Shown one piece after another: positions 1 through 64,000 of a stretch of DNA of 64,000 bases (the first letter of the stretch is position 1; each line of letters opens with the position of its first letter). The notes below the pieces were generated by a model that was given only the letters and a program-made list of their open reading frames with translations, ran no database searches and was not told where the DNA came from. The DNA is from Antedon bifida. Its lineage: Eukaryota; Echinodermata; Crinoidea; Comatulida; Antedonidae. Position numbers and translations under genes: made by a program. The stretch spans positions 12,591,001 to 12,655,000 of the forward strand of contig OY727095.1 of assembly GCA_963402885.1 (NCBI GenBank), read 5' to 3'.

Positions 1-679
1 AAACGACTGCTTTGCGTTAGATCGTTAAATTTTAGGGTCTGTTGTATGATTGTGAACTCCTTTTGGCTTCGCTTGCTGACTAGACCTTGTTTTTTTTTTA
101 TATATCCAGGTACTTTAAATTGTATTGTTTCGGTTTTTACGTTGCCGTCCGTGAATTTAAAGTTTATGAATGAATCTACTATTCAAAATATAGGCTTATA
201 GACTTCAATGTTTTTATCCATCATTTACACGGTAATTTAACAACAACACGAACGAAGGCCCGAATCTTTTAATAACTTAACTTTTTTTAATTATCCTAAG
301 TGAATGAATTTACAAGCTATGGTATGCGTTTCTTCAATACCGGTGTTATCGATGTAACCAACACTACCTACCTAGCAAGCACTAAGTTTAAAAAGAGTGA
401 CCACACTGTATTATTTGGAGGGGAAAAGTTCAGTTTATCAGGCGATGCTGCTTAAATGAGAAACTATTTAATATTTCTTATCTTAATATACTCGGTTTAA
501 ATTTGTCGAAATTGCAGACGAACACCTGTAAGGACAAATGTCTGTAGTAAAATTGCCTATGTTTTGTATCTTATGACTTCTACCAAAAAAAATACATATA
601 CAAAAAAGTCACATAGCTGAAAAGTGATGTTTACAATGTTTAAAAACTATACCTGAATAAAAGTTGGGTTTCCACATCT
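1..679. other. Non-coding stretch, no gene seen
   Basis: AT-rich sequence with stop codons in all frames. I see no credible exon, RNA gene or repeat family here. It could be an intron of a gene that continues to the left. Confidence 0.4.
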
Positions 680-806
680 AAAGCTCTGTCTACACTATCA
701 AACTAGTTTGACAAAAAAACATGTGATGTGCCCAAATATGGTAGTGATATGACATCATGTCCATTTTGTCAAACTAGTTTGACAAAAAAAGTGTGATGTG
801 CCCAAA
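680..806 (+). repeat. MITE family A, chimeric or truncated copy
   Basis: It opens with the family A terminus AAGCTCTGTCTACACTATCA, followed by the palindrome CAAACTAGTTTG and the core 'gtgatgtgcccaaatatggtagtgatatgacatca'-type sequence. The core then restarts with a second CAAACTAGTTTG and runs into unrelated DNA. The right inverted terminus is missing, so this is a rearranged, non-autonomous relic. Confidence 0.8.
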
Positions 807-860
807 AAGACCTAAAAGTAGTGAAATGAAATCTTTTGCATTACAATTTGTGAAATTTAG

Positions 861-1203
861 AAGGGACCGGGTCGGCTGGGCCCCCTTGAAACTGCCCCTG
901 CTACCGCCCATCATGTTGATCCGTCTGATCTACTACCAGGTAACATATTTTATATTTATGTTATTTGAATTATTAAATTTGCAACATTTATCAAAGTTGC
1001 ATCAGCATTTTTATTGTTATGCTGGTTGCGCCTACCGTAACAGAATTGACCAGGGGCGTAAATTCTGCAATGGTACCATCAAGACGCTAAGCATTCCGCG
1101 TATAAAGGGTGTGTGTAGGTCTGCTGTCCTTCGTAATCATTTTGACTTTGCATACGATAGACCTTTATATTATAGTAAAAAACAATTAAAACGGAAAGCC
1201 TAG
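861..1203 (+). CDS. Possible terminal exon pair of an unidentified gene
   Basis: A GC-rich block (861-939) sits between a good acceptor (gtgaaatttag) and a good donor (CAG/gtaacat). Read from its first base it gives 26 residues rich in Pro, Ala and acidic residues (ending VDPSDLLP). Joined to an exon at 1044 it stays open and stops at TAA 1088-1090 (ELTRGVNSAMVPSRR). A second frame of the same block is also open; with an acceptor after 1053 it reads a basic tail (ending YYSKKQLKRKA) to TAG 1201-1203. Both cannot be real. I recognise neither protein. The base composition differs sharply from the surroundings, which argues for an exon or a transposon end rather than chance. Confidence 0.3.
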
Positions 1204-1229
1204 AAAAAAACCAGTATAATTATACGAGG

Positions 1230-1470
1230 CTGAATTGACCACAGTTTTTTTTTATGGGATGGAATGCAGTTCTTATTTAATACCTTTTTACGTTTTTTTT
1301 ATGTAATTAAAACTGTTGTGTGATGTATTTCTATCTGGAGAGCCTCTCGACGGTTATTTTTATTTATAACTTTTAGGCAATCCTGCCTCATTGATTTACT
1401 TTAGTACTGTTTTTATGTCTTTGTACTGTATTTGAAATTTGGCGCAATAAATGATATGATATGTCATCAT
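1230..1470 (+). other. Polyadenylation-like 3' end (gene or LINE tail)
   Basis: T-rich 3'UTR-like sequence ends in GGCGCAATAAATGATATGATATG-type sequence, with AATAAA at 1446-1451. An AATAAA next to a short terminal repeat (ATGAT) is typical of non-LTR retrotransposon 3' ends, but it would equally serve as the poly(A) site of the exon pair just upstream. Confidence 0.35.
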
Positions 1471-1890
1471 TTTTATTATCATCTTCATTTTATTATTAAT
1501 TATTTAATCGTCAAATCTTACCGTATCAAATATTTTAGTTTTTCTAAGTGAAGCATCATTCAAATCAAAATTAAAACTGACAGCTTATCCCCTGGTGTAA
1601 TTGGTTAAGCTGCCTACCCTTTAATCATTATCGCACGTCTGCTTTTCAAATTAAATCAAATCTTTTATTATCATTAAATACTGATCGACCGCCTTTTTTT
1701 AGTTTATTCACCCAGACCTGTGTTATTTGTTAACTTTATTTTAATGTATTCAAGTTAAATATATTCTGCTATGGAATTTCACCTTCAAGATATTTGTTGC
1801 AACAAAAATTAAATACTTTTATGGTAGAAATTTGCAACTCGACCCGACATGATTTTTCTCTTTTTTGTTTGTTGCAAAACTTATAGGCCT

Positions 1891-1994
1891 ACTATCAAAC
1901 TTTATGTGACGAAAAATGTGATGTGCCAATATATAGACATGATGATGTCATATCAATACCATATTTGGGCATATCACTACCATATTCGGGCACA
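1891..1994 (+). repeat. MITE family A, truncated copy
   Basis: Contains ACTATCAAACTTTATGTGAC followed by the core gatgtgcc / catgatgatgtcatatca / ccatatttgggcatatcac. One end is intact and the other is lost. The orientation is opposite to the 680 copy, judging by the TATGTGAC arm. Confidence 0.75.
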
Positions 1995-4900
1995 TTCTCC
2001 GATGAACTAAAATGACGAAGTTAACCGGGAGTGATTTTCATTTTTATTTATTCTTTATGTGGGCTAATCAGCGTGTATTTAAACACTAATTACCGTACTC
2101 GAATGCTGGTGCATGTTTTGAGAACCGGCGCATTACATTACCGGGGTTGTTTCTTGTTGTTTCTTGTAGTTTCTTAATAATCTTGTAAATATTATGTAGG
2201 CATATACATATTAATACAGAGCATGCTGATATTTCCTCGAAAGCAAACATGTATGTTCTAAAAACGAAAATATTATGAACGACTTTCGCGTGAACCTCTT
2301 TCCAAAAATAATAAATACAGTACCATATTTGTTGATACTAACTTTGTTTTTTAAACGTTCTCAGTATTTATTTTGTTCATCGGTAGTGGAATATCGTGGT
2401 ATAATAGGTGTCAGGTATGAACACAGATTCAAACGAGGTTATTGTTTGGCTTTTTGCCACTCGTTCGTCGGTAACATTGAGTTGTATATGTCATCGTAGC
2501 TCGGTTAGTGTTGACACCCCCTTGTCGTCGGCTTTCAGCCTGCGAACATGTTGCCATCGTTGCAGCTTAGCGTCCATATGTTGTACTGAAAAGGTCGTGT
2601 GTGAGTGTTCAATAAATGCTTAATACTATTTTTCAGGAATGTTCAGTAAGGCGATGATGTGTAAACATATAGTATAATATTTAATTTGATTTGTGTTAAA
2701 ATAATTAGTCCCATCCAAAAGCACGCGCGCAATAAATGTAAATGACACGGCGTCTATTAGTAATTACATGTTGTTGCATTCATAGGCCTAGATGGAAAGT
2801 ACACCTTTCTATACGTGTGTGAGGGTGGGATTTCTGGCAATGCCAATAGGCACATTTTACACCGTAGTTAGGTATAGAAGAGCGTCTGGAATAAACCTGC
2901 CTAGGCCTAACCATTTCTAAATAATTGGTAAATACCATGCGTTATTATAGGGCTAACAACCCTAGACCATTTGTCTTCCCCCTCTGTGAATTGGTTCATG
3001 TTCCGATTAAATAATTGCATTACATTATTTGAACATGTGAAATAACATAGTTTTATGTCAAGGAAACATTCATGTGATTTGGATTCATCGCGTTTGTCTG
3101 TTTATTGAGTTTATCACTGCCGTCGTTGTCCCTATGTGGTGCTGATGAAAATAGAATATGTTCCATATCCAATGTTTTCTGAAGACACAAAGTTTCCTTA
3201 TTAGCATGGTGACCTGTTTTTATTTAGAACTGAAAAGAAAATATTTATGATATTGATAAAAGGATAAAACAAATCAAGTAGAGCTGTAGCTTGGTGGTCA
3301 ACGTGCTTTCCTTCCAATCCCAAGGTCCAGGGTTCAATCCTGACCTAGTGCCAGGGTTATAACTCATAACTCCACTCCCTAAGCCTCAAATGAGACTTGG
3401 TTTATAAGCACGATAAATTATAAAATAGTTTATCCATCCTGTAATTTTTGAGTTTGTGCTCGGTGTTGGATGCGTATGAAATAAAAGAAAAAAAACTAAA
3501 ACATCCTTCAAATCGTGAGTAGTTTCTTACTTTTGGGATAGCTAACGTTCTCTCTTTTAGTGCGGTACCTGACCCAGAGGGGCGCACCCCTTTGATTTCA
3601 ATTGATACAGCCTACCATGACCATTAACATTGAACTTCAGGACCTTATGCCTGTAGGCCTGTGGATAAAGAAGACCCTACCGCCGTCAAGGTCTTTACCA
3701 CTATAATTCTTCGAAATGTTCGAGTTTAGTTGTATCCATATTGATGATATGAAGGAAAGCCCATAACCAATTCACATGTTATCTATTGAAAATAATTAGA
3801 TCACACATGGGATGCATAAGAACTTTTCAGAGTGCATGTAGAAGAAGACGATTTCATGATGATGTTTGTGGCATTGTCGGACTAATAAGGATGATTATTG
3901 AAAATACATTTAGGCTGTTCAAATTTAAAACTTAGGAGAACGGGTTATGAATCTTCTGATAAATAAATTCATCGTTTAAACGTTGAATTCGTTATTGATC
4001 ATCGACGCCACCCGCGTTATACGCTGTCAGTGACGTCACGGCGAGCGCGTACAAAAATCGTACTGGATTATCAGCTTTTGTACGCGCGTGCCAGGTTCGT
4101 GGTGTCACTGTTAAAATGAAAGGCAAAGCTCGTGTTTCTAAGATGACATTGCATGAACTTAAGTATGAATTAGCAGATTAACAATTTGTTAGAGCTTAAT
4201 GTGTAGTGTAGTTTACTATTCCCTGGTTAGAGAGTATAAGCTGTGATAGAGCCTAATAGGCCTACCACACGTTTCTACCGTCCTTGGCAACATTCCTTTT
4301 ACAATAATAATAGCCTATTGTTTAGTTGCCGATGACAAGAAGATGACATCATTTATTTAAATCTAACAAACAGTTTATTGTAATAAATCGCGTTGCCATA
4401 GAGTGTTCATTGCGCGGTCAAGTTTACTATATACTTCCGGCTCTATTTTCGAGATGTAAAAGCTGGTACTTTTGTTAAAGCGAGCTCTTGTAATGAATGA
4501 AGTACTTTGCGGTTAAGAAGCTGTTGTTACGAATTGTTAATACTCTTCTGTATAGTTAATTACCAAATGATCAGATTCATATTCGTACTGAACTTATATC
4601 TGTTGTGTTCTACATCGAAAGATAATATTTACTTATTTATATTCGGTGTTTAGGACTATGACGGGTCAAGGACTTGAGGTCTTCACAAATGTTGTCTTTT
4701 TTACATTACTGAATATTTCACAGATTTGTAGAAAACACTAGTAGTAGGTTAAAGAATGACTGGTGGTACGTGAGCGAGAATGTATTCTACAACCTACAAA
4801 TATTGTATAGCGATGCTCTGATTGGTTAATGGTCGAAGGTGATGAAAAACAGGCATTCAATACTTATTTATATTTTAGATTGTGATCATAGTATCCACAA

Positions 4901-5964
4901 GTACTTATTTTACTCTGCCAAAAATACTTCAATTTAATAGATGATCTAACGATGTTTCTTCAACTGCTTAGCGTGGATTTTTATATTTTGGTTGAACATT
5001 AGCAGCAATACGGTAAGTGATGAGAATCAATATATAAATCATACCTATGTCTTATAATGTAAATGTGTCCTTTGATTGAGTTACCTGGATACAAACATTT
5101 AAATAATAAATGGCCAGTATCATCAACAAAGGTGTACTGTAATTGTTTAAACAGAACAAACTCTTGTTTCACTGTTTACGCCTGTTTCTGGCTGGTTTGT
5201 TCGATTATATTCAAACAGGCTGCACACCACTCATGTGTTTGTAAATCCTCCAGTTGTCGTGGTTCATATTAGTAATATGCCTATTGTAATTTGAAGTGTA
5301 TTGCAGCTAGGCCTATTTATTATTTGTATAATACTGTAAGTGTCGCCAATACAAAATGGGTCATGTTTATATAACTGTGATGTATATATTTTGTAGGATT
5401 TCAGCTCCTATCCGCACCCACCTCGATGATAAGCGTACCGTAGATTATCATTTAGGCCTACCCCCTTTTAATTTCAATTATGCCACATTTGTCACTAGCT
5501 ATTCTCTTCTTCCCAGAGTCCCGAAATATTGTCCCACTTTATTCATTATCATAGCTCACGCCTTTTCTGAATATACGGTAACTTATAGTTGAGCACGTGG
5601 TTCTGTAACTACACTTTGTGTAACCAACGTAAATATTCATTTATTTTGAGACTCAATCATGCTTTTCTTAGGCCTCCTTGGTACTACTACTGTATTGCCT
5701 TTATAAAGTACAACACATTAGACATATTATATCATTATAGATGAGTTGATAGATATTATAAAACTCTCTGGAACACACAATTGTTGTTTTTCGAAAGCAA
5801 TTTGTAGGTAGAGCTACTATACTATTTAAATCAAATCGTGATACTATTACTGGTACAGTAGGCCTGCATACGATACAGGACTCGCATGCTGCACTGAAAA
5901 AAGTGACATCGGCTAGCTATTCATGATCGTGATACCCCTCGGGCTAAGTTCTCTGTAAGCTGAC
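1995..5964. other. Gene-poor stretch
   Basis: No conserved exon was found. Short open frames near 2275-2623 and 5063-5592 show no recognisable domain and no good splice context. The only clear element is the SINE at 3279-3490. A GC-richer segment with CpGs at 4005-4110 (around tgacgtcacggcgagcgcg) might be regulatory, but nothing further supports this. Confidence 0.4.
3279..3490 (+). repeat. tRNA-derived SINE (family I), copy 1
   Basis: The head resembles a tRNA gene: an A-box-like TAGCTTGGTGG is followed about 50 nt later by a perfect B-box-type GGTTCAATCC. The body continues with CCCTAAGCCTCAAATGAGAC and ends in an A-rich tail (ATGAAATAAAAGAAAAAA). A second copy lies inverted at 44455-44672. 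Pol III head plus A-rich tail identifies a SINE rather than a working tRNA gene, because no acceptor stem closes. Confidence 0.8.
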
Positions 5965-6269
5965 TACTGGTATAAAGCCCCCCGAGCGTGAATAAGTCCA
6001 GTATACTCAACAAGCATGAAGGAGTGAGCGCATCAGTAGACGATAAGACCTGGAAGAAACAAGACGAAGCCCAAACGGGCCAGATAAAAAAGCAATGACA
6101 AATAAATTGACGAATCTACGGATTAAGAAATAGAAACAGACGATTCCGGATTACGGAAAAATATATCGACGACTTGGCTAATTTTACTAGCTAAGAATTT
6201 TACTATTAATCGCTTGGTTTTGTGCGTTTCGTTTACAGACAGGAATATCTTCTAAAGTTTTATAAGATC
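5965..6269 (+). promoter_or_regulatory. Candidate TATA promoter and non-coding first exon
   Basis: TATAAAG at 5971-5977 is followed about 30 nt later by an A-rich, GA-rich, non-coding segment. That segment ends in an excellent donor, AAGATC/GTAAGTTTT, at 6269/6270. The first ATG (within catgaaggagtgag) is closed by TGA after two codons. The next strong + strand acceptor that leads into a gene is MMP21's at 16135/16136, so this could be its first exon across a 10-kb intron. That link is inference; cDNA would be needed. Confidence 0.3.
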
Positions 6270-7501
6270 GTAAGTTTTTTACAACTTTTTCTTTTGCATT
6301 TTTAAGTTTAAAATAAATTAAAATAATTATAATAATTAATATTTTAAAATTATGCCAATTTCAACTAAACATTTTAGAATAATTAGATTACTTGTTTTTC
6401 GTGTTTTTCGCGAGTCGTTTCTCACTCTAGTCTAGTATCGATTAGCGTGCTTTTCTTCACGCGTAGAAAAAAATGCGTGTAAACGCGCATAATATGTTAC
6501 GAACGCATCCACTAGACCTAACTATGTGAATAAAGAATACTCATTTCGATCAGACTTCGTTTGTATTTGAAGTTATTTTGAATGTTATTACTGCTGCGAA
6601 GACCTTTTAACAACCTGTTCGCCTATTCAAATATCTCATCGTTTGAACAAATTAAAAAGCCTATAAACCGCGTAGAAATGTACGTCACACAATGAATGGT
6701 TTATAAAGCACCATTGGAAATACAGCACAGATATAGTATCCATTGCGCTGCCGGTACTTATTTATTAAGCACGAAAGTTGAAGGACCAGTTTTAGGGGGT
6801 GGGGAGCATTCGACCCGACCTTTCACAATTAGAAAAACAGTTTTATATACTCCACACTGACAGTACATTTATGTATCGTATTTGGTATTTATTGTCAGAC
6901 GACCTGGATATTTTGGGAGTTTGTCGTTATCTTTCATGTGAAATGTGTTTCTTGATTATTTTCGTTTTAAGTTACCTGTTTTCCGTTAATGAAACAAGTT
7001 GTATGTTGTACTCTGGAGCCCTACTTTAGGCGTGTGATGTCATTGGGGTCGATATACAGGTGTGGAAATGGTCTGTCATGTCTGGCTTTTACGATATGCT
7101 GTCATATGCCATTTGGGTGTGTACATACAAAGTAGTAAAATAGTAACATGTTATGGCATATAGGTTATTGAAGCTTGAAGATGTTTACATCCCGGTGTTG
7201 TTGATGTTGTTATGAGTGGGCGGGTGTGTGTAATGTCTTACTTATCCTTTACACTAACCATTATATGCCTGTTACATCTTATTCGCAACAGGTTGGGACG
7301 CTGATTGAAACAATGTAATGTCGTTTATTGAAAGTTTATTAATTCATTTATTCATTTATAAGTGGAAAATGACTTCCATTTATTGCCATTTGCATATACA
7401 ATGTACATAGAAATTATGTTTGCTCTGAGATATACAAAAATAAATAAATGAATTGTACCATATTTCAACACCCCCAGTCCAGTTTATGTTTAAAAAAAAC
7501 C

Positions 7502-7622
7502 CATTGGTTCTCGCTCTGTTATGCGCAAAGACATGGGAACGTAGTTTGATCAATCAATGAGCGATGGATCATCCCAACTATCGCTTGCGTTGCGCGTACG
7601 CACTTGCGCTGCGTTCAAATGG
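7502..7622. repeat. MITE family B, diverged copy
   Basis: Recognised by the arm pair CATTGGTTCTC ... and by the core CGCTTGCGTTGCGCGTACGC, also present in the copy near 10750. Its ends are decayed. Confidence 0.5.
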
Positions 7623-10600
7623 TGACCACCACTCTTTACATTATTGACACTAATGTGCAGCACACGCAGACTGACCCCACCCTTTTATCACATGTGACCT
7701 GCAGGGTGGGTAACAACAAAGGGCGTAAACACGAGTTACTCAGTCCAGACCTAGAAAATGACATCATTCAATTAGTATTCCTATTCTAATCATTCTTGTA
7801 GTACAGATTACAAGTGAAACCAGTCAAGTGTAAAAGCAATAAAAGATTTAGTTTAATATTAATTCCCTAAATAAACTTCCCGCTGGCAAATATTAAAATC
7901 GTCTAGTAATGTTTTATTTCCGTAGCTAAATACAATATTGACTTGACTTAGTATTCTTCGATTACTTAAATCAACTTCTATATGCGGTTCATTGTTTTTT
8001 GCCTGGTTCCAATTGAGGAGTTGTATGAGTAATATAGGCATACGAAAAAGGATTTAGAATTTAAGCACAGTACTCAATACATGTTCATTTATATTAAACA
8101 AAAAATTAATTTTATAATTATGATTCCTTTTTTAAAACAAAGAATATTATTTCTAGTCTAAATTATTTTACTTCAAAATACTTTTTTAGTTTAATTAATT
8201 TTTATTTTAACAATATTTACAGAGGGATCCCGTTTCCAGTTGACATCCAGGGGCCTTCTTTATCAAATTAAAATTACAATATATAAAACTTTAAATGGTA
8301 ATAATAGATTGTTCTTTGATGAGAACGATTACAGTTTGGTTATTATTACCAAATCGGTTTACAGTTATATCCATACAAATGTATAAATAAATCCTACATT
8401 TTAAACTAATAGAAATGGAATTTAGAATGTAATTTAACTCGTAAATATTTGAACTTCCTTAATAACTTTTCAAATAATTAAATCGATGTTTATTTAGACC
8501 TATGATTAGGATCTTGATGATCCTGAAATACTAAATAAATTCTAATTTATATAACCGTTAGTAATCCTGGTATTTAATCCACTATTGCTGATGTTGTTTG
8601 ACAATTCTTTCTTTATGTAAGTGTTTTAAAAAATCGTAAAAGTAAATTATGTATGAAAAATGATATAAAAAAATCGTTTTAATAAAATAAACCAAAGCTT
8701 CCATATCTATTTCTGTAGATGGAAAGTAGGCCTAATTTACAGAAGTTAATATTAATATGAATTATATTTAGGAATAACCACAACTAATAATAGTGTGCGT
8801 GTTGGTATTTTCGGAGTTAACCACCTTTACATTCAAGTTGGTCCCTTTACCTGCTTATAACCATGACTATACAGTATTATATTATCTTTATAATTTTTCC
8901 CTGTTCATATTGCTAATACACGCTGAGTTTGGCTTATAGTGATCCAGGCAACAAGTAAACCTACCTCCTGGTGCTAGGCTACTTCTCTGTAATACCCATG
9001 TCATCTAAGAAACATGGGTCTACAGGTACCTGAATTTTTTAGACTCTTTAGATTGTCTACCAGATAGAATTGTTAGTGTATAGGCCTACTTATTTTTAGA
9101 AACAAGACCACCACAATTATTCGAGGAGTTGGTGGTCAGTGCAGTGGGAATTTCATTCAATATCTTACGTACTTTAAAGTACAAACAAGAGAAAATTTCT
9201 AAGAAACTGAACCAATTTTGAAAGAGTTGTTTTTTATTCGAAATTTTTACATAAAACATCTTACCATATTGTTAATCTTATAATATAAGGTCCGGGTCTT
9301 TATTTCTGATTTGTTTTATTAGAGGCTGATTAAAAATGTTCATATTCATTACTTTTAACAGTATTTTTTATTTATAGGCTATATTTGACAGTGTAACTTG
9401 CACTGAAGAAGTGTTGCCCGAACGATCTGCAAATGTTTCTGGCTGTTTTACTTTATCGTTTTGATTTAGCTTTTTGCTTATTTTATTTTGTATCTCCATT
9501 GAGATCCAGCCACTGATACCCACAGCATTGTTATTAATTTCAGTAATTTGCATTTGGATTTTGATAATAATTTTTACTATCTAATTGTTAACTTCTGCAA
9601 ACCAATCGCCATTTCATGTTACCATGGTCCTTTCCTCTCTCCACGATGAAATCACAGTCTGTCCCCATCATCAGCTTGTACAATACAAGCTGTTGTTATA
9701 CTGTATGGATATTGCTAAGCTGTTTGGGACATTCTGTTACTAAGAAGCATTGCGATTCTATCAAGCCTGTATAATTTGTTCTATCGGACTCCCAACCTGT
9801 TAACTATGCATTGTGCGTAACACCCAGAAGCATTTATACTCGATATTACCAGCCGGTTTCTGAATTATTTCCGCACTGGTGAACATTTTTTAATTAGAAA
9901 GAACTAAAAATACAGCTCTTTAAAAAAAATAGGCCTATAGATAGTTCTATGTTTAAAATAGCGATGTCTAAAGTTGACCGTTACTTCTTACTAATATTTT
10001 GGCTGTGTTTTAAATTGGGTGATTAATTATTATATTTTTTCAGATATGTATTTAAACAAAACTAAACTCCGCCCCTAGATTGACCGATGCTGTTTCACTG
10101 ACAGCTGAGTTGGTTGTCTTTCAATATGTCTCATCCACGAGATGGTAAAACCTTCGAAAATGTTGCCTTCAAAATGTAATAGTAAAAACAATGATTGTTC
10201 TCACCCGTCAAAATGTCAATCATGGTAATCTTACATCTTAGGCTAGGCTTCACGCGGAGGGCATTCAGACGTGCAGCTCGCGCCTGGCTAATGCCTCGCG
10301 ACACGTCTGGCAACACTATCTTCTTGTATATATCGTTTAACCACTCGTGTTTTGGCGAATTCTAATTGCTATTCAAACGGTCTTTTATAATTCCTTGACA
10401 TGAACATGATGACAGTTGTGTTTTCGTTGATTAACCTTCGTAAATCTAGGCTTACAACCTCAAATGTAAACAAACGTTCATTGATATCATTTTAACTGTT
10501 TATATATTTAGCTTGTTCTCAATGTGTGTACAACCGTGGTACAACTTAAGTTCTTTTATACCATTGCACCATTATACCATTTATTAGATGATAATTGATA

Positions 10601-10667
10601 AGGACTAGTTATAAATACGTATTTTGTGACGACTATCGATGTCGGAATTCATACAGATACCTTAAAT

Positions 10668-10937
10668 CATGGTTCCCACTGGGAGGAAACGCAAGGAGGC
10701 AGCGAAACGCACGTAATTTGACCAATCACGACGCTTGTGATTGGTCAACTCGCTTACGTTGCGCGTACGCCCCTGCGTTGCGTCCAAATTAAAGCCAAAC
10801 TTGGTCCCACCACAAGGCGCCACACAATGCTGACTATACGCAAGACAAATGATTTCACCAAGTACAAAGCGACGGATTGTGATTGGTCAAACTGCTTGCG
10901 TTGCGCGTTACATCTTCGTGTGAACCAAGCTTTAGGC
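10668..10937. repeat. MITE family B, two adjoining copies
   Basis: The first copy (about 10668-10792) starts GGTTCCCACT and has the inverted core TTGACCAATCACGACG / CTTGTGATTGGTCAA. The second (about 10797-10937) begins ACTTGGTCCCAC and ends GTGAACCAAGCTTTAG, the reverse of the family terminus. Head-to-tail placement suggests one inserted next to or into the other. Confidence 0.75.
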
Positions 10938-12434
10938 CTAATGACCAATAATTAGGGCTAGTGGATATAACAGCAAAACTACTAACGACTCAAACAAGTG
11001 CTTATACAAATAATAAATATAATACTAACAACAGGCAGACGATGTTATCTGCTGATGCAACATGCTGTATCCAAACATCTCAGTCCCAATTTGCGCCATT
11101 TTTAACACTTTAGGCTGGCCTGGGATCTTGGTTGCTTCGGGGTAAATAGATAAAAAGGTCCATACCGTAATCATTAAATAGTATGGTAGTTCTTATACCT
11201 AACATGGTATCGCCCACGTAAATGCATTTCACGCTTTTGAATAGTATCCATATTTATGTGTCTCATAATTTAGGTCAACGAATTTAAATTTGTTCACGAG
11301 TAACCACTGATGTACATATTTTAGCAAGGTGTTCTAAGTGTTTAATTTATCATTGCTTGAAGACATTGCAAAGATAATTGGTTGATTGGCAAAGTGTGGG
11401 TGGTGGCTGATTGACATCTTCTGTGTGTCAATCATTACCCAATTATCATTAGAGTTCTTCAAGATTGATGGATCCAAGTATCCACAGAGTAGGATAAATT
11501 CCATTACATTTAACTCTTAATACTTTAGTAATTATACCGCTATCACTATCTTATAAATAAACTGTATTTTTTTATCTGTGGAGTGTTGGGTCAACCTGTA
11601 CCATATTTAACTGGATTCATTCAGTTGAGAGTAAAAGATGATTTACTGTGATAAAGCTGTTACGGCGGACTAATGACTGGACAACTAACACGGTATCAAT
11701 TTTAAAAGTGCAATTACTCATCGCAACTATTTGGTAAAAGCTGGTGCTTCATTCATTTGTCTATTCTTTGATTGTAGACCTAATAGGCTATTGTTTTAAA
11801 ATTTGATTTGTCATAGTCAATTGTTTTAAAACAATATATTACGGTATATTCTCAACGAAGAGAGTTAACAATCTGTATGTTGCGTGGGTACATGTGAATA
11901 GGACAGGTATGTTGTTATTTAATAATATATATTATTAGGTCTATATTGGGATTTTATAAGTGTGTTTTTTCAAAATTTTTAGTAGCGTTTGATATTAATA
12001 TTGTTAATAGTATTATTATATTTGATTCGTGGTCTAAATCCCCCACCCTCCTACCGATATTAATAATTTTATAACTGTTGCTTCATTGTCTATGGTTATA
12101 CATTTTTGTTTCCATCTCCATCTTAAAACTTTGGTACCCGTAATTTTGGGTTGCTTAATTTTTGTACGCACGGTTGTTATTTGACCATGGAAAATCTAGG
12201 CCTACCTTTGCTAGACTGTTTGTTGTTTCATTATGTTTATTTTACTTGGAATTAATGTGCTGCCATTCAATCTTATGAACAAAATGTTAAGCAAAACAAA
12301 ATCAAATCAATGGCGTTAACAAATGTTAATTTGAGACATATAGGTATGTCTGTACACACAGTGTATAAACATGGTGTATAGTTTCCCTGGTCATTTACGA
12401 TGAGCCCGTGAATTGTTACGCGTGCGTGTGTTCC

Positions 12435-12665
12435 CCCTTCATTCATTCATTCTTTATTTAGCCTTCAAAATCGAAATACATTTTAAAATAGGTAACAAAA
12501 ACAAGACAGGCGGAAATCTAATGAGGCAAGGATAAGCAAAAGCAATTCAAATCGCTGTAGCTCGCAGGCTTGCTTATCCATCCCTGGGAGTATCCTTACG
12601 CACCCTTGTTCTTTGGGTTTGATTGCGTCCTGCCCTGGGAGTTCCCAGACATATATTTGGCCCAA
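12435..12665 (-). mobile_element. LINE-like 3' end, 5'-truncated
   Basis: Read on the - strand, the sequence ends GGCTAAATAAAGAATGAATG followed by further GAAT units: a poly(A) signal plus a terminal short tandem repeat, as in CR1/L2/Jockey-type non-LTR elements. The upstream part is 3'UTR-like, with no recognisable reverse transcriptase left. Confidence 0.5.
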
Positions 12666-13210
12666 GAAGACGCAAGCTATACTTTAGTAGTCGTGCTATT
12701 CTTAACCAAGCTAAGTTACATAGTTTTTTTCATGGAACATAATTGGAACTAGTGAAAGGTGTGTCCTACCAAAGCATGCAGGTGTTAATCTCTGTAATAC
12801 CTGACCGCAGGTGAGATAATCGCTGTCATTATCCATTTATTAATGAACACCAAATGCAACCATTAAGTCAAAAATGCGTTCTTAATCTATTTGTATCTAT
12901 AACGTATGTATGAACTTTAGTATACAGTATTCTAGGATATATTTATTAATGTGTATTACTATTAATAAGATCGTAGATAAAACTACCTTGTAAATGAAAC
13001 AACAAGCAGTATGAATTTGATTTCCCGCCAATAACATCAACGTCAAACGTAACATCATTTTCCGATTGACATGTTATTATTAGCCTGCTATCTTGTCCAG
13101 ATAAAGGTTGTCTTGTACATGATTGGTATACATGTCACTCGCAGTCTACATGCGTTGATTGGCGGGCTTACTTACTTATTTATGTGCATTTACTTGCTTA
13201 TTTTTATCGT

Positions 13211-13445
13211 AAAAAGATGTATTGTCCCACAAGTTTCATTTCCGTAGAAAATACTCGAAATAAAATAATGTCAATTGACTGGTTTTTTTTTTACATTTTT
13301 AATTACAATTTTTCATGTAAATATATTTTTTTTTGCCGATCCAATTTTTGGTAAAAGTTTGAATTACTACTACAATAATTATGTGACAAAAATGGCATAT
13401 TCAAAAAGAAAAATATTTTTTCAGATGGAAACAATACCTTTCTAT
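13211..13445. repeat. MITE family C, diverged copy
   Basis: Starts AAAAGATGTATTGTCCCAC and carries the family core (catttccgtagaaa, gatccaatttttggtaaaagt, aaaatggcatattcaa). The right terminus is poorly preserved (ggaaacaatacctttc). Confidence 0.6.
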
Positions 13446-15627
13446 CCGAACTTTGTACAAACTTTATTTAAAAACCTTATCCCCGGTTCTAATTTATAAA
13501 CATTAGAACCAGTAGAATTGCATAATTATTTCTACAATCTAGTTTCTTAGTGTAAAGCTTTGTTTGATCATGAGCAGATTGTTTATGAGCAACTTTGCTC
13601 ATGAGCAACTTTGCTCCAAATCGAGTTTTTATTTTAAGAGATTAGACAGACAGACGTGGTAATCACGAAATGTTTACTATATTGACTCTTGGTAAACCGC
13701 CTATTTTACTTTTATTTAGTTGTTAATATTTTCGGGAGTGTTTACACGTCTTGTTGTCACTCTCCGAATCACACAGAATTTCAAAGAATTTATTAAAGAA
13801 GAAGAATTATTATTTATAGCTTTGGGCGCCGCAATTTCCAATGCTATAAACTAAAACCACTAGAGAATGGCTTTCTTACGAAGCCTCATATTTTCAAAAT
13901 TAGGCCCACTGATTTTGTTATTGTGGAAAATTATAAATTTCAGGATAAGATAACAGGAATGATAGTACTTGATAAATGTGCTCAAACGTCTTCTAGTTCT
14001 CAAAATATTTGCCTCTAATATTTCACCTGATTTAGATTGTTTTAATAAATATTGTTACTGTTTGGCGCTGGGTGAACGATGGAGTTTTTCTACCATGAGT
14101 TGAATAAAAATATAGATTTACGAAGAAAAATGGATACTTTAATAGCAATGGGGGTGTTTCGATGGCCTTGTTCTCATAAACTACTCAATAGGCTATTATT
14201 TACATCACAGTGTGTTCTGCACACGTTACTACTCTCCTTTTTCTATTTAACCAGAGGTGACATGGTTATGCGCTATACATAACTTCTCGGACCTGTAGTG
14301 TACTGGCCGTCCAGTAATGGTCATATCACTTCAGACCTGTCCTGCTTTCCTGTGGTGCATGGCCAGTTAATCTATAAATGAGTTGTTTAATGAATAATGT
14401 AATTAATGGTATAATGTCATAAATTGTACAATAATTGTGTTGTGCCTATATTATGATATGTACGATAAATGTATGAGATGTTTACCGTGACGTAAATATT
14501 GAATTACATTATGGTATGATAGCGACTTAAGTAATCTAACGAAACGGTTACTGATTGGACAACAGTTGCCTCCCAAACGCTATAGAGGGCGCTACTTATG
14601 ATAGTTAATTTAAAATGTTAAATTTGCAAATTATTCACTACATATTACAGAAAATAAAACTTTGAACACATGCCTAATTACACAGAAAACATTTGTTATT
14701 CTGATAAGAAAAAAAATGTAGTCCTAAGAAAGTCTTATTTTGGCTTAAATTTGCCCAATATTTCTCTAGTAAATATTAGGTAAATTACCTTTCGAACGAA
14801 CGAGCAAGGCGGCAACATCAGTTGTCTGCTGGCGGTCACTGATGCAGGTTCATTTGTTTGGAGTATTTTGGAAAGAGGTCCTAACTTAAATGATTAATGG
14901 ATGTTGATATATAAATAGGCCAAACTTTGATCAATGCTATTTTTAAGATTTCCCAATGCTCTGATAATCCTCTACTTTGAGTATTACCACCCAATTCTTT
15001 ATACGAGTGATTTATTCCAATAGGCCTATGTCTAGACACATAGATATTCATTCCACGCCATTTTATTTACTTTTGGGTAAATTTATTCGCGTGGGAAATT
15101 TAAACTGGAATAAATTTATTGAAATATCGTGCTATGACGCTAATTATCAAAGAAAGAATTTAAATTAGAAATGGAATTCATAAAAAAAAAAATTAATTTA
15201 ATGTAAAAATGTAATGCGCTACACACCTGTTTGATATAGACATTTTATTCTTAGAAACGAATGAATTCTAAAATGGGACTTAGTTGGTGCTTACTTTCAA
15301 AGTAGTGGAACGCGCTGTTAAAATCATGTTGCTGCTTATTGTTAGTGACTTCTTCGTGTATAAGTACAGTAACTCGATCTCAGCCTCCCCTTATAATCAT
15401 GACATCTTTTATAATGATAATAATCGATTATATCCAAGCTAAAAGTTGAAACAAGAATTAATATTTTTGCATATAAATATTTTATATACATTTTTACACC
15501 CGAAAAGACCGTGTGAGAGCACGTACAAACATTGATTGAATATCATGATAATCACATAATATTATCTGTCGTGCATATCGCACGTGTTTATATCAATTGT
15601 GCCGTAAGGTATCTCTAGTTTCTTCTT

Positions 15628-15801
15628 GAGCTCTGTCTACAATAGCAAACTTTATGCGACACAAAAATGTGATGTGATATATGAACATGGTGATGTCATA
15701 CCATATTTGGGCATATCACTGCCATATTTGGGCATATCACTGCCATATTTTGGCACATCATACTTTTTTGGTCAAAGTTTGATAGTGTAGACAGAGCTTT
15801 G
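15628..15801 (+). repeat. MITE family A, full-length copy
   Basis: Both inverted ends are present: GAGCTCTGTCTACA at the left and TAGTGTAGACAGAGCTTT at the right, about 174 bp in all. The interior has two successive units of catatttgggcatatcactgc, which shows that the core can vary in copy number. No coding capacity. Confidence 0.85.
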
Positions 15802-16135
15802 GGTTTAAGTGATAGGATAGGCTTACTATAAACTGGTATGCCTTGCCTAATTTCTGTAAGAAAGAAAGAAAACGTGTTTTTTGAAATGTGATCGTAGCAC
15901 GTTATTTAACGTCTTTAATTAATTACCTTCAACTTTTTTCATAAATCAATCGTAACCTAAAAGTTACAATTTATACAATTAACTAAATATAGAATATACT
16001 AAATACTTGTTGATTTTCCGTTTCACAATCACAATTTTAAAACTTGTTTTTCACTTCCAAACATGTTCACTTTTTACCTACAAGAAGAACCTTTGTGCTA
16101 TAATGTTTAAATTTAACTATTTATCTTTTAATCAG

Positions 16136-19100
16136 GAAAAGTGTCCATCAAAATACCAAAACAACCAAGTTCAGCAAAGACCAACCAATCAGAAACTAAG
16201 AGAGCTCATTGAATTTGATCGAATTCAACCAGATCTTTACTGACAATCCAGTTGAGTGGTACACATGTCGTCCAGCAGCAGCAGGCACACGGCCGTCTTA
16301 TTATCAACTATGACTTGTCAGCTAACTTCAATCCGTAACCTACTATTTGGTTGTCACCTGTGTTTACTCGTTGTGTTAACAACATCGAACGAGCGCGTAC
16401 ATCGTGGTCGCTTTTTCCAAGATTCGCGTTCGCATTATGAGTGGAACCCACAAGAAAATGTGGTCATATCTGACGCAAAGGCTAAGGTAATTTCATGTTT
16501 AAATGAAGTATTTCGAAAATTAAGAACAAATGGCAAGTACAATTGAGTGCGAATGGTACGTACACAGCTGAGTACAGTCACATCAAATTCAACGACTGAT
16601 AAACTGTGGTTTTGAAATATGCCCATATGTTTCTAAAACTTCAAATTTTTAAAATAATTCCAAGTAAAATAGAACTGTTGTTTTTTTTCTTTTCAGAAAT
16701 TTCTTCAAGAATTTGGTTACATGCAAAAATTCAACAGAAATTTACGAAAATGGGAGTTTACAGACTGGAAATATGACGGGCCAAAACCGTCAAACAAAGA
16801 TTCATATGATTATTTTTATAGTGAAAGTTATATTTATGAAGACTTGGGATCAGAAACTGAGTTAGAAAACACGATAGATCCAGAAAGCAGTAACAACCCA
16901 GAAGAACAGGTACTCTTTAAAGAGGCAGTCAAACGTTTTCAACAACAGAACAAGCTGCCAGTTTCTGGGCAAGTTGATGAACAGACAATGCAAATGTTTC
17001 TACGACCAAGGTGTGGTGTGCCAGATAATATGGGTAAATTTCTGATTAAAAAATCGGCAATAGAGAAAACAAAATCAGACAAACCAGTAATTCCAAGTTT
17101 ACGCCAAGTTCAAAGGTCGTCTGCGTCGCCTAGGACTATAGATTCAACTACGTCATCGTCTGCCGAATCACTAACTACTGTTTTTACCACGTATACAGAC
17201 ACTGCTACCGAAATGCCATCAACGACAAACACACCACCAGTGCGAAGAAAACGTTCGTCATCATTTTATGAGATTATTAAACGTAAAAAACGTTCACTGG
17301 GAAGTGATCATGATTTAACAATAGAGGCGAACACAATATTTCCCTCCAACGTTGTAAGCTGGAGAGTTTATTCCTCGTCTGAGAGTACCGGCATTATTGC
17401 AACCGATCCGGATGGCGTCCGTGATACTATGAAAGATGCTTTTCGAATGTGGGCTGAGATAACGCCGTTGATTTTTGTAGAAAACCTGTATGGGGATGTT
17501 TTGAATGTTGACATTGGGATAACTTTTACAAGTGGTATGCAAATAATTCTTTATTTAAATCTAAAAACTGTTTATAAAATTGTAACATGACGACAGGTCA
17601 AGATAACATAATTTTCATCTGGTTTCAGTTTAACTAAAATATCGAAATACATTCACTGGATGTTTATATGTTGCAGCATCCTTTCCCGTCTTCAACAGTC
17701 CCGTAGTCAGGGAGCGGGGTTTATGGTTCGGGCGAACCCCCTTTTAAGCGAACACCCCTTAACCGACTGCGAACCCTACCCCCGACATGCTCAATACCCT
17801 CACCTCATCTCTGAAAATCCTCCAAATGCGTACCCCAAATACAAGTGCCTGAAAGCCACCTCCCCCACCACCTTGACAGATCCTGGCTACGGCCCTGTTC
17901 AGAGGGAGTCGTATAAAAACGACCACAACATGGCGCGCATGTATAACAATTGGCACCTCACAGTGCCTATACTCATGTAATTGTCCAAACTCAGTCTATA
18001 TCACACGGCACAGATTTTATTAATTGAAATACGTTATTGTATCTTTCAGGTCCACATAGCGACGGCCATCCGTTTGCTCAGGATCATGATAGCTTAAATC
18101 CAACCGTATATTCGCACGTCATCGATACTGGTATACACTTTAACAACGACGTACATTTTACGATTGCTTCAAATCAAGGCATAAGTCTTCTGAAAACTGC
18201 AGTGCACGAGATAGGCCATGTATTGGGGTTGAATCATTCCGCAAACACACAGGCTATAATGTACCCTTATTATACATCATTCGATCAGAACAATTTTGAA
18301 TTGCACAGTTCAGATAGACAGGACATTCATGGAATATATTGTAAGATATTGTTATATATTTTAAGATTGCTATGTATTGTAAGATAGTTGTCGTATTCGA
18401 ATGGGAACTTTTTTGTCAAAGATTCGTTGAGTAATTTTTGTATTCGAATGGTAAATTTTAAACAGATTCTGCTCAACAGAAAGTCATTTGAATAGAAAAC
18501 GTTGGCAAGGCAAGCTTTAAGAACAATCTCAACTCTCAAAATACTCCGTTAATTCAACGGAAAAACTGTACTCAATGGTAAAAGTCCCAATCGAATACGA
18601 CAATTGTTATATTTTTTATTGTTGTTGATGAAATATAAGGACGATGATGATGGGCTGAGGTGTGATGATGGGCTGACGTGAATGAGTTATAGACAAATTG
18701 ATACTTTTTATTTGAATTAATTGTAAAACTTAATTTAAGTTACTAATATAAATGATTTATAAATAATACGTGATGATTTATTATAGCAAAATGCTCCGGT
18801 AGATTTGACAGCATTGTCGACTGGGTCCGGCCAAAGGCTGGTGGCACGTCACGTGTGTACACTACCTATTTCTTCAACGACAGCCTTTCTTGGATTTACG
18901 AGAACAAGTCAAATAAAACAAGAGATGGAGAACCGAGACCTACAAGTTCTCGCTGGCAAGGTGTCCCGAACAAAATTGATGCTGTTCTTCAAATACGCAA
19001 GGTGGACAGTACACTTTACTTTTTCTCGGGTATGTAGCGTTTTTGCCCTTTTTAATCATCAATAGTCTCATGACGCTTGACATGTATAGGCATGGCATTA

Positions 19101-20612
19101 AACATGGCAGTCAGCCGCGTCTTACATTTTGCGTACGCACAGAAACGTATCAGCATGTGCAAAAAGTATATTAGCCTTAAACTCTAGTTGTACCGCCTTA
19201 AAGGCAAATTTACACAGACAAGCGGTAACGGTAATACAAATATAGATTCTATATTATTCCTTATGACCATTTACACAAAGCGCGGAACGAACTGGCCGTT
19301 TCCGCTCAGGATAGATACATATTCTAAGTGGGACAAGCTACGCAGTTTTCCGCTTACCGTTACCGCTCGCCTCTGTGTAAATTGGGATTTAATAACAAAA
19401 AGTCTTCAATATTTTCCCGCCATCCTCCCTGACTTATTCAACAGATATAACATGGATGTAATAATCGAATTATGAGATAATTTAAATGTTTATTGTATTT
19501 TCTACTTTAGGAGCAAATGTCACTATATATTTCTATAACAATGTAAGCGCGTTAGTGAATCGAACTGTGGATTTTATCAACACAAGATTTCCTGGCATCC
19601 CAGACAACATAGACACTGCACACGTTGATAAAAAAGACAAAAATATATATTTCTTTAAAGGATCTCAAGTAAGTTTGTAGAATGCATTTATTTTATATTT
19701 TATTAATTAATCTTTCTACATAAAAATTACAAATACAGTTCAGCAGGGGTGTAAAGGAAACGCAAAAATAACTGTCACCTTGTAATGTACTTATACAGGC
19801 CCGTAGCCAGGGGGGTTTTATGGTTCGGGAAAACCCCCATTTACTGCGAACCCCCCTTAACCGACTGCGAACCCCCATCCCCGACATGCCCAATACCCTT
19901 AACTCACCTCACCCCCACAGTACAAAAGGTTATTCGTAAATTGAAAAATTCGTAAACTCGTTCGTGAATAACTCTAACTCTAACTTCTTCCCTATATGAG
20001 GGTACGTCGAGCGATACGTGTCTGTAAATTTCAAAGAGTAGCAAATGAATTGCCAATTTTCACCAGAAAAATAAAATACTTAGTGTCCGATCCTGGCTAT
20101 GACGGCCCTGTTATAAGCCTAGCTTCAGTTTGCAAACTCGAAGTTTGAAATAAATAAAAGTTTTCCAATGTTTACTATAGTTGACAAACTTCGGCAGTAA
20201 GTTAGACCGTGTTTAATTCCTAAAACAATACCAACAAAAAACGTTGAACTCTCTCTTTTTTTCCAATCCTTCTAGAGTCATGTCTGTTGTCATTTTCTTA
20301 TTCAATAAAGGTCTTTTTTTTAAATTGCAGGTATATGTATTTGATGTAAACTCACACAGTGTTGTGTCCGGATATCCAAAGCCAATAAATGACGTATATG
20401 CACCACGATTTCCAACGGTTAACGACGATCCACTCCCAAGTAATTTCGACGCAACGTATTATTCTCAAAAACATCGAACGTTATTTTTCTTCAAAGGAGA
20501 TCAATATTGGCGTATATCGTACCATCGTAAAAGCGTTAACGTGTTTGAACGAAAATTCACCCGTCCGCAAAATTGGAATACCTATTGGAATGATATCTGT
20601 GAAGTGGAATAA
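16136..20612 (+). CDS. MMP21: Matrix metalloproteinase 21-like secreted protease
   Basis: Coding exons: 16265-16486 (exon from acceptor 16136), 16697-17534, 18050-18340, 18787-19029, 19511-19668 and 20331-20612; 677 codons. Phases join cleanly. Start ATG 16265, or in-frame ATG 16310, which puts the hydrophobic signal segment (LLFGCHLCLLVVL) nearer the N-terminus. Domains: peptidoglycan-binding-like prodomain; cysteine switch PRCGVPD (Cys about 180); two furin-type sites, RRKRS (about 257-261) and KRKKRS (about 269-274); catalytic domain with zinc site HEIGHVLGLNH (406-416) and Met-turn AIMYPYY; hemopexin domain from Cys about 453 to Cys about 674 (ICEVE end). The stretches GISLLK-AVHEIGHVLGL and TYFF-S-W-YEN-N-TR match vertebrate MMP21 as I recall it. 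MMP21 acts in left-right patterning in vertebrates; the role here is unknown. Human MMP21 is about 569 residues; the excess lies in the Ser/Thr-rich prodomain linker. Confidence 0.93.
17695..17900. repeat. MITE family E, copy in MMP21 intron
   Basis: Inverted ends ACAGTCCCGTAGTCAGG and CCTGGCTACGGCCCTGTT flank a C-rich core (gaacccccttttaagcgaac). It lies in the intron between MMP21 coding exons 2 and 3 and creates a misleading + strand open frame there. Confidence 0.8.
19195..19391. repeat. MITE family G, copy 1
   Basis: Ends CCTTAAAGGCAAATTTACAC and GTGTAAATTGGGATTTAA are inverted. The interior carries GCGGTAACGGTAA and its complement. It is in the intron between MMP21 coding exons 4 and 5. 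Copy 2 (22148-22345) has the reverse orientation. Confidence 0.8.
19796..20112. repeat. MITE family E, second copy
   Basis: Begins ACAGGCCCGTAGCCAGG and ends CCTGGCTATGACGGCCCTGTT-like. The first half matches the 17695 copy. The second half differs (a segment around gttattcgtaaattg), so the interior has been replaced or extended. In the intron between MMP21 coding exons 5 and 6. Confidence 0.75.
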
Positions 20613-21514
20613 CCCACTGTTATTTTCAAAGAGTTATTTATACTTTAAACGAGCATTGTATGGAACGCCGTTCACGCAACAATTCAATCATAATCAATCA
20701 TCGACGTACCATAAACGTTTATAAATATATCATTCATATTGTGATAAATGTTTACTATAGTTAGTGTAAATGACTCTTTGAAAATGGATTATTTAACTTA
20801 ATAATCTGTGAATACATTCGTGTCCGTACGACGATTTTGTTTTATTTACAAATCTCTACGCTATACGTTTTTTTTGTGCAATTATATATATGTTTAATGA
20901 AACTAGCCCAACCCGTAAATGCAATATTGGTATCAGAAATTATTATTATTATTATTATTTTTCATTAGTTTACTGAATGTTTTACCGATGAAAAATGTAT
21001 CCCAATTAGACGCGCGCGCGTGCGTACGTGATTATAATTATACAACTCAACTGCATTTTTGTTGGTTCAGTAATTAAGATCATCTCTGTTTCCAGCAGTT
21101 AACATGTATTCAATATCTATACAATATGGCTTATAGGTTTATATTATTGGATTTAGACCATATACCAGGACCCTATATAAAATATCTTTAGTATTATAAC
21201 ATAGGCCTAATAATTGTTTATGTTTGTAAATAATTGAACTCAGGAAAATTGATAATACTGTAATTTATATATTTATTATAGAATTGGGTGCTACATATTG
21301 CGGTTTATTTTAACCGTGTTTTCTAGCACAATCACCGAATGTGCTATACAAAATATTGTATCATTAGAATACAACACATTGTGAAGAATGTGCGTATATT
21401 ATTGACTTGTTTATTCCAATGAAAATGTAAAGCTGCATTCACACGGTGGCGCCTTGTTAAATACTGGAAAATCATATATAGAATTGAATGGCGCCATTGT
21501 TACGTTTCTCCACC

Positions 21515-21655
21515 TAAAGCTTGGTTCCCACTATCACGCAACGCAAACTGGTTGACCAGTCACAAGCGACAGAATAATCTATCGCTTTTATTGGTCAATT
21601 CGCTTACGTTATGGCGTACGTGCTTGCGTTGCGTCCTAGTGGGAACAAAGCCTAA
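21515..21655. repeat. MITE family B, subfamily 2, full copy
   Basis: Starts TAAAGCTTGGTTCCCACTAT and ends CCTAGTGGGAACAAAGCCTA. The core contains the inverted pair TTGACCAGTCACAAGCGAC / TCGCTTTTATTGGTCAA. About 140 bp. Confidence 0.85.
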
Positions 21656-21904
21656 GTGTGAATGTAACTTTACGCATAGCTTTACGTATAAAATTATGTG
21701 CGCGTTTTATGACGTCAGCATACCAACGTGAAATCATAACGTTTATGATGTCACCGGGTGAATTATTGCTTTGTATTTTAAAAGAAAATCTATAAATATA
21801 TGTTCAACAAATTCCTAAACAATTGGAATACTATTAAACTATATAATGTAGAATACTTTAACCTGACTTCGGTTCTCTTGCTTACAATTCCGAAATATTA
21901 TACG

Positions 21905-21988
21905 AATAGTGCGTACTATTGCACGCCATGTGACCCATAACTATCCAATTAAATGACAGGAATTTATTTAGATGTTATATTATAATAA
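21905..21988 (-). repeat. Family H end fragment
   Basis: Read on the - strand: ATAACATCTAAATAAATTCC TGTCATTT... followed by a tgggtcacatg and tgcaatagtacgcacta segment, matching 31385-31470. Only one end is present. Confidence 0.7.
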
Positions 21989-22147
21989 AAATTAACGAAT
22001 ACGGTACTAAGCAAGTAGAATACGGAAATGAAATAGATATGTAAACGAACGCGATTTATATATCGCTTATCCATTTATCAGAGTTAATATTATTATTATT
22101 ATTGTTGTTGTTAAATATTGTTTTTGAAAGATTACTATTAGCCTACG

Positions 22148-22345
22148 TTAAGGCCAATTTACACAGACGAGCGGTAACGGTAAGCGGAAAACTGCGTAGC
22201 TTGTCCCACATAGAATCTGTATCTATCCTGAGCGGAAACCGCCCGTCCGCTTCGCGCCTTGTGTAAATGGTTATAAGGAATAACATAGATTCTAGGCCTA
22301 TATTATTATTACCGTTACCATTCGTCTGTGTAAATTGGTCTTTAG
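22148..22345. repeat. MITE family G, copy 2
   Basis: Ends TTAAGGCCAATTTACACAGA and TCTGTGTAAATTGGTCTTTA. The core (gcggaaaactgcgtagcttg, cctatattattattaccgtt) is the reverse complement of the copy at 19195. Confidence 0.85.
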
Positions 22346-22863
22346 GATGTTATACAAGACAAAAACGAATTTATCGTTGCATTCGTTTGCCGACTTATAG
22401 TTTACACATAAAATGCAATTATTATATTATTATTATTATTAGTCGATTGTTATCATAAAGAGTATTATTATAACGATCTTTTCCTATTTTAGGTAGCAAA
22501 TTAATTAAAAACTCCCCATAGTTCATTATAGCATTAAGTACGATAAACATTATGTGTTTTACACAATAACAAATAAATAAACTAATCATGATGAAACGCG
22601 TTTTATGTATAGTTTTAAATGTCTTTTTCATTTATAAATGTGATTATTGGTTTATTTATTTTCTTATTCAATGATCAGTATTATTATTATTAAAGAAATG
22701 TTTTTGTTGTAAATATTATAAATATTGTATGTATATTTGGATGGCACTATATATGCTAATAAATTGTATTTAAATAAATGTCACTGATGTGGTCTTGTGT
22801 GAAATGTAAAAATCGTCTGGAAATATGTTTCCTTTTACGCATAATTAAATTTTAAAGTTTCTG

Positions 22864-23330
22864 TACTACAGTATATAGTACTGTACATGTATATCATCGA
22901 AAATTCAAAATTTTTGAAAAAAAATTGGAAAAAATCACTGTACTATAGTACAGGGATTTTTTTCCAAAAAATGGCAAAAATTCGCACTTTTTAAAATACT
23001 ATTATTATGCAATAATATTGCTATATGCGCATATATTGCGTTATCATCATCTTATAGATGATATACGTATAGTAACCATTTATGTAAAAAAATAAAATGG
23101 TCGAAATTTTACCATTTTTCGAGAAAAAAAATCCCTGTACTATAGTACAGGGATTTTTTTTGAATGGCCAAAATACGCACTTTTTAAAATACTGTTATTA
23201 TGCAATGATATTGCTATATATGCGCATATATTGCGTTATCATCCTCTTATAGACGTATAGTAACCATTTGTCAAAAAATTATAGTTTAAAAAGCAATTTT
23301 TCGAAAAAAATCCATGTACTATAGTACTGG
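22864..23330. repeat. Tandem units bounded by CTGTACTATAGTACAG palindromes
   Basis: Positions 23124-23161 are a perfect 38-nt palindrome, A8-T-CCCTGTACTATAGTACAGGG-A-T8. Variants lie at about 22936 and 23312, giving a period of roughly 180-195 bp. The DNA between them is a direct duplication (cgcactttttaaaatact, atatgcgcatatattgcgtt, tagtaaccattt shared). Another variant is at 24082-24124. Strong cruciform or hairpin potential; no coding capacity. Confidence 0.85.
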
Positions 23331-23774
23331 CCATCTTTGTGTCCAACTATGCCTATGTAGAGTATGGAGTCGAGTCATTTGCTTAAAAATGTATAACATT
23401 CACAAGGTTTCTAATTAAAATATCAATTTGTTTAAAGGTTTTTGTTAAGATAATAACGCAATCATAAAGTTACTGCGAAGATGATTTTAAACAACAAAAT
23501 GCAAAAACAATGCATTACTATAGAGAATCGCTGTACAAAATAAACGTAGAGCGTGCATGGAGCGCACAGCCAGAGCCGTTAAATTAAATGGATTAAAGCT
23601 ATTTTTGTTAAAATCATCAAAATAATGTTATTATTATTTTTTTTTAAACCTTTAAACAAATTGATTGTTTTGATATTAAATTTGATAGTTAAAGCCTTTT
23701 GAATGTCATACATTTTTAAAACAAAGGACTCAACTCCATACTTTACATAGTAATAGTTTTACACAAAAATGGCT
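23329..23774. mobile_element. Foldback element with arms over 100 bp
   Basis: The left arm (about 23329-23443, starting ggccatctttgtgtccaac) is the imperfect reverse complement of the right arm (about 23645-23774, ending tttacacaaaaatggc). Matching blocks include tatgga-tcgagtc / gactcaactccata and caatttgtttaaaggttt / aaacctttaaacaaattg. The 200-bp centre has no open frame of note. The element abuts the palindrome array. Confidence 0.8.
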
Positions 23775-23951
23775 TCAATCCATTCAAAGTCGCAAATCTT
23801 TATGGCTCTGGGTTTGTTGATGTACTACGCATGCGCATGTGCGTGTGAACGGATTGTATAATTAGGGCGTTTTAACGCCGTATTAGAGCGTTATAACGCC
23901 GTATTATTATAAAATATTTTTTTTCTTTGGCGGAAACCAGCCACCGTAGTT

Positions 23952-24041
23952 TACTATATCATAATGTGACATGCGCAGAATCATTTAATGTGGTCTGAGA
24001 ATTGACAAAACTGATTACTATATCATAATGTGACATGCGCA
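23952..24041 (+). repeat. Direct repeat, 26-nt unit twice
   Basis: The segment TACTATATCATAATGTGACA TGCGCA occurs at 23952 and again at 24016, with a 64-nt offset. The intervening sequence is not shared beyond this. Confidence 0.75.
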
Positions 24042-24167
24042 CCTTAAAACATATTTTTTTAAATAAAAAAGAGAAAAAACAATCCCTGTAACTATTGTAC
24101 AGCATGTAGTATAGTACAGGGATTAACAAAAAATGACGAAATATCTACCCTTTTATGTTGACTTGTT

Positions 24168-24440
24168 AAGCCTAGTTCTCATTAGGACGCAACGCAAAGA
24201 CGTAAGCCGAAACCGCAACGTAAAGCTTGGTTCTCACTAGCAACGCAACGTAACGCAACCTACGCAACGTAAGAAAATTCCCTTCCAATAATTGTTTTTG
24301 CCGCCTGCGTGAAATCAAACCTGTTGCATCGTCGGTTCTCACTTGTGATACAGCACTTTGCGTCGATACGTCGCTGCGTTACGTTGCGTTGTGTTCTAGT
24401 GGGAACCACGTTTTAGCGAATTGACCAATCACAAGCGGAC
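24168..24440. repeat. Nested family B copies
   Basis: An outer B copy (taagcctagttctcattaggacgc ... aattgaccaatcacaagcg) is interrupted at 24223-24414 by a complete inner copy (TAAAGCTTGGTTCTCACTAG ... CTAGTGGGAACCACGTTTTA). This shows that the inner type moved after the outer one had settled. Confidence 0.75.
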
Positions 24441-24758
24441 AGTTCAAATATTTGTTTTAATGTGTGGCGACTCAAATGACCCAACAAGATGCGTACACAT
24501 ACTCAACAGACCTACCAGATCATAATAATTGAATTCTGAACAGTTCAACGGAAACAGTACTGTAGGTATACAAAGTTTATCTCCAGAAAAAGTAGTAAGG
24601 TTGCTCCCTAATATTTTGCGAACCTCAAGACAGTCACAATTTCCAGGTATATTTGCGGTCTAGAATTAAACTGTATTTGATTCAATCCTTGTTTAGCTCT
24701 ACTTTTATGACGTTCCCACACATTTGAACTTGTTGTCTCGTGTAATATCTGGTCAAAG

Positions 24759-27700
24759 CTATGACAGAATACAACAGCAACTTTGTCCGTGAGCCTGGTA
24801 AACAGAAAAAAACAAAGAATTAGTACAGTTCAATCTCTCAATCAAGTGAATTTTTAAGCTTGGTTCCCATTAAGACGCAACATAGGGACGTAAGCGCAAC
24901 GTAAAGCTTGGTTCCCACTAGCACAAAACACAAGGACGTCTGTCGCAAAAACGCAAGCGATGTATTATTCGAACCGTTCCTTGTGATGTGATGTGACGTG
25001 TACGTCCTTGCGTAGTCTGAGTTCCAGACGGAGTTTTGTTTTAATATTAGTAAAAAGATAAATATTTTGGCACATATGGCGTTTCATACGTATACTACTT
25101 GCGTTTGGATTTTCAGACAAAAAGTGAAATAAAAACAAATAAATAAAAAAAAGACAATGAATACAGACTTGGAGCAAGTCTAGTCCTTGCGTTTCGTGCT
25201 AGTGGGAACCAAGCTTAAGTAACTTGACCTTACCATAATCATTACCAACAATGTCCAAGACATGCGACCATTAAAAACATTAATTTTAACGTTGTTTCTA
25301 ATTGGAAACATTATTTATATTTATGCTCTATGAGTGTAACATTCTTAATTTGTTTAATAGATTTAAATAAATTAAATAAAGGTTACACAACTTACCACTT
25401 TATTTTCATATTTGTTGATATTATTATCTAAATGATCTTGTTCTACGGTTGGTATTGCAGCTGGTGGTTCACGTGCTTCTTGTGAATTAGTTAAACGATT
25501 TGTATCGACGTCAGACTATTAATAACAAAAAAAAAACCAATATTTTGTCAATCTATGGGGACTGTAACCAACAAGGCGCATATTCTACCACTAATGTAAT
25601 TATTTGCTGTACTGAAAGAATAGGATCTACACTACCACTGCAGCAGTTTAGACAGTTAGGCAAAAACGTTATAAATTACTCCTAGGCCTATTGACGTAGG
25701 TGCAACGCAAGTAAGTCGACCAATCACAAGCGACAAGCGATCTATGGCGCCGTGATTGGTCAAATTACGTGTGACGTGCGCTTTGGGACAATTTTTTGAT
25801 TGTATAAGCGCTTTATAAAGAACAACATTACATTACGTACGTATGTCCTTGCGTTGCGTCTAAAAGTGGGAACCTATTAAATAGCACCAATTATTTGAAG
25901 GCGCCATGGTAATGAGCGCCAAAACGTTTATTTTCTTAATATTTTAAAAATAATAATAAGTTGTTTTTTGCATACCTGTTTGGCATCATCAATTTTATTC
26001 GTCTCTTTTACTACTGTGCGTTTGAGTTGTTGACCTTTGATCCTTTTGACTACGTCATACATCCCTCTTTGCGTAGCTAGTTCAAGTGCCGTGTATGACA
26101 CCACCAAGACATCATCCGATTCTGGGTTCAACCTCTCCCATTCCTTTTTTTGAAAATAAGTCATATACAATTATTATACAATGTTTAGGCTGTGCTTTTA
26201 TGCAAGATCTCAAGCTCTGTCTACTGTGTTTATGTACAACAGCATACACACACATTATGCATGATGTATTAACTTATTCTACTCCAGTAGAACCTCTATT
26301 AAGGGGACAACTTCGGGACTCAACAAGTGTCTTGTGTGTCAATGAATATGGGTTTGCCATAGTGTTAAAATATATATTGCTCACGTTCATTTTTATTTTG
26401 TTTTCGTTCTGTGCTTTTGTTATTTGTTTTCTATGACAATACTGTAACGTACGATGAGAGTCAATAAAGAATTCAACATTGAACATTTCATTTTTAATAG
26501 GCGTGTCATCTGAGCTGAATAGGGGTCACAAAGGAGGGGTTATGTTGTATTGTATGAGGAGGTAAGTATGGAGGAAACAAAATCCTGTAAATGTAGGCCT
26601 ACAATAAATTACCTGATGTTGAAATGCAACATCTATATTTTCTTGAACGAGTAACTCGGCTACATCTGAATGGTTGAGTTTGATAGCGATCATTAAAAGT
26701 GTGAATGCTAAACATCCTGGTGTCTTCTCGCCATATAAATTCTACATTTTGAATAATTTACAATAGTCAGTAAGGGTCTGTAAATCCGTTTCTCACACGG
26801 CATTGTGTCTAGAGACAACAAAACGAGGCTAAAGCGTGGTTCCCACTAGCGACGCAACGCAAGGACGTAACGCAACGCAAGTGAATTGACCAATCACAAG
26901 CGATGGCTTATTCGCTTGTGATTGCTAACTGTCTATAACTTCGCTTGTCATTGGTTAAAACGCTTGCGTTGCGTTTACGTCCTTGCGTTACGTTCTAGTG
27001 GGAACCAAGCTTTATTGGGAAGCCAGAGCACAGACCATTGACCCAAACAGTACTGGTGGCTTACCACAAAACGTTGGCATAACGTATTTGGCAATAGTGT
27101 ATAAGTGGGAGAAAGATTGTAGTCAGGAGACACTAAGAAACTACTTCGCAGTTTATTGTCTCGAGATATAGCACCGTATGAGAAGCAACTTGAGTAAGAA
27201 CTTCCAAGATATGCGCATGTTATTAAATAGTCAATTAGAGTAGAACACCATAAAGCTTGGTTTCCACTAGCGACGCAACGTAACGACGTATTGATGCAAA
27301 GTGCTGTATTGCGTAATCACAATAAGTGTGGTTCCCACTAGGACGCAACGTAACGCAACGCAAAAACGTATTGACGCAAAGTGATGTTTTGCGTAATCAC
27401 AAGTGGGAACCGACGACACAACAGTGCTGCAAAAATCGCAGGTTTGATTTCACGCAGGCGGGGGCAAACACAATTATTGGAAGGGCATTTTCTTACGTTG
27501 CATAGGTTGCGTTACGTTGCGTCGCTAGTGGGAAGCAAGCTTTATGGGAACCAAGCTTTATGGGAACCAAGCTTTAGGGGACCAAAGGGTGTCACAAAGA
27601 AAGGTTCAATACTGTATCAATTTTGCTTACCACTTTCATGTTAATATCAGCGTCAATATGAGAAATGAGTTGTTTTGTTCTGGTTACACTTCCATCGGAA

Positions 27701-30057
27701 ACAGCTGCGAACAATTGCTGTAAATAAAAAAGTAAAAATATGTTCTGAGCAGCAAATTGGGATTGGCTTTCGATCAAATCAGTTTGGGAAATTAGGTTTT
27801 TATCAAAACCAGTGGCTATGGGCGCTCACTGGCCAAACCTAGGGGCTCCAGAGCTTATGGGGGGCCTCTGGGCAGTGCCCAGGGGCAAAAATATGTCGAC
27901 AAAGGCGAAAAACACCCGAGGCCTCCAGCGTTTGAGTGCTACTTAGGGTTCCTAATCCAGGGGCCTCAGGTCTCTGCGTTACGCCACTCAAACCGTAATA
28001 AATAAACTGGCTTGCAAATAAAAATGAACTTACCATTGAAATTGGAAGTCTACGGTCTATCATGTCTACGACATCGTTTAACCCATTCTCAATAGCTAAA
28101 TCTCGAGCGGACTGCTTTCCATTAACACACTGTTACCAAATATCACAAAAATAAACGTAATAACAAAAGACATGGGTAAATGAATTAAAGACATGAGTAA
28201 ATGAATTAAATAGATCATGCTAAATAAATAATACAACAAACCCAGCATTTATGGTTGATGTCAATCCCTCTATCGATGAGTAGGGCTGATATATCCGTCT
28301 CCAATGCATCAATGGCCAACATCAGAAAGTTTCGGTAAAGAGATTTGGCTACCATGTTTCCGCCCTATTTGGTAAAAATGTTACGTCATCATTACCATCT
28401 GTCGTAGGCTTACTTTTCTATCATTATCATCACAACTATAGTATTTTCATCATTGTTTACATTACCACCAATGACGCACTTAAAATCATAGTTTTTACAT
28501 ACTGAGCCTGGGTTCGGTACTGTAATACTTGTGTTACGTTACGTTTTTCGTCCACACACGTACGTTTTGCACGAAATCCGGAATGGCGCGTTAAGCGTGG
28601 TTCCCACTAGAACGCAACGCAGCGACGTATCAACGCAAAGTGACGTATTGTGTAATCACAAGTGGGAACCGACGACGTAATAGTGCTGCAAACATCGCTG
28701 GTTTGATTTCACGCAGGCGGGAGCAAACACAATGTTTGGAAGGGCATTTTCTTACGTTGCGTAGGTTGCGTTACGTTGCGTCGCTAGTGGGAACCAAGCT
28801 AAAAGCGTGGTTCCTACTAGCGACCCAACACAACGACGTATTGACGCAAAATGATGTATTGCGTAATCACAAGTGGGAACCGACGACGCTGTAGTGAAAC
28901 ATCGAGGTTTGATTTCACGCAGGAGGCGAGGGAAAGCATAAATATTTTCATTTTCTTACGTTGCGTAAGCGTGATTCCCACTAGAACGCAACGCAGCGCA
29001 GCGACGTATCGACGCAAAGTGTTGTAGTGCGTATTCACAAGTGGGAACCGACGACGCAACATTGCTGTAAAAATCGCAGGTTTGATTTCACGCAGGCGGG
29101 GGCAAACACAATTATCGGAAGGGCATTTTCTTACGTTGCGTCGCTAGTGGGAACCAAGCTTCACGTTGCGTAGGTTGCGTTACGTTGCGTCGCTAGTGGG
29201 AACTAAGCTTAAGTGTGAACGCTTGCATTCTTAAAGCTTGGTTCTCACTTGCGACGCAACGTAACGCAATCTACGCAACGTAAGAAAATGCCCTTCCAAT
29301 CATTGTGTTTGCCCCCGCCTGCGTGAAATCAAACCTGCGATTTTTACAGCAATGTTGCGTCGTCGGTTCCCACTTGCGATTACGCAATACATCACTTTGC
29401 GTCGATACGTCATTACGTTGCGTCCTAGTGGGAACCACGCTTTAATACTACACATTTTTTATCCGATCACTGGATCGGTATCCCGATTAAGTGTGAAGGT
29501 ATCCGTAAAATGGATGCGGCTTGTCATGGCGTGGTACCGTAGTAAGCTGTATGGATATACCAATGTTCTATATTAATATTACGAATTTTCTCAATTAGAA
29601 ACTCCGTTATAAACTTCGTTTTGGAGAAAGGGGTCCATCCAGAAATATCATGCATATACCTAGGCCTACCTCATCTGCATTGATGAACTCTTCATTATCA
29701 TCAAGAATCGTCTCTACGTCATGTCTCCTACCGTGTTGAATTGCATTGCACATTTCCTAAGACAAACATCGTAAAATCGTAGGCTATTTTAGAAATATAT
29801 ATATATTTAATTAAATTGTATAGTGGTCGATTCATATTATATTCGGGTTTACACAAATCAAGCACAGTGCAGCAGAAATCAAGCGTAAACGAATTGATTG
29901 ATGGAGTGATCTCCGGGTTTTGTAACCCGTTGTAAAACAGAAAAGAGAAAATAACGTTATTGCAAGACTAAGGCATGTAAAGCACACTTACCCGAATAAT
30001 CTCCCTCTGTCCGGCTGGGCTTATATTTGTCATTCCTACGGCATTGTTGACGTTAGA
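24759..30057 (-). CDS. Ankyrin-repeat protein with C-terminal CaaX box
   Basis: Nine coding exons, all phase 0: 29992-30057, 29670-29756, 28242-28364, 28034-28129, 27631-27717, 26613-26741, 25976-26143, 25396-25515, 24759-24794. The likely start is ATG 30033-30031, giving about 295 residues. Ankyrin-like helices are visible: LAIDALETDISALLIDRGID, ARDLAIENGLNDVVDMI, LFAAVSDGSVTRTKQLISHI, LLMIAIKLNHSDVAELLVQ and TALELATQRGMYDVVKRI. A polar tail follows (exon 25396-25515), then a last exon of 11 codons, AHGQSCCCILS-stop. CILS fits the CaaX rule for farnesylation (X = Ser), with adjacent Cys for palmitoylation, so membrane anchoring is inferred. The last exon is accepted because phase is kept. 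No named orthologue recognised. Its introns are packed with MITEs; more 5' exons are possible (a donor at 30283/30282 is a candidate). Confidence 0.78.
24857..25217. repeat. Nested family B copies in the ankyrin gene
   Basis: Two left termini (24857 TTAAGCTTGGTTCCCAT and 24912 TAAAGCTTGGTTCCCACTAG) precede one clear right terminus (GTGCTAGTGGGAACCAAGCTTAA at about 25195-25217). Lies in the last intron of the ankyrin gene. Confidence 0.75.
25692..25882. repeat. MITE family B, subfamily 2
   Basis: The core shows CGACCAATCACAAGCGACAA and GTGATTGGTCAAATTACG as inverted arms, with CTTGCGTTGCGTCTAAAAGTGGGAACC-like sequence at the right end. The left terminus is eroded. Confidence 0.65.
26280..26335 (+). 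repeat. Family K fragment
   Basis: Carries CAGTAGAACCTCTATTAAGG GGACA, the start of the family that also appears next to the PGM3 minisatellite (39466-39506) and at 61756-61925. Confidence 0.6.
26830..27014. repeat. MITE family B, subfamily 2, full copy
   Basis: TAAAGCGTGGTTCCCACTAG at the left, CTAGTGGGAACCAAGCTTTA at the right, about 185 bp. The interior has TTGACCAATCACAAGCGATG and two inverted partners (TCGCTTGTGATTG, TCGCTTGTCATTGG). Confidence 0.85.
27252..27573. repeat. Family B, nested subfamily 1 copies
   Basis: An outer copy starting TAAAGCTTGGTTTCCACTAG is followed 70 nt later by a second left terminus (GTGTGGTTCCCACTAGGACG). The right end shows three successive GGGAACCAAGCTTTA-type termini, as if ends had been duplicated. 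Confidence 0.75.
27810..27989. repeat. Family D element
   Basis: CAGTGGCTATGGGCGCTCACTGGC at the left and GCGTTACGCCACT at the right form short inverted ends around a conserved core (cccaggggc..., gaggcctccagcgtt). About 180 bp; lies in the ankyrin gene's intron between exons 28034-28129 and 27631-27717. Confidence 0.8.
28591..29442. repeat. Cluster of four family B subfamily 1 copies
   Basis: Copies at about 28591-28800, 28803-28970, 28971-29213 and 29234-29442; the last is inverted. Each shares the core TTTGATTTCACGCAGGCGGG and ends in GGTTCCCACTAG-type termini. The third carries an internal duplication of its right end (cgctagtgggaaccaagcttcacg...). They fill the intron between ankyrin exons 29670-29756 and 28242-28364. 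Confidence 0.85.
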
Positions 30058-30852
30058 CTACAGAATTCATCTACAAAAAAAGAATAGAGAACTGCTTGAC
30101 CAGTTTAAGGGTAGGCCTACATCGGACTGTTTTGAGATGTAGATTAATGTATACCGAATTTAAAGTTCCAGCTGGTGTTTTACCGTCCGAATTCTATACA
30201 TGTACACATACAAACATTCAAACCTTGTATATGCACTCGATTAAAACGGAACTTTAAATGAACAATAACAACTTTTACTTACAGTACACAAAGATTAAAT
30301 TAATGTCTAACCCAAATCCGATCTATGAAAAGAATAGGCAGTTTAAACCATACATCTAATGCGTGTAAGGTTGATGGGTTTGTCAATAACAAAAGAACAG
30401 GTATATAAACAAATTCGGTAACGGGGATACAGCCTATGTCCATAAAAGAATGCAAAACACGGATCGATAGGCCTACTTTGCTTTGACAATGTGTGGGAGA
30501 CGCCTTAGGATCCACCTGTCTATGAACATAGTATTAAATTAAGCACATATTGCGCTCTGTATTAAATAGTAACAGTATTAAACTATTATGTAGACTTACA
30601 CATTTGATTTGACTTCAGTGTTAGTTGTATCAAATAGCTGTATTTCTAGGTAGGGGACACGGGCGCTATTTCGATGTACATTCTTCAACATGACTCAATA
30701 CCCTCTTATATTTTATCCTAGGACAAAATCTGATAGGAGAGGAGGGTCTGGTTTATCCAATCATAAGCCACAGATCATCCGAACGTTGCGAGTAGGGCCT
30801 AAGTCCTGGCGATGCGCAAGCGTTAGATAAATGCGGTCACAGAGACATTATA

Positions 30853-30972
30853 TAAAGCTCTGTCTAAACTATAAAACTGTATATGTGACAAAACAATGTG
30901 ATGTGGCCATATATGGACATGATGTCATATCATTACCATATTTGGGCATATCACTACCATATTTGGGCATTT
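30853..30972 (+). repeat. MITE family A, truncated right side
   Basis: TAAAGCTCTGTCTAAACTAT at the left, then the core with two catatttgggcat units; the right inverted end is lost. Confidence 0.75.
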
Positions 30973-31384
30973 GGTATAAAACAAGAATTAGTAGGAATTA
31001 CATGATAAATACATGTGGTATAGAACAAGAATTAGTAGAATAACAAATGCCATATTTATTGAGCTGTAAAGCACATAAGCATTACACTATTACACAGTAC
31101 AATACTAAAATAAATTGTTTTAAAATAAATAAGCTTTTCTAAAGTAAATGACGATTATAAAATTAAAAAGTATTGAAGATAAACATGGCGTGAAAATAGG
31201 TACTGTAATTTTCATTCCCTTGTAAATTCTGATATACTCTACAGTTGAATAGTAAGTAGTACAACTCAAATGTAATTTGTAAATGATCAACATTAATGTT
31301 GTATAACAATTAACTATAAAAAATGTGTATATTTAAAAAATGTCAAAATATAACATCAATTATTATTATACAATACTTTATTTT

Positions 31385-32068
31385 ATTTTATATAACACCT
31401 AAATAAATTCCTGTCATTTGATTGGACGAATGTGGGTCACATGGGGTGCAATAGTACGCACTATTAAACGATCGTTTAATAGTGCTTTTTTTCGTGTACG
31501 AAAAAAAAAATGTTTTTGCGTTTGGAAAATATTTGTTTTATACTATTGCTTTTGAAATACAACAGCGCAACCTATTTTGTACTTTTGCGGCGATTTGAAT
31601 GTTATCAAGACTGGTTTTTCTCGATGGGGGTACATTTCTGGAGAGATGTACTAATTTAGATCAAAAAGGCATTTAAATTAGCTTTAGATCGTGTGTAGGA
31701 TTTTTATTAATGAATGGGAACATCTCTATAAGACATGGAATCGTTGGAAAAACCATAATTAGCCTATACTAGATAAGTTCCAATTGTTTAGTCTTAAGCC
31801 TTTTAGCCAAGCTAGTACTAGGTCTAGCCTATGCGTTTTAGCCTTGCTAGGTCTAGGATTGTTTGGTCATTTGCTGACATAATTAACACTAAAGTAGGTG
31901 TGTTTATAAAATCCATATAAATAATAACATTTAAAATAATATTAAAAACCAAATGTTACTGTTTTAATCAATGTGAATGAAATGTAGGCCTTGGCTAGGG
32001 CTACCTTTTATTTGATTCAAATGACAGGAATCTATTTAGATGTTATAATTATAAAACAAATAATGACT
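31385..32068. mobile_element. Family H element, long version with inverted ends
   Basis: The left end TATAACACCTAAATAAATTC CTGTCATTTGA and right end TCAAATGACAGGAATCTATT TAGATGTTATAA are inverted repeats of about 32 nt, giving an element near 684 bp. No transposase frame survives, so it is non-autonomous or decayed. An internal palindrome, CACTATTAAACGATCGTTTAATAGTG, spans about 31459-31484. Confidence 0.75.
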
Positions 32069-32386
32069 GTTTTATATTCGTGTAATGGTACAAATAATGG
32101 CATAATGGCATTCACCTCATGCCATTATTTGTACCATTACACTCATAAACATTCATTATTTGTATAATAATGTGTTGTCCATCATTGAGGCACATATAAA
32201 ATGACTAAATAAAATACTGAATAAAATGTTAAGTACTTAAAATCGTCTACTAAAAAAGCTAATAATAACCATTCTCTCTTCTCGGGTTTTATCAGTAAAT
32301 ATGGAGAATGTAATGACTACTAACAGTTAAGGCATTTAGATTTAAAATTAGGCCTAAAAACATGCGCATCAGCGTATTTTAAATCC

Positions 32387-32569
32387 AGTGGCATACTGGC
32401 TATGAGTGCTCACTGGCTTAACCCAGAGCTTACAGGGGCCCCTGAGCAGAGCCCAGAGGAAACAACAGGCTTTAAAATACGTCTAAAAAGGCTGAAAACA
32501 TCTAAGGCTTCCAGCGTTGCAAGGCCACTAAGGGTGTCTGAACCATGGGGCTCAGTGTTACACCACTGT
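32387..32569. repeat. Family D element
   Basis: CCAGTGGCATACTGGCTATG at the left and GTGTTACACCACTG at the right, with the family core (gctcactggcttaaccc, gcccagaggaaacaacagg) between. Confidence 0.75.
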
Positions 32570-32701
32570 TTGCAATGATATAACACTAACCAGGGATTCC
32601 CATTTCTTGCCATTCAAAATTTGTTTCACCTTCCCAAATTAGTCCCGACTGGCTCTCTGAATAAATGTTAAAACTTGAAAGTAAACTAATCTGTTTAGGC
32701 C

Positions 32702-32707
32702 TTTATT
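32702..32707 (-). terminator. Candidate poly(A) signal of PGM3
   Basis: TTTATT on the + strand is AATAAA on the - strand, about 190 nt past the PGM3 stop codon, a normal 3'UTR length. No other evidence. Confidence 0.35.
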
Positions 32708-32893
32708 CCATTTTGTTGTTTTTAAATTCATTACAATTTCGTAATTTATACATATGCCCATCATGCCTTGCTTTGGTATATTGCCTCTATGCTTCAGTCG
32801 TAAACTACATAATAATAGAAAGCGCTTATCGCATAAAATATATATCTTGGAATGCTTTTTTTTGGCTAAGATTTGATTTATGCTCCTCATAAA

Positions 32894-35800
32894 CTAACTG
32901 CTCGTTGGTGGGTCCCCAACTCCACCTGCGAGATTATGAACCAAGCCAGCCACATCATACGCAAGCTGATCAGCCGATGTCTAGAAACAAGAAAGTAACA
33001 AACTTTGTTTACAATAATAAATAAGAAAAAACAACTGTTTATTCTATCTGTTAAAGATGTATTGTCCCCCAAAAACATGAAAAATAAAGAATTATAGAAT
33101 CAGATTTTGAATAGGCCAATTTGCAGTTTTAATAAAGTTTTTCACTTCCGTAGAAATAATTTCACTTATAAGACGACAAAAGAAACGGTTAATTTTAATC
33201 AAAATCCATTGTCTGACAGACAATTTAAGTAATATTTTGCTTTAAATTACATTTTTCAGGGATTTTTTTTTTTTTTTTGATCCAGTTTTTGGTCAAAGTG
33301 AATGATTATTAAGAGGCATTAAAATGGCATATTGAACAAAAAACATTTTTTTAGGGGGACAATATATCTTTAATAAAAAATGTTTATGTGCATTGTTGAC
33401 TTGTTATACTACAGGACTAGTGGTAATTCAGATGCTCTCTCGGCTGTCCAGGGGTAACCCCTCTACTCGTCTCTAGGATCTTAAAAGTGCACAAGTACTT
33501 TGTGTACACAGTCCTTGCGTTTTTGTCTTAACCACTTGGCCACACTATTATAAAATATAGAGACCATGTAAGTAAATTAACTATAAAAGTAATATTGTAA
33601 ATATATAATATTACCTGATTGTCTGCTTCTGCGTAAACTCTGACAACATCTTCTGTACCGGATGGTCTAACAAACGACCTTGATTGACTGTATTTTGCAA
33701 CTGTAGTGTCAATAGCCGTCTGTAATCCCAAAGGTGATGTTGCTTTACGCTCTGAATCTGTTGTTTGGATTGCATTTCTATCTTTAACCTAAAAATAAAC
33801 ATGCATGATTACTTCATTTAGGTTTTCTCAGAAAGAACTGGAAATAATGTTTATATTCATTCTAGGAGAACTGAAAAGGTTAAGGATTACTATTTATTCT
33901 GTGATAGTAGGAAGCCTTCCATTTATATTGACCTTAGCAGCATAACAGCTATGATTGCTCACTGGCTAAACCCAGGGACCCCAGAGCTTATGGGGCTCCT
34001 GAGCAGTGCCCAGAGGTAAAAAAACAGGCATTAAAATATGCTAAAAAGGCAAAAAAATGCCCGAGGCCTCCAGTGTTGGGACTTAGAGGGCCACTTAGTT
34101 TTCCTAAACCATGGGCCTCAGGCCTCATTGTGAGCAAATGGGAACACTGGGGCGTGATTGCCTTTGCTTTGCTGTTTTGGCGGATTCTAGTCCAATAGTC
34201 TAATAGTGATGACCAACGAAACAATGTGGCCAAGGTAAAATCAAATGCGCCATAATATGTAGACTCTTGAGTCAAAGGTCTCCTGCTCTGTGTTTTAGTG
34301 AAATGTTTATTAAATTATTACAAAATGTGTTTTAATTACCATAACTTTGAGTAGTCTGTTTGGCAGGTCAGTATAAGCACTGTTCCAGTCTTCTAAACTC
34401 CATAGCCTAGCCTCTAAGATAGACTCTACAAGTAACATGTCTGAAATTGCATCTCCCACCGTCTAAACAGAAATATTGTTAATACTTTAAATCATAAGAC
34501 GTTGAAATTGATTACAAACTTAAAATAGGGGGCGTTTCATTCGTTTATTCGGGAAGGCATTATTTGTTTGGGTGTAATATGGTAACATGTATAATCAAAT
34601 AAATACCCCCTAGATATGAAAAAATTCAACATAATTAATATCGAGAAGTGATAAAATACAGTAAAAATTGTATTAAAATGCTTTGTAAATTGTAGACCAT
34701 GAAAATTAATTAATTTTACTACTACAAATAGAAATGTATTGTAATACAATATTGTGTATCGTTTATTCAAGGAAATATATAAAGGTTCGGGGGCGTTTAT
34801 TCGAGGCGGGGGTGTTTATTCAAAATGATGTTCTACGGGGGCATATATTCGAGGGAGTAATTTATTCAAAGCGGGGTGTTTATTCGAATAAATACAGTAT
34901 ATCATATTTCTTTCAAATTTGTAATCATTAATTTGTTTTACCTGATTACACACGTCCATTAAGTTGAGCAAACGAACAGCTGCTTGTTTCTTGTCTTCTG
35001 TCAAACTAAAAATATAGTATCAAATCAAAATTAAATCGATATTACATCAAGAGGAGTGTAGGATTAAAAAAAATATTTTATTTCAATTTGCAATCAACAG
35101 CGGGGAGCCCGCCATTTCCCTACTGGAATACATAAAAAACACAAGACAAAAGCACATCAACAAGGTCCACAAGAACCAATTTCAAACAATTCTTAATTTT
35201 GGATTTTAATATTAATAAACAAAAAAGAAATAGTGGTGTCAATGGCTATATATGAATTAAGTAATAAGTAATCTACAATGTTTAAGACAAAGTAAAGCAC
35301 TGTATTTATACCTGGAGTCTTCACTAGCACTCGTAATAGACTTAGTCGCCTTCTCACTAAAGATAACCTACAATGTAATTAAAAATGTTTGGTAAGAAAT
35401 CAACAAATTATTTATGGATTAATGTGTAATAATCGGTTACTAGAAAGCACAATTGCCATTTTTATTCTGCTGGCAATACAATAGTGGGTAGCAAGCAATG
35501 CTGAAAAGCTCTTGACAATACTGTCGATTTACCACCCACATATTAGCGAACTTTGGTTTCAAGATGGTAGTTGAATGGAGACAATTTATACAAAAGCTTA
35601 ATATGTACATGAGTATTTAATATCAAGACTGTATTTAGTTGATTTAACGTTCGTCCTTCATGAGTCGAGTGGCCGAGTGGTAAAGGCAGGGGCACCGAAA
35701 AACCATAGGCTGCAAGTCCCATGTTACATTTACATCCCACAAGCTCTATGTTTAAAGATATATTGTCCCCTTAAAAAAATATTGAAACAAATTTGTTTTT

Positions 35801-38800
35801 AAATTTTCAATTTTAATGTCACATAATAGTAATTCACTTTGATCAAAAACTGTCCCTAAAAAAAAGGTTTCTTTTGTCTTTTTGTAAGTGAAATAATTAT
35901 TTTTGTTGATTTTTTGTATACAGAAGTGAATAACTTTATTCAAACTGCAAAATGGCCTATTCAAATGCTGATCTTATTAATATTTATTTTTCAGGTTTTT
36001 GGGGGGAAACATCTTTAAACCATTGTGAATGTTTCTTATTCTTGTTTCACTTACTGTACCATGTCCATTTGCCTCAAAGTACACACCAATATCAAAGTCT
36101 AGTGCTTTCAAGTGAAGATGCTTAACTCCTGTTTTAGCACAAGCTACTGGAACTTTCTACATTAAGATCAAATTGTGTGCAGTTTGTTAACATACATCAT
36201 TGGGTTTAACCTAGGCTATAACTATAAAGCTCTGTCTACACTATTAAACTAGTTTGACAAAAGAAGTGTGATGTGCCCAAATATGGTAGTGATATGCTTA
36301 AATATGGTAGTGATATGACATCATCATGTACATATATGGGCACATCACATTAAAAAAAAAAAGTTTGATAGAGTATACAGAGCTTTAGAGAGCGTTCAAT
36401 TTGCGACGCCCGACTACCTAACTAGGTCAGGTCAATTGATGTGTCGTTGGTATGCAAGGTACAAGGACACACATCCTAATATCCTTGCATGTGCGCAATG
36501 AACTAACATGACATAGTTTGGTCGTCACAAAGCAAAATCTCCACAATATCCATTTGCAGTTGGTTGGTTCTATCTTTTTTTCACAGATAAAACAAAGAAA
36601 GACAATGGGAACATTATTGTGGGAAAAACTAGAATGAGATTTACCATTACAGTTGAGGCATAGTAAGTGGAACTGCCATTAGCATAGGCAGTTTGTACAA
36701 GGCCTAGCTGGAGATTCAAACCAACAGATGCTATAAGCTCTTTCAAATATCCAGCAATCTAACAAACAAAAGCAAAACAATTGTAAAAAAAAACAATCAA
36801 ACTTAACATAACTGCACACACATTAACTATGTAGAGTGCCTGAAGCTACTTCCGTAACTATCATTTTTAAGTGAAAGTCAATGTCCTCCTTAGAGCTGGC
36901 AAATCACTTTCACAGGACAAACACAAGATCTACATAATAAGGTTTTTAAATACAGTTTTGAGAGTGGAGTTGAACATGTAGTGAGAATTTGAACCCATGA
37001 CTTCTAAGGTATCAGTGGCCAAGCATCCAAATTAGGTTCTAAATTTATTTAATAGCTAATTTTTAAATATACAAAAGAATAAAAATGTTGCTTACTAATG
37101 TTGCTATCTTGTCTCCATCCATCAATTGAAAACTTCCATCTAAAAAAGAAATTATAAAATTAAAATTTTTATGGTTTTGGAGGAATTGAAAATATTTAAA
37201 GATGTATTGTCCCCCTGAAAACATAATTCTTACAATTTTTTTTTGAATATGCCATTTTAATGTCACATAATAGTTATCCACTTTAACCAAAAATTGGATC
37301 AAAAAAAAAAATGTTTACCTGAAAAGCAAAAAATAGTTGCATTTAACCATTTATTTTGTCATTTTAAAAGTGAAAACACCTTTTTTTTTCTATAGAAGAT
37401 TCTATTAAAACTATAAAATAACGTATTCAAAGTCTGATTTAATTAATCTTCATTTTTCATGTTTTTGGGGGACAATACATCTTTAATGAAAACTTAACAC
37501 AATAAAAAAAACTGTCATGTTTTGTTTACCTTTTGACTTGAAAAAATAAACAATTCTGTCTGCATCGCCATCAAAACTACAATACTTCTTACCCACCTCA
37601 AACGTCACCCCTGTTAGAAACATTAAAAAAACACACACAATAACAACATTTATATTTTAAAATAATTAAAATAAACATGCATAAATAATTCCTGCCCATT
37701 CACATTATGCGAGCATGTAGAGTTGTGTCAGTTACTTTCACACATGTGTGCGTCTAGTCCTGCTACCATACAAAACAGATTTGTAGTGTAATAAAGTATT
37801 TATATTTTATTTATATATTTATCTAACTCTACAAATGGTATTGAGCACTGTAACGAGACAATCTAGTAATCTCTTATACTCATACTTACTAACATTATCA
37901 GTACAGCATTGAAAATAGATCAATAAAGAAACAAGAAATCCCATTTATAGAGTTCTGCGGTGCTGACGTAATGACGGTAGGTGGCGCCGTTTCGTAGCTA
38001 GAAAACGTTCAACCTGCCTGAGTGACTCCAAGGTCACCAATGGTTTGGAATAGGCTTATTGAAGTAGTCATTTATTTGTTTTTAATAATCTATTTATTCT
38101 TCAACTAGGCCTACAGTTTAAGTTAAAAAAAATAAAGCTAAGATACATAGTTTTTGATAGAAATACAGATCTATAGTTTATCAACATAGTAGCGTTGAAC
38201 GCATTTTTGGTTGCGCTAGCACAACCACGCAGCGCCATCTATCATTGTGACGTCACTCCATAGAACTTTATAGAAATTACCTGCTGGTGGTTTCTGTCCA
38301 ACTTTGACATAGTCTGCTCCACACTGAAAAAAACCATTAATTAATATAGATATCAAATATTGTACAGACTAGCATTCTCATTGCAGTTTCAATACTTGGA
38401 AAATCTTGCAAAAAATTTGGCAATTATATTCTCAATTTGGAGAAAAATTGTTTGTGTTCTTGGATTTTAATTTTTCATTAATTTGAAAAGATTTTTACCT
38501 GTTCATTGAGCTTTCCTGTCGATCCATCATTGAACACCTTCATATCAAGGTATCCTTTAAGCTCTTTCTGAAGCTGTAACACCTTGAGGGCGCCGACACC
38601 ATTAGCTCCATCTACAGATATTTCTGGCAAATAGGAATTGTCACCAGGTGTCTGCAGAAAAATGTTGGTAATATCCGATTAGTTTATTAAATGTAAATTT
38701 TCAACATCATGGTATCGTATAGAGATTTGTTTTTATCTCATTTTAAAATGAGATGGCTGCAAATATGCAAATTAATATTTAAGGGGACACTGAACGTGAG

Positions 38801-41800
38801 GCATTATATGTTTTAACACTACAGCAAACCCCTATTCAGGGGACACTGAACGTGAGGCAGTATATGTTTTAACACTACAGCAAATCCCTATTTAGGGGAC
38901 ACTGAACGTGAGGCAGTATATGTTTTAACACTACAGCAAATCCCTATTTAGGGGACACTGAACGTGAGGCAGTATATGTTTTAACACTACAGCCAATCCC
39001 TATTTAGGGGACACTGAACGTGAGGCATTATATGTTTTAACACTACAGCAAATCCCTATTCAGGGGACACTCCTGTTCAAGGGACACTGAACGTGATGAA
39101 GTATATGTTATGACACTACAGCCAATCCCTATTCAGGGGACACTCCTGTTCAGGGGACACTGAACGTGATGAAGTATATGTTTTAACACTACAGCAAATC
39201 CCTATTTAGGGGACACCCCTATTTAGGCGACACTGAACGTGAGGCAGTATATGTTTTAACACTACAGCAAATCCCTATTTAGGGGACACTGAACGTGAGG
39301 CAGTATATGTTTAAACACTACAGCAAATCCCTATTCAGGGGACACTGAACGTGAGGCAGTATATGTTTAAACACTACAGCCAATCCCTATTCAGGGGACA
39401 CTGAACGTGAGGCAGTATATGTTTTAACACTACAGCAAATCCCTATTCAGGGGATACCCCTATTTTGGGTCTCAATGGTGTCCCTTCAATAGAGGTTCTA
39501 CTGTATACCTGTAACTTAAGTTGTGTAAAAGCTTGGCTTAGTTTCTTGTAGTATCCTTCTTCAGTAGCCTCTCCATACTGTCCATTAGTATTCACACATC
39601 TAACGAGGTAATGTAACTGAGGAGTCGTCAACATTCCTATGAAAACAGAATCACATTTTGTTAATGATTTAAATCTGTCCTGGTTTGTTTCTTTGTGTGT
39701 ATGTGTATACTGTATCTCCAGTTTAAAGACATATTCTACCACAATAACAATGGCCAAGAAGTGCCAATATTATGAATATGGTTTGTAGTGCTCTGCCTAA
39801 GCTGCTCAACCACTTTACTTATTTAGTATTTATTATATAACGCCTAAATAAATTCCTGTCATTTGATTGGATGACTGTTGGTCACAATAGTATACAAATA
39901 ATTGATGTTTATGAGTGTAATAGTACAATTAATGTCATGAGGTGAATGATGAAAAGTTATATTTCACCTCATTATTTGTACACTATTAAGTAGTTACCTA
40001 CCATAATCAGTGTAGACTGCATTAAAAGCTTTAATAGCGTCAATAACTGATGCGGATAAACTTGGACTGCTGGGTCTAATCGAATGAAAAACAAAAATAA
40101 ATTTTATCCAGACTAAGTTAACTAAATGAAAGGTTAATACACATTGGGCATTGCTTATTTAGAGGAATGAACAAGCTTTGGCTTCGAGACGGCAGAACAG
40201 ATGGTACTTTACCAGTGGTGTAACGGCTATGAGTGCTCACTGGTTAAACCCAGGGGCCCCTGAGCTTGTGGGGGCCTCTGAGCAGTGCCCAGAGGAAATA
40301 ACAGGCATTAAAATATGTCGAAAAAGGCTAAAACGTCTGAGGCCTCCGGCGTTGGAGGGTCACTTAGGGTTCCCAAACCAGGGGCATCAGATCTCTATGT
40401 TATGCCACTGTACTTCAACTGACCGTGATGAGTGGAACATGTATTCAGTTCATGTTACTGTTTGTTTGATTTTTGTTTGTTTCATTTATTTATTTTCCAC
40501 ACATTGAACAAAAGGAACAGATATATATACTATATAAAAAGACAAAGACAATGTGTGAAAGGAGATCAAAATAAGTAAAAATTACTTTAAGCATCTACCG
40601 TCTCCGAACAAAGCTTACTATGACATTTTAAATAAAGTTAGTTATTAAGAGATTAGAGTTATAAAGGATTAAATCACATTTGGTAAAAATTACCAATTGG
40701 GTGGCTGTAGTTGAGGGAACTATAAATACAGCATGTAGTTTGAGGAGAGGGTATACTTTGATCAGCTGTCAAAAATCAATGACATGTGGTAAGAAAGATC
40801 TTTTGTTTTTTGGTAACAACAACAGCTGTAGTGACATCACAAAACTACATGTAAAATGAATATTGCAATTTAATCATTATTTTTAATAAAATCATACCTT
40901 GTGTCTCGTGCTATGATGACATTCGCTGAAACTGCCATGTCAATGTTGTTATCTTTTATAATACCCTCAATTACACCTTCTAACTCCTCATTGCTGTTTA
41001 TATAAAGTAAAAGTGATTATGATCTCAGTTACTGTTATAACTTAGGCCTCACATTTTGCATGAGAGTGCGATCACTCGCCTAACATAAAAAATGCCTTTG
41101 TGGTGTGCTATTAACATCATGCTTAAATATGATAAACTTCTACACACCAAGATACAAACGGCACACCAGAATGTGGAGGAGTGCAATTTGTAGCACAACT
41201 GCAAAGGCTGATAAGTATGTTCATTTGCAATAAACTAAATTAGCTATTAAAATTGGCCAGAAGATTCACCTTGCATTAGCCAGTTGTGTTGCATAAACCT
41301 CCCATTCAGCAATCAGCATCTCCCCCATTGGTTCAACAATTTTAACACCATTGTCACACTCAGGATTGTGTGAAGCCGTAATCATTACTCCAATGCTAGC
41401 TAATAAGGAAAGCAAAGATATTTTAAAGTACATGATAAATGGGATGTAATAGATAAATGGGATAGATGAATGGAATAGATAGATAAATGGGATATGGATG
41501 GGGTGGATGGATGGATGAGATGGATAAATGGGATAGATGGGGATGGGTGGATGGGATGGATAAATGGAATAGATGAGGGTGGGTGGATGGGATATATGGG
41601 GGTGGGTGAATGGGATAGATGGGGGTGGGTGGATGGTATAGATGGGATGGGTAGATGGGATGGATGAATGGGATAGATAAATGGGATAGATGGGGTGGAT
41701 TGGTTGGTGAATGGGATAGATGGGGTGGGTGGGTTTGACAGATAAGATAGATGGGGTGGGGGTTGATCTGACAGATGGGGTGGATTAATGGGGTGGGATA

Positions 41801-42381
41801 ACAACACAATAAAATAATGACAATAACAGAAATATTAATAGATACTGGGTTCTTATTAAATTTTAAAATACTAGTAATTTATATTTTATATTATACAGTC
41901 CTCAATGTTGTGTTTAAACTAACAATTTTAAATATTAGTGTTATTTCTTACATTTTGTTTTCTTTGATCGTAGAACAGCAATTAAACCACAACGAAACAT
42001 CACTGAATCAAGCAAGTTCGCCCTAAATAAAGAAGCAAAACAGGGAATGAATGTGTGTAAATAAAACATATATTCAGACAGCCATTCAGTTTTTAATAGA
42101 AGATGTAATATTCAGTGGCGTAACAGCTATGAATGAGCGCTCACTGGCTAAACCCAGGGGCCCCTGAGCAGTGCCCAGAGGAAACAACAGACATTCAAAT
42201 ATGTCGAAAAGGCTAAAAACACCTTCAGCGACCAGGGACCTCGGGTCTCTACGTTACGTCACTGATTATAGTTGCTACTTACTTGGTACGAAAGCCTGCC
42301 GTGCCATAGTTGTATGTTTGACCAACTAGTTTCTGGTGCCGTGCTGCTGCCGGGAGAACTGACTTTTTCCATAAGGACATC
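32894..42381 (-). CDS. PGM3: Phosphoacetylglucosamine mutase
   Basis: Interconverts GlcNAc-6-P and GlcNAc-1-P in cytosolic UDP-GlcNAc synthesis. Coding exons: 42283-42380, 41952-42022, 41270-41399, 40898-40993, 40002-40075, 39509-39636, 38499-38651, 38281-38323, 37530-37610, 37096-37139, 36645-36758, 36055-36156, 35312-35367, 34942-35005, 34340-34462, 33615-33788, 32894-32980. Total 1638 nt, 545 residues (human 542); every junction keeps phase. The start ATG 42380 lies one base after a 3' splice site (ttttag/G), so a 5' non-coding exon exists upstream but was not located. Motifs: NYGTAGFRT; catalytic Ser in TASHNPE (Ser about 66); metal loop DGDADR (278-283); substrate loop FEANGHGT; phosphate loop RPSGTED (from 500). 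No missing key residue, so the gene looks functional. Introns hold elements of families A, C, D, F, H and K plus a minisatellite. Confidence 0.97.
33049..33374. repeat. MITE family C, full copy
   Basis: TTAAAGATGTATTGTCCCCC at the left and GGGGGACAATATATCTTTAA at the right are inverted termini; about 326 bp. The core includes ccattgtctgacagacaat and ttttggtcaaagtgaatgatta. In the last PGM3 intron. Confidence 0.85.
33934..34133. repeat. Family D element
   Basis: Starts AGCAGCATAACAGCTATGAT, has gctcactggctaaacccaggg and ends near ggcctcaggcctcattgtg. Termini are worn. In a PGM3 intron. Confidence 0.7.
35655..35735 (+). repeat. tRNA-like relic (family M)
   Basis: A perfect A-box-type TGGCCGAGTGG at 35670-35680 follows gagtcgag, with a degenerate B-box (ggctgcaagtccc). 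No closed acceptor stem, so it is a tRNA pseudogene or SINE head rather than a tRNA gene. Confidence 0.45.
35752..36019. repeat. MITE family C copy
   Basis: TTTAAAGATATATTGTCCCC at the left and GGGGGGAAACATCTTTAAAC at the right; about 268 bp. Its right edge is some 35 nt from PGM3 exon 36055-36156. Confidence 0.85.
36225..36386 (+). repeat. MITE family A, full-length copy
   Basis: AAAGCTCTGTCTACACTATT at the left, GAGTATACAGAGCTTT at the right, about 162 bp. Flanks read TA on both sides, which would fit a TA target duplication but is not decisive. Confidence 0.85.
37197..37486. repeat. MITE family C, full copy
   Basis: TTTAAAGATGTATTGTCCCC at the left and GGGGGACAATACATCTTTAA at the right; about 290 bp. 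Core matches the 33049 and 35752 copies. Confidence 0.88.
37949..38271. repeat. MITE family F, copy 1
   Basis: Left end AGAGTTCTGCGGTGCTGACG, right end GACGTCACTCCATAGAACTTT. The core (ttcaacctgcctgagtgact, gtcaccaatggtttggaata, catagtagcgttgaacgc) is shared with 45524-45904. It ends 9 nt from the splice donor of PGM3 exon 38281-38323. Confidence 0.85.
38783..39465 (-). repeat. Minisatellite, 56-bp unit, about 11 copies
   Basis: Unit begins GGGGACACTGAACGTGAGGC and continues agtatatgttttaacactac agcaaatccctattta. Copies differ by a few bases, and three contain an extra 14-18 nt (cactcctgttcagggga). It occupies most of the 857-nt PGM3 intron between exons 39509-39636 and 38499-38651. The flanking 39466-39506 sequence is a K element, which likely seeded the array. 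Confidence 0.92.
39466..39506 (-). repeat. Family K end abutting a PGM3 splice donor
   Basis: On the - strand the intron starts GTATACAGTAGAACCTCTAT TGAAGGGACACC, so the K terminus begins three or four bases into the intron. The same sequence occurs at 26284 and 61760. Confidence 0.7.
39832..40000. repeat. Family H fragment
   Basis: TATAACGCCTAAATAAATTC CTGTCATTTGATTGGATG matches the left end of 31385-32068. The rest (gatgtttatgagtgtaat, tgtcatgaggtgaatgatg) also occurs at about 32098-32160. In a PGM3 intron, touching the donor side of exon 40002-40075. Confidence 0.7.
40212..40410. repeat. Family D element
   Basis: CCAGTGGTGTAACGGCTATG at the left, CTATGTTATGCCACTG at the right, with the typical core (gctcactggttaaacccagg, ctgaggcctccggcgttgga). 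About 199 bp. Confidence 0.85.
41430..41795 (-). repeat. Purine-rich GGATAGATGG microsatellite
   Basis: About 365 nt of imperfect GGATAGATGG / GGATGGGTGG units on the + strand. The - strand reads as Pro/His/Ser/Ile-rich open frames in two phases with no conservation, an artefact of the repeat. It lies between PGM3 exons 41952-42022 and 41270-41399. Confidence 0.92.
42113..42264. repeat. Family D element, internally deleted
   Basis: TTCAGTGGCGTAACAGCTAT at the left and CTACGTTACGTCACTGATTA at the right, with a shortened core. It ends about 18 nt from the donor of the first PGM3 coding exon. Confidence 0.85.
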
Positions 42382-42604
42382 CTAAAAGAGACAATATATT
42401 TCAATAAACTTAAATTAAAAAATGAAATTGTTGGCAAAACATGTTATATATGATCTAGTACTATAGTAGTAATTGCAGTAGTATTGATAATCGTTGTGTC
42501 TAAAGATACGGTACCGTATCCATACTTCTAAACACTAAAGGTACGGTAATAATAGAGGGCGCTATGTAAGCATAGATGTTAATCAAATAGGTTATAGAAA
42601 TGGT

Positions 42605-42845
42605 TTTCTGCAAGCCAGCTGTGTGGCGTGGCAGGCTTGTGATGAGGCTAAGGCTTAGGGGTTCCGGGATCGATTCTCTGCTTGATTTTGTTTTTTTTTA
42701 AATTTACTTTAGAGGGTTAGGTTTTTAATATTTAGAACGAGTTTTAATATTTAGGACAAGTTTATATATTTAGGACGAGTTTTAATATTTAGTAACAAGT
42801 TTTATATTTAGAAATGCAATTTTACTGTACCTTTAGGTTAGTACA
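42605..42845 (+). repeat. tRNA-like SINE relic (family M)
   Basis: A-box-like TGGCGTGGCAG and B-box-like GGGATCGATTC are about 55 nt apart. The tail contains TTTAGAGGGTTAGGTTT, shared with the element at 47602, followed by a run of ttaatatttaggacgagtt repeats. Confidence 0.5.
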
Positions 42846-44454
42846 CGGAAGTTAGGATATGGTACAGTACCGTATCTTTAGCCACGGCGATTAATAATAA
42901 TTATTACTAATTTAATAATAACATTACTACCTGTGCTCTACTGTACTACCTAGCCTGGGCCTAGAGTTAGGGGCCTACTTACACTATTTTATCTAAAAAT
43001 AAGTAGGCCTAGGCCCGTGATCTATGTAGTAGGCTAGGACTGGTAGTATGGATGGTAGGCCTAGTAGGCTTATAAATTAAATTATTTTAAACTACTTTGT
43101 TGTATTTTGGTTTTATTCAACATAATCGAAACCTACAATTTAAAATGACAATGTTAATATTAAACTACCACTTATTAGTCAAGCTAGGAGGGGCTTATTA
43201 TGCTAGGCCTATAGTAGGCTTGTTTGCAGACCACCTGAAGGGTTTGGCATGCCTATTCCCCGGCCATGCTTGATTCTGCTGCTGCTAGAAAAAAAAAGTA
43301 TTGCCTAGCCTAGAACTAAACAAAAGTATGAGCTCTATTTATGAATTTCCGGTATGAATACGACATATATACATCATTAAATGTTTGGGAATAAAACTTG
43401 GCACAATTTACCCTGAATAATGAACTAATGTATGCTATAATACAGTAAAATATTTAGTAGAATGTCGAGTCTTCACGGTTCCAATATCCACACACGTTGC
43501 AGCATGTATGATACTGTATGTATCATCGAACAACTCGAGCGTGTGAAAAGTCGATCAAGCGTATCAAACAGCTCGATTACGTAATCGATATCCATCTCTC
43601 ATCTTGTTGGTGAGAAGTACTTACTATTGAGTTAATATACAGTATAATATTTTTGTCAATATCAACGATCTAAGTAATATGTTATTGAACAAAAGAAAGA
43701 TTGATGAATTGTAAGATTCTTTTAATTCAAAATCTACTAGCTACAGTTAAGATATGCTGACACTGTATTCTATCTCATTACATGGAGAAAACATATTTAT
43801 GCCTAATTCCAGTAATGCCCCATTTATAACATGAACATCTTACAAGTATATACATAAAGGATTATGTACAATAAATATTTACTATATAAAATTGAAATAT
43901 ACAAACTAAATATACACTTACTTTAAATGATATTAAAAGGGCAGCATTGACGTTTTTATTTTTAAAAGAAAAAAAAGAGAATCTCTTGTTTATAATTTGA
44001 TAGAAATTGATAGTAAATTAGTTTATTTAAATACCTCTTAGATACTGTAGATATTGTTCAGTGTCAACACATTTGACCAACGCAAACATCAATTTACAAA
44101 TAAATATTTTTATGCATTTTATATTCTATGGCCACATGCAAATTAACCAAATTAGAGAGGGCTTATTACCTCCATATAATGTACAAAATAACTCGACAAG
44201 AGAAGAGAAATCTTCATACACTTTCAATAATTTTTTTATCACAAAAAGTTGTAGGATCAACCGTGTAAATTAGTAGGGATTTGGTTTGGTTACCATTGCC
44301 ATTTCAGGCCCCCTTTCTGTATAGTGCACTATGTAGTCCTAATTAAGGTCTTTTAAAAAAAGTATTACTTTAATAGCACACTCAACCAAACTATACATTT
44401 TATATTTATGTAATGCATCTCATTAAGTACAAAAATCAAATTACTTAAATTTTA

Positions 44455-44672
44455 TTTATTTCATACACATCCAACAGCGAGCACAAACTCGCCAATTACA
44501 CGATGGATAAACTATTTTATAATTTATTTTGCTTATAAACTAAGTCTCATTTGAGGCTTAGGGAGTGGAGTTGAAAGAGTCGTGAGTTAGAACCCTGGCA
44601 TTAGGACTGGATTGAACTCCGAACTTTTGGATTGGAAGGCAAGCACGTTAACCACCAAGCTACAGCTCCACT
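44455..44672 (-). repeat. tRNA-derived SINE (family I), copy 2
   Basis: Reverse complement of the 3279-3490 element: on the - strand it starts GTGGAGCTGTAGCTTGGTGG and has B-box GAGTTCAATCC, then CCCTAAGCCTCAAATGAGAC and TATGAAATAAA. It lies in the probable C2orf42 3'UTR or flank. Confidence 0.85.
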
Positions 44673-44721
44673 ACAAATGAAGTAAGTTATTTATATATCA
44701 AAATGAATTATCATCAACCTC

Positions 44722-44727
44722 TTTATT
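44722..44727 (-). terminator. Candidate poly(A) signal of C2orf42
   Basis: AATAAA on the - strand about 310 nt past the stop codon. Unconfirmed. Confidence 0.3.
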
Positions 44728-45035
44728 TCATAGATACAAATTCATTTCAGTTACTGAACTGTGTTGGAACTTCTCTACAGAATTGTAATGCAATTCTCAA
44801 AAAGAAGTTTGGCCACACCAAACGAAACATAACATGGACTTTACTTGTGGTAATGACATAAATCTATTCTATTTAAAATTCATTATAAAATGACTGTCTG
44901 CTATTGCAGACATTGTCAACGACTGTAATTAAGTCATTTGTTATCTAAATCAATATTAAAAAAAACAACCTGAGATACATTTATAAGAGTCTCAAAATAC
45001 ATATACAATCTACCACACAGGATTGCTGGACATTT

Positions 45036-48000
45036 TTAGACAGCTTGCTCGACTGGGAGAGGCAACCTATGTTCGACATGACCGTTACGAAGGTGTCCGT
45101 ATTCAAATTTTATCCGTAACTCTCCTATCTTAGACTTTGGTAGAATATCTGGAATCCATTCAATGATAAATGGTGTTGGTTCCTTTTGGTCAGGTGATGT
45201 GTTACCTGAAATATAAACAAATTATACATTAATAATTTAAGATATAGCGGAAAAACTTATACACAAAGATCGGTTCCCATCAGATGTGTGAATGATTGCC
45301 AAAGAAGTACAAACTGTTTATGTTCATCTTGGCCTTGCTCCTAGTATAGCCAATCAGGTGACAAGTACAAACTGTTCATGTTCACCTTGGCCTTGTCAGA
45401 CCGGAAATAATCATTTGTTGTGCACAATTATTTAACTCTTTGATTGGGTGTCTATTAACATGTGATGCTTCACTCATCCATGTCTGGTGGAACCAGCCTA
45501 ATGGGAATTTTAAGAAACCTGTATAGAGTTCTGCGGTGCTGACGTCATGACGGTAGGTGGCGCTGAGTGGTTGCTAGCCAACCAAAAAATGCGTTCAACC
45601 TGCCTGAGTGACTCTCAGGTCACCAATGGTTTGGAATAGGCTTATTGAAGTAGTCATTTTAAAACTTAATAATTTTCAATAAAAACAAACTAAAATTTCA
45701 AAGGATCACTAAATATTTGTTTTTAATGATCTATTTATTCTTCAACTACAGTTTAAGTTAAAAAAAATCAAGCTAAGATACATAATGTGATAGAAATACA
45801 GATCTATACAGTATATCAACATAGTAGCGTTGAACGCTTTTATTGGTTGGCTAGCAACAATGCAGCGCCCTCTATCTGTGTGACGTCACACTGCAGAACT
45901 CTATTGTGTCTGGATTGTTCAGTGTGTGATGTGCCCAAATATGGTAGTAATATGCCCAAATATGGTAGTGATATGACATCATCATGTCTATATATGGGCA
46001 CATCACATTTTTTTGTCACATAAAATGTGAAAGTGTAGACAGAGCATTAAACTTACCAACTTTAAGGTAGGTTTTCAATTCACAAGGCTTAATTGCTACT
46101 TGTCCATCTGCCTTACGGAATGACTCTGCTATAGTTTCCACATCCATTTTAGGTGTTACATGCAGGAGATATTTCCCATCACGGTCCTGAACAAAACTTC
46201 TTGTAATATCCAGAGGCATCTGGAAAAACAAATTTAATAAATTTAATCCTTTGAGGAGAAAGAGAGTTGTCTACTAGATGTTGGACCGAATGTAAATTTC
46301 TTTTAAATTGGAAACTCAGCTTTAAAGCCTTTTTTTGGCTTACTTGAGATTCCACACATAAACAAAGACTGTAATAAAGCTTTTTCTTATGATCTTTTCT
46401 TTTTTCTTACTTTATGTGGAACAATAAAAAAATGAAAAAAAAAATTAATTGACAATCACACTAACATGGAAACAAGACCATCTTAAAAATGGAGTATTTC
46501 AGGAAAAGTAACCCTTGGATCTTTTTTGTGAGTCTAAATGTACCAGAGTTAAAAAGTTAATAGAATGGTGTATATAGGTTGTTGTTTGCAAATAGCATGG
46601 GAAATCTGTAAATAAATTCTTTACTTTAAACCATTTATGAATACGTACAATGTTTCCAACAACAATTTATATACAGATAGTTAATACAGATAGTTAATAT
46701 AAAAACCAGATGAAAACATTTTTCAAAGAATGTGAAATGTATTGTATTATATAAAAGCTTTGTATTGTTTACCTCAGCAGTTTCAAAGATGGACTTTACA
46801 TGAAGAATACTAGTTATATGCCAAGTGTACTTAGAGAATGTGCCGAGTGGAAGTGCGTCCTTGCGTATGAAAGCGGTTGTTGAGTTTGGTAGGCGGCGCT
46901 TTTTACTGCCTGCGGATATTCGTTGTTGAAGGCAGTCAAAAAATACCTGAGGTACATGAAATACAAGAGGTTCTGGATTTCCTTTAAAATACAAAATTTC
47001 AAATTTAATACGTGGACAAATTATTGAAAGAAATATAAGATACGAAATAACAACATGTTGCATCTTCATAATAATACTATATTATTCAGGTATATCAAAT
47101 TACACTATCACCTAAATAGATTCCCGTCATTTGATCAATTGTGAGTCACATGATAAACACTTACCATCAAATTGAAAATGCATTGTTTGATTAATTCTTT
47201 CTGTAACGCTTCCAAGCCAATCTAAGAACGTTATAACAGGAATAGCGCCCTCTAGATTCACAACAGTAGCCATTGAGGGACTGGTTTGCGGCGGAGGTTT
47301 TTTATTGGGTGTCCGCTTCACATTTGAATTTGTGTTAGCTCCATCATGAAGGGTTAATAATGCACTGCTTGCTTGAACTGTAATTGAAATAGATAAAAGA
47401 TTACGGAGTTAAGCAAAGTGAACCAAAATGCGGAGAGGGGTGGGAATGTAGGAGAAAGAACCGCAAATTTTTTCTGAAATGTTCACATAAGCAAGCTCCT
47501 ACCACATCTCTGGTAGCGACATTGGGGACCCCTCATGAAACGTCACAAAATAAACACGAATATCACTACAATTCGCTAATTCAAACGCTTTCTATTGAGA
47601 TGTCTGTGTAGTCGAGTGGATTACAGTAGACTATGGACTTTACATGATGTCGATGTATGGCCCCGGGGGTTCGAATCCCATGACCAACTTCGTCTTACTT
47701 TATAGTAAGAGATTATTTAGAGGGTTAGGTTTAGATATATTTAGGTAGTTTCACATAAGGGGTCCCCAACTTATGTACGAAAAAAAAAATTGCTCCCTGG
47801 TAACATGCTAATGATTACATCTTTTGTTGGTTTCTGTCTGTGCTTTTTCTTTTTGTATGGTATAAAAAAACAATAAAATGATTGTTACCCAGTGTGTCAT
47901 CCTTCCTCTTTCTTTTTGCACCCGTTGTAGTCGTCATTGTATCCTCTTCTATTACTATTGTAGTTTGGATCACTTGTTCCTCAGATGTTACTGGCCCTAA

Positions 48001-49138
48001 AGAAGTACAAAACAAATTTTACACATAAAAAAAAAATCTAAGCAGAGTTATATAATGAGTAAAGATTTGCTTTATATATAGTTTATATCATTTTTATCAA
48101 TAGAGAGGTCCCACTTTTGCGTTGGACAGTGTGCACAGTTTTCAATAAATAAATTAATAAATAAGCACAAAACAAGTGTATATTTCAGCTGAGTGATTTA
48201 CATCCTGTTTTGATGAAATATTTTTTAATACTGTACAGTATATAATAAATACAGTAATAAAATAATATTGTAGCATTGCTTACCTGTAGTGTCTAAATGA
48301 ATATAATATTCAAATTCTTTGGCTAACGTATCATCACTCGCAAATGCACAAATACACGCGTAAAAATGTACACATCTCCTACGCTGGTCCTCACCTCCAA
48401 CCAAATTCTTAAAGAAGTTCTTAAATGGTTTGCACATGCACTGAAATCGATGCTCAGTGACTCCGCTCTTTTTATGAGTACATGAGGTGAACGAAAAATG
48501 TAAGAAGCCAAGTGGCTGCTTAGGATTTGGTTTACATTTAACTACCATTACGTTTTTAGTAACACGCTGAACAAGTGGGCCAGTGGTCTCTGTCGCCAGC
48601 AGCCATATAGCCTGCTTTATTTCGTTAGATACTGGTAATGCATTCAAAACCGAGTTCTTAAGAGTCAGCGGTGAAGCCTCGGCTTCACAGTCCAATGCTA
48701 AGCGTATATGAGGACATGGAGGAGGCAGTGTATGCAACTGGTTTATCATGATAGGAGGCTTAGGACACGTCTCGACAAAACAACGAGCACTCTGTGCAAC
48801 TAGGTTATTCCAGGCTTCTAGATTATGAGCCTGCCCTGCTAATTCCTGTTTTAACGGCAACTGCACAAACCCTCTGTAGTCTGGACCACGATCACGTAGA
48901 CGAACAGAAAATACTTGAACTGTTGAGCCAGTAATGACTTTAACCGCATCAGCACTGTGTCCACTCTTGCGTCCACTCCCCTTTAATGTCATATTACAGG
49001 CTTTATTCTTGCAGCTCAATCCTCTTATTCCATTGTATGTACCACAGTTTGGACATTTCTTTACCCCTCTTAAGGTAGGTCGTCCTAAATCCTTGAACAA
49101 GTCAGATTTTTTATCCATGACTCTTCTTTTTACTGCAC
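45036..49138 (-). CDS. C2orf42: C2orf42 homologue, zinc-ribbon protein of unknown role
   Basis: Coding exons: 48284-49118 (exon from acceptor 49138), 47889-47996, 47165-47377, 46773-46981, 46057-46219, 45036-45205. Total 1698 nt, 565 residues (human about 574), all phases consistent. Start ATG 49118-49116. The N-terminus holds a treble-clef or ribbon-type zinc motif, [21 protein letters not shown] (Cys 22, 25, 36, 41), closely matching the human N-terminus I recall. The C-terminal half is strongly conserved ([51 protein letters not shown]). A variable acidic-to-basic linker ([13 protein letters not shown]) separates the two and could act as a nuclear signal. No biochemical function is established for the family. 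A MITE abuts the donor of exon 46057-46219. Confidence 0.95.
45524..45904. repeat. MITE family F, copy 2
   Basis: Left end AGAGTTCTGCGGTGCTGACG, right end GACGTCACACTGCAGAACTCT; about 381 bp. Longer than copy 1 because of an extra AT-rich segment at about 45655-45715. In the last C2orf42 intron. Confidence 0.88.
45920..46049 (-). repeat. MITE family A, lacking one end
   Basis: The core (gtgtgatgtgcccaaatatgg twice, catcatcatgtc) and right end (GTGTAGACAGAGCATTA) are present; the left terminus is missing. It directly follows the F copy and stops about 8 nt from the splice donor of C2orf42 exon 46057-46219. Confidence 0.8.
47106..47160. repeat. Family H end fragment
   Basis: TATCACCTAAATAGATTCCC GTCATTTGATCAATTGTGAG TCACATG matches the left end of 31385-32068. 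It abuts the donor side of C2orf42 exon 47165-47377. Confidence 0.6.
47602..47780 (+). repeat. tRNA-derived SINE relic (family M)
   Basis: Consensus A-box TAGTCGAGTGG and perfect B-box GGTTCGAATCC lie about 60 nt apart, then TTTAGAGGGTTAGGTTT as at 42605. The acceptor stem does not pair well, so it is not called a tRNA gene. Confidence 0.6.
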
Positions 49139-50525
49139 CTGATTAAGACAAAAAAATCCCCCACAAACATGGTAATCGTATCATCAGCATGTCATTTGTC
49201 AACAATTTGAATGTATCATATTATTTATTTGTTTATTGTTGGCTTAGACTAGAGTATAGGTTTAGAATATACTGCTATATTATTATGTGGGCCTAAAATT
49301 ATTGCTATCTGCAACTACTCAGAGCCATATATATAAAGAGTTACGACATTGAAAATTAGAAGCCATTTTTGTGTCAAAAAATTCGCACGCTGAGGGCGCG
49401 CGCGTCTCTTTTGTATAGCGTTTTCCTATAGTTCATGCATTATTTTTAGATTTTTTTGTCTATGAAATAACGCTTATATTCCGTTTTTATTTTAGTAATT
49501 AATTTTATTAATGGTATTAATTTGGTAGCATACATATATTGTGTCTATAATAACAAAAGAATAAATGCTAGGGCCTACATGCAAGTCAGGATACATCAAA
49601 GCATGAACCAATACAAAAAACACACAAATTCACCCCTCTTTTTATACAGTATATGGCTCTCTGTGTGTTTTTGACACAAACTTTCAGAGACTCGTTCATC
49701 ATTTCATTTGTAATAATTTGCCTTTATTATTTTAATATTGTTCATACCCTATTCAATATATTAACAAATATATCCACGACACTTTATTATTTTATTTAGT
49801 CATCAAAGCATGCATTATAAATTGAAAATATTACATAATTGTTATTAATAGGACGTAGTTATGGGATGTTTCGTTCCAAAATCAATCAATCGAACTTTAT
49901 AATGTACTAGCGCACGCGCGCGCAATATTCTTTGCCGCAAGTACTTCTGTACGCTGTGCACATTGATATTTCACCGTAAAATGTGCAATTACATTTTTTT
50001 AAATATAAGAAAAAGTTTAAAGTATTTTCTTGCTCCTATACTTTACATGCATTAACGGAGACAAGTTTGACACAAATTGATCTGCATATCACGTGACTAT
50101 AATCCAATGTCGTAACTCTTTATATATATGGCTCTGCAACTACTAAAGCTAGGGCGCCCCCTAGGCCTAATAAGAAATAATGTATTAATAAAAATAAAAT
50201 TTTTATTTTAAATTGAGCGATTCATAAATGTATTGATAATAATAATAATATCATAAGCCTATATATATCAGGTATAACATTAGCCTAGTAATAATGTAAT
50301 CATTTAAATCACAAAATCTACCTACTATAGGCCTAGACTTCGCTAACTATCCACGTTAACATCTATACCGGCGAGGATGAATATTCCTGGGAACAACTTG
50401 CTTTTAAGCACTGTACTGCTGCTTGCCTAGGCCTAGCCTCGCATCACACAAAAAAGCGGATAGACCCACACGTTTGTATTGGGTTTTATTATAATGTAAT
50501 TACACATATTTTCATGAATTCTTAC

Positions 50526-50665
50526 CTGAAATATTAATCAATAAATTATGTATTGAACTGTTACAATTGTGTCTCCACAGGATAAAAAGGATACGCTAAT
50601 TACATCGACAAATGTTAATGTTTTGACAGTATTTTCTTAAAAATTGGCTCGCGCCATATTGACTT
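50526..50665 (-). promoter_or_regulatory. Candidate C2orf42 first exon and promoter
   Basis: A good - strand donor, TTCAG/GTAAGAAT, at 50526/50525 ends a non-coding segment. Upstream (about 50640-50665) lies TCAATATGGCGCG, which resembles a YY1-type ATGGCG element common near housekeeping start sites. The link to the coding exon with acceptor 49138 is inferred from order and strand. Confidence 0.4.
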
Positions 50666-50699
50666 GCAAGACAACAACTCGAAGAAGAAACAGCGTAAT

Positions 50700-53600
50700 T
50701 GGCTGAAAATTATCATGTGGCAACAATTTAACTGACGTAAACTGTGATTGGCTAAAAAAATGATTGGCAAAATAGCAGCAGACGACATTAAAAAATTGTC
50801 TTTAGTTGGTGTTGTTTTTTTATCATAAAATAGATAATAACATACAAATTGTAATAAAACTTACAAATAGTCATACAAAGCATAATTTAATCTTCCTTTA
50901 TTGAGCATCTGTTAAAAGTGAACCCACTCACTGAATGTTTTAATTTATGCAAAAAATTAAAAAACCTAAATTCAATGTTTATATAGTGTTTATAAATTAA
51001 TAAAATAACATACAATTGCAGACTGAAGCGTGGGTATTGTGTTATATAGTGTTCTGAGCAATACATATTTATGTAAAAGTTGCTTGCAATCAACAGAGTA
51101 AAATGTGGGCCACTAGTCTGAACAGTTTTAAAGTCAATCCGAAAACATTACTGTTGATTCATTTGTAAAAACAAAAAACTTGGGTGGAGGAAAATTTCAT
51201 TTATTGTTATGATACAGTATAAACACATTCCATGATGATGCACACTATTATTTAAACCTAACAAACCATATTTAACCACAGAATTTTAATTCCAACAGAA
51301 TGATATGTGCTTCACAAAAAGATTTTCTAGTCTGATTTTAATTCTAACAATTTAATGATACTGTACTGTATACATTGTGTGCGTGGTACAGTAGTTACTC
51401 TCTGTATATAAAACTGTATTCGTGTTCCATTAGAATATAGTAATAAGTGTAGTTCAGTTGTAAATAAAAAACCAATCTGATTTTAACAATCCCCTTTAGC
51501 AAGTTCCTACACGTGTCCATTTACTCAAACTAAATCAGCTTTTTAAAAAACAATACAGTAAATCTGCAAGACAATATTATTGTTTTAATATTATGTAACT
51601 ATGTTATGTGTCATTTATAATTCAAAATGTTATACAATAGTTATTTCAGTGACTCAGTTTTCTACTTAAAAAATCAATTAATTTAGCACTGCAGACATAC
51701 TAAAAAAGGAGGGGAGTAAAGGGAGAAAAAGGAAATATCAATCAATTCATTCAGATTTTTATCAAATTTAACACTTTTAATCTGCCATAAACCTCATGTT
51801 AACTTTTACTAGGGGGAGAGAGAAAACATAGTACATGCATAATAATTTAGTAAATGAAAATAAAATGAATTTTTGAATACAGTCTTCTAAGGTGTTAAAT
51901 ATTCCATCACAAAAAACAGTTATATTTTATTGCGCATATTGGAAACTACCATTTTCATCATTATTAGAATTACAATATAATTGCTGTTTCATGAGTTGTG
52001 AGACAAATATCAACCTTTCAGTGTTTTAATAATCAAACTAATAATAAAATTAAAATTATACCATCTTTCATTTATCAAGATAACTATGGTAATTATTACA
52101 AAAACAATATGGGTTAGGTTACTTATTCCTTTCTGTATCAAAAATCATATAAATAAATATGAATATGGGATAGGAGAAATAATAGTTCCTCTCTCATTTA
52201 AAGAGTGTCAAGGGGTATAAAGCAATGGGAATTTTTTCGCACCCTGTTTTCCCACAATCCTGCCAGGCTCATTTTTACACAAAAGTGGCTAATAACGTAA
52301 TAAGTCTTATTTACAATCACTTTCGTTGTAGATCTTTCGTTTTAAAAGGGTATTTCTTGAAAAATGGGGTTTGCTCGAACCCCTCTTCCTTCAACTGTGA
52401 AAAAGCAGGTAATAAGCTACTCATTACAAGTAAGCAATCAATCAAATAGAGACTGCTTAAATATAGCTAAAGCACCATTCTAGATTTGTTCTTTAAATTA
52501 CACACACTTGTAAAATCAATTTAACAACCCTTAGATACAAACTGAATAAAATATTAATATATATAATATATAACAGAAATTAAAACATACTTAAAGTGTC
52601 AACAGAATTGCTTTAAATGAAATCATTATCAACTTTCCTGTGCTAACAAGGGTTCTGGTTCAAATCCAGAAACAAACATGGAACTATGATGAGTTCAATT
52701 TTGTTCCGTCTCTCTAAAATGGGTACTGTTTGAATAAATTTGCTGTGTTATTTAATTAACACCTTTGATACATGAAAATACTGAACATACTAGGTCAAAT
52801 TATAACATTTCCCAACCACGGACTAAATGTATTAGAAAACGACATTAAATAAAACGGCCAATTATCTCATTTTATATATTTCGATGTTGGTAAAATGCAA
52901 TGGTAACTCAAAGTACCAACAAAAATACTGAAATAAGTTTTGAAAAATCCCACAAAATGATGTACAAGGACTTATATAGGCAAGCAACAAGCGTAACAAC
53001 CACGGTCGTCCAACCCATGGCTTTATTTACCCCATACAACCGTAAAAATCACAAAATAACGTACCTAATATAACTAAAACCTCAGATATTAATGCACAAT
53101 ATCTGAGAGAGATTATTTAGGTTATGTCTTAGTTATCTAGATATTTTCTTTCCATTTTGCAGTACAGTCATATGAAGCAAGTATAACCATGATAAGAGAC
53201 AACCAGCCAGAAACATCAACACATCTTACTTCAAATATTTGTGAAATGTGAAACAAGGAAATTAATAAATAAATACAATGATTTCATTACACCCAGGGAC
53301 ATGAAAATCAATTTTTTTTTACAATTTACCCAGGGGTAAAATCATGTGCACAATAGCAACAATAGTTTTAGTGTATGAAATTGAATTTGTTTTCGGTAAT
53401 TATTTTTCGTTGATACTATCTTGAAATCAACAATGATGAAACACATACATTCCAAAACTCCTTTAAGAATAATTAAATCTTCACAATTCAAATTCAATAT
53501 TTTGTGAAATTACCTTTTTGTTGGATGTGTTAAAAACAAATCTATTTATAGATCAATCATGATTTCGTATTTACAACATGATTGACCCAAATATAATAAT

Positions 53601-54168
53601 ACTATACACAACTTTTTAGAAGATATGGAAAAATTGAGTTATTTAACATTTAGATGATTAAATGAGAACATACCATATTGTTTTCAGTACTGCTTGGAAA
53701 TTAACAGCGGTTGCATATACAACAGTATTGAATTTAATGTAAAAACAAAATTAGAAATTATTGTAAGAATTTCCAGACTAAATGCATCTGCAATTCTACT
53801 TTTTTAATACAGAAAACAAAAAATCGCATATTTTGTTGTTGTTTTGTGCTTTTTAGGGAATGGTATAAAAATGTTTAAAAACAAAATATAAATGTTTCAC
53901 ATAATGCATTTTGTAATATTAAAATCCTCACACAATTCACACGTTTAGGGTGGTTGTGCAATACAGAAATTGGTGGAAAAAAAAAAATTAATATTCTACT
54001 GAATTCTTTTGTCTATTTTGAGTACTAATACACAAAAATCATGATCTTTAAATAACTTTATGATCTTTTCTTTAGTTATTAATTAGATTTGATCAATCAC
54101 TATTCGCATGGTACCACCATCATCACGACCAGCATGGCATTTTCAAGAAAGTGCCCTCTTAAGTTTCA
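50700..54168 (-). other. Probable long ZRANB1 3'UTR and flank
   Basis: Very AT-rich, no coding exon and no family A-H repeat. It follows the ZRANB1 stop codon. The first AATAAA on the - strand is at 53022-53027, with later ones near 51196 and 50896, so the 3'UTR may be 1.1 to 3.2 kb long. The low density of transposons, compared with neighbouring introns, suggests some constraint. A GGTTCAAATCC at about 52657 resembles a B-box but has no partner. Confidence 0.4.
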
Positions 54169-57100
54169 TCAAGTACAATGTGGGTTGGCATGGCGATATT
54201 TCTGTAACCATTCTTCAATCATCTGCCCAACAATTACAGGTAGACGACGAGGTTGAGTCTGTTGTGCGACGAGACTACCGCCACAGGTCATGCGACAGTC
54301 CAACCAATCACGAAGAAGCTTTTCTTCTGTTCCGACCTAAAATTAAATTCGATTAGCATTTATTTTATCAATAGAAAATTCTTATTCTAGATGTAAGCAG
54401 AAGGTAAATGGTAAGAATTTGTGGAATGAAAGGATTGATATGATTTGACACTGCCATTCAAAAAGTTTACATTACAGTACATGACCGAGTATAATCCCAT
54501 CCCTTAATTTAGGCTAAATTTAGACGCAAAAGTTATGGTAAATCCATTAATTCAATCCTAGTATAATCCCATGTTTGAGTATTACTCCACCCTCTAATTT
54601 AGGCTAAACTAGCTCTGTCTACACTATCAAAAATAGTTTGGCAAAAAAGTGTGTTGTGCCCAAATAATGGTAGTGATATGATATAATTGTGTACATATAT
54701 GGGCACGTCACATTTTTTTGTCACATAAAGTTTGACAGTGTAGAGAGCTTTAGACACAAGTCTTTGGTAAATCCATTTTTAATATAATCCCACCCTCTAA
54801 TTCCCTCATATTTGTACACAGACGGCTATGAGCGCTCACTGGCTAAACCCAGGGCCCCAGAGCTTTAGGAGCCCCAGAGCTTGAGAAGCTTACATGCAAC
54901 TACCCAGTCTACCCGTAGGAGTGCTAAACCATGGGCCTTGCCACCTGTGTACACCACTGTACACAGACAATACTGTCAAACAGAATTTCTATTAAAATAA
55001 TTTAATTTGAAGCACATACTTGTAAGGATGATATAAAATGAACAGGTAGTATCTTTCCATCACTGTCAGACAATGGTAGACAGACGGTCCAAGCATCATC
55101 CTCAGTGTCTAAATTAGCACCGGCTCCAATATTATCATCTGTTTCTGTCTCCATGGCAACAAGAGCTGAGAAGTGCCCTCTAGTATAGGCAAGTGCTATT
55201 GGATTTTTCGAGCAAAAACTAGGCTCCCACAGAAGAGGGAGGTAGACACCTAGTAAACATAATGAAACACAAATGGAAAATTAGGATATAGCTACTAATA
55301 ATAATAATAATAATATTTATTCGGTCATCAATGTAAAAATAACCAGGACTAGTACTAGGTATGAATCTCACAATAAAATATCAATGTTATAGGAATTTTG
55401 GTTTTGGTCGTTGTGACTACAGCTAGCACGCAATTCAATTCCATTTATTTATATTATCTTTATTATTTGCATAAAATACATAGAAAATTGTGACTCTCAG
55501 AATACAACAGAATACAAAAACAGTAAAGTACAAAAGCCATGACACATTCTCTAACATTCAGTGCTCTAATGGATAACTTGTCATTTTCAGGATTGGAAAT
55601 TAATGCTTTATCCTATGTTAGTGGTACTGTATGGCCCACTACAGTACTGTATATGGTATGTACCCCACAACAAGCTTATAAACACGCATATATGAAAAGA
55701 CAAAAAGTGTATTTTAATACACTTTTAATATTGTTAAATTCTCACTCTGTTATTAGTCATGAAATTAGCTTATTATTTATTGCATAATACTCACAGAATA
55801 AAATTAATCATACTATGTTATATGAGTCAAACCCATGTCAGAGGTCAAGTACATTGACAAATTGTATGTACAGTATACAGTACCAAAACAGTACTGCATA
55901 TTGGATGCAATGTACTGAAACACATTGACTACTTTACTACAATGGAATACAAAACATTTGTGTAAATACTTATTTAAATAATGTTTTACATGTCTGAGAA
56001 CATTCCACAATAATTACCAAGTACTAGTACATATGATAATTCAATTTAAAGCATTCATTGCTTGTGCCTAAATTGCATAAAATAGGCTTATTAGTTAATA
56101 CTATAGGCCAAGGATGATGAGTTACTTTCCCCATCAACAGCAATAATAGCCATAGAAATGCAAGTATCTAATGAATGTTTAGATTGTTAACATACATGCC
56201 AACATATTATGTTAAAAAAACGGGAGGCTGTGTTTTTTAGGTCAACAGAGGAGTGCAGTGTGTGACATCACAAGCGGTGTCGCATGGTGGCTATGTGAGG
56301 GGAATCCCCTTTCCTTTGAGAAAAAAATCTGAAAATTATGACTGCAGATGGTCGTACAATGGCTTAAATGTTGTAAATTTGCTTGTGTAAAGCCTTTTTG
56401 TTATATTTTAGTGCAGAAAACAACACAAAAACATTTAGAAAATGTGGAAAAAACGGGAGCACAATATTAGTATTTCTCACCTTGAAATCTCGCAAATCCT
56501 AGATTTTCACCACGAAAACTCTTGATAAATTTCACCCCATAAACGATGATGGGCCTACGCAGTATGTGTGCAAGAACAAAGATATGTGTCTGCTCTAAAG
56601 CTGCCCCTGGTTGTCCAGCACGACTTAGCATTAGTGCCCAATCCTGCAGCCACTGGTCCTCATCCAGAGAAAAGTGCATACTTTCTACTTGCATAGATTC
56701 ATACTCCTTCCATCTAGCATAAAACCTATTATGGTATTTTTAAGGAGAGTGGATGATAACATTTCTTTTTTTAATAAGCCAAGGACTGGTATAACAGTAC
56801 TTTATTCAGAATGTTTCTTTATCAACTGACTGATTGGGGTCAAGCCGCCTGGTACTGGAGGAGGCGTACAACATCAACAACAACAGATGGCATCATGATA
56901 AACATTCAGTTCTGCTTCATTGGTTATAAAATGTACAGTACAGTATATATTTTGAGTAACCTTTATATAGATATTATACTGTCCCCTTAAAAAATATTTT
57001 TTTTCCAATTTTTTGTTGAATATGCCATTTTAATGTCACATAATAGTTATTCACTTTGACCAAAAAATGGATTAAAAAAATGTTTTTTTAATGTAATTTA

Positions 57101-60069
57101 AATATTTAAAAAATATTGAAATTGTCAGACCATGGAGGAAATATATACAGATATGTATATTTCCTCCATGGTCAGACAATGGTTTTTGGTTAAAATTAAC
57201 TATTTCATTTTATAAGTGAAATAATTTGTTTTGTTTTTACAGAAGTAACTGTAAATAACTTTATTAAAACTGCAAAATGGCCTATTGAAAGTCTGATTTT
57301 ATAAATCTGCATTTTTCATGTTTTTGGGGGACAAAACATCTTTAAGGAATGTTGACTTACTTCATAGAACAGTCTCGTAGGCTCTCACCAAGCGCTCGTC
57401 GCAAAACACAGTCAGCATCAAACACACCCCATGTAGCTTGAAGTGCGGAGTCTAGCAGACAGTCACCAGCTGTCCGATTCCAGAGGGCATAAAGACGACT
57501 GCCTAACCTGCCTGTTATTTCTAAACTCCAATTAATGATGGTAGACTCTTGTTCCAATTCTGAATATTTAAATGAAAAATGGTTGCAAGATCATGAATGC
57601 TTTAGTTATTTTTTTATTTTATTATTAGTAGTTGTTAACAACGCACTTACAAATAAACTTAAAGTTATTATGTCAGATGTTAGCCACCCCCTTAACCAGT
57701 ACATTACGTTAAGCCGGTCTGGGCGCATTACATATCCTCGCTGGAACACTGAACGCCTACGTAGATCTTTTCTCCCATCTGCTATGAGGCATTTTAATTT
57801 AAGGTGGAAACGTTAACTGCAATAAGTATTTTAAATCTGTATTTTTTAAATCTGTATTTTTTAAATCTGTATTTTTAACTCAATTTGTACTTTTTGTGTC
57901 CTCTTTTAACTTTTTTTATATAACATCTTGTTTGTGCGACAATGTTTTTAGACAATTTTAATGTGTGTACTTTCAGCCAAAGTTTCAAGCCATTTATGAG
58001 TTTGACAATAAAGTTTATTGAATTGAATTATGGCAGATGTCCGATAATGTCAAATAGATATTAATCATGGAGGCCTTTTCCTCAACATCCTAATGTTTGT
58101 TTGTTGATGGTCATGTTTTATCGCATTCTTTAAAAATCACAAAAAAATCGATTACCTTTTTGTACATCGCCATCAAGAAGTTCGTCCATTAACTGATTTC
58201 TAGTAGAAAGTGGTAGTTCTTCAATTTCTGGGAAAAAAATGTGTAAAATGTTGGTGAAAATATGATGCAAAAAATGAATGATTTATGATGGTGGTTAAAC
58301 AATACTTTGATGGCCCAATATCGGACTCTCCAAAAACTGTACCAAAGCAGACTTAGTTTCCAAATTCTACCAATTTTACCAATAAAAACACATTCAGTTA
58401 GAGGAATTTATGAAAAACCAGGCATATTAGCCCAGCCCAAGGTGTCCGGTATTGGGAGAGGTGACTGTATTGTGTATTCGCAATCAATTTATTGTGTGTG
58501 AGAAAATGCATAATGTTTTGAGAAATATATAAAAAGGTGTTTTTAATCGAATAAATTTATAAAGATGCCACAGCTTCACACAATTGTTTCCCACAGTGAG
58601 GGATGAATAAAGTTTTACTTTGACTTGATACAATTATTATATTTGTTAATTAATGTGGAAAGATGTTGAGTAAACAAAATAAGCGTGCTTACCACCAGGA
58701 AGTGTAAATGTTACGATATCTGTTGCAAAATAACATGGGAAATCTCCTTTACGCTGACGTAAATTAGATGAGATTTCCTTACGTATACATGCAGCTAGAT
58801 CAGGACATACTTGCGATGGAGGTCGCTTGACAACATGGCTTGAAACGTCTGTTGTAAGGAGTACGGCTAAAAGATCTTCCCTTTGAAAACGTATGGCAAG
58901 GTGAACTAATGTAAGACCTGCATCAAATGCACTAGGTCTGTTCAAGAAAAGGGTTTCATCATGTGTGAGTTGTCGGGTGGGATCCCCACCTGAGCTGAGG
59001 TAGGCTTCTACGGGCTGTGTGTCACCGTCTACGACACCGACGCAGGCGTTCAGGAATAACCAGTCTGACTTGCGCAAACGTCTACGTATTTGTTTGACAC
59101 GTTTTTCATGTTCAATGTTACTCATAGGTGGTGGCGCTGCAGCTGCTGCTCCTACTTGCTGGAACTCTATATTGCCATCCGGACTTCTCGGAGGAGACTC
59201 AGGCGGGGAACCACGGGAAACAGACAAAGAACTCACTTTTGACTCTACTGGTAATCGTGGTCGAGGGTGGTGGCATAGGATGCACATTTTAGCTTTAGGC
59301 CAGTTTTCATAAGTGCATGCATGGCAAGACCATTTCTTGATGGCCAAATTACCGGCTCTATTTCGTTCATTGTTCGATGGTTGGCATATTTCGGGGACAC
59401 GGTTCATAGAGGTAGTTCGTGTGATGGCGCGGTTGTTTTTATCCACAGCTGGGGCTAATGAACCACGGGGTGTATAACAAGTTGTACACTTTGTAAGATG
59501 TGCTCGATTGAGAAATGTACATGCCCTACAGGGCCACTGGGAGAGTGACCGTGGTAGACTTATAGTCTCTTGTTGGGAAACAAGTGATGCTTGAGATGTT
59601 GGTGTTATCCACTGAACTGGTCGAAGTGCGTGGCACAATGTACAATGAACTGAACTGTGCCAGTTCATATATGTACAATATTCACATGTCCATTTATTAC
59701 CATTTCCTGACATTGTCCTTTGCTGGTGGAACTCTAAAAAAAATGGGGGAAAATGGTTTTCTTTTAAATACTTTTAAAGTACACAATTTTGAATTATTAA
59801 TCTGAAATTTTGAATTATTAATTCAAAATTTTGATTTCATTCAATATTTTTTAATTTAAAAATGATAGTTCTCTTTATTTTCGGTGAATAGGTTAGGAAC
59901 CTACACTTAATTATCTTTCTCACTAGCCTAACAGTATCTACTACTTAGCAGTAACACTTCGTTCTTGTATTGTTTGTAAGTAAACTAATAATATATTAAT
60001 AATCATATCTCAGTCAGTCAGCTAGAGACACCTATCTACTTACTAATAGAAAGCATTGAAAAACTTACC
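54169..60069 (-). CDS. ZRANB1: Ubiquitin thioesterase ZRANB1/TRABID (OTU deubiquitinase)
   Basis: Removes ubiquitin, preferring K29 and K33 chains in characterised orthologues. Coding exons: 58693-59713 (exon from acceptor 59733), 58156-58227, 57361-57559, 56481-56725, 55020-55249, 54169-54336. Total 1935 nt, 644 residues (human 708). Three NZF zinc fingers read W-x-C-x2-C-x10-C-x2-C: residues about 8-31, 60-83 and 128-151. An Ala/Pro linker follows, then the ankyrin-like ubiquitin-binding region (about 205-340) and the OTU domain with catalytic Cys in AGDCLLDS (Cys398) and His in TRGHFSAL (His538). The HIFVLAHILRRPIIVYG block is as in human. A non-coding exon ends at 60069 with a good donor (AAAG/GTAAGT). 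No lesion seen. The missing 60 residues are in the linker regions. A LINE fragment sits in the intron between exons 58156-58227 and 57361-57559. Confidence 0.97.
54610..54751 (+). repeat. MITE family A, full-length copy
   Basis: AGCTCTGTCTACACTATCAA at the left, GACAGTGTAGAGAGCTTTAG at the right, with the usual core. In the last ZRANB1 intron. Confidence 0.85.
54817..54961. repeat. Family D element, shortened
   Basis: CGGCTATGAGCGCTCACTGG and ctaaacccaggg at the left, gtgtacaccactg at the right; the middle is deleted and partly duplicated (gagcttt-agg-agcccc). Confidence 0.7.
55300..55530 (-). mobile_element. LINE-like 3' end with TTA-type tail
   Basis: Read on the - strand the sequence ends CATTGATGACCGAATAAATA then (TTA)n: a poly(A) signal followed by a terminal microsatellite, typical of a non-LTR 3' end. 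No coding remnant found. Confidence 0.45.
56968..57346. repeat. MITE family C with internal hairpin
   Basis: Left end ATTATACTGTCCCCTTAAAA, right end GGGGGACAAAACATCTTTAA. At 57121-57181 an almost perfect inverted repeat (arms attgtcagaccatggaggaa / ttcctccatggtcagacaat) with a loop of about 4-10 nt extends the core seen in other copies. Confidence 0.85.
57570..58029 (+). mobile_element. 5'-truncated non-LTR retrotransposon (LINE) 3' end
   Basis: An open frame ending at TAA 57814-57816 gives a tail typical of LINE reverse-transcriptase ORF ends: SHPLNQYITLSRSGRITYPR followed by ERLRRSFLPSAMRHFN. The 3'UTR (three TTTTTTAAATCTGTA units, T-rich) ends with GACAATAAAGTTTATTGAAT TGAATTA: poly(A) signal plus a short terminal repeat. 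It lies antisense to ZRANB1 within an intron. Truncation leaves only the last part of ORF2, so it is immobile. Confidence 0.75.
58540..58640 (+). mobile_element. LINE-like 3' tail
   Basis: Ends GGGATGAATAAAGTTTTACT TTGACTTGA, closely resembling the tail of the 57570-58029 element (aataaagttt...). The upstream part does not encode a recognisable protein. It abuts ZRANB1 exon 58693-59713 on the downstream side. Confidence 0.5.
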
Positions 60070-62043
60070 TTTCGTCCATCAACTCGACAATTAAAGTAGA
60101 GTCAACCTGTCCTTGCCTACTACTATCGAACACTACGTGACCGCACAGTACTACTGATCCGCGTTGGCCTGCAGGCTAGGCCTAGCCTACCTAGCAAATT
60201 ATCAAACAAAAATACGAGTCACGTACTGGTTTATAAATACCAGAACGATTACCAAAATACTCTTTAGCTAGTATAAGATAATCATTTTTGAACTAAAATG
60301 AACTAGACCAGATAATTACAGAAAATAACCAACAAACAGCAGTTTATTTCATCAGAAGATGCCTCATTCCTCTTGTTCAGCCATTTTTGTTATGATATCG
60401 CTGGCTAAAAAAAACGTCATCATTGTCATGCGCACTAACCCACTCACGACGAGCCCTTTAAAAAATGTTGACAGACGTGACGGGATTTACGTCAACCGAA
60501 GGATCGAAAGCGTCAATTAACGTTATCGTAACAGAAAAAAAAATTAAATTCATCTATTTTATTTCAAATCTACATCGATATCCTGATTATATTCCATTAA
60601 TTTTATTCTATCTAATTATTTAAAGTTATACTTTACATTTTTTCTTTTTCTGTTATTATCGTACCTTATACGCTTTTTTTCCTATTAACTAATTTAATTG
60701 CATGTAATATTGTGCAAATAATAAATATTAGATTTAGGAACTTATTAAAACGGTACTGGTAGTACAGTAGGGATCATTACCAGTTGGAGGGACCATGTGT
60801 TGCAGTGCTTAGTGAACTGTAGTTATTAGAAAAGTGAGGCACTAACTGGAACTGTATAGTACTTTGTTGAGGCATGAAATATGTGCAAAAAGTACAGTAG
60901 CCAAGTCAAAAGTATTTGGCGACTTTAAAGTCAGCCAGCTAATACAAATACAAGAAATACAATTAAATGATGATTTTATTATTTTGCGACATCATTCTAT
61001 AAGTTTAGTAGTTGCACCGAAAAGATTATGCTAGTTGCTCTTCATTTTGTTGGTAGGGTAATAATAATCTATGCCCGTTACATCCAGTAGGGTTTTTAAA
61101 GTGCTATCAAAACATGTTATAATAGTTTATTAATATGGTCATCTCCAACTACAGTACTTTTTTTCAAGTTATGTTATATCATAAAACCCTACCAGACACA
61201 ACCGGGCATAGATTAGTAAGACCAGTGACCGTAATCACCAATCACTATCTAAGTGAATATAATTTAAGGGAAATACTTAATTATTTATTGAGTTAAGTGA
61301 AATACCTAATTTTTAGGAGAAATTGGTGGATAAGGCCACTGTACTGGAGCGTAATAAGGTATGTCTGAGCATGGAGATGGTCTCAGCGTTTCGATTTATA
61401 AGCATTTTGGTACGGTATGGTTAACCCTATTACATGTATTGATTTTAATGAAAATAAATATGACTTGAAAACAACAACTGGTAATTTGGTATTTTAATGA
61501 TACAGTATATAAAAATCATTATAATAACAAATATTATATGTAAACATTTACAGGCATATATGTATACGTTTATGCTTTATAGTCACAGTATTTCTAAACA
61601 ATACACACTCTTATAACACCTATTTATATACTGTATATATATCAGTGTGCATTATATAAATTTGTTTGGTAGATACCAATAGTTAAAATTACTGTATTTT
61701 TGTAAATATATATATATATATATATGTGATTTTGTATTAATGTAATCAGATTACATACAATAGAACCTCCAACAAGGGGACACCTTCCAGGATGCAACAA
61801 AGTGTCCCCTTAATAGGGGTTGGCCGCAGTGTTAACACACAAAGTGTCCCTTTAATAGGGGTTGGCCGCAGTGTTAACACACATACTGCTCTTATAGGGA
61901 TCTCCCTTGTATAAGAGTGTCCCAATGAATCGGTTCCAACGTATAAGTCAAATACGGTTGTATACTACTGTACAAAGTTTTACACAAGGTGGTCTGAAGT
62001 GATTATTTACATTTACATAATTGATTAAGATCCTTGTTCGTTC
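60070..62043. other. ZRANB1 5' flank and KIF20B 3' flank
   Basis: No coding exon. The ZRANB1 start site probably lies within 60070-60250. A TCATGCGCACTA motif at about 60427 resembles an NRF1-type half-site. The rest is AT-rich with a family K element (61756-61925) and an (AT)n run (61706-61725). Possible poly(A) signals for KIF20B: TTTAAT near 61493 and TTTATT near 61282 (+ strand). Confidence 0.45.
61756..61925. repeat. Family K element with short tandem duplication
   Basis: Begins ACAATAGAACCTCCAACAAG GGGACACC. The unit aaagtgtcccyttaataggggttggccgcagtgttaacacac is present twice, echoing the minisatellite expansion seen in PGM3. Confidence 0.7.
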
Positions 62044-63873
62044 TTAAATCTTTGTCTGTCTTGATCGCAGCTTCCTGGTGACAATTCCGTGTGAATTGTC
62101 GGTCTCTTTATCTGCTGCTGTGTGACATATCACCTAAAAACAACAAAATTTATTTATATAACTATTTATATTTCAATGATTAGGGGCGTGAACTTGATTA
62201 GTTTTAACAATTTTTTAGCCCTTCCCTTGATATAATTATTATTATTTTTTGTATGTTACAATGTTTACAATTTATATTTATGGGCAAATAAAAAGAAAGA
62301 AAGAAGAAATTGCTTATAATTATTTTTTATTTCTAATTACAATGAATGATGGTTATCTTGACGTCGTCTTGGCTTATATTGAAAGTATGGTTTACATACA
62401 ATATTATTTAGTAATAATTGTATGAATAAATAATCCCTATCCGACTGGTCTGTTTTTAGAAAATATAGCTCCGCAGACTCCTCGCTGTTTACGAGCAGAT
62501 CTTTTGCGAGTCATTCGAACTTGTAAGTGACCAGTCGGACACAACATATATATCCAAAATTCTTGGTTGATTTGATATGCAATACCAAATACAGTAATAG
62601 ATTCTAAATATGGAGTTGTAAATGGTTGCTTTATGGATGTATGCGGCAGTGTACATTGTATGGCTCTCAGTGGCGTAACGCAGAGGCCCGAGACTCCTGG
62701 TTTAGAAAACCTAAGTGGCCCTCCAAGTTCCAATGCTGGAGGCCTTGAGTGTTTTTAGCCTTTTCGGCATAGGCCTATTTTAATCCTCTGGGCACTTCAC
62801 ATGGGCCCCCGGGTTTAGCCAGTGAGCGCTCATAGCCGTTACGCCACTGATGGATCATGCTTTAACACCTGCAGTCGACTCAATATTAAATAGTGCCTGG
62901 TATTTTCAACTGTAAATTCATGAATTTTAATTGAAAGTGAGATTAATAATAATACAAGCGTTTTACCTCATGTGGATTACACTCAAATGGACTGGATATA
63001 TCTGTCTTGTAAAGTTTGCGTTTTTTCTTCTTCTCTGTACCTGTTTGGCGCATTTCTACAACGCGTGGTGGTGACTTCTGAGGTGTTGTGATGCTTGACG
63101 CCACATCAACGATTTTCTTAGCTAAAGAATTTGGAGCAGATTCAGATTTAGAGTGTAAGAATTGAGAAGGAATGCACAGAAAAAAGATTTGAAAGAAAAT
63201 GTGAGAATACATTGAATGAAGCAATGTGATGTAAAGCTCTGTATACACTATCAAATTAGTTTGACAAAAAAAGTGTGTTATGTCCCCAAATATGGTAGTG
63301 ATGTGCCCAAATATGGTAGTGATATGCCATCACATAAAGTTTGATAGTGTAGACAAGGCTTTAAGCAGGTTTGACAGTAAATGCAGTAGAAATACAGAAT
63401 TACACACACATAGCAATGAATAAGTGTATTTCTCTTTTGACAGCTAAAAATTGAAATTATCAACTATGTTTTTGACAAAATATTAATACTTTTTAGCTGC
63501 TCTCCCCCTGCTCTACATGATTTTAACATGCACACAAATGTAGAAATATGTACTGGTAATGTATTGATTAAAAACAAAATGCAGCCAGTTAAAATCTGAA
63601 ATTCCTTTGATAAAGCTTTTTTGTTTGTAAGAAGTTTTTAGGTAGACAAAAAGGACAAATCAATGATTAATTCAATTCACCTTTGTTGTGAAACATATCC
63701 CCAAGTTTTGTAAGGGCAGCACGCCTTCCTGATTTGGAGATGGATTCTGCTCCTGGCGAGGCAACTTTACCATCAGCAACTTTATTTTCTGCCTCTTCTT
63801 TCCTGGCAGTTCTTCTTGTCCTACGTGGCTGTTCCTTTTTAGCGGCTTTTGGTTGAAAATCATCATCATCATC
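62044..63873 (-). CDS. KIF20B: KIF20B-type mitotic kinesin, C-terminal exons (partial)
   Basis: Last three exons: 63681-63873, 62967-63121 and 62044-62133, about 145 residues; the gene continues beyond 64000. Phases match: 63681 ends with one base of a codon completed at 63121, and 62967/62133 join in phase 0. The exon at 63681 begins with a run of Asp and is basic (KKEQPRRTRRTARK). The joined tail contains ALTKLGDMFHNKAKKIVDVA, KKRKLYKTDISSPFE and ends IVTRKLRSRQTKI-stop. From memory, vertebrate KIF20B (MPHOSPH1) ends with a KxGD-F--SKAKKI block, a KRKLY-EISSPI block and I-KRRLRTK, in the same order. KIF20B works in cytokinesis at the midzone. The motor domain is not in the window, so the name rests on the tail only. 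Confidence 0.75.
62195..62310 (+). mobile_element. LINE-like 3' tail
   Basis: 3'UTR-like sequence ends TTATGGGCAAATAAAAAGAAAGAAAG, a poly(A)-type signal with an AAAG tail. Located in the last KIF20B intron. No coding remnant. Confidence 0.4.
62669..62850 (-). repeat. Family D element, full, inverted
   Basis: Starts CAGTGGCGTAACGCAGAGGC and ends GCCGTTACGCCACTGATGG. The clearest pair of 12-nt inverted ends in the family (CAGTGGCGTAAC / GTTACGCCACTG). About 182 bp. Confidence 0.9.
63232..63363 (+). repeat. MITE family A copy
   Basis: TAAAGCTCTGTATACACTAT at the left, TAGTGTAGACAAGGCTTTAA at the right, with the core shortened between the catatcac block and the right arm. In the KIF20B intron between exons 63681-63873 and 62967-63121. 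Confidence 0.85.
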
Positions 63874-64000
63874 CTGAAAAAACAACATCAATAAAAATGT
63901 TGCAAAAATGTATAACCAGCTTTCTATGAATAATAGTGCAAGAAAGAAGTGCGAGTTTTTCGAAATAGCATTTGAATTATCTTGTTTTTTTGTGAATTAT

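What the first reader, a model, noticed from the sequence alone, without database searches (positions are those of the whole stretch)
24759..30057. Ankyrin-repeat protein ending in a CaaX box on its own mini-exon
The last exon adds only AHGQSCCCILS. CILS fits farnesyl CaaX rules, and two more Cys precede it for palmitoylation. The lipid anchor sits on a separate 11-codon exon, and the preceding exon would read through to a stop (VVSCVTFI) if the intron were retained. That offers a possible soluble versus membrane-bound switch by splicing. I know no named ankyrin orthologue with this layout.
Basis: partly seen in the sequence, partly recalled or inferred. Interest (0 to 1): 0.75.

Follow-up and report, generated by a model that had tools for sequence, protein, structure and literature searches.

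The report
Conserved lipid-anchored ankyrin protein of echinoderms
A feather-star gene encodes a small ankyrin-repeat protein whose tail carries a membrane-anchoring lipid signal that relatives in sea urchins, a brittle star and acorn worms also keep, although nothing yet shows that splicing switches the anchor off.

Summary
The nine-exon gene is real; its last exon (24759-24794, minus strand) encodes AHGQSCCCILS-stop, and a 92%-identical Antedon mediterranea protein ends in the same CCCILS. The lipid signal is not chance. Of 11 family members with a C-terminus, the window included, 10 end in C-a-a-X; they come from crinoids, echinoids, an ophiuroid and hemichordates. The roughly 60-residue linker before it is only 3-18% identical to the window in the six more distant main-clade orthologues, against 41-54% in the ankyrin part. 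All 8 main-clade CaaX members also have Cys at -6. X varies (S/T, L or F), so the anchor is kept while the predicted prenyl type changes. Best reading: an uncharacterised family of membrane-tethered ankyrin scaffolds.

The splicing switch is not supported. All 8 introns, not only the last, give an early in-frame stop if retained, and the mini-exon acceptor scored best of 114 by a simple score. One Anneissia isoform without the box is the main hint for it; no transcripts could be read. Prenylated ankyrin proteins are already known (TIMAP, MYPT3), so this is a new member of a known kind.

The parts
29992..30033 (-). exon 1 (coding part), MTNISPAGQREIIR
   Evidence: agrees with P0001
29670..29756 (-). 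exon 2, ankyrin domain begins
28242..28364 (-). exon 3, ankyrin; donor GTTTGT
28034..28129 (-). exon 4, ankyrin
27631..27717 (-). exon 5, ankyrin
26613..26741 (-). exon 6, ankyrin (holds the Pfam PF00023 stretch, residues 158-183); the conserved HQEW straddles the exon 6/7 junction
25976..26143 (-). exon 7, rest of the predicted hairpin, last repeat and long helix
25396..25515 (-). exon 8, part of the linker predicted to be disordered
24759..24794 (-). exon 9, AHGQSCCCILS stop: CaaX box (Cys292) with Cys290 and Cys291 before it
24795..25395 (-). intron 8; if retained, adds VSCVTFI then stop
24456..24461 (-). ATTAAA hexamer about 300 nt downstream of the stop, possible poly(A) signal
   Evidence: motif match only

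Best explanation
The gene encodes a small membrane-tethered ankyrin-repeat scaffold of an uncharacterised family found in echinoderms and hemichordates. SHOWN by sequence: an ankyrin domain, a fast-evolving linker, and a conserved C-x-C-a-a-X ending. PREDICTED: the ankyrin solenoid of about 240 residues carries two extended beta-hairpins, and the linker is disordered. INFERRED: protein farnesyltransferase modifies Cys292, the last three residues are removed and the new end is methylated, and Cys290 and/or Cys291 are S-acylated as the second membrane signal, as in H-Ras and N-Ras. The linker then holds the ankyrin surface at the inner face of a membrane, where it recruits a partner. In the ophiuroid and main-clade hemichordate relatives (X = L) the prenyl group would be geranylgeranyl. 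The second hemichordate clade, which lacks the Cys at -6, may rely on nearby basic residues instead.
For: Exact gene model. Pfam Ank_2 E = 5.9e-11. Ten of 11 members with a C-terminus, window included, end in C-a-a-X. Cys at -6 in 8 of 8 main-clade CaaX members and 0 of 2 in the second clade. Ankyrin part 41-54% identical to the window in six main-clade orthologues, linker 3-18%, yet the box persists. AlphaFold on P0001: blocks up to residue 230 average 72-97, residues 240-305 and 307-309 below 50. The two clades separate at 100/100. CaaX enzymology and the Ras second-signal rules are recalled knowledge.
Against: No prenylation was measured and no predictor was available; many proteins fit CaaX rules without being prenylated (recalled). 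P0002 (Anneissia isoform X2) lacks the box. No starfish or sea cucumber relative was returned, so presence throughout echinoderms is not shown. The last six residues match the window in only 2 of 6 positions in P0003 and P0008, so the pattern rather than the letters is kept. The basic-residue idea is weak: Lys+Arg in the 20 residues before the last four are 8 and 4 in the second clade, but also 5, 4 and 5 in main-clade P0006, P0007 and P0008, and 1-3 in the crinoid and echinoid CaaX members. No binding partner is indicated; structure matches listed are generic ankyrin or DARPin chains.
Confidence: 0.8

Rival explanations
1. The lipid anchor is switched by RNA processing: intron 8 retention (or use of a poly(A) site within it, or another last exon) makes a soluble form, splicing to exon 9 a membrane form.
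For: Intron 8 is the last intron, so a retained form would have no downstream junction and could escape decay (inference). Two ATTAAA hexamers lie in intron 8, against 1.02 expected on shuffling. P0002, labelled isoform X2 in Anneissia, ends without a box. P0004 and P0005 are labelled isoform X1 and P0007 isoform X2, so other isoforms are annotated whose ends I could not see. OAS1 p42/p46, whose choice is set by an A/G SNP, is a real case of forms with and without a CaaX (PMC6950736, passages).
Against: All 8 introns give early stops if retained. The exon 9 acceptor scores far best. P0002's ending has no convincing counterpart between 21000 and 25600 of the window: best tblastn match E = 0.15 on the wrong strand, next E = 0.22 on the right strand at 25141-25170, inside intron 8 but T-rich and 6 of 10 residues. 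P0001, from the closest species, carries the box and shows no isoform label. No transcripts could be read.
Confidence: 0.12
2. The CaaX ending is accidental, a neutral C-terminus on an ordinary ankyrin protein.
For: Chance for one protein is not tiny: 1.7% by tail shuffle for the window protein.
Against: 9 of 10 other members, in two clades, keep it next to a linker that has lost most identity.
Confidence: 0.04
3. It is a TIMAP/MYPT3-type targeting subunit of protein phosphatase 1.
For: Ankyrin repeats plus a terminal prenylation box, as in TIMAP and MYPT3 (PMC6737228, passages).
Against: No KVxF-like and no MyPhoNE-like motif in 11 of 11 members by simple patterns, though P0002 and P0008 lack the N-terminal part where the motif would lie. 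No MYPT chain among the three PDB sequence matches at E up to 1.
Confidence: 0.03

Closest known systems
TIMAP (PPP1R16B) and MYPT3 (PPP1R16A)
   Same: Ankyrin repeats and a CAAX box at the extreme C-terminus that gives prenylation and membrane association (PMC6737228, passages).
   Different: No KVxF or MyPhoNE motif found in this family; no MYPT chain among sequence matches in the PDB.
Legionella AnkB effector
   Same: Ankyrin repeats with a C-terminal CaaX farnesylated by the host (PMC5506055, passages).
   Different: AnkB has an F-box (PMC5506055, passages); Pfam finds none here to E = 1. Bacterial; nothing here shows homology beyond the repeat type.
OAS1 p46 and CDC42 E6/E7 isoforms
   Same: C-terminal lipid signal that differs between isoforms; CDC42 E6 and E7 differ in the last 10 residues (PMC6411841, PMC6950736, passages).
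   Different: There alternative forms are documented; here one terminal exon is found and no transcripts were read.
H-Ras/N-Ras and K-Ras4B tails (recalled)
   Same: Prenyl Cys plus a second signal: nearby Cys in the main clade, perhaps basic residues in the second clade.
   Different: Attached to an ankyrin domain, not a GTPase; the basic-residue contrast between the clades is weak.

Membership tests
CaaX-box (prenylated) proteins | Cys at -4 with aliphatic a2 and a permitted X at the very C-terminus | tested here: met
   CILS; 10 of 11 members, window included
CaaX-box (prenylated) proteins | Covalent prenyl group on that Cys | not testable with these tools
   needs metabolic labelling or mass spectrometry
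Ankyrin-repeat proteins | Ankyrin repeats above the curated cut-off | tested here: met
   Ank_2 43.2 bits against cut-off 27.3; ankyrin fold matches for the P0001 model
TIMAP/MYPT (PP1 targeting subunits) | KVxF PP1 docking motif before the ankyrin repeats | tested here: not met
   pattern [KR][VI].[FW] absent in 11 of 11 members; P0002 and P0008 lack the N-terminal part
TIMAP/MYPT (PP1 targeting subunits) | MyPhoNE motif (RAQQLKKW) | tested here: not met
   loose pattern R[AST]Q.L absent in 11 of 11, same two without the N-terminal part
Legionella AnkB-like F-box ankyrin proteins | F-box domain | tested here: not met
   no F-box in Pfam scan of the window protein to E = 1
Genes with an isoform-controlled CaaX box (OAS1, CDC42 type) | Two transcript forms with and without (or with different) lipid-signal ends | tested here: inconclusive
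   one strong terminal acceptor by a simple score; one Anneissia isoform without box; no RNA data

The most novel reading that the evidence does not exclude
An ancient ambulacrarian family of lipid-anchored ankyrin scaffolds whose terminal mini-exon acts as a module: anchoring is kept across the descendants while the lipid type (farnesyl or geranylgeranyl) and the second signal (acylated Cys or basic residues) are exchanged, and at least in crinoids the module can be left out by alternative 3' ends to make a soluble form.
Probability: 0.12. Interest if true: 0.6.

Novelty: new member of a known kind. Interest (0 to 1): 0.36.

Why it matters
It gives a concrete membrane-anchoring prediction for a gene annotated only as 'uncharacterized protein' in several echinoderms and hemichordates, and one that can be tested in sea urchin embryos. 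It also offers a natural series in which a CaaX box is kept while its X residue and the residues before it change.

Tried and rejected
Chance CaaX: rejected by conservation. TIMAP/MYPT membership: rejected on motifs. F-box ankyrin: rejected. A sub-threshold Pfam match to a PARP14 KH domain (18.1 bits, cut-off 27) was set aside. Anneissia's box-less ending was looked for in window 21000-25600: weak matches only, the best on the right strand a T-rich stretch in intron 8 (E = 0.22). Structure search for a specific partner or function: the 50 rows shown are DARPins, ankyrin-repeat chains and engineered repeat proteins. Poly(A) hexamers in introns: 0-2 per intron against 0.10-1.40 expected. A second-clade copy and a prenyltransferase subunit in the crinoid genome could not be searched. 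Literature: no paper in the held library mentions the four locus numbers tried; none holds 'ankyrin repeat', 'CaaX' and 'sea urchin' together; of 81 papers with 3 of 4 terms, the 20 listed show no title on this family; none of the 8 papers listed of 834 mentions CILS. PMC9478949 (G6PD5) looked like a precedent in the listing, but its passages show N-terminal splice variants, so it was dropped.

Rows dropped before the 10-of-11 count: P0012 (Saccoglossus, 142-aa fragment without the C-terminal part) and P0010, P0013-P0024 (13 generic ankyrin proteins from the profile searches; I read P0010 and P0013 of these, and neither ends in a CaaX). One search scored only the 7994 candidates sharing most words and did not relist P0004, P0006, P0007 and P0008, so its list is not complete. 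The 11 are not independent: window and P0001 are near identical, three are urchins, and four are hemichordate proteins in two clades. P0002 was left out of the tree and of the regional identities.

Full report
What was checked. The minus-strand model was rebuilt from the DNA. It has nine coding exons from 30033 down to 24759, with GT-AG introns in phase 0, giving 295 residues. Exon 9 is 36 nt and encodes AHGQSCCCILS and a stop. The acceptor before it (ctttgtttttttctgtttaccag) is the best of 114 AG sites between 25395 and 22600 by a simple pyrimidine score of my own (11.3, next 7.3). An ATTAAA hexamer lies about 300 nt past the stop. The window sits in a 315.6-Mb assembly, where the A. mediterranea protein has seven matches, to exons 2-8 of this gene; the tool notes that its counts are lower bounds.

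Relatives. A search of public proteins found six relatives of the spliced protein at E up to 0.01: Antedon mediterranea (92% identity over 100% of the query), Anneissia japonica, Diadema antillarum, Strongylocentrotus purpuratus, Lytechinus pictus and the hemichordate Glandiceps talaboti. Profile searches added Ptychodera flava, Amphiura filiformis, a second hemichordate clade (Glandiceps P0009, Ptychodera P0011) and a Saccoglossus fragment. The window therefore probably comes from an Antedon-like crinoid (inference from the match; class names are recalled). No starfish or sea cucumber protein was returned; whether it is lost or missed is unknown.

The ending. Of 11 members with a C-terminus (window included), 10 end in C-a-a-X: CCCILS (window and A. 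mediterranea), CTCVIT, CCCIIS, CSCLIS, CTCTLL, CTCVLL, CPCVIL, and SCVIF twice. The exception is Anneissia isoform X2 (P0002), which is also shorter at its N-terminus. All 8 main-clade CaaX members have Cys at -6; neither second-clade member does. The second clade has 8 and 4 Lys+Arg in the 20 residues before the last four, but main-clade P0006, P0007 and P0008 have 5, 4 and 5, so basic residues do not cleanly replace the Cys. By CaaX rules (recalled) S/T points to farnesyl and L or F mainly to geranylgeranyl. Shuffling each protein's last 60 residues gives C-x-a-X in 0.5-2% of cases for the ten that have it. These are related sequences, so the point is retention, not independent origin. In the six main-clade orthologues other than A. 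mediterranea (P0003-P0008), the ankyrin part is 41-54% identical to the window and the linker 3-18%; A. mediterranea has 98% and 75%. A tree of 10 members (P0002 left out) separates the two clades at 100/100; the Amphiura branch is long and its place unsure.

Structure. AlphaFold on the A. mediterranea orthologue with the nine-sequence alignment gives an ankyrin solenoid with 10-residue blocks averaging 72-97 up to residue 230, and strand pairs at 82-91 and 186-206, the latter holding the conserved HQEW stretch. Residues 240-305 and 307-309 are below 50. PDB matches listed are DARPins and general ankyrin chains, so they say fold, not function.

The switch. That stop exists, but all 8 introns give an in-frame stop after 7 to 64 codons, so it carries little information. 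In favour: being the last intron, its retention would leave no later junction (inference); one Anneissia isoform lacks the box; several relatives carry isoform labels whose sister forms I could not see; and a T-rich stretch inside intron 8 (25141-25170) weakly resembles the Anneissia ending (E = 0.22). Against: one dominant acceptor, no isoform label on P0001, and intronic ATTAAA count 2 against 1.02 expected. A retained form would end in CVTFI; FTase accepts some pentapeptides (PMC11121372, abstract), so 'soluble' would itself need proof. I put the switch at about 12%.

Mechanism, with status. Shown: domain order, conserved ending, divergent linker. Predicted: solenoid with hairpins, disordered linker. 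Inferred: farnesylation of Cys292, processing, S-acylation of Cys290/291, and presentation of the ankyrin surface at a membrane to recruit a partner. The partner is unknown.

Comparison. Working like: TIMAP and MYPT3, ankyrin proteins held at membranes by a prenylated CAAX (PMC6737228, passages). Membership: not met, as the PP1 docking motifs are absent by simple patterns (two of the 11 members lack the N-terminal part). Legionella AnkB has an F-box (PMC5506055, passages), not found here. OAS1 p42/p46 and CDC42 E6/E7 (PMC6950736, PMC6411841, passages) show that isoform control of C-terminal lipid signals is known. In the held library, no paper mentions the four locus numbers tried and none combines 'ankyrin repeat', 'CaaX' and 'sea urchin', so the family appears undescribed within those searches.

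Verdict. Observation confirmed; lipid anchor well supported by conservation; splicing switch unproven. It is a new member of a known kind, of modest interest.

Noticed in passing
24230-29435 (also 10672, 21524, 21636): A dense family of repeats around GTTCCCACTAG: 24 matches in the window with up to 1 mismatch against 0.58 expected, 19 of them in introns 2, 5 and 8 of this gene and in both orientations; looks like a small inverted-repeat mobile element.
   Followed up: partly
38660-39576: A repeat array with 56-bp spacing.
   Followed up: no
16673-20612: Plus-strand matrix metalloproteinase-like exons: peptidoglycan-binding-like domain, matrixin, hemopexin.
   Followed up: partly
58646-59773: Minus-strand open frame with RanBP2-type zinc fingers and an ankyrin ubiquitin-binding domain; TRABID/ZRANB1-like by recall.
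   Followed up: partly
48225-49142 and 41266-41784: Minus-strand open frames with zf-tcix (C2orf42-like by recall) and a phosphoglucomutase domain I piece (PGM3-like by recall).
   Followed up: partly
window protein against P0001, exon 8: A. mediterranea has 14 extra residues in the linker that look like a tandem duplication around EAREL-IPTVEQ.
   Followed up: no
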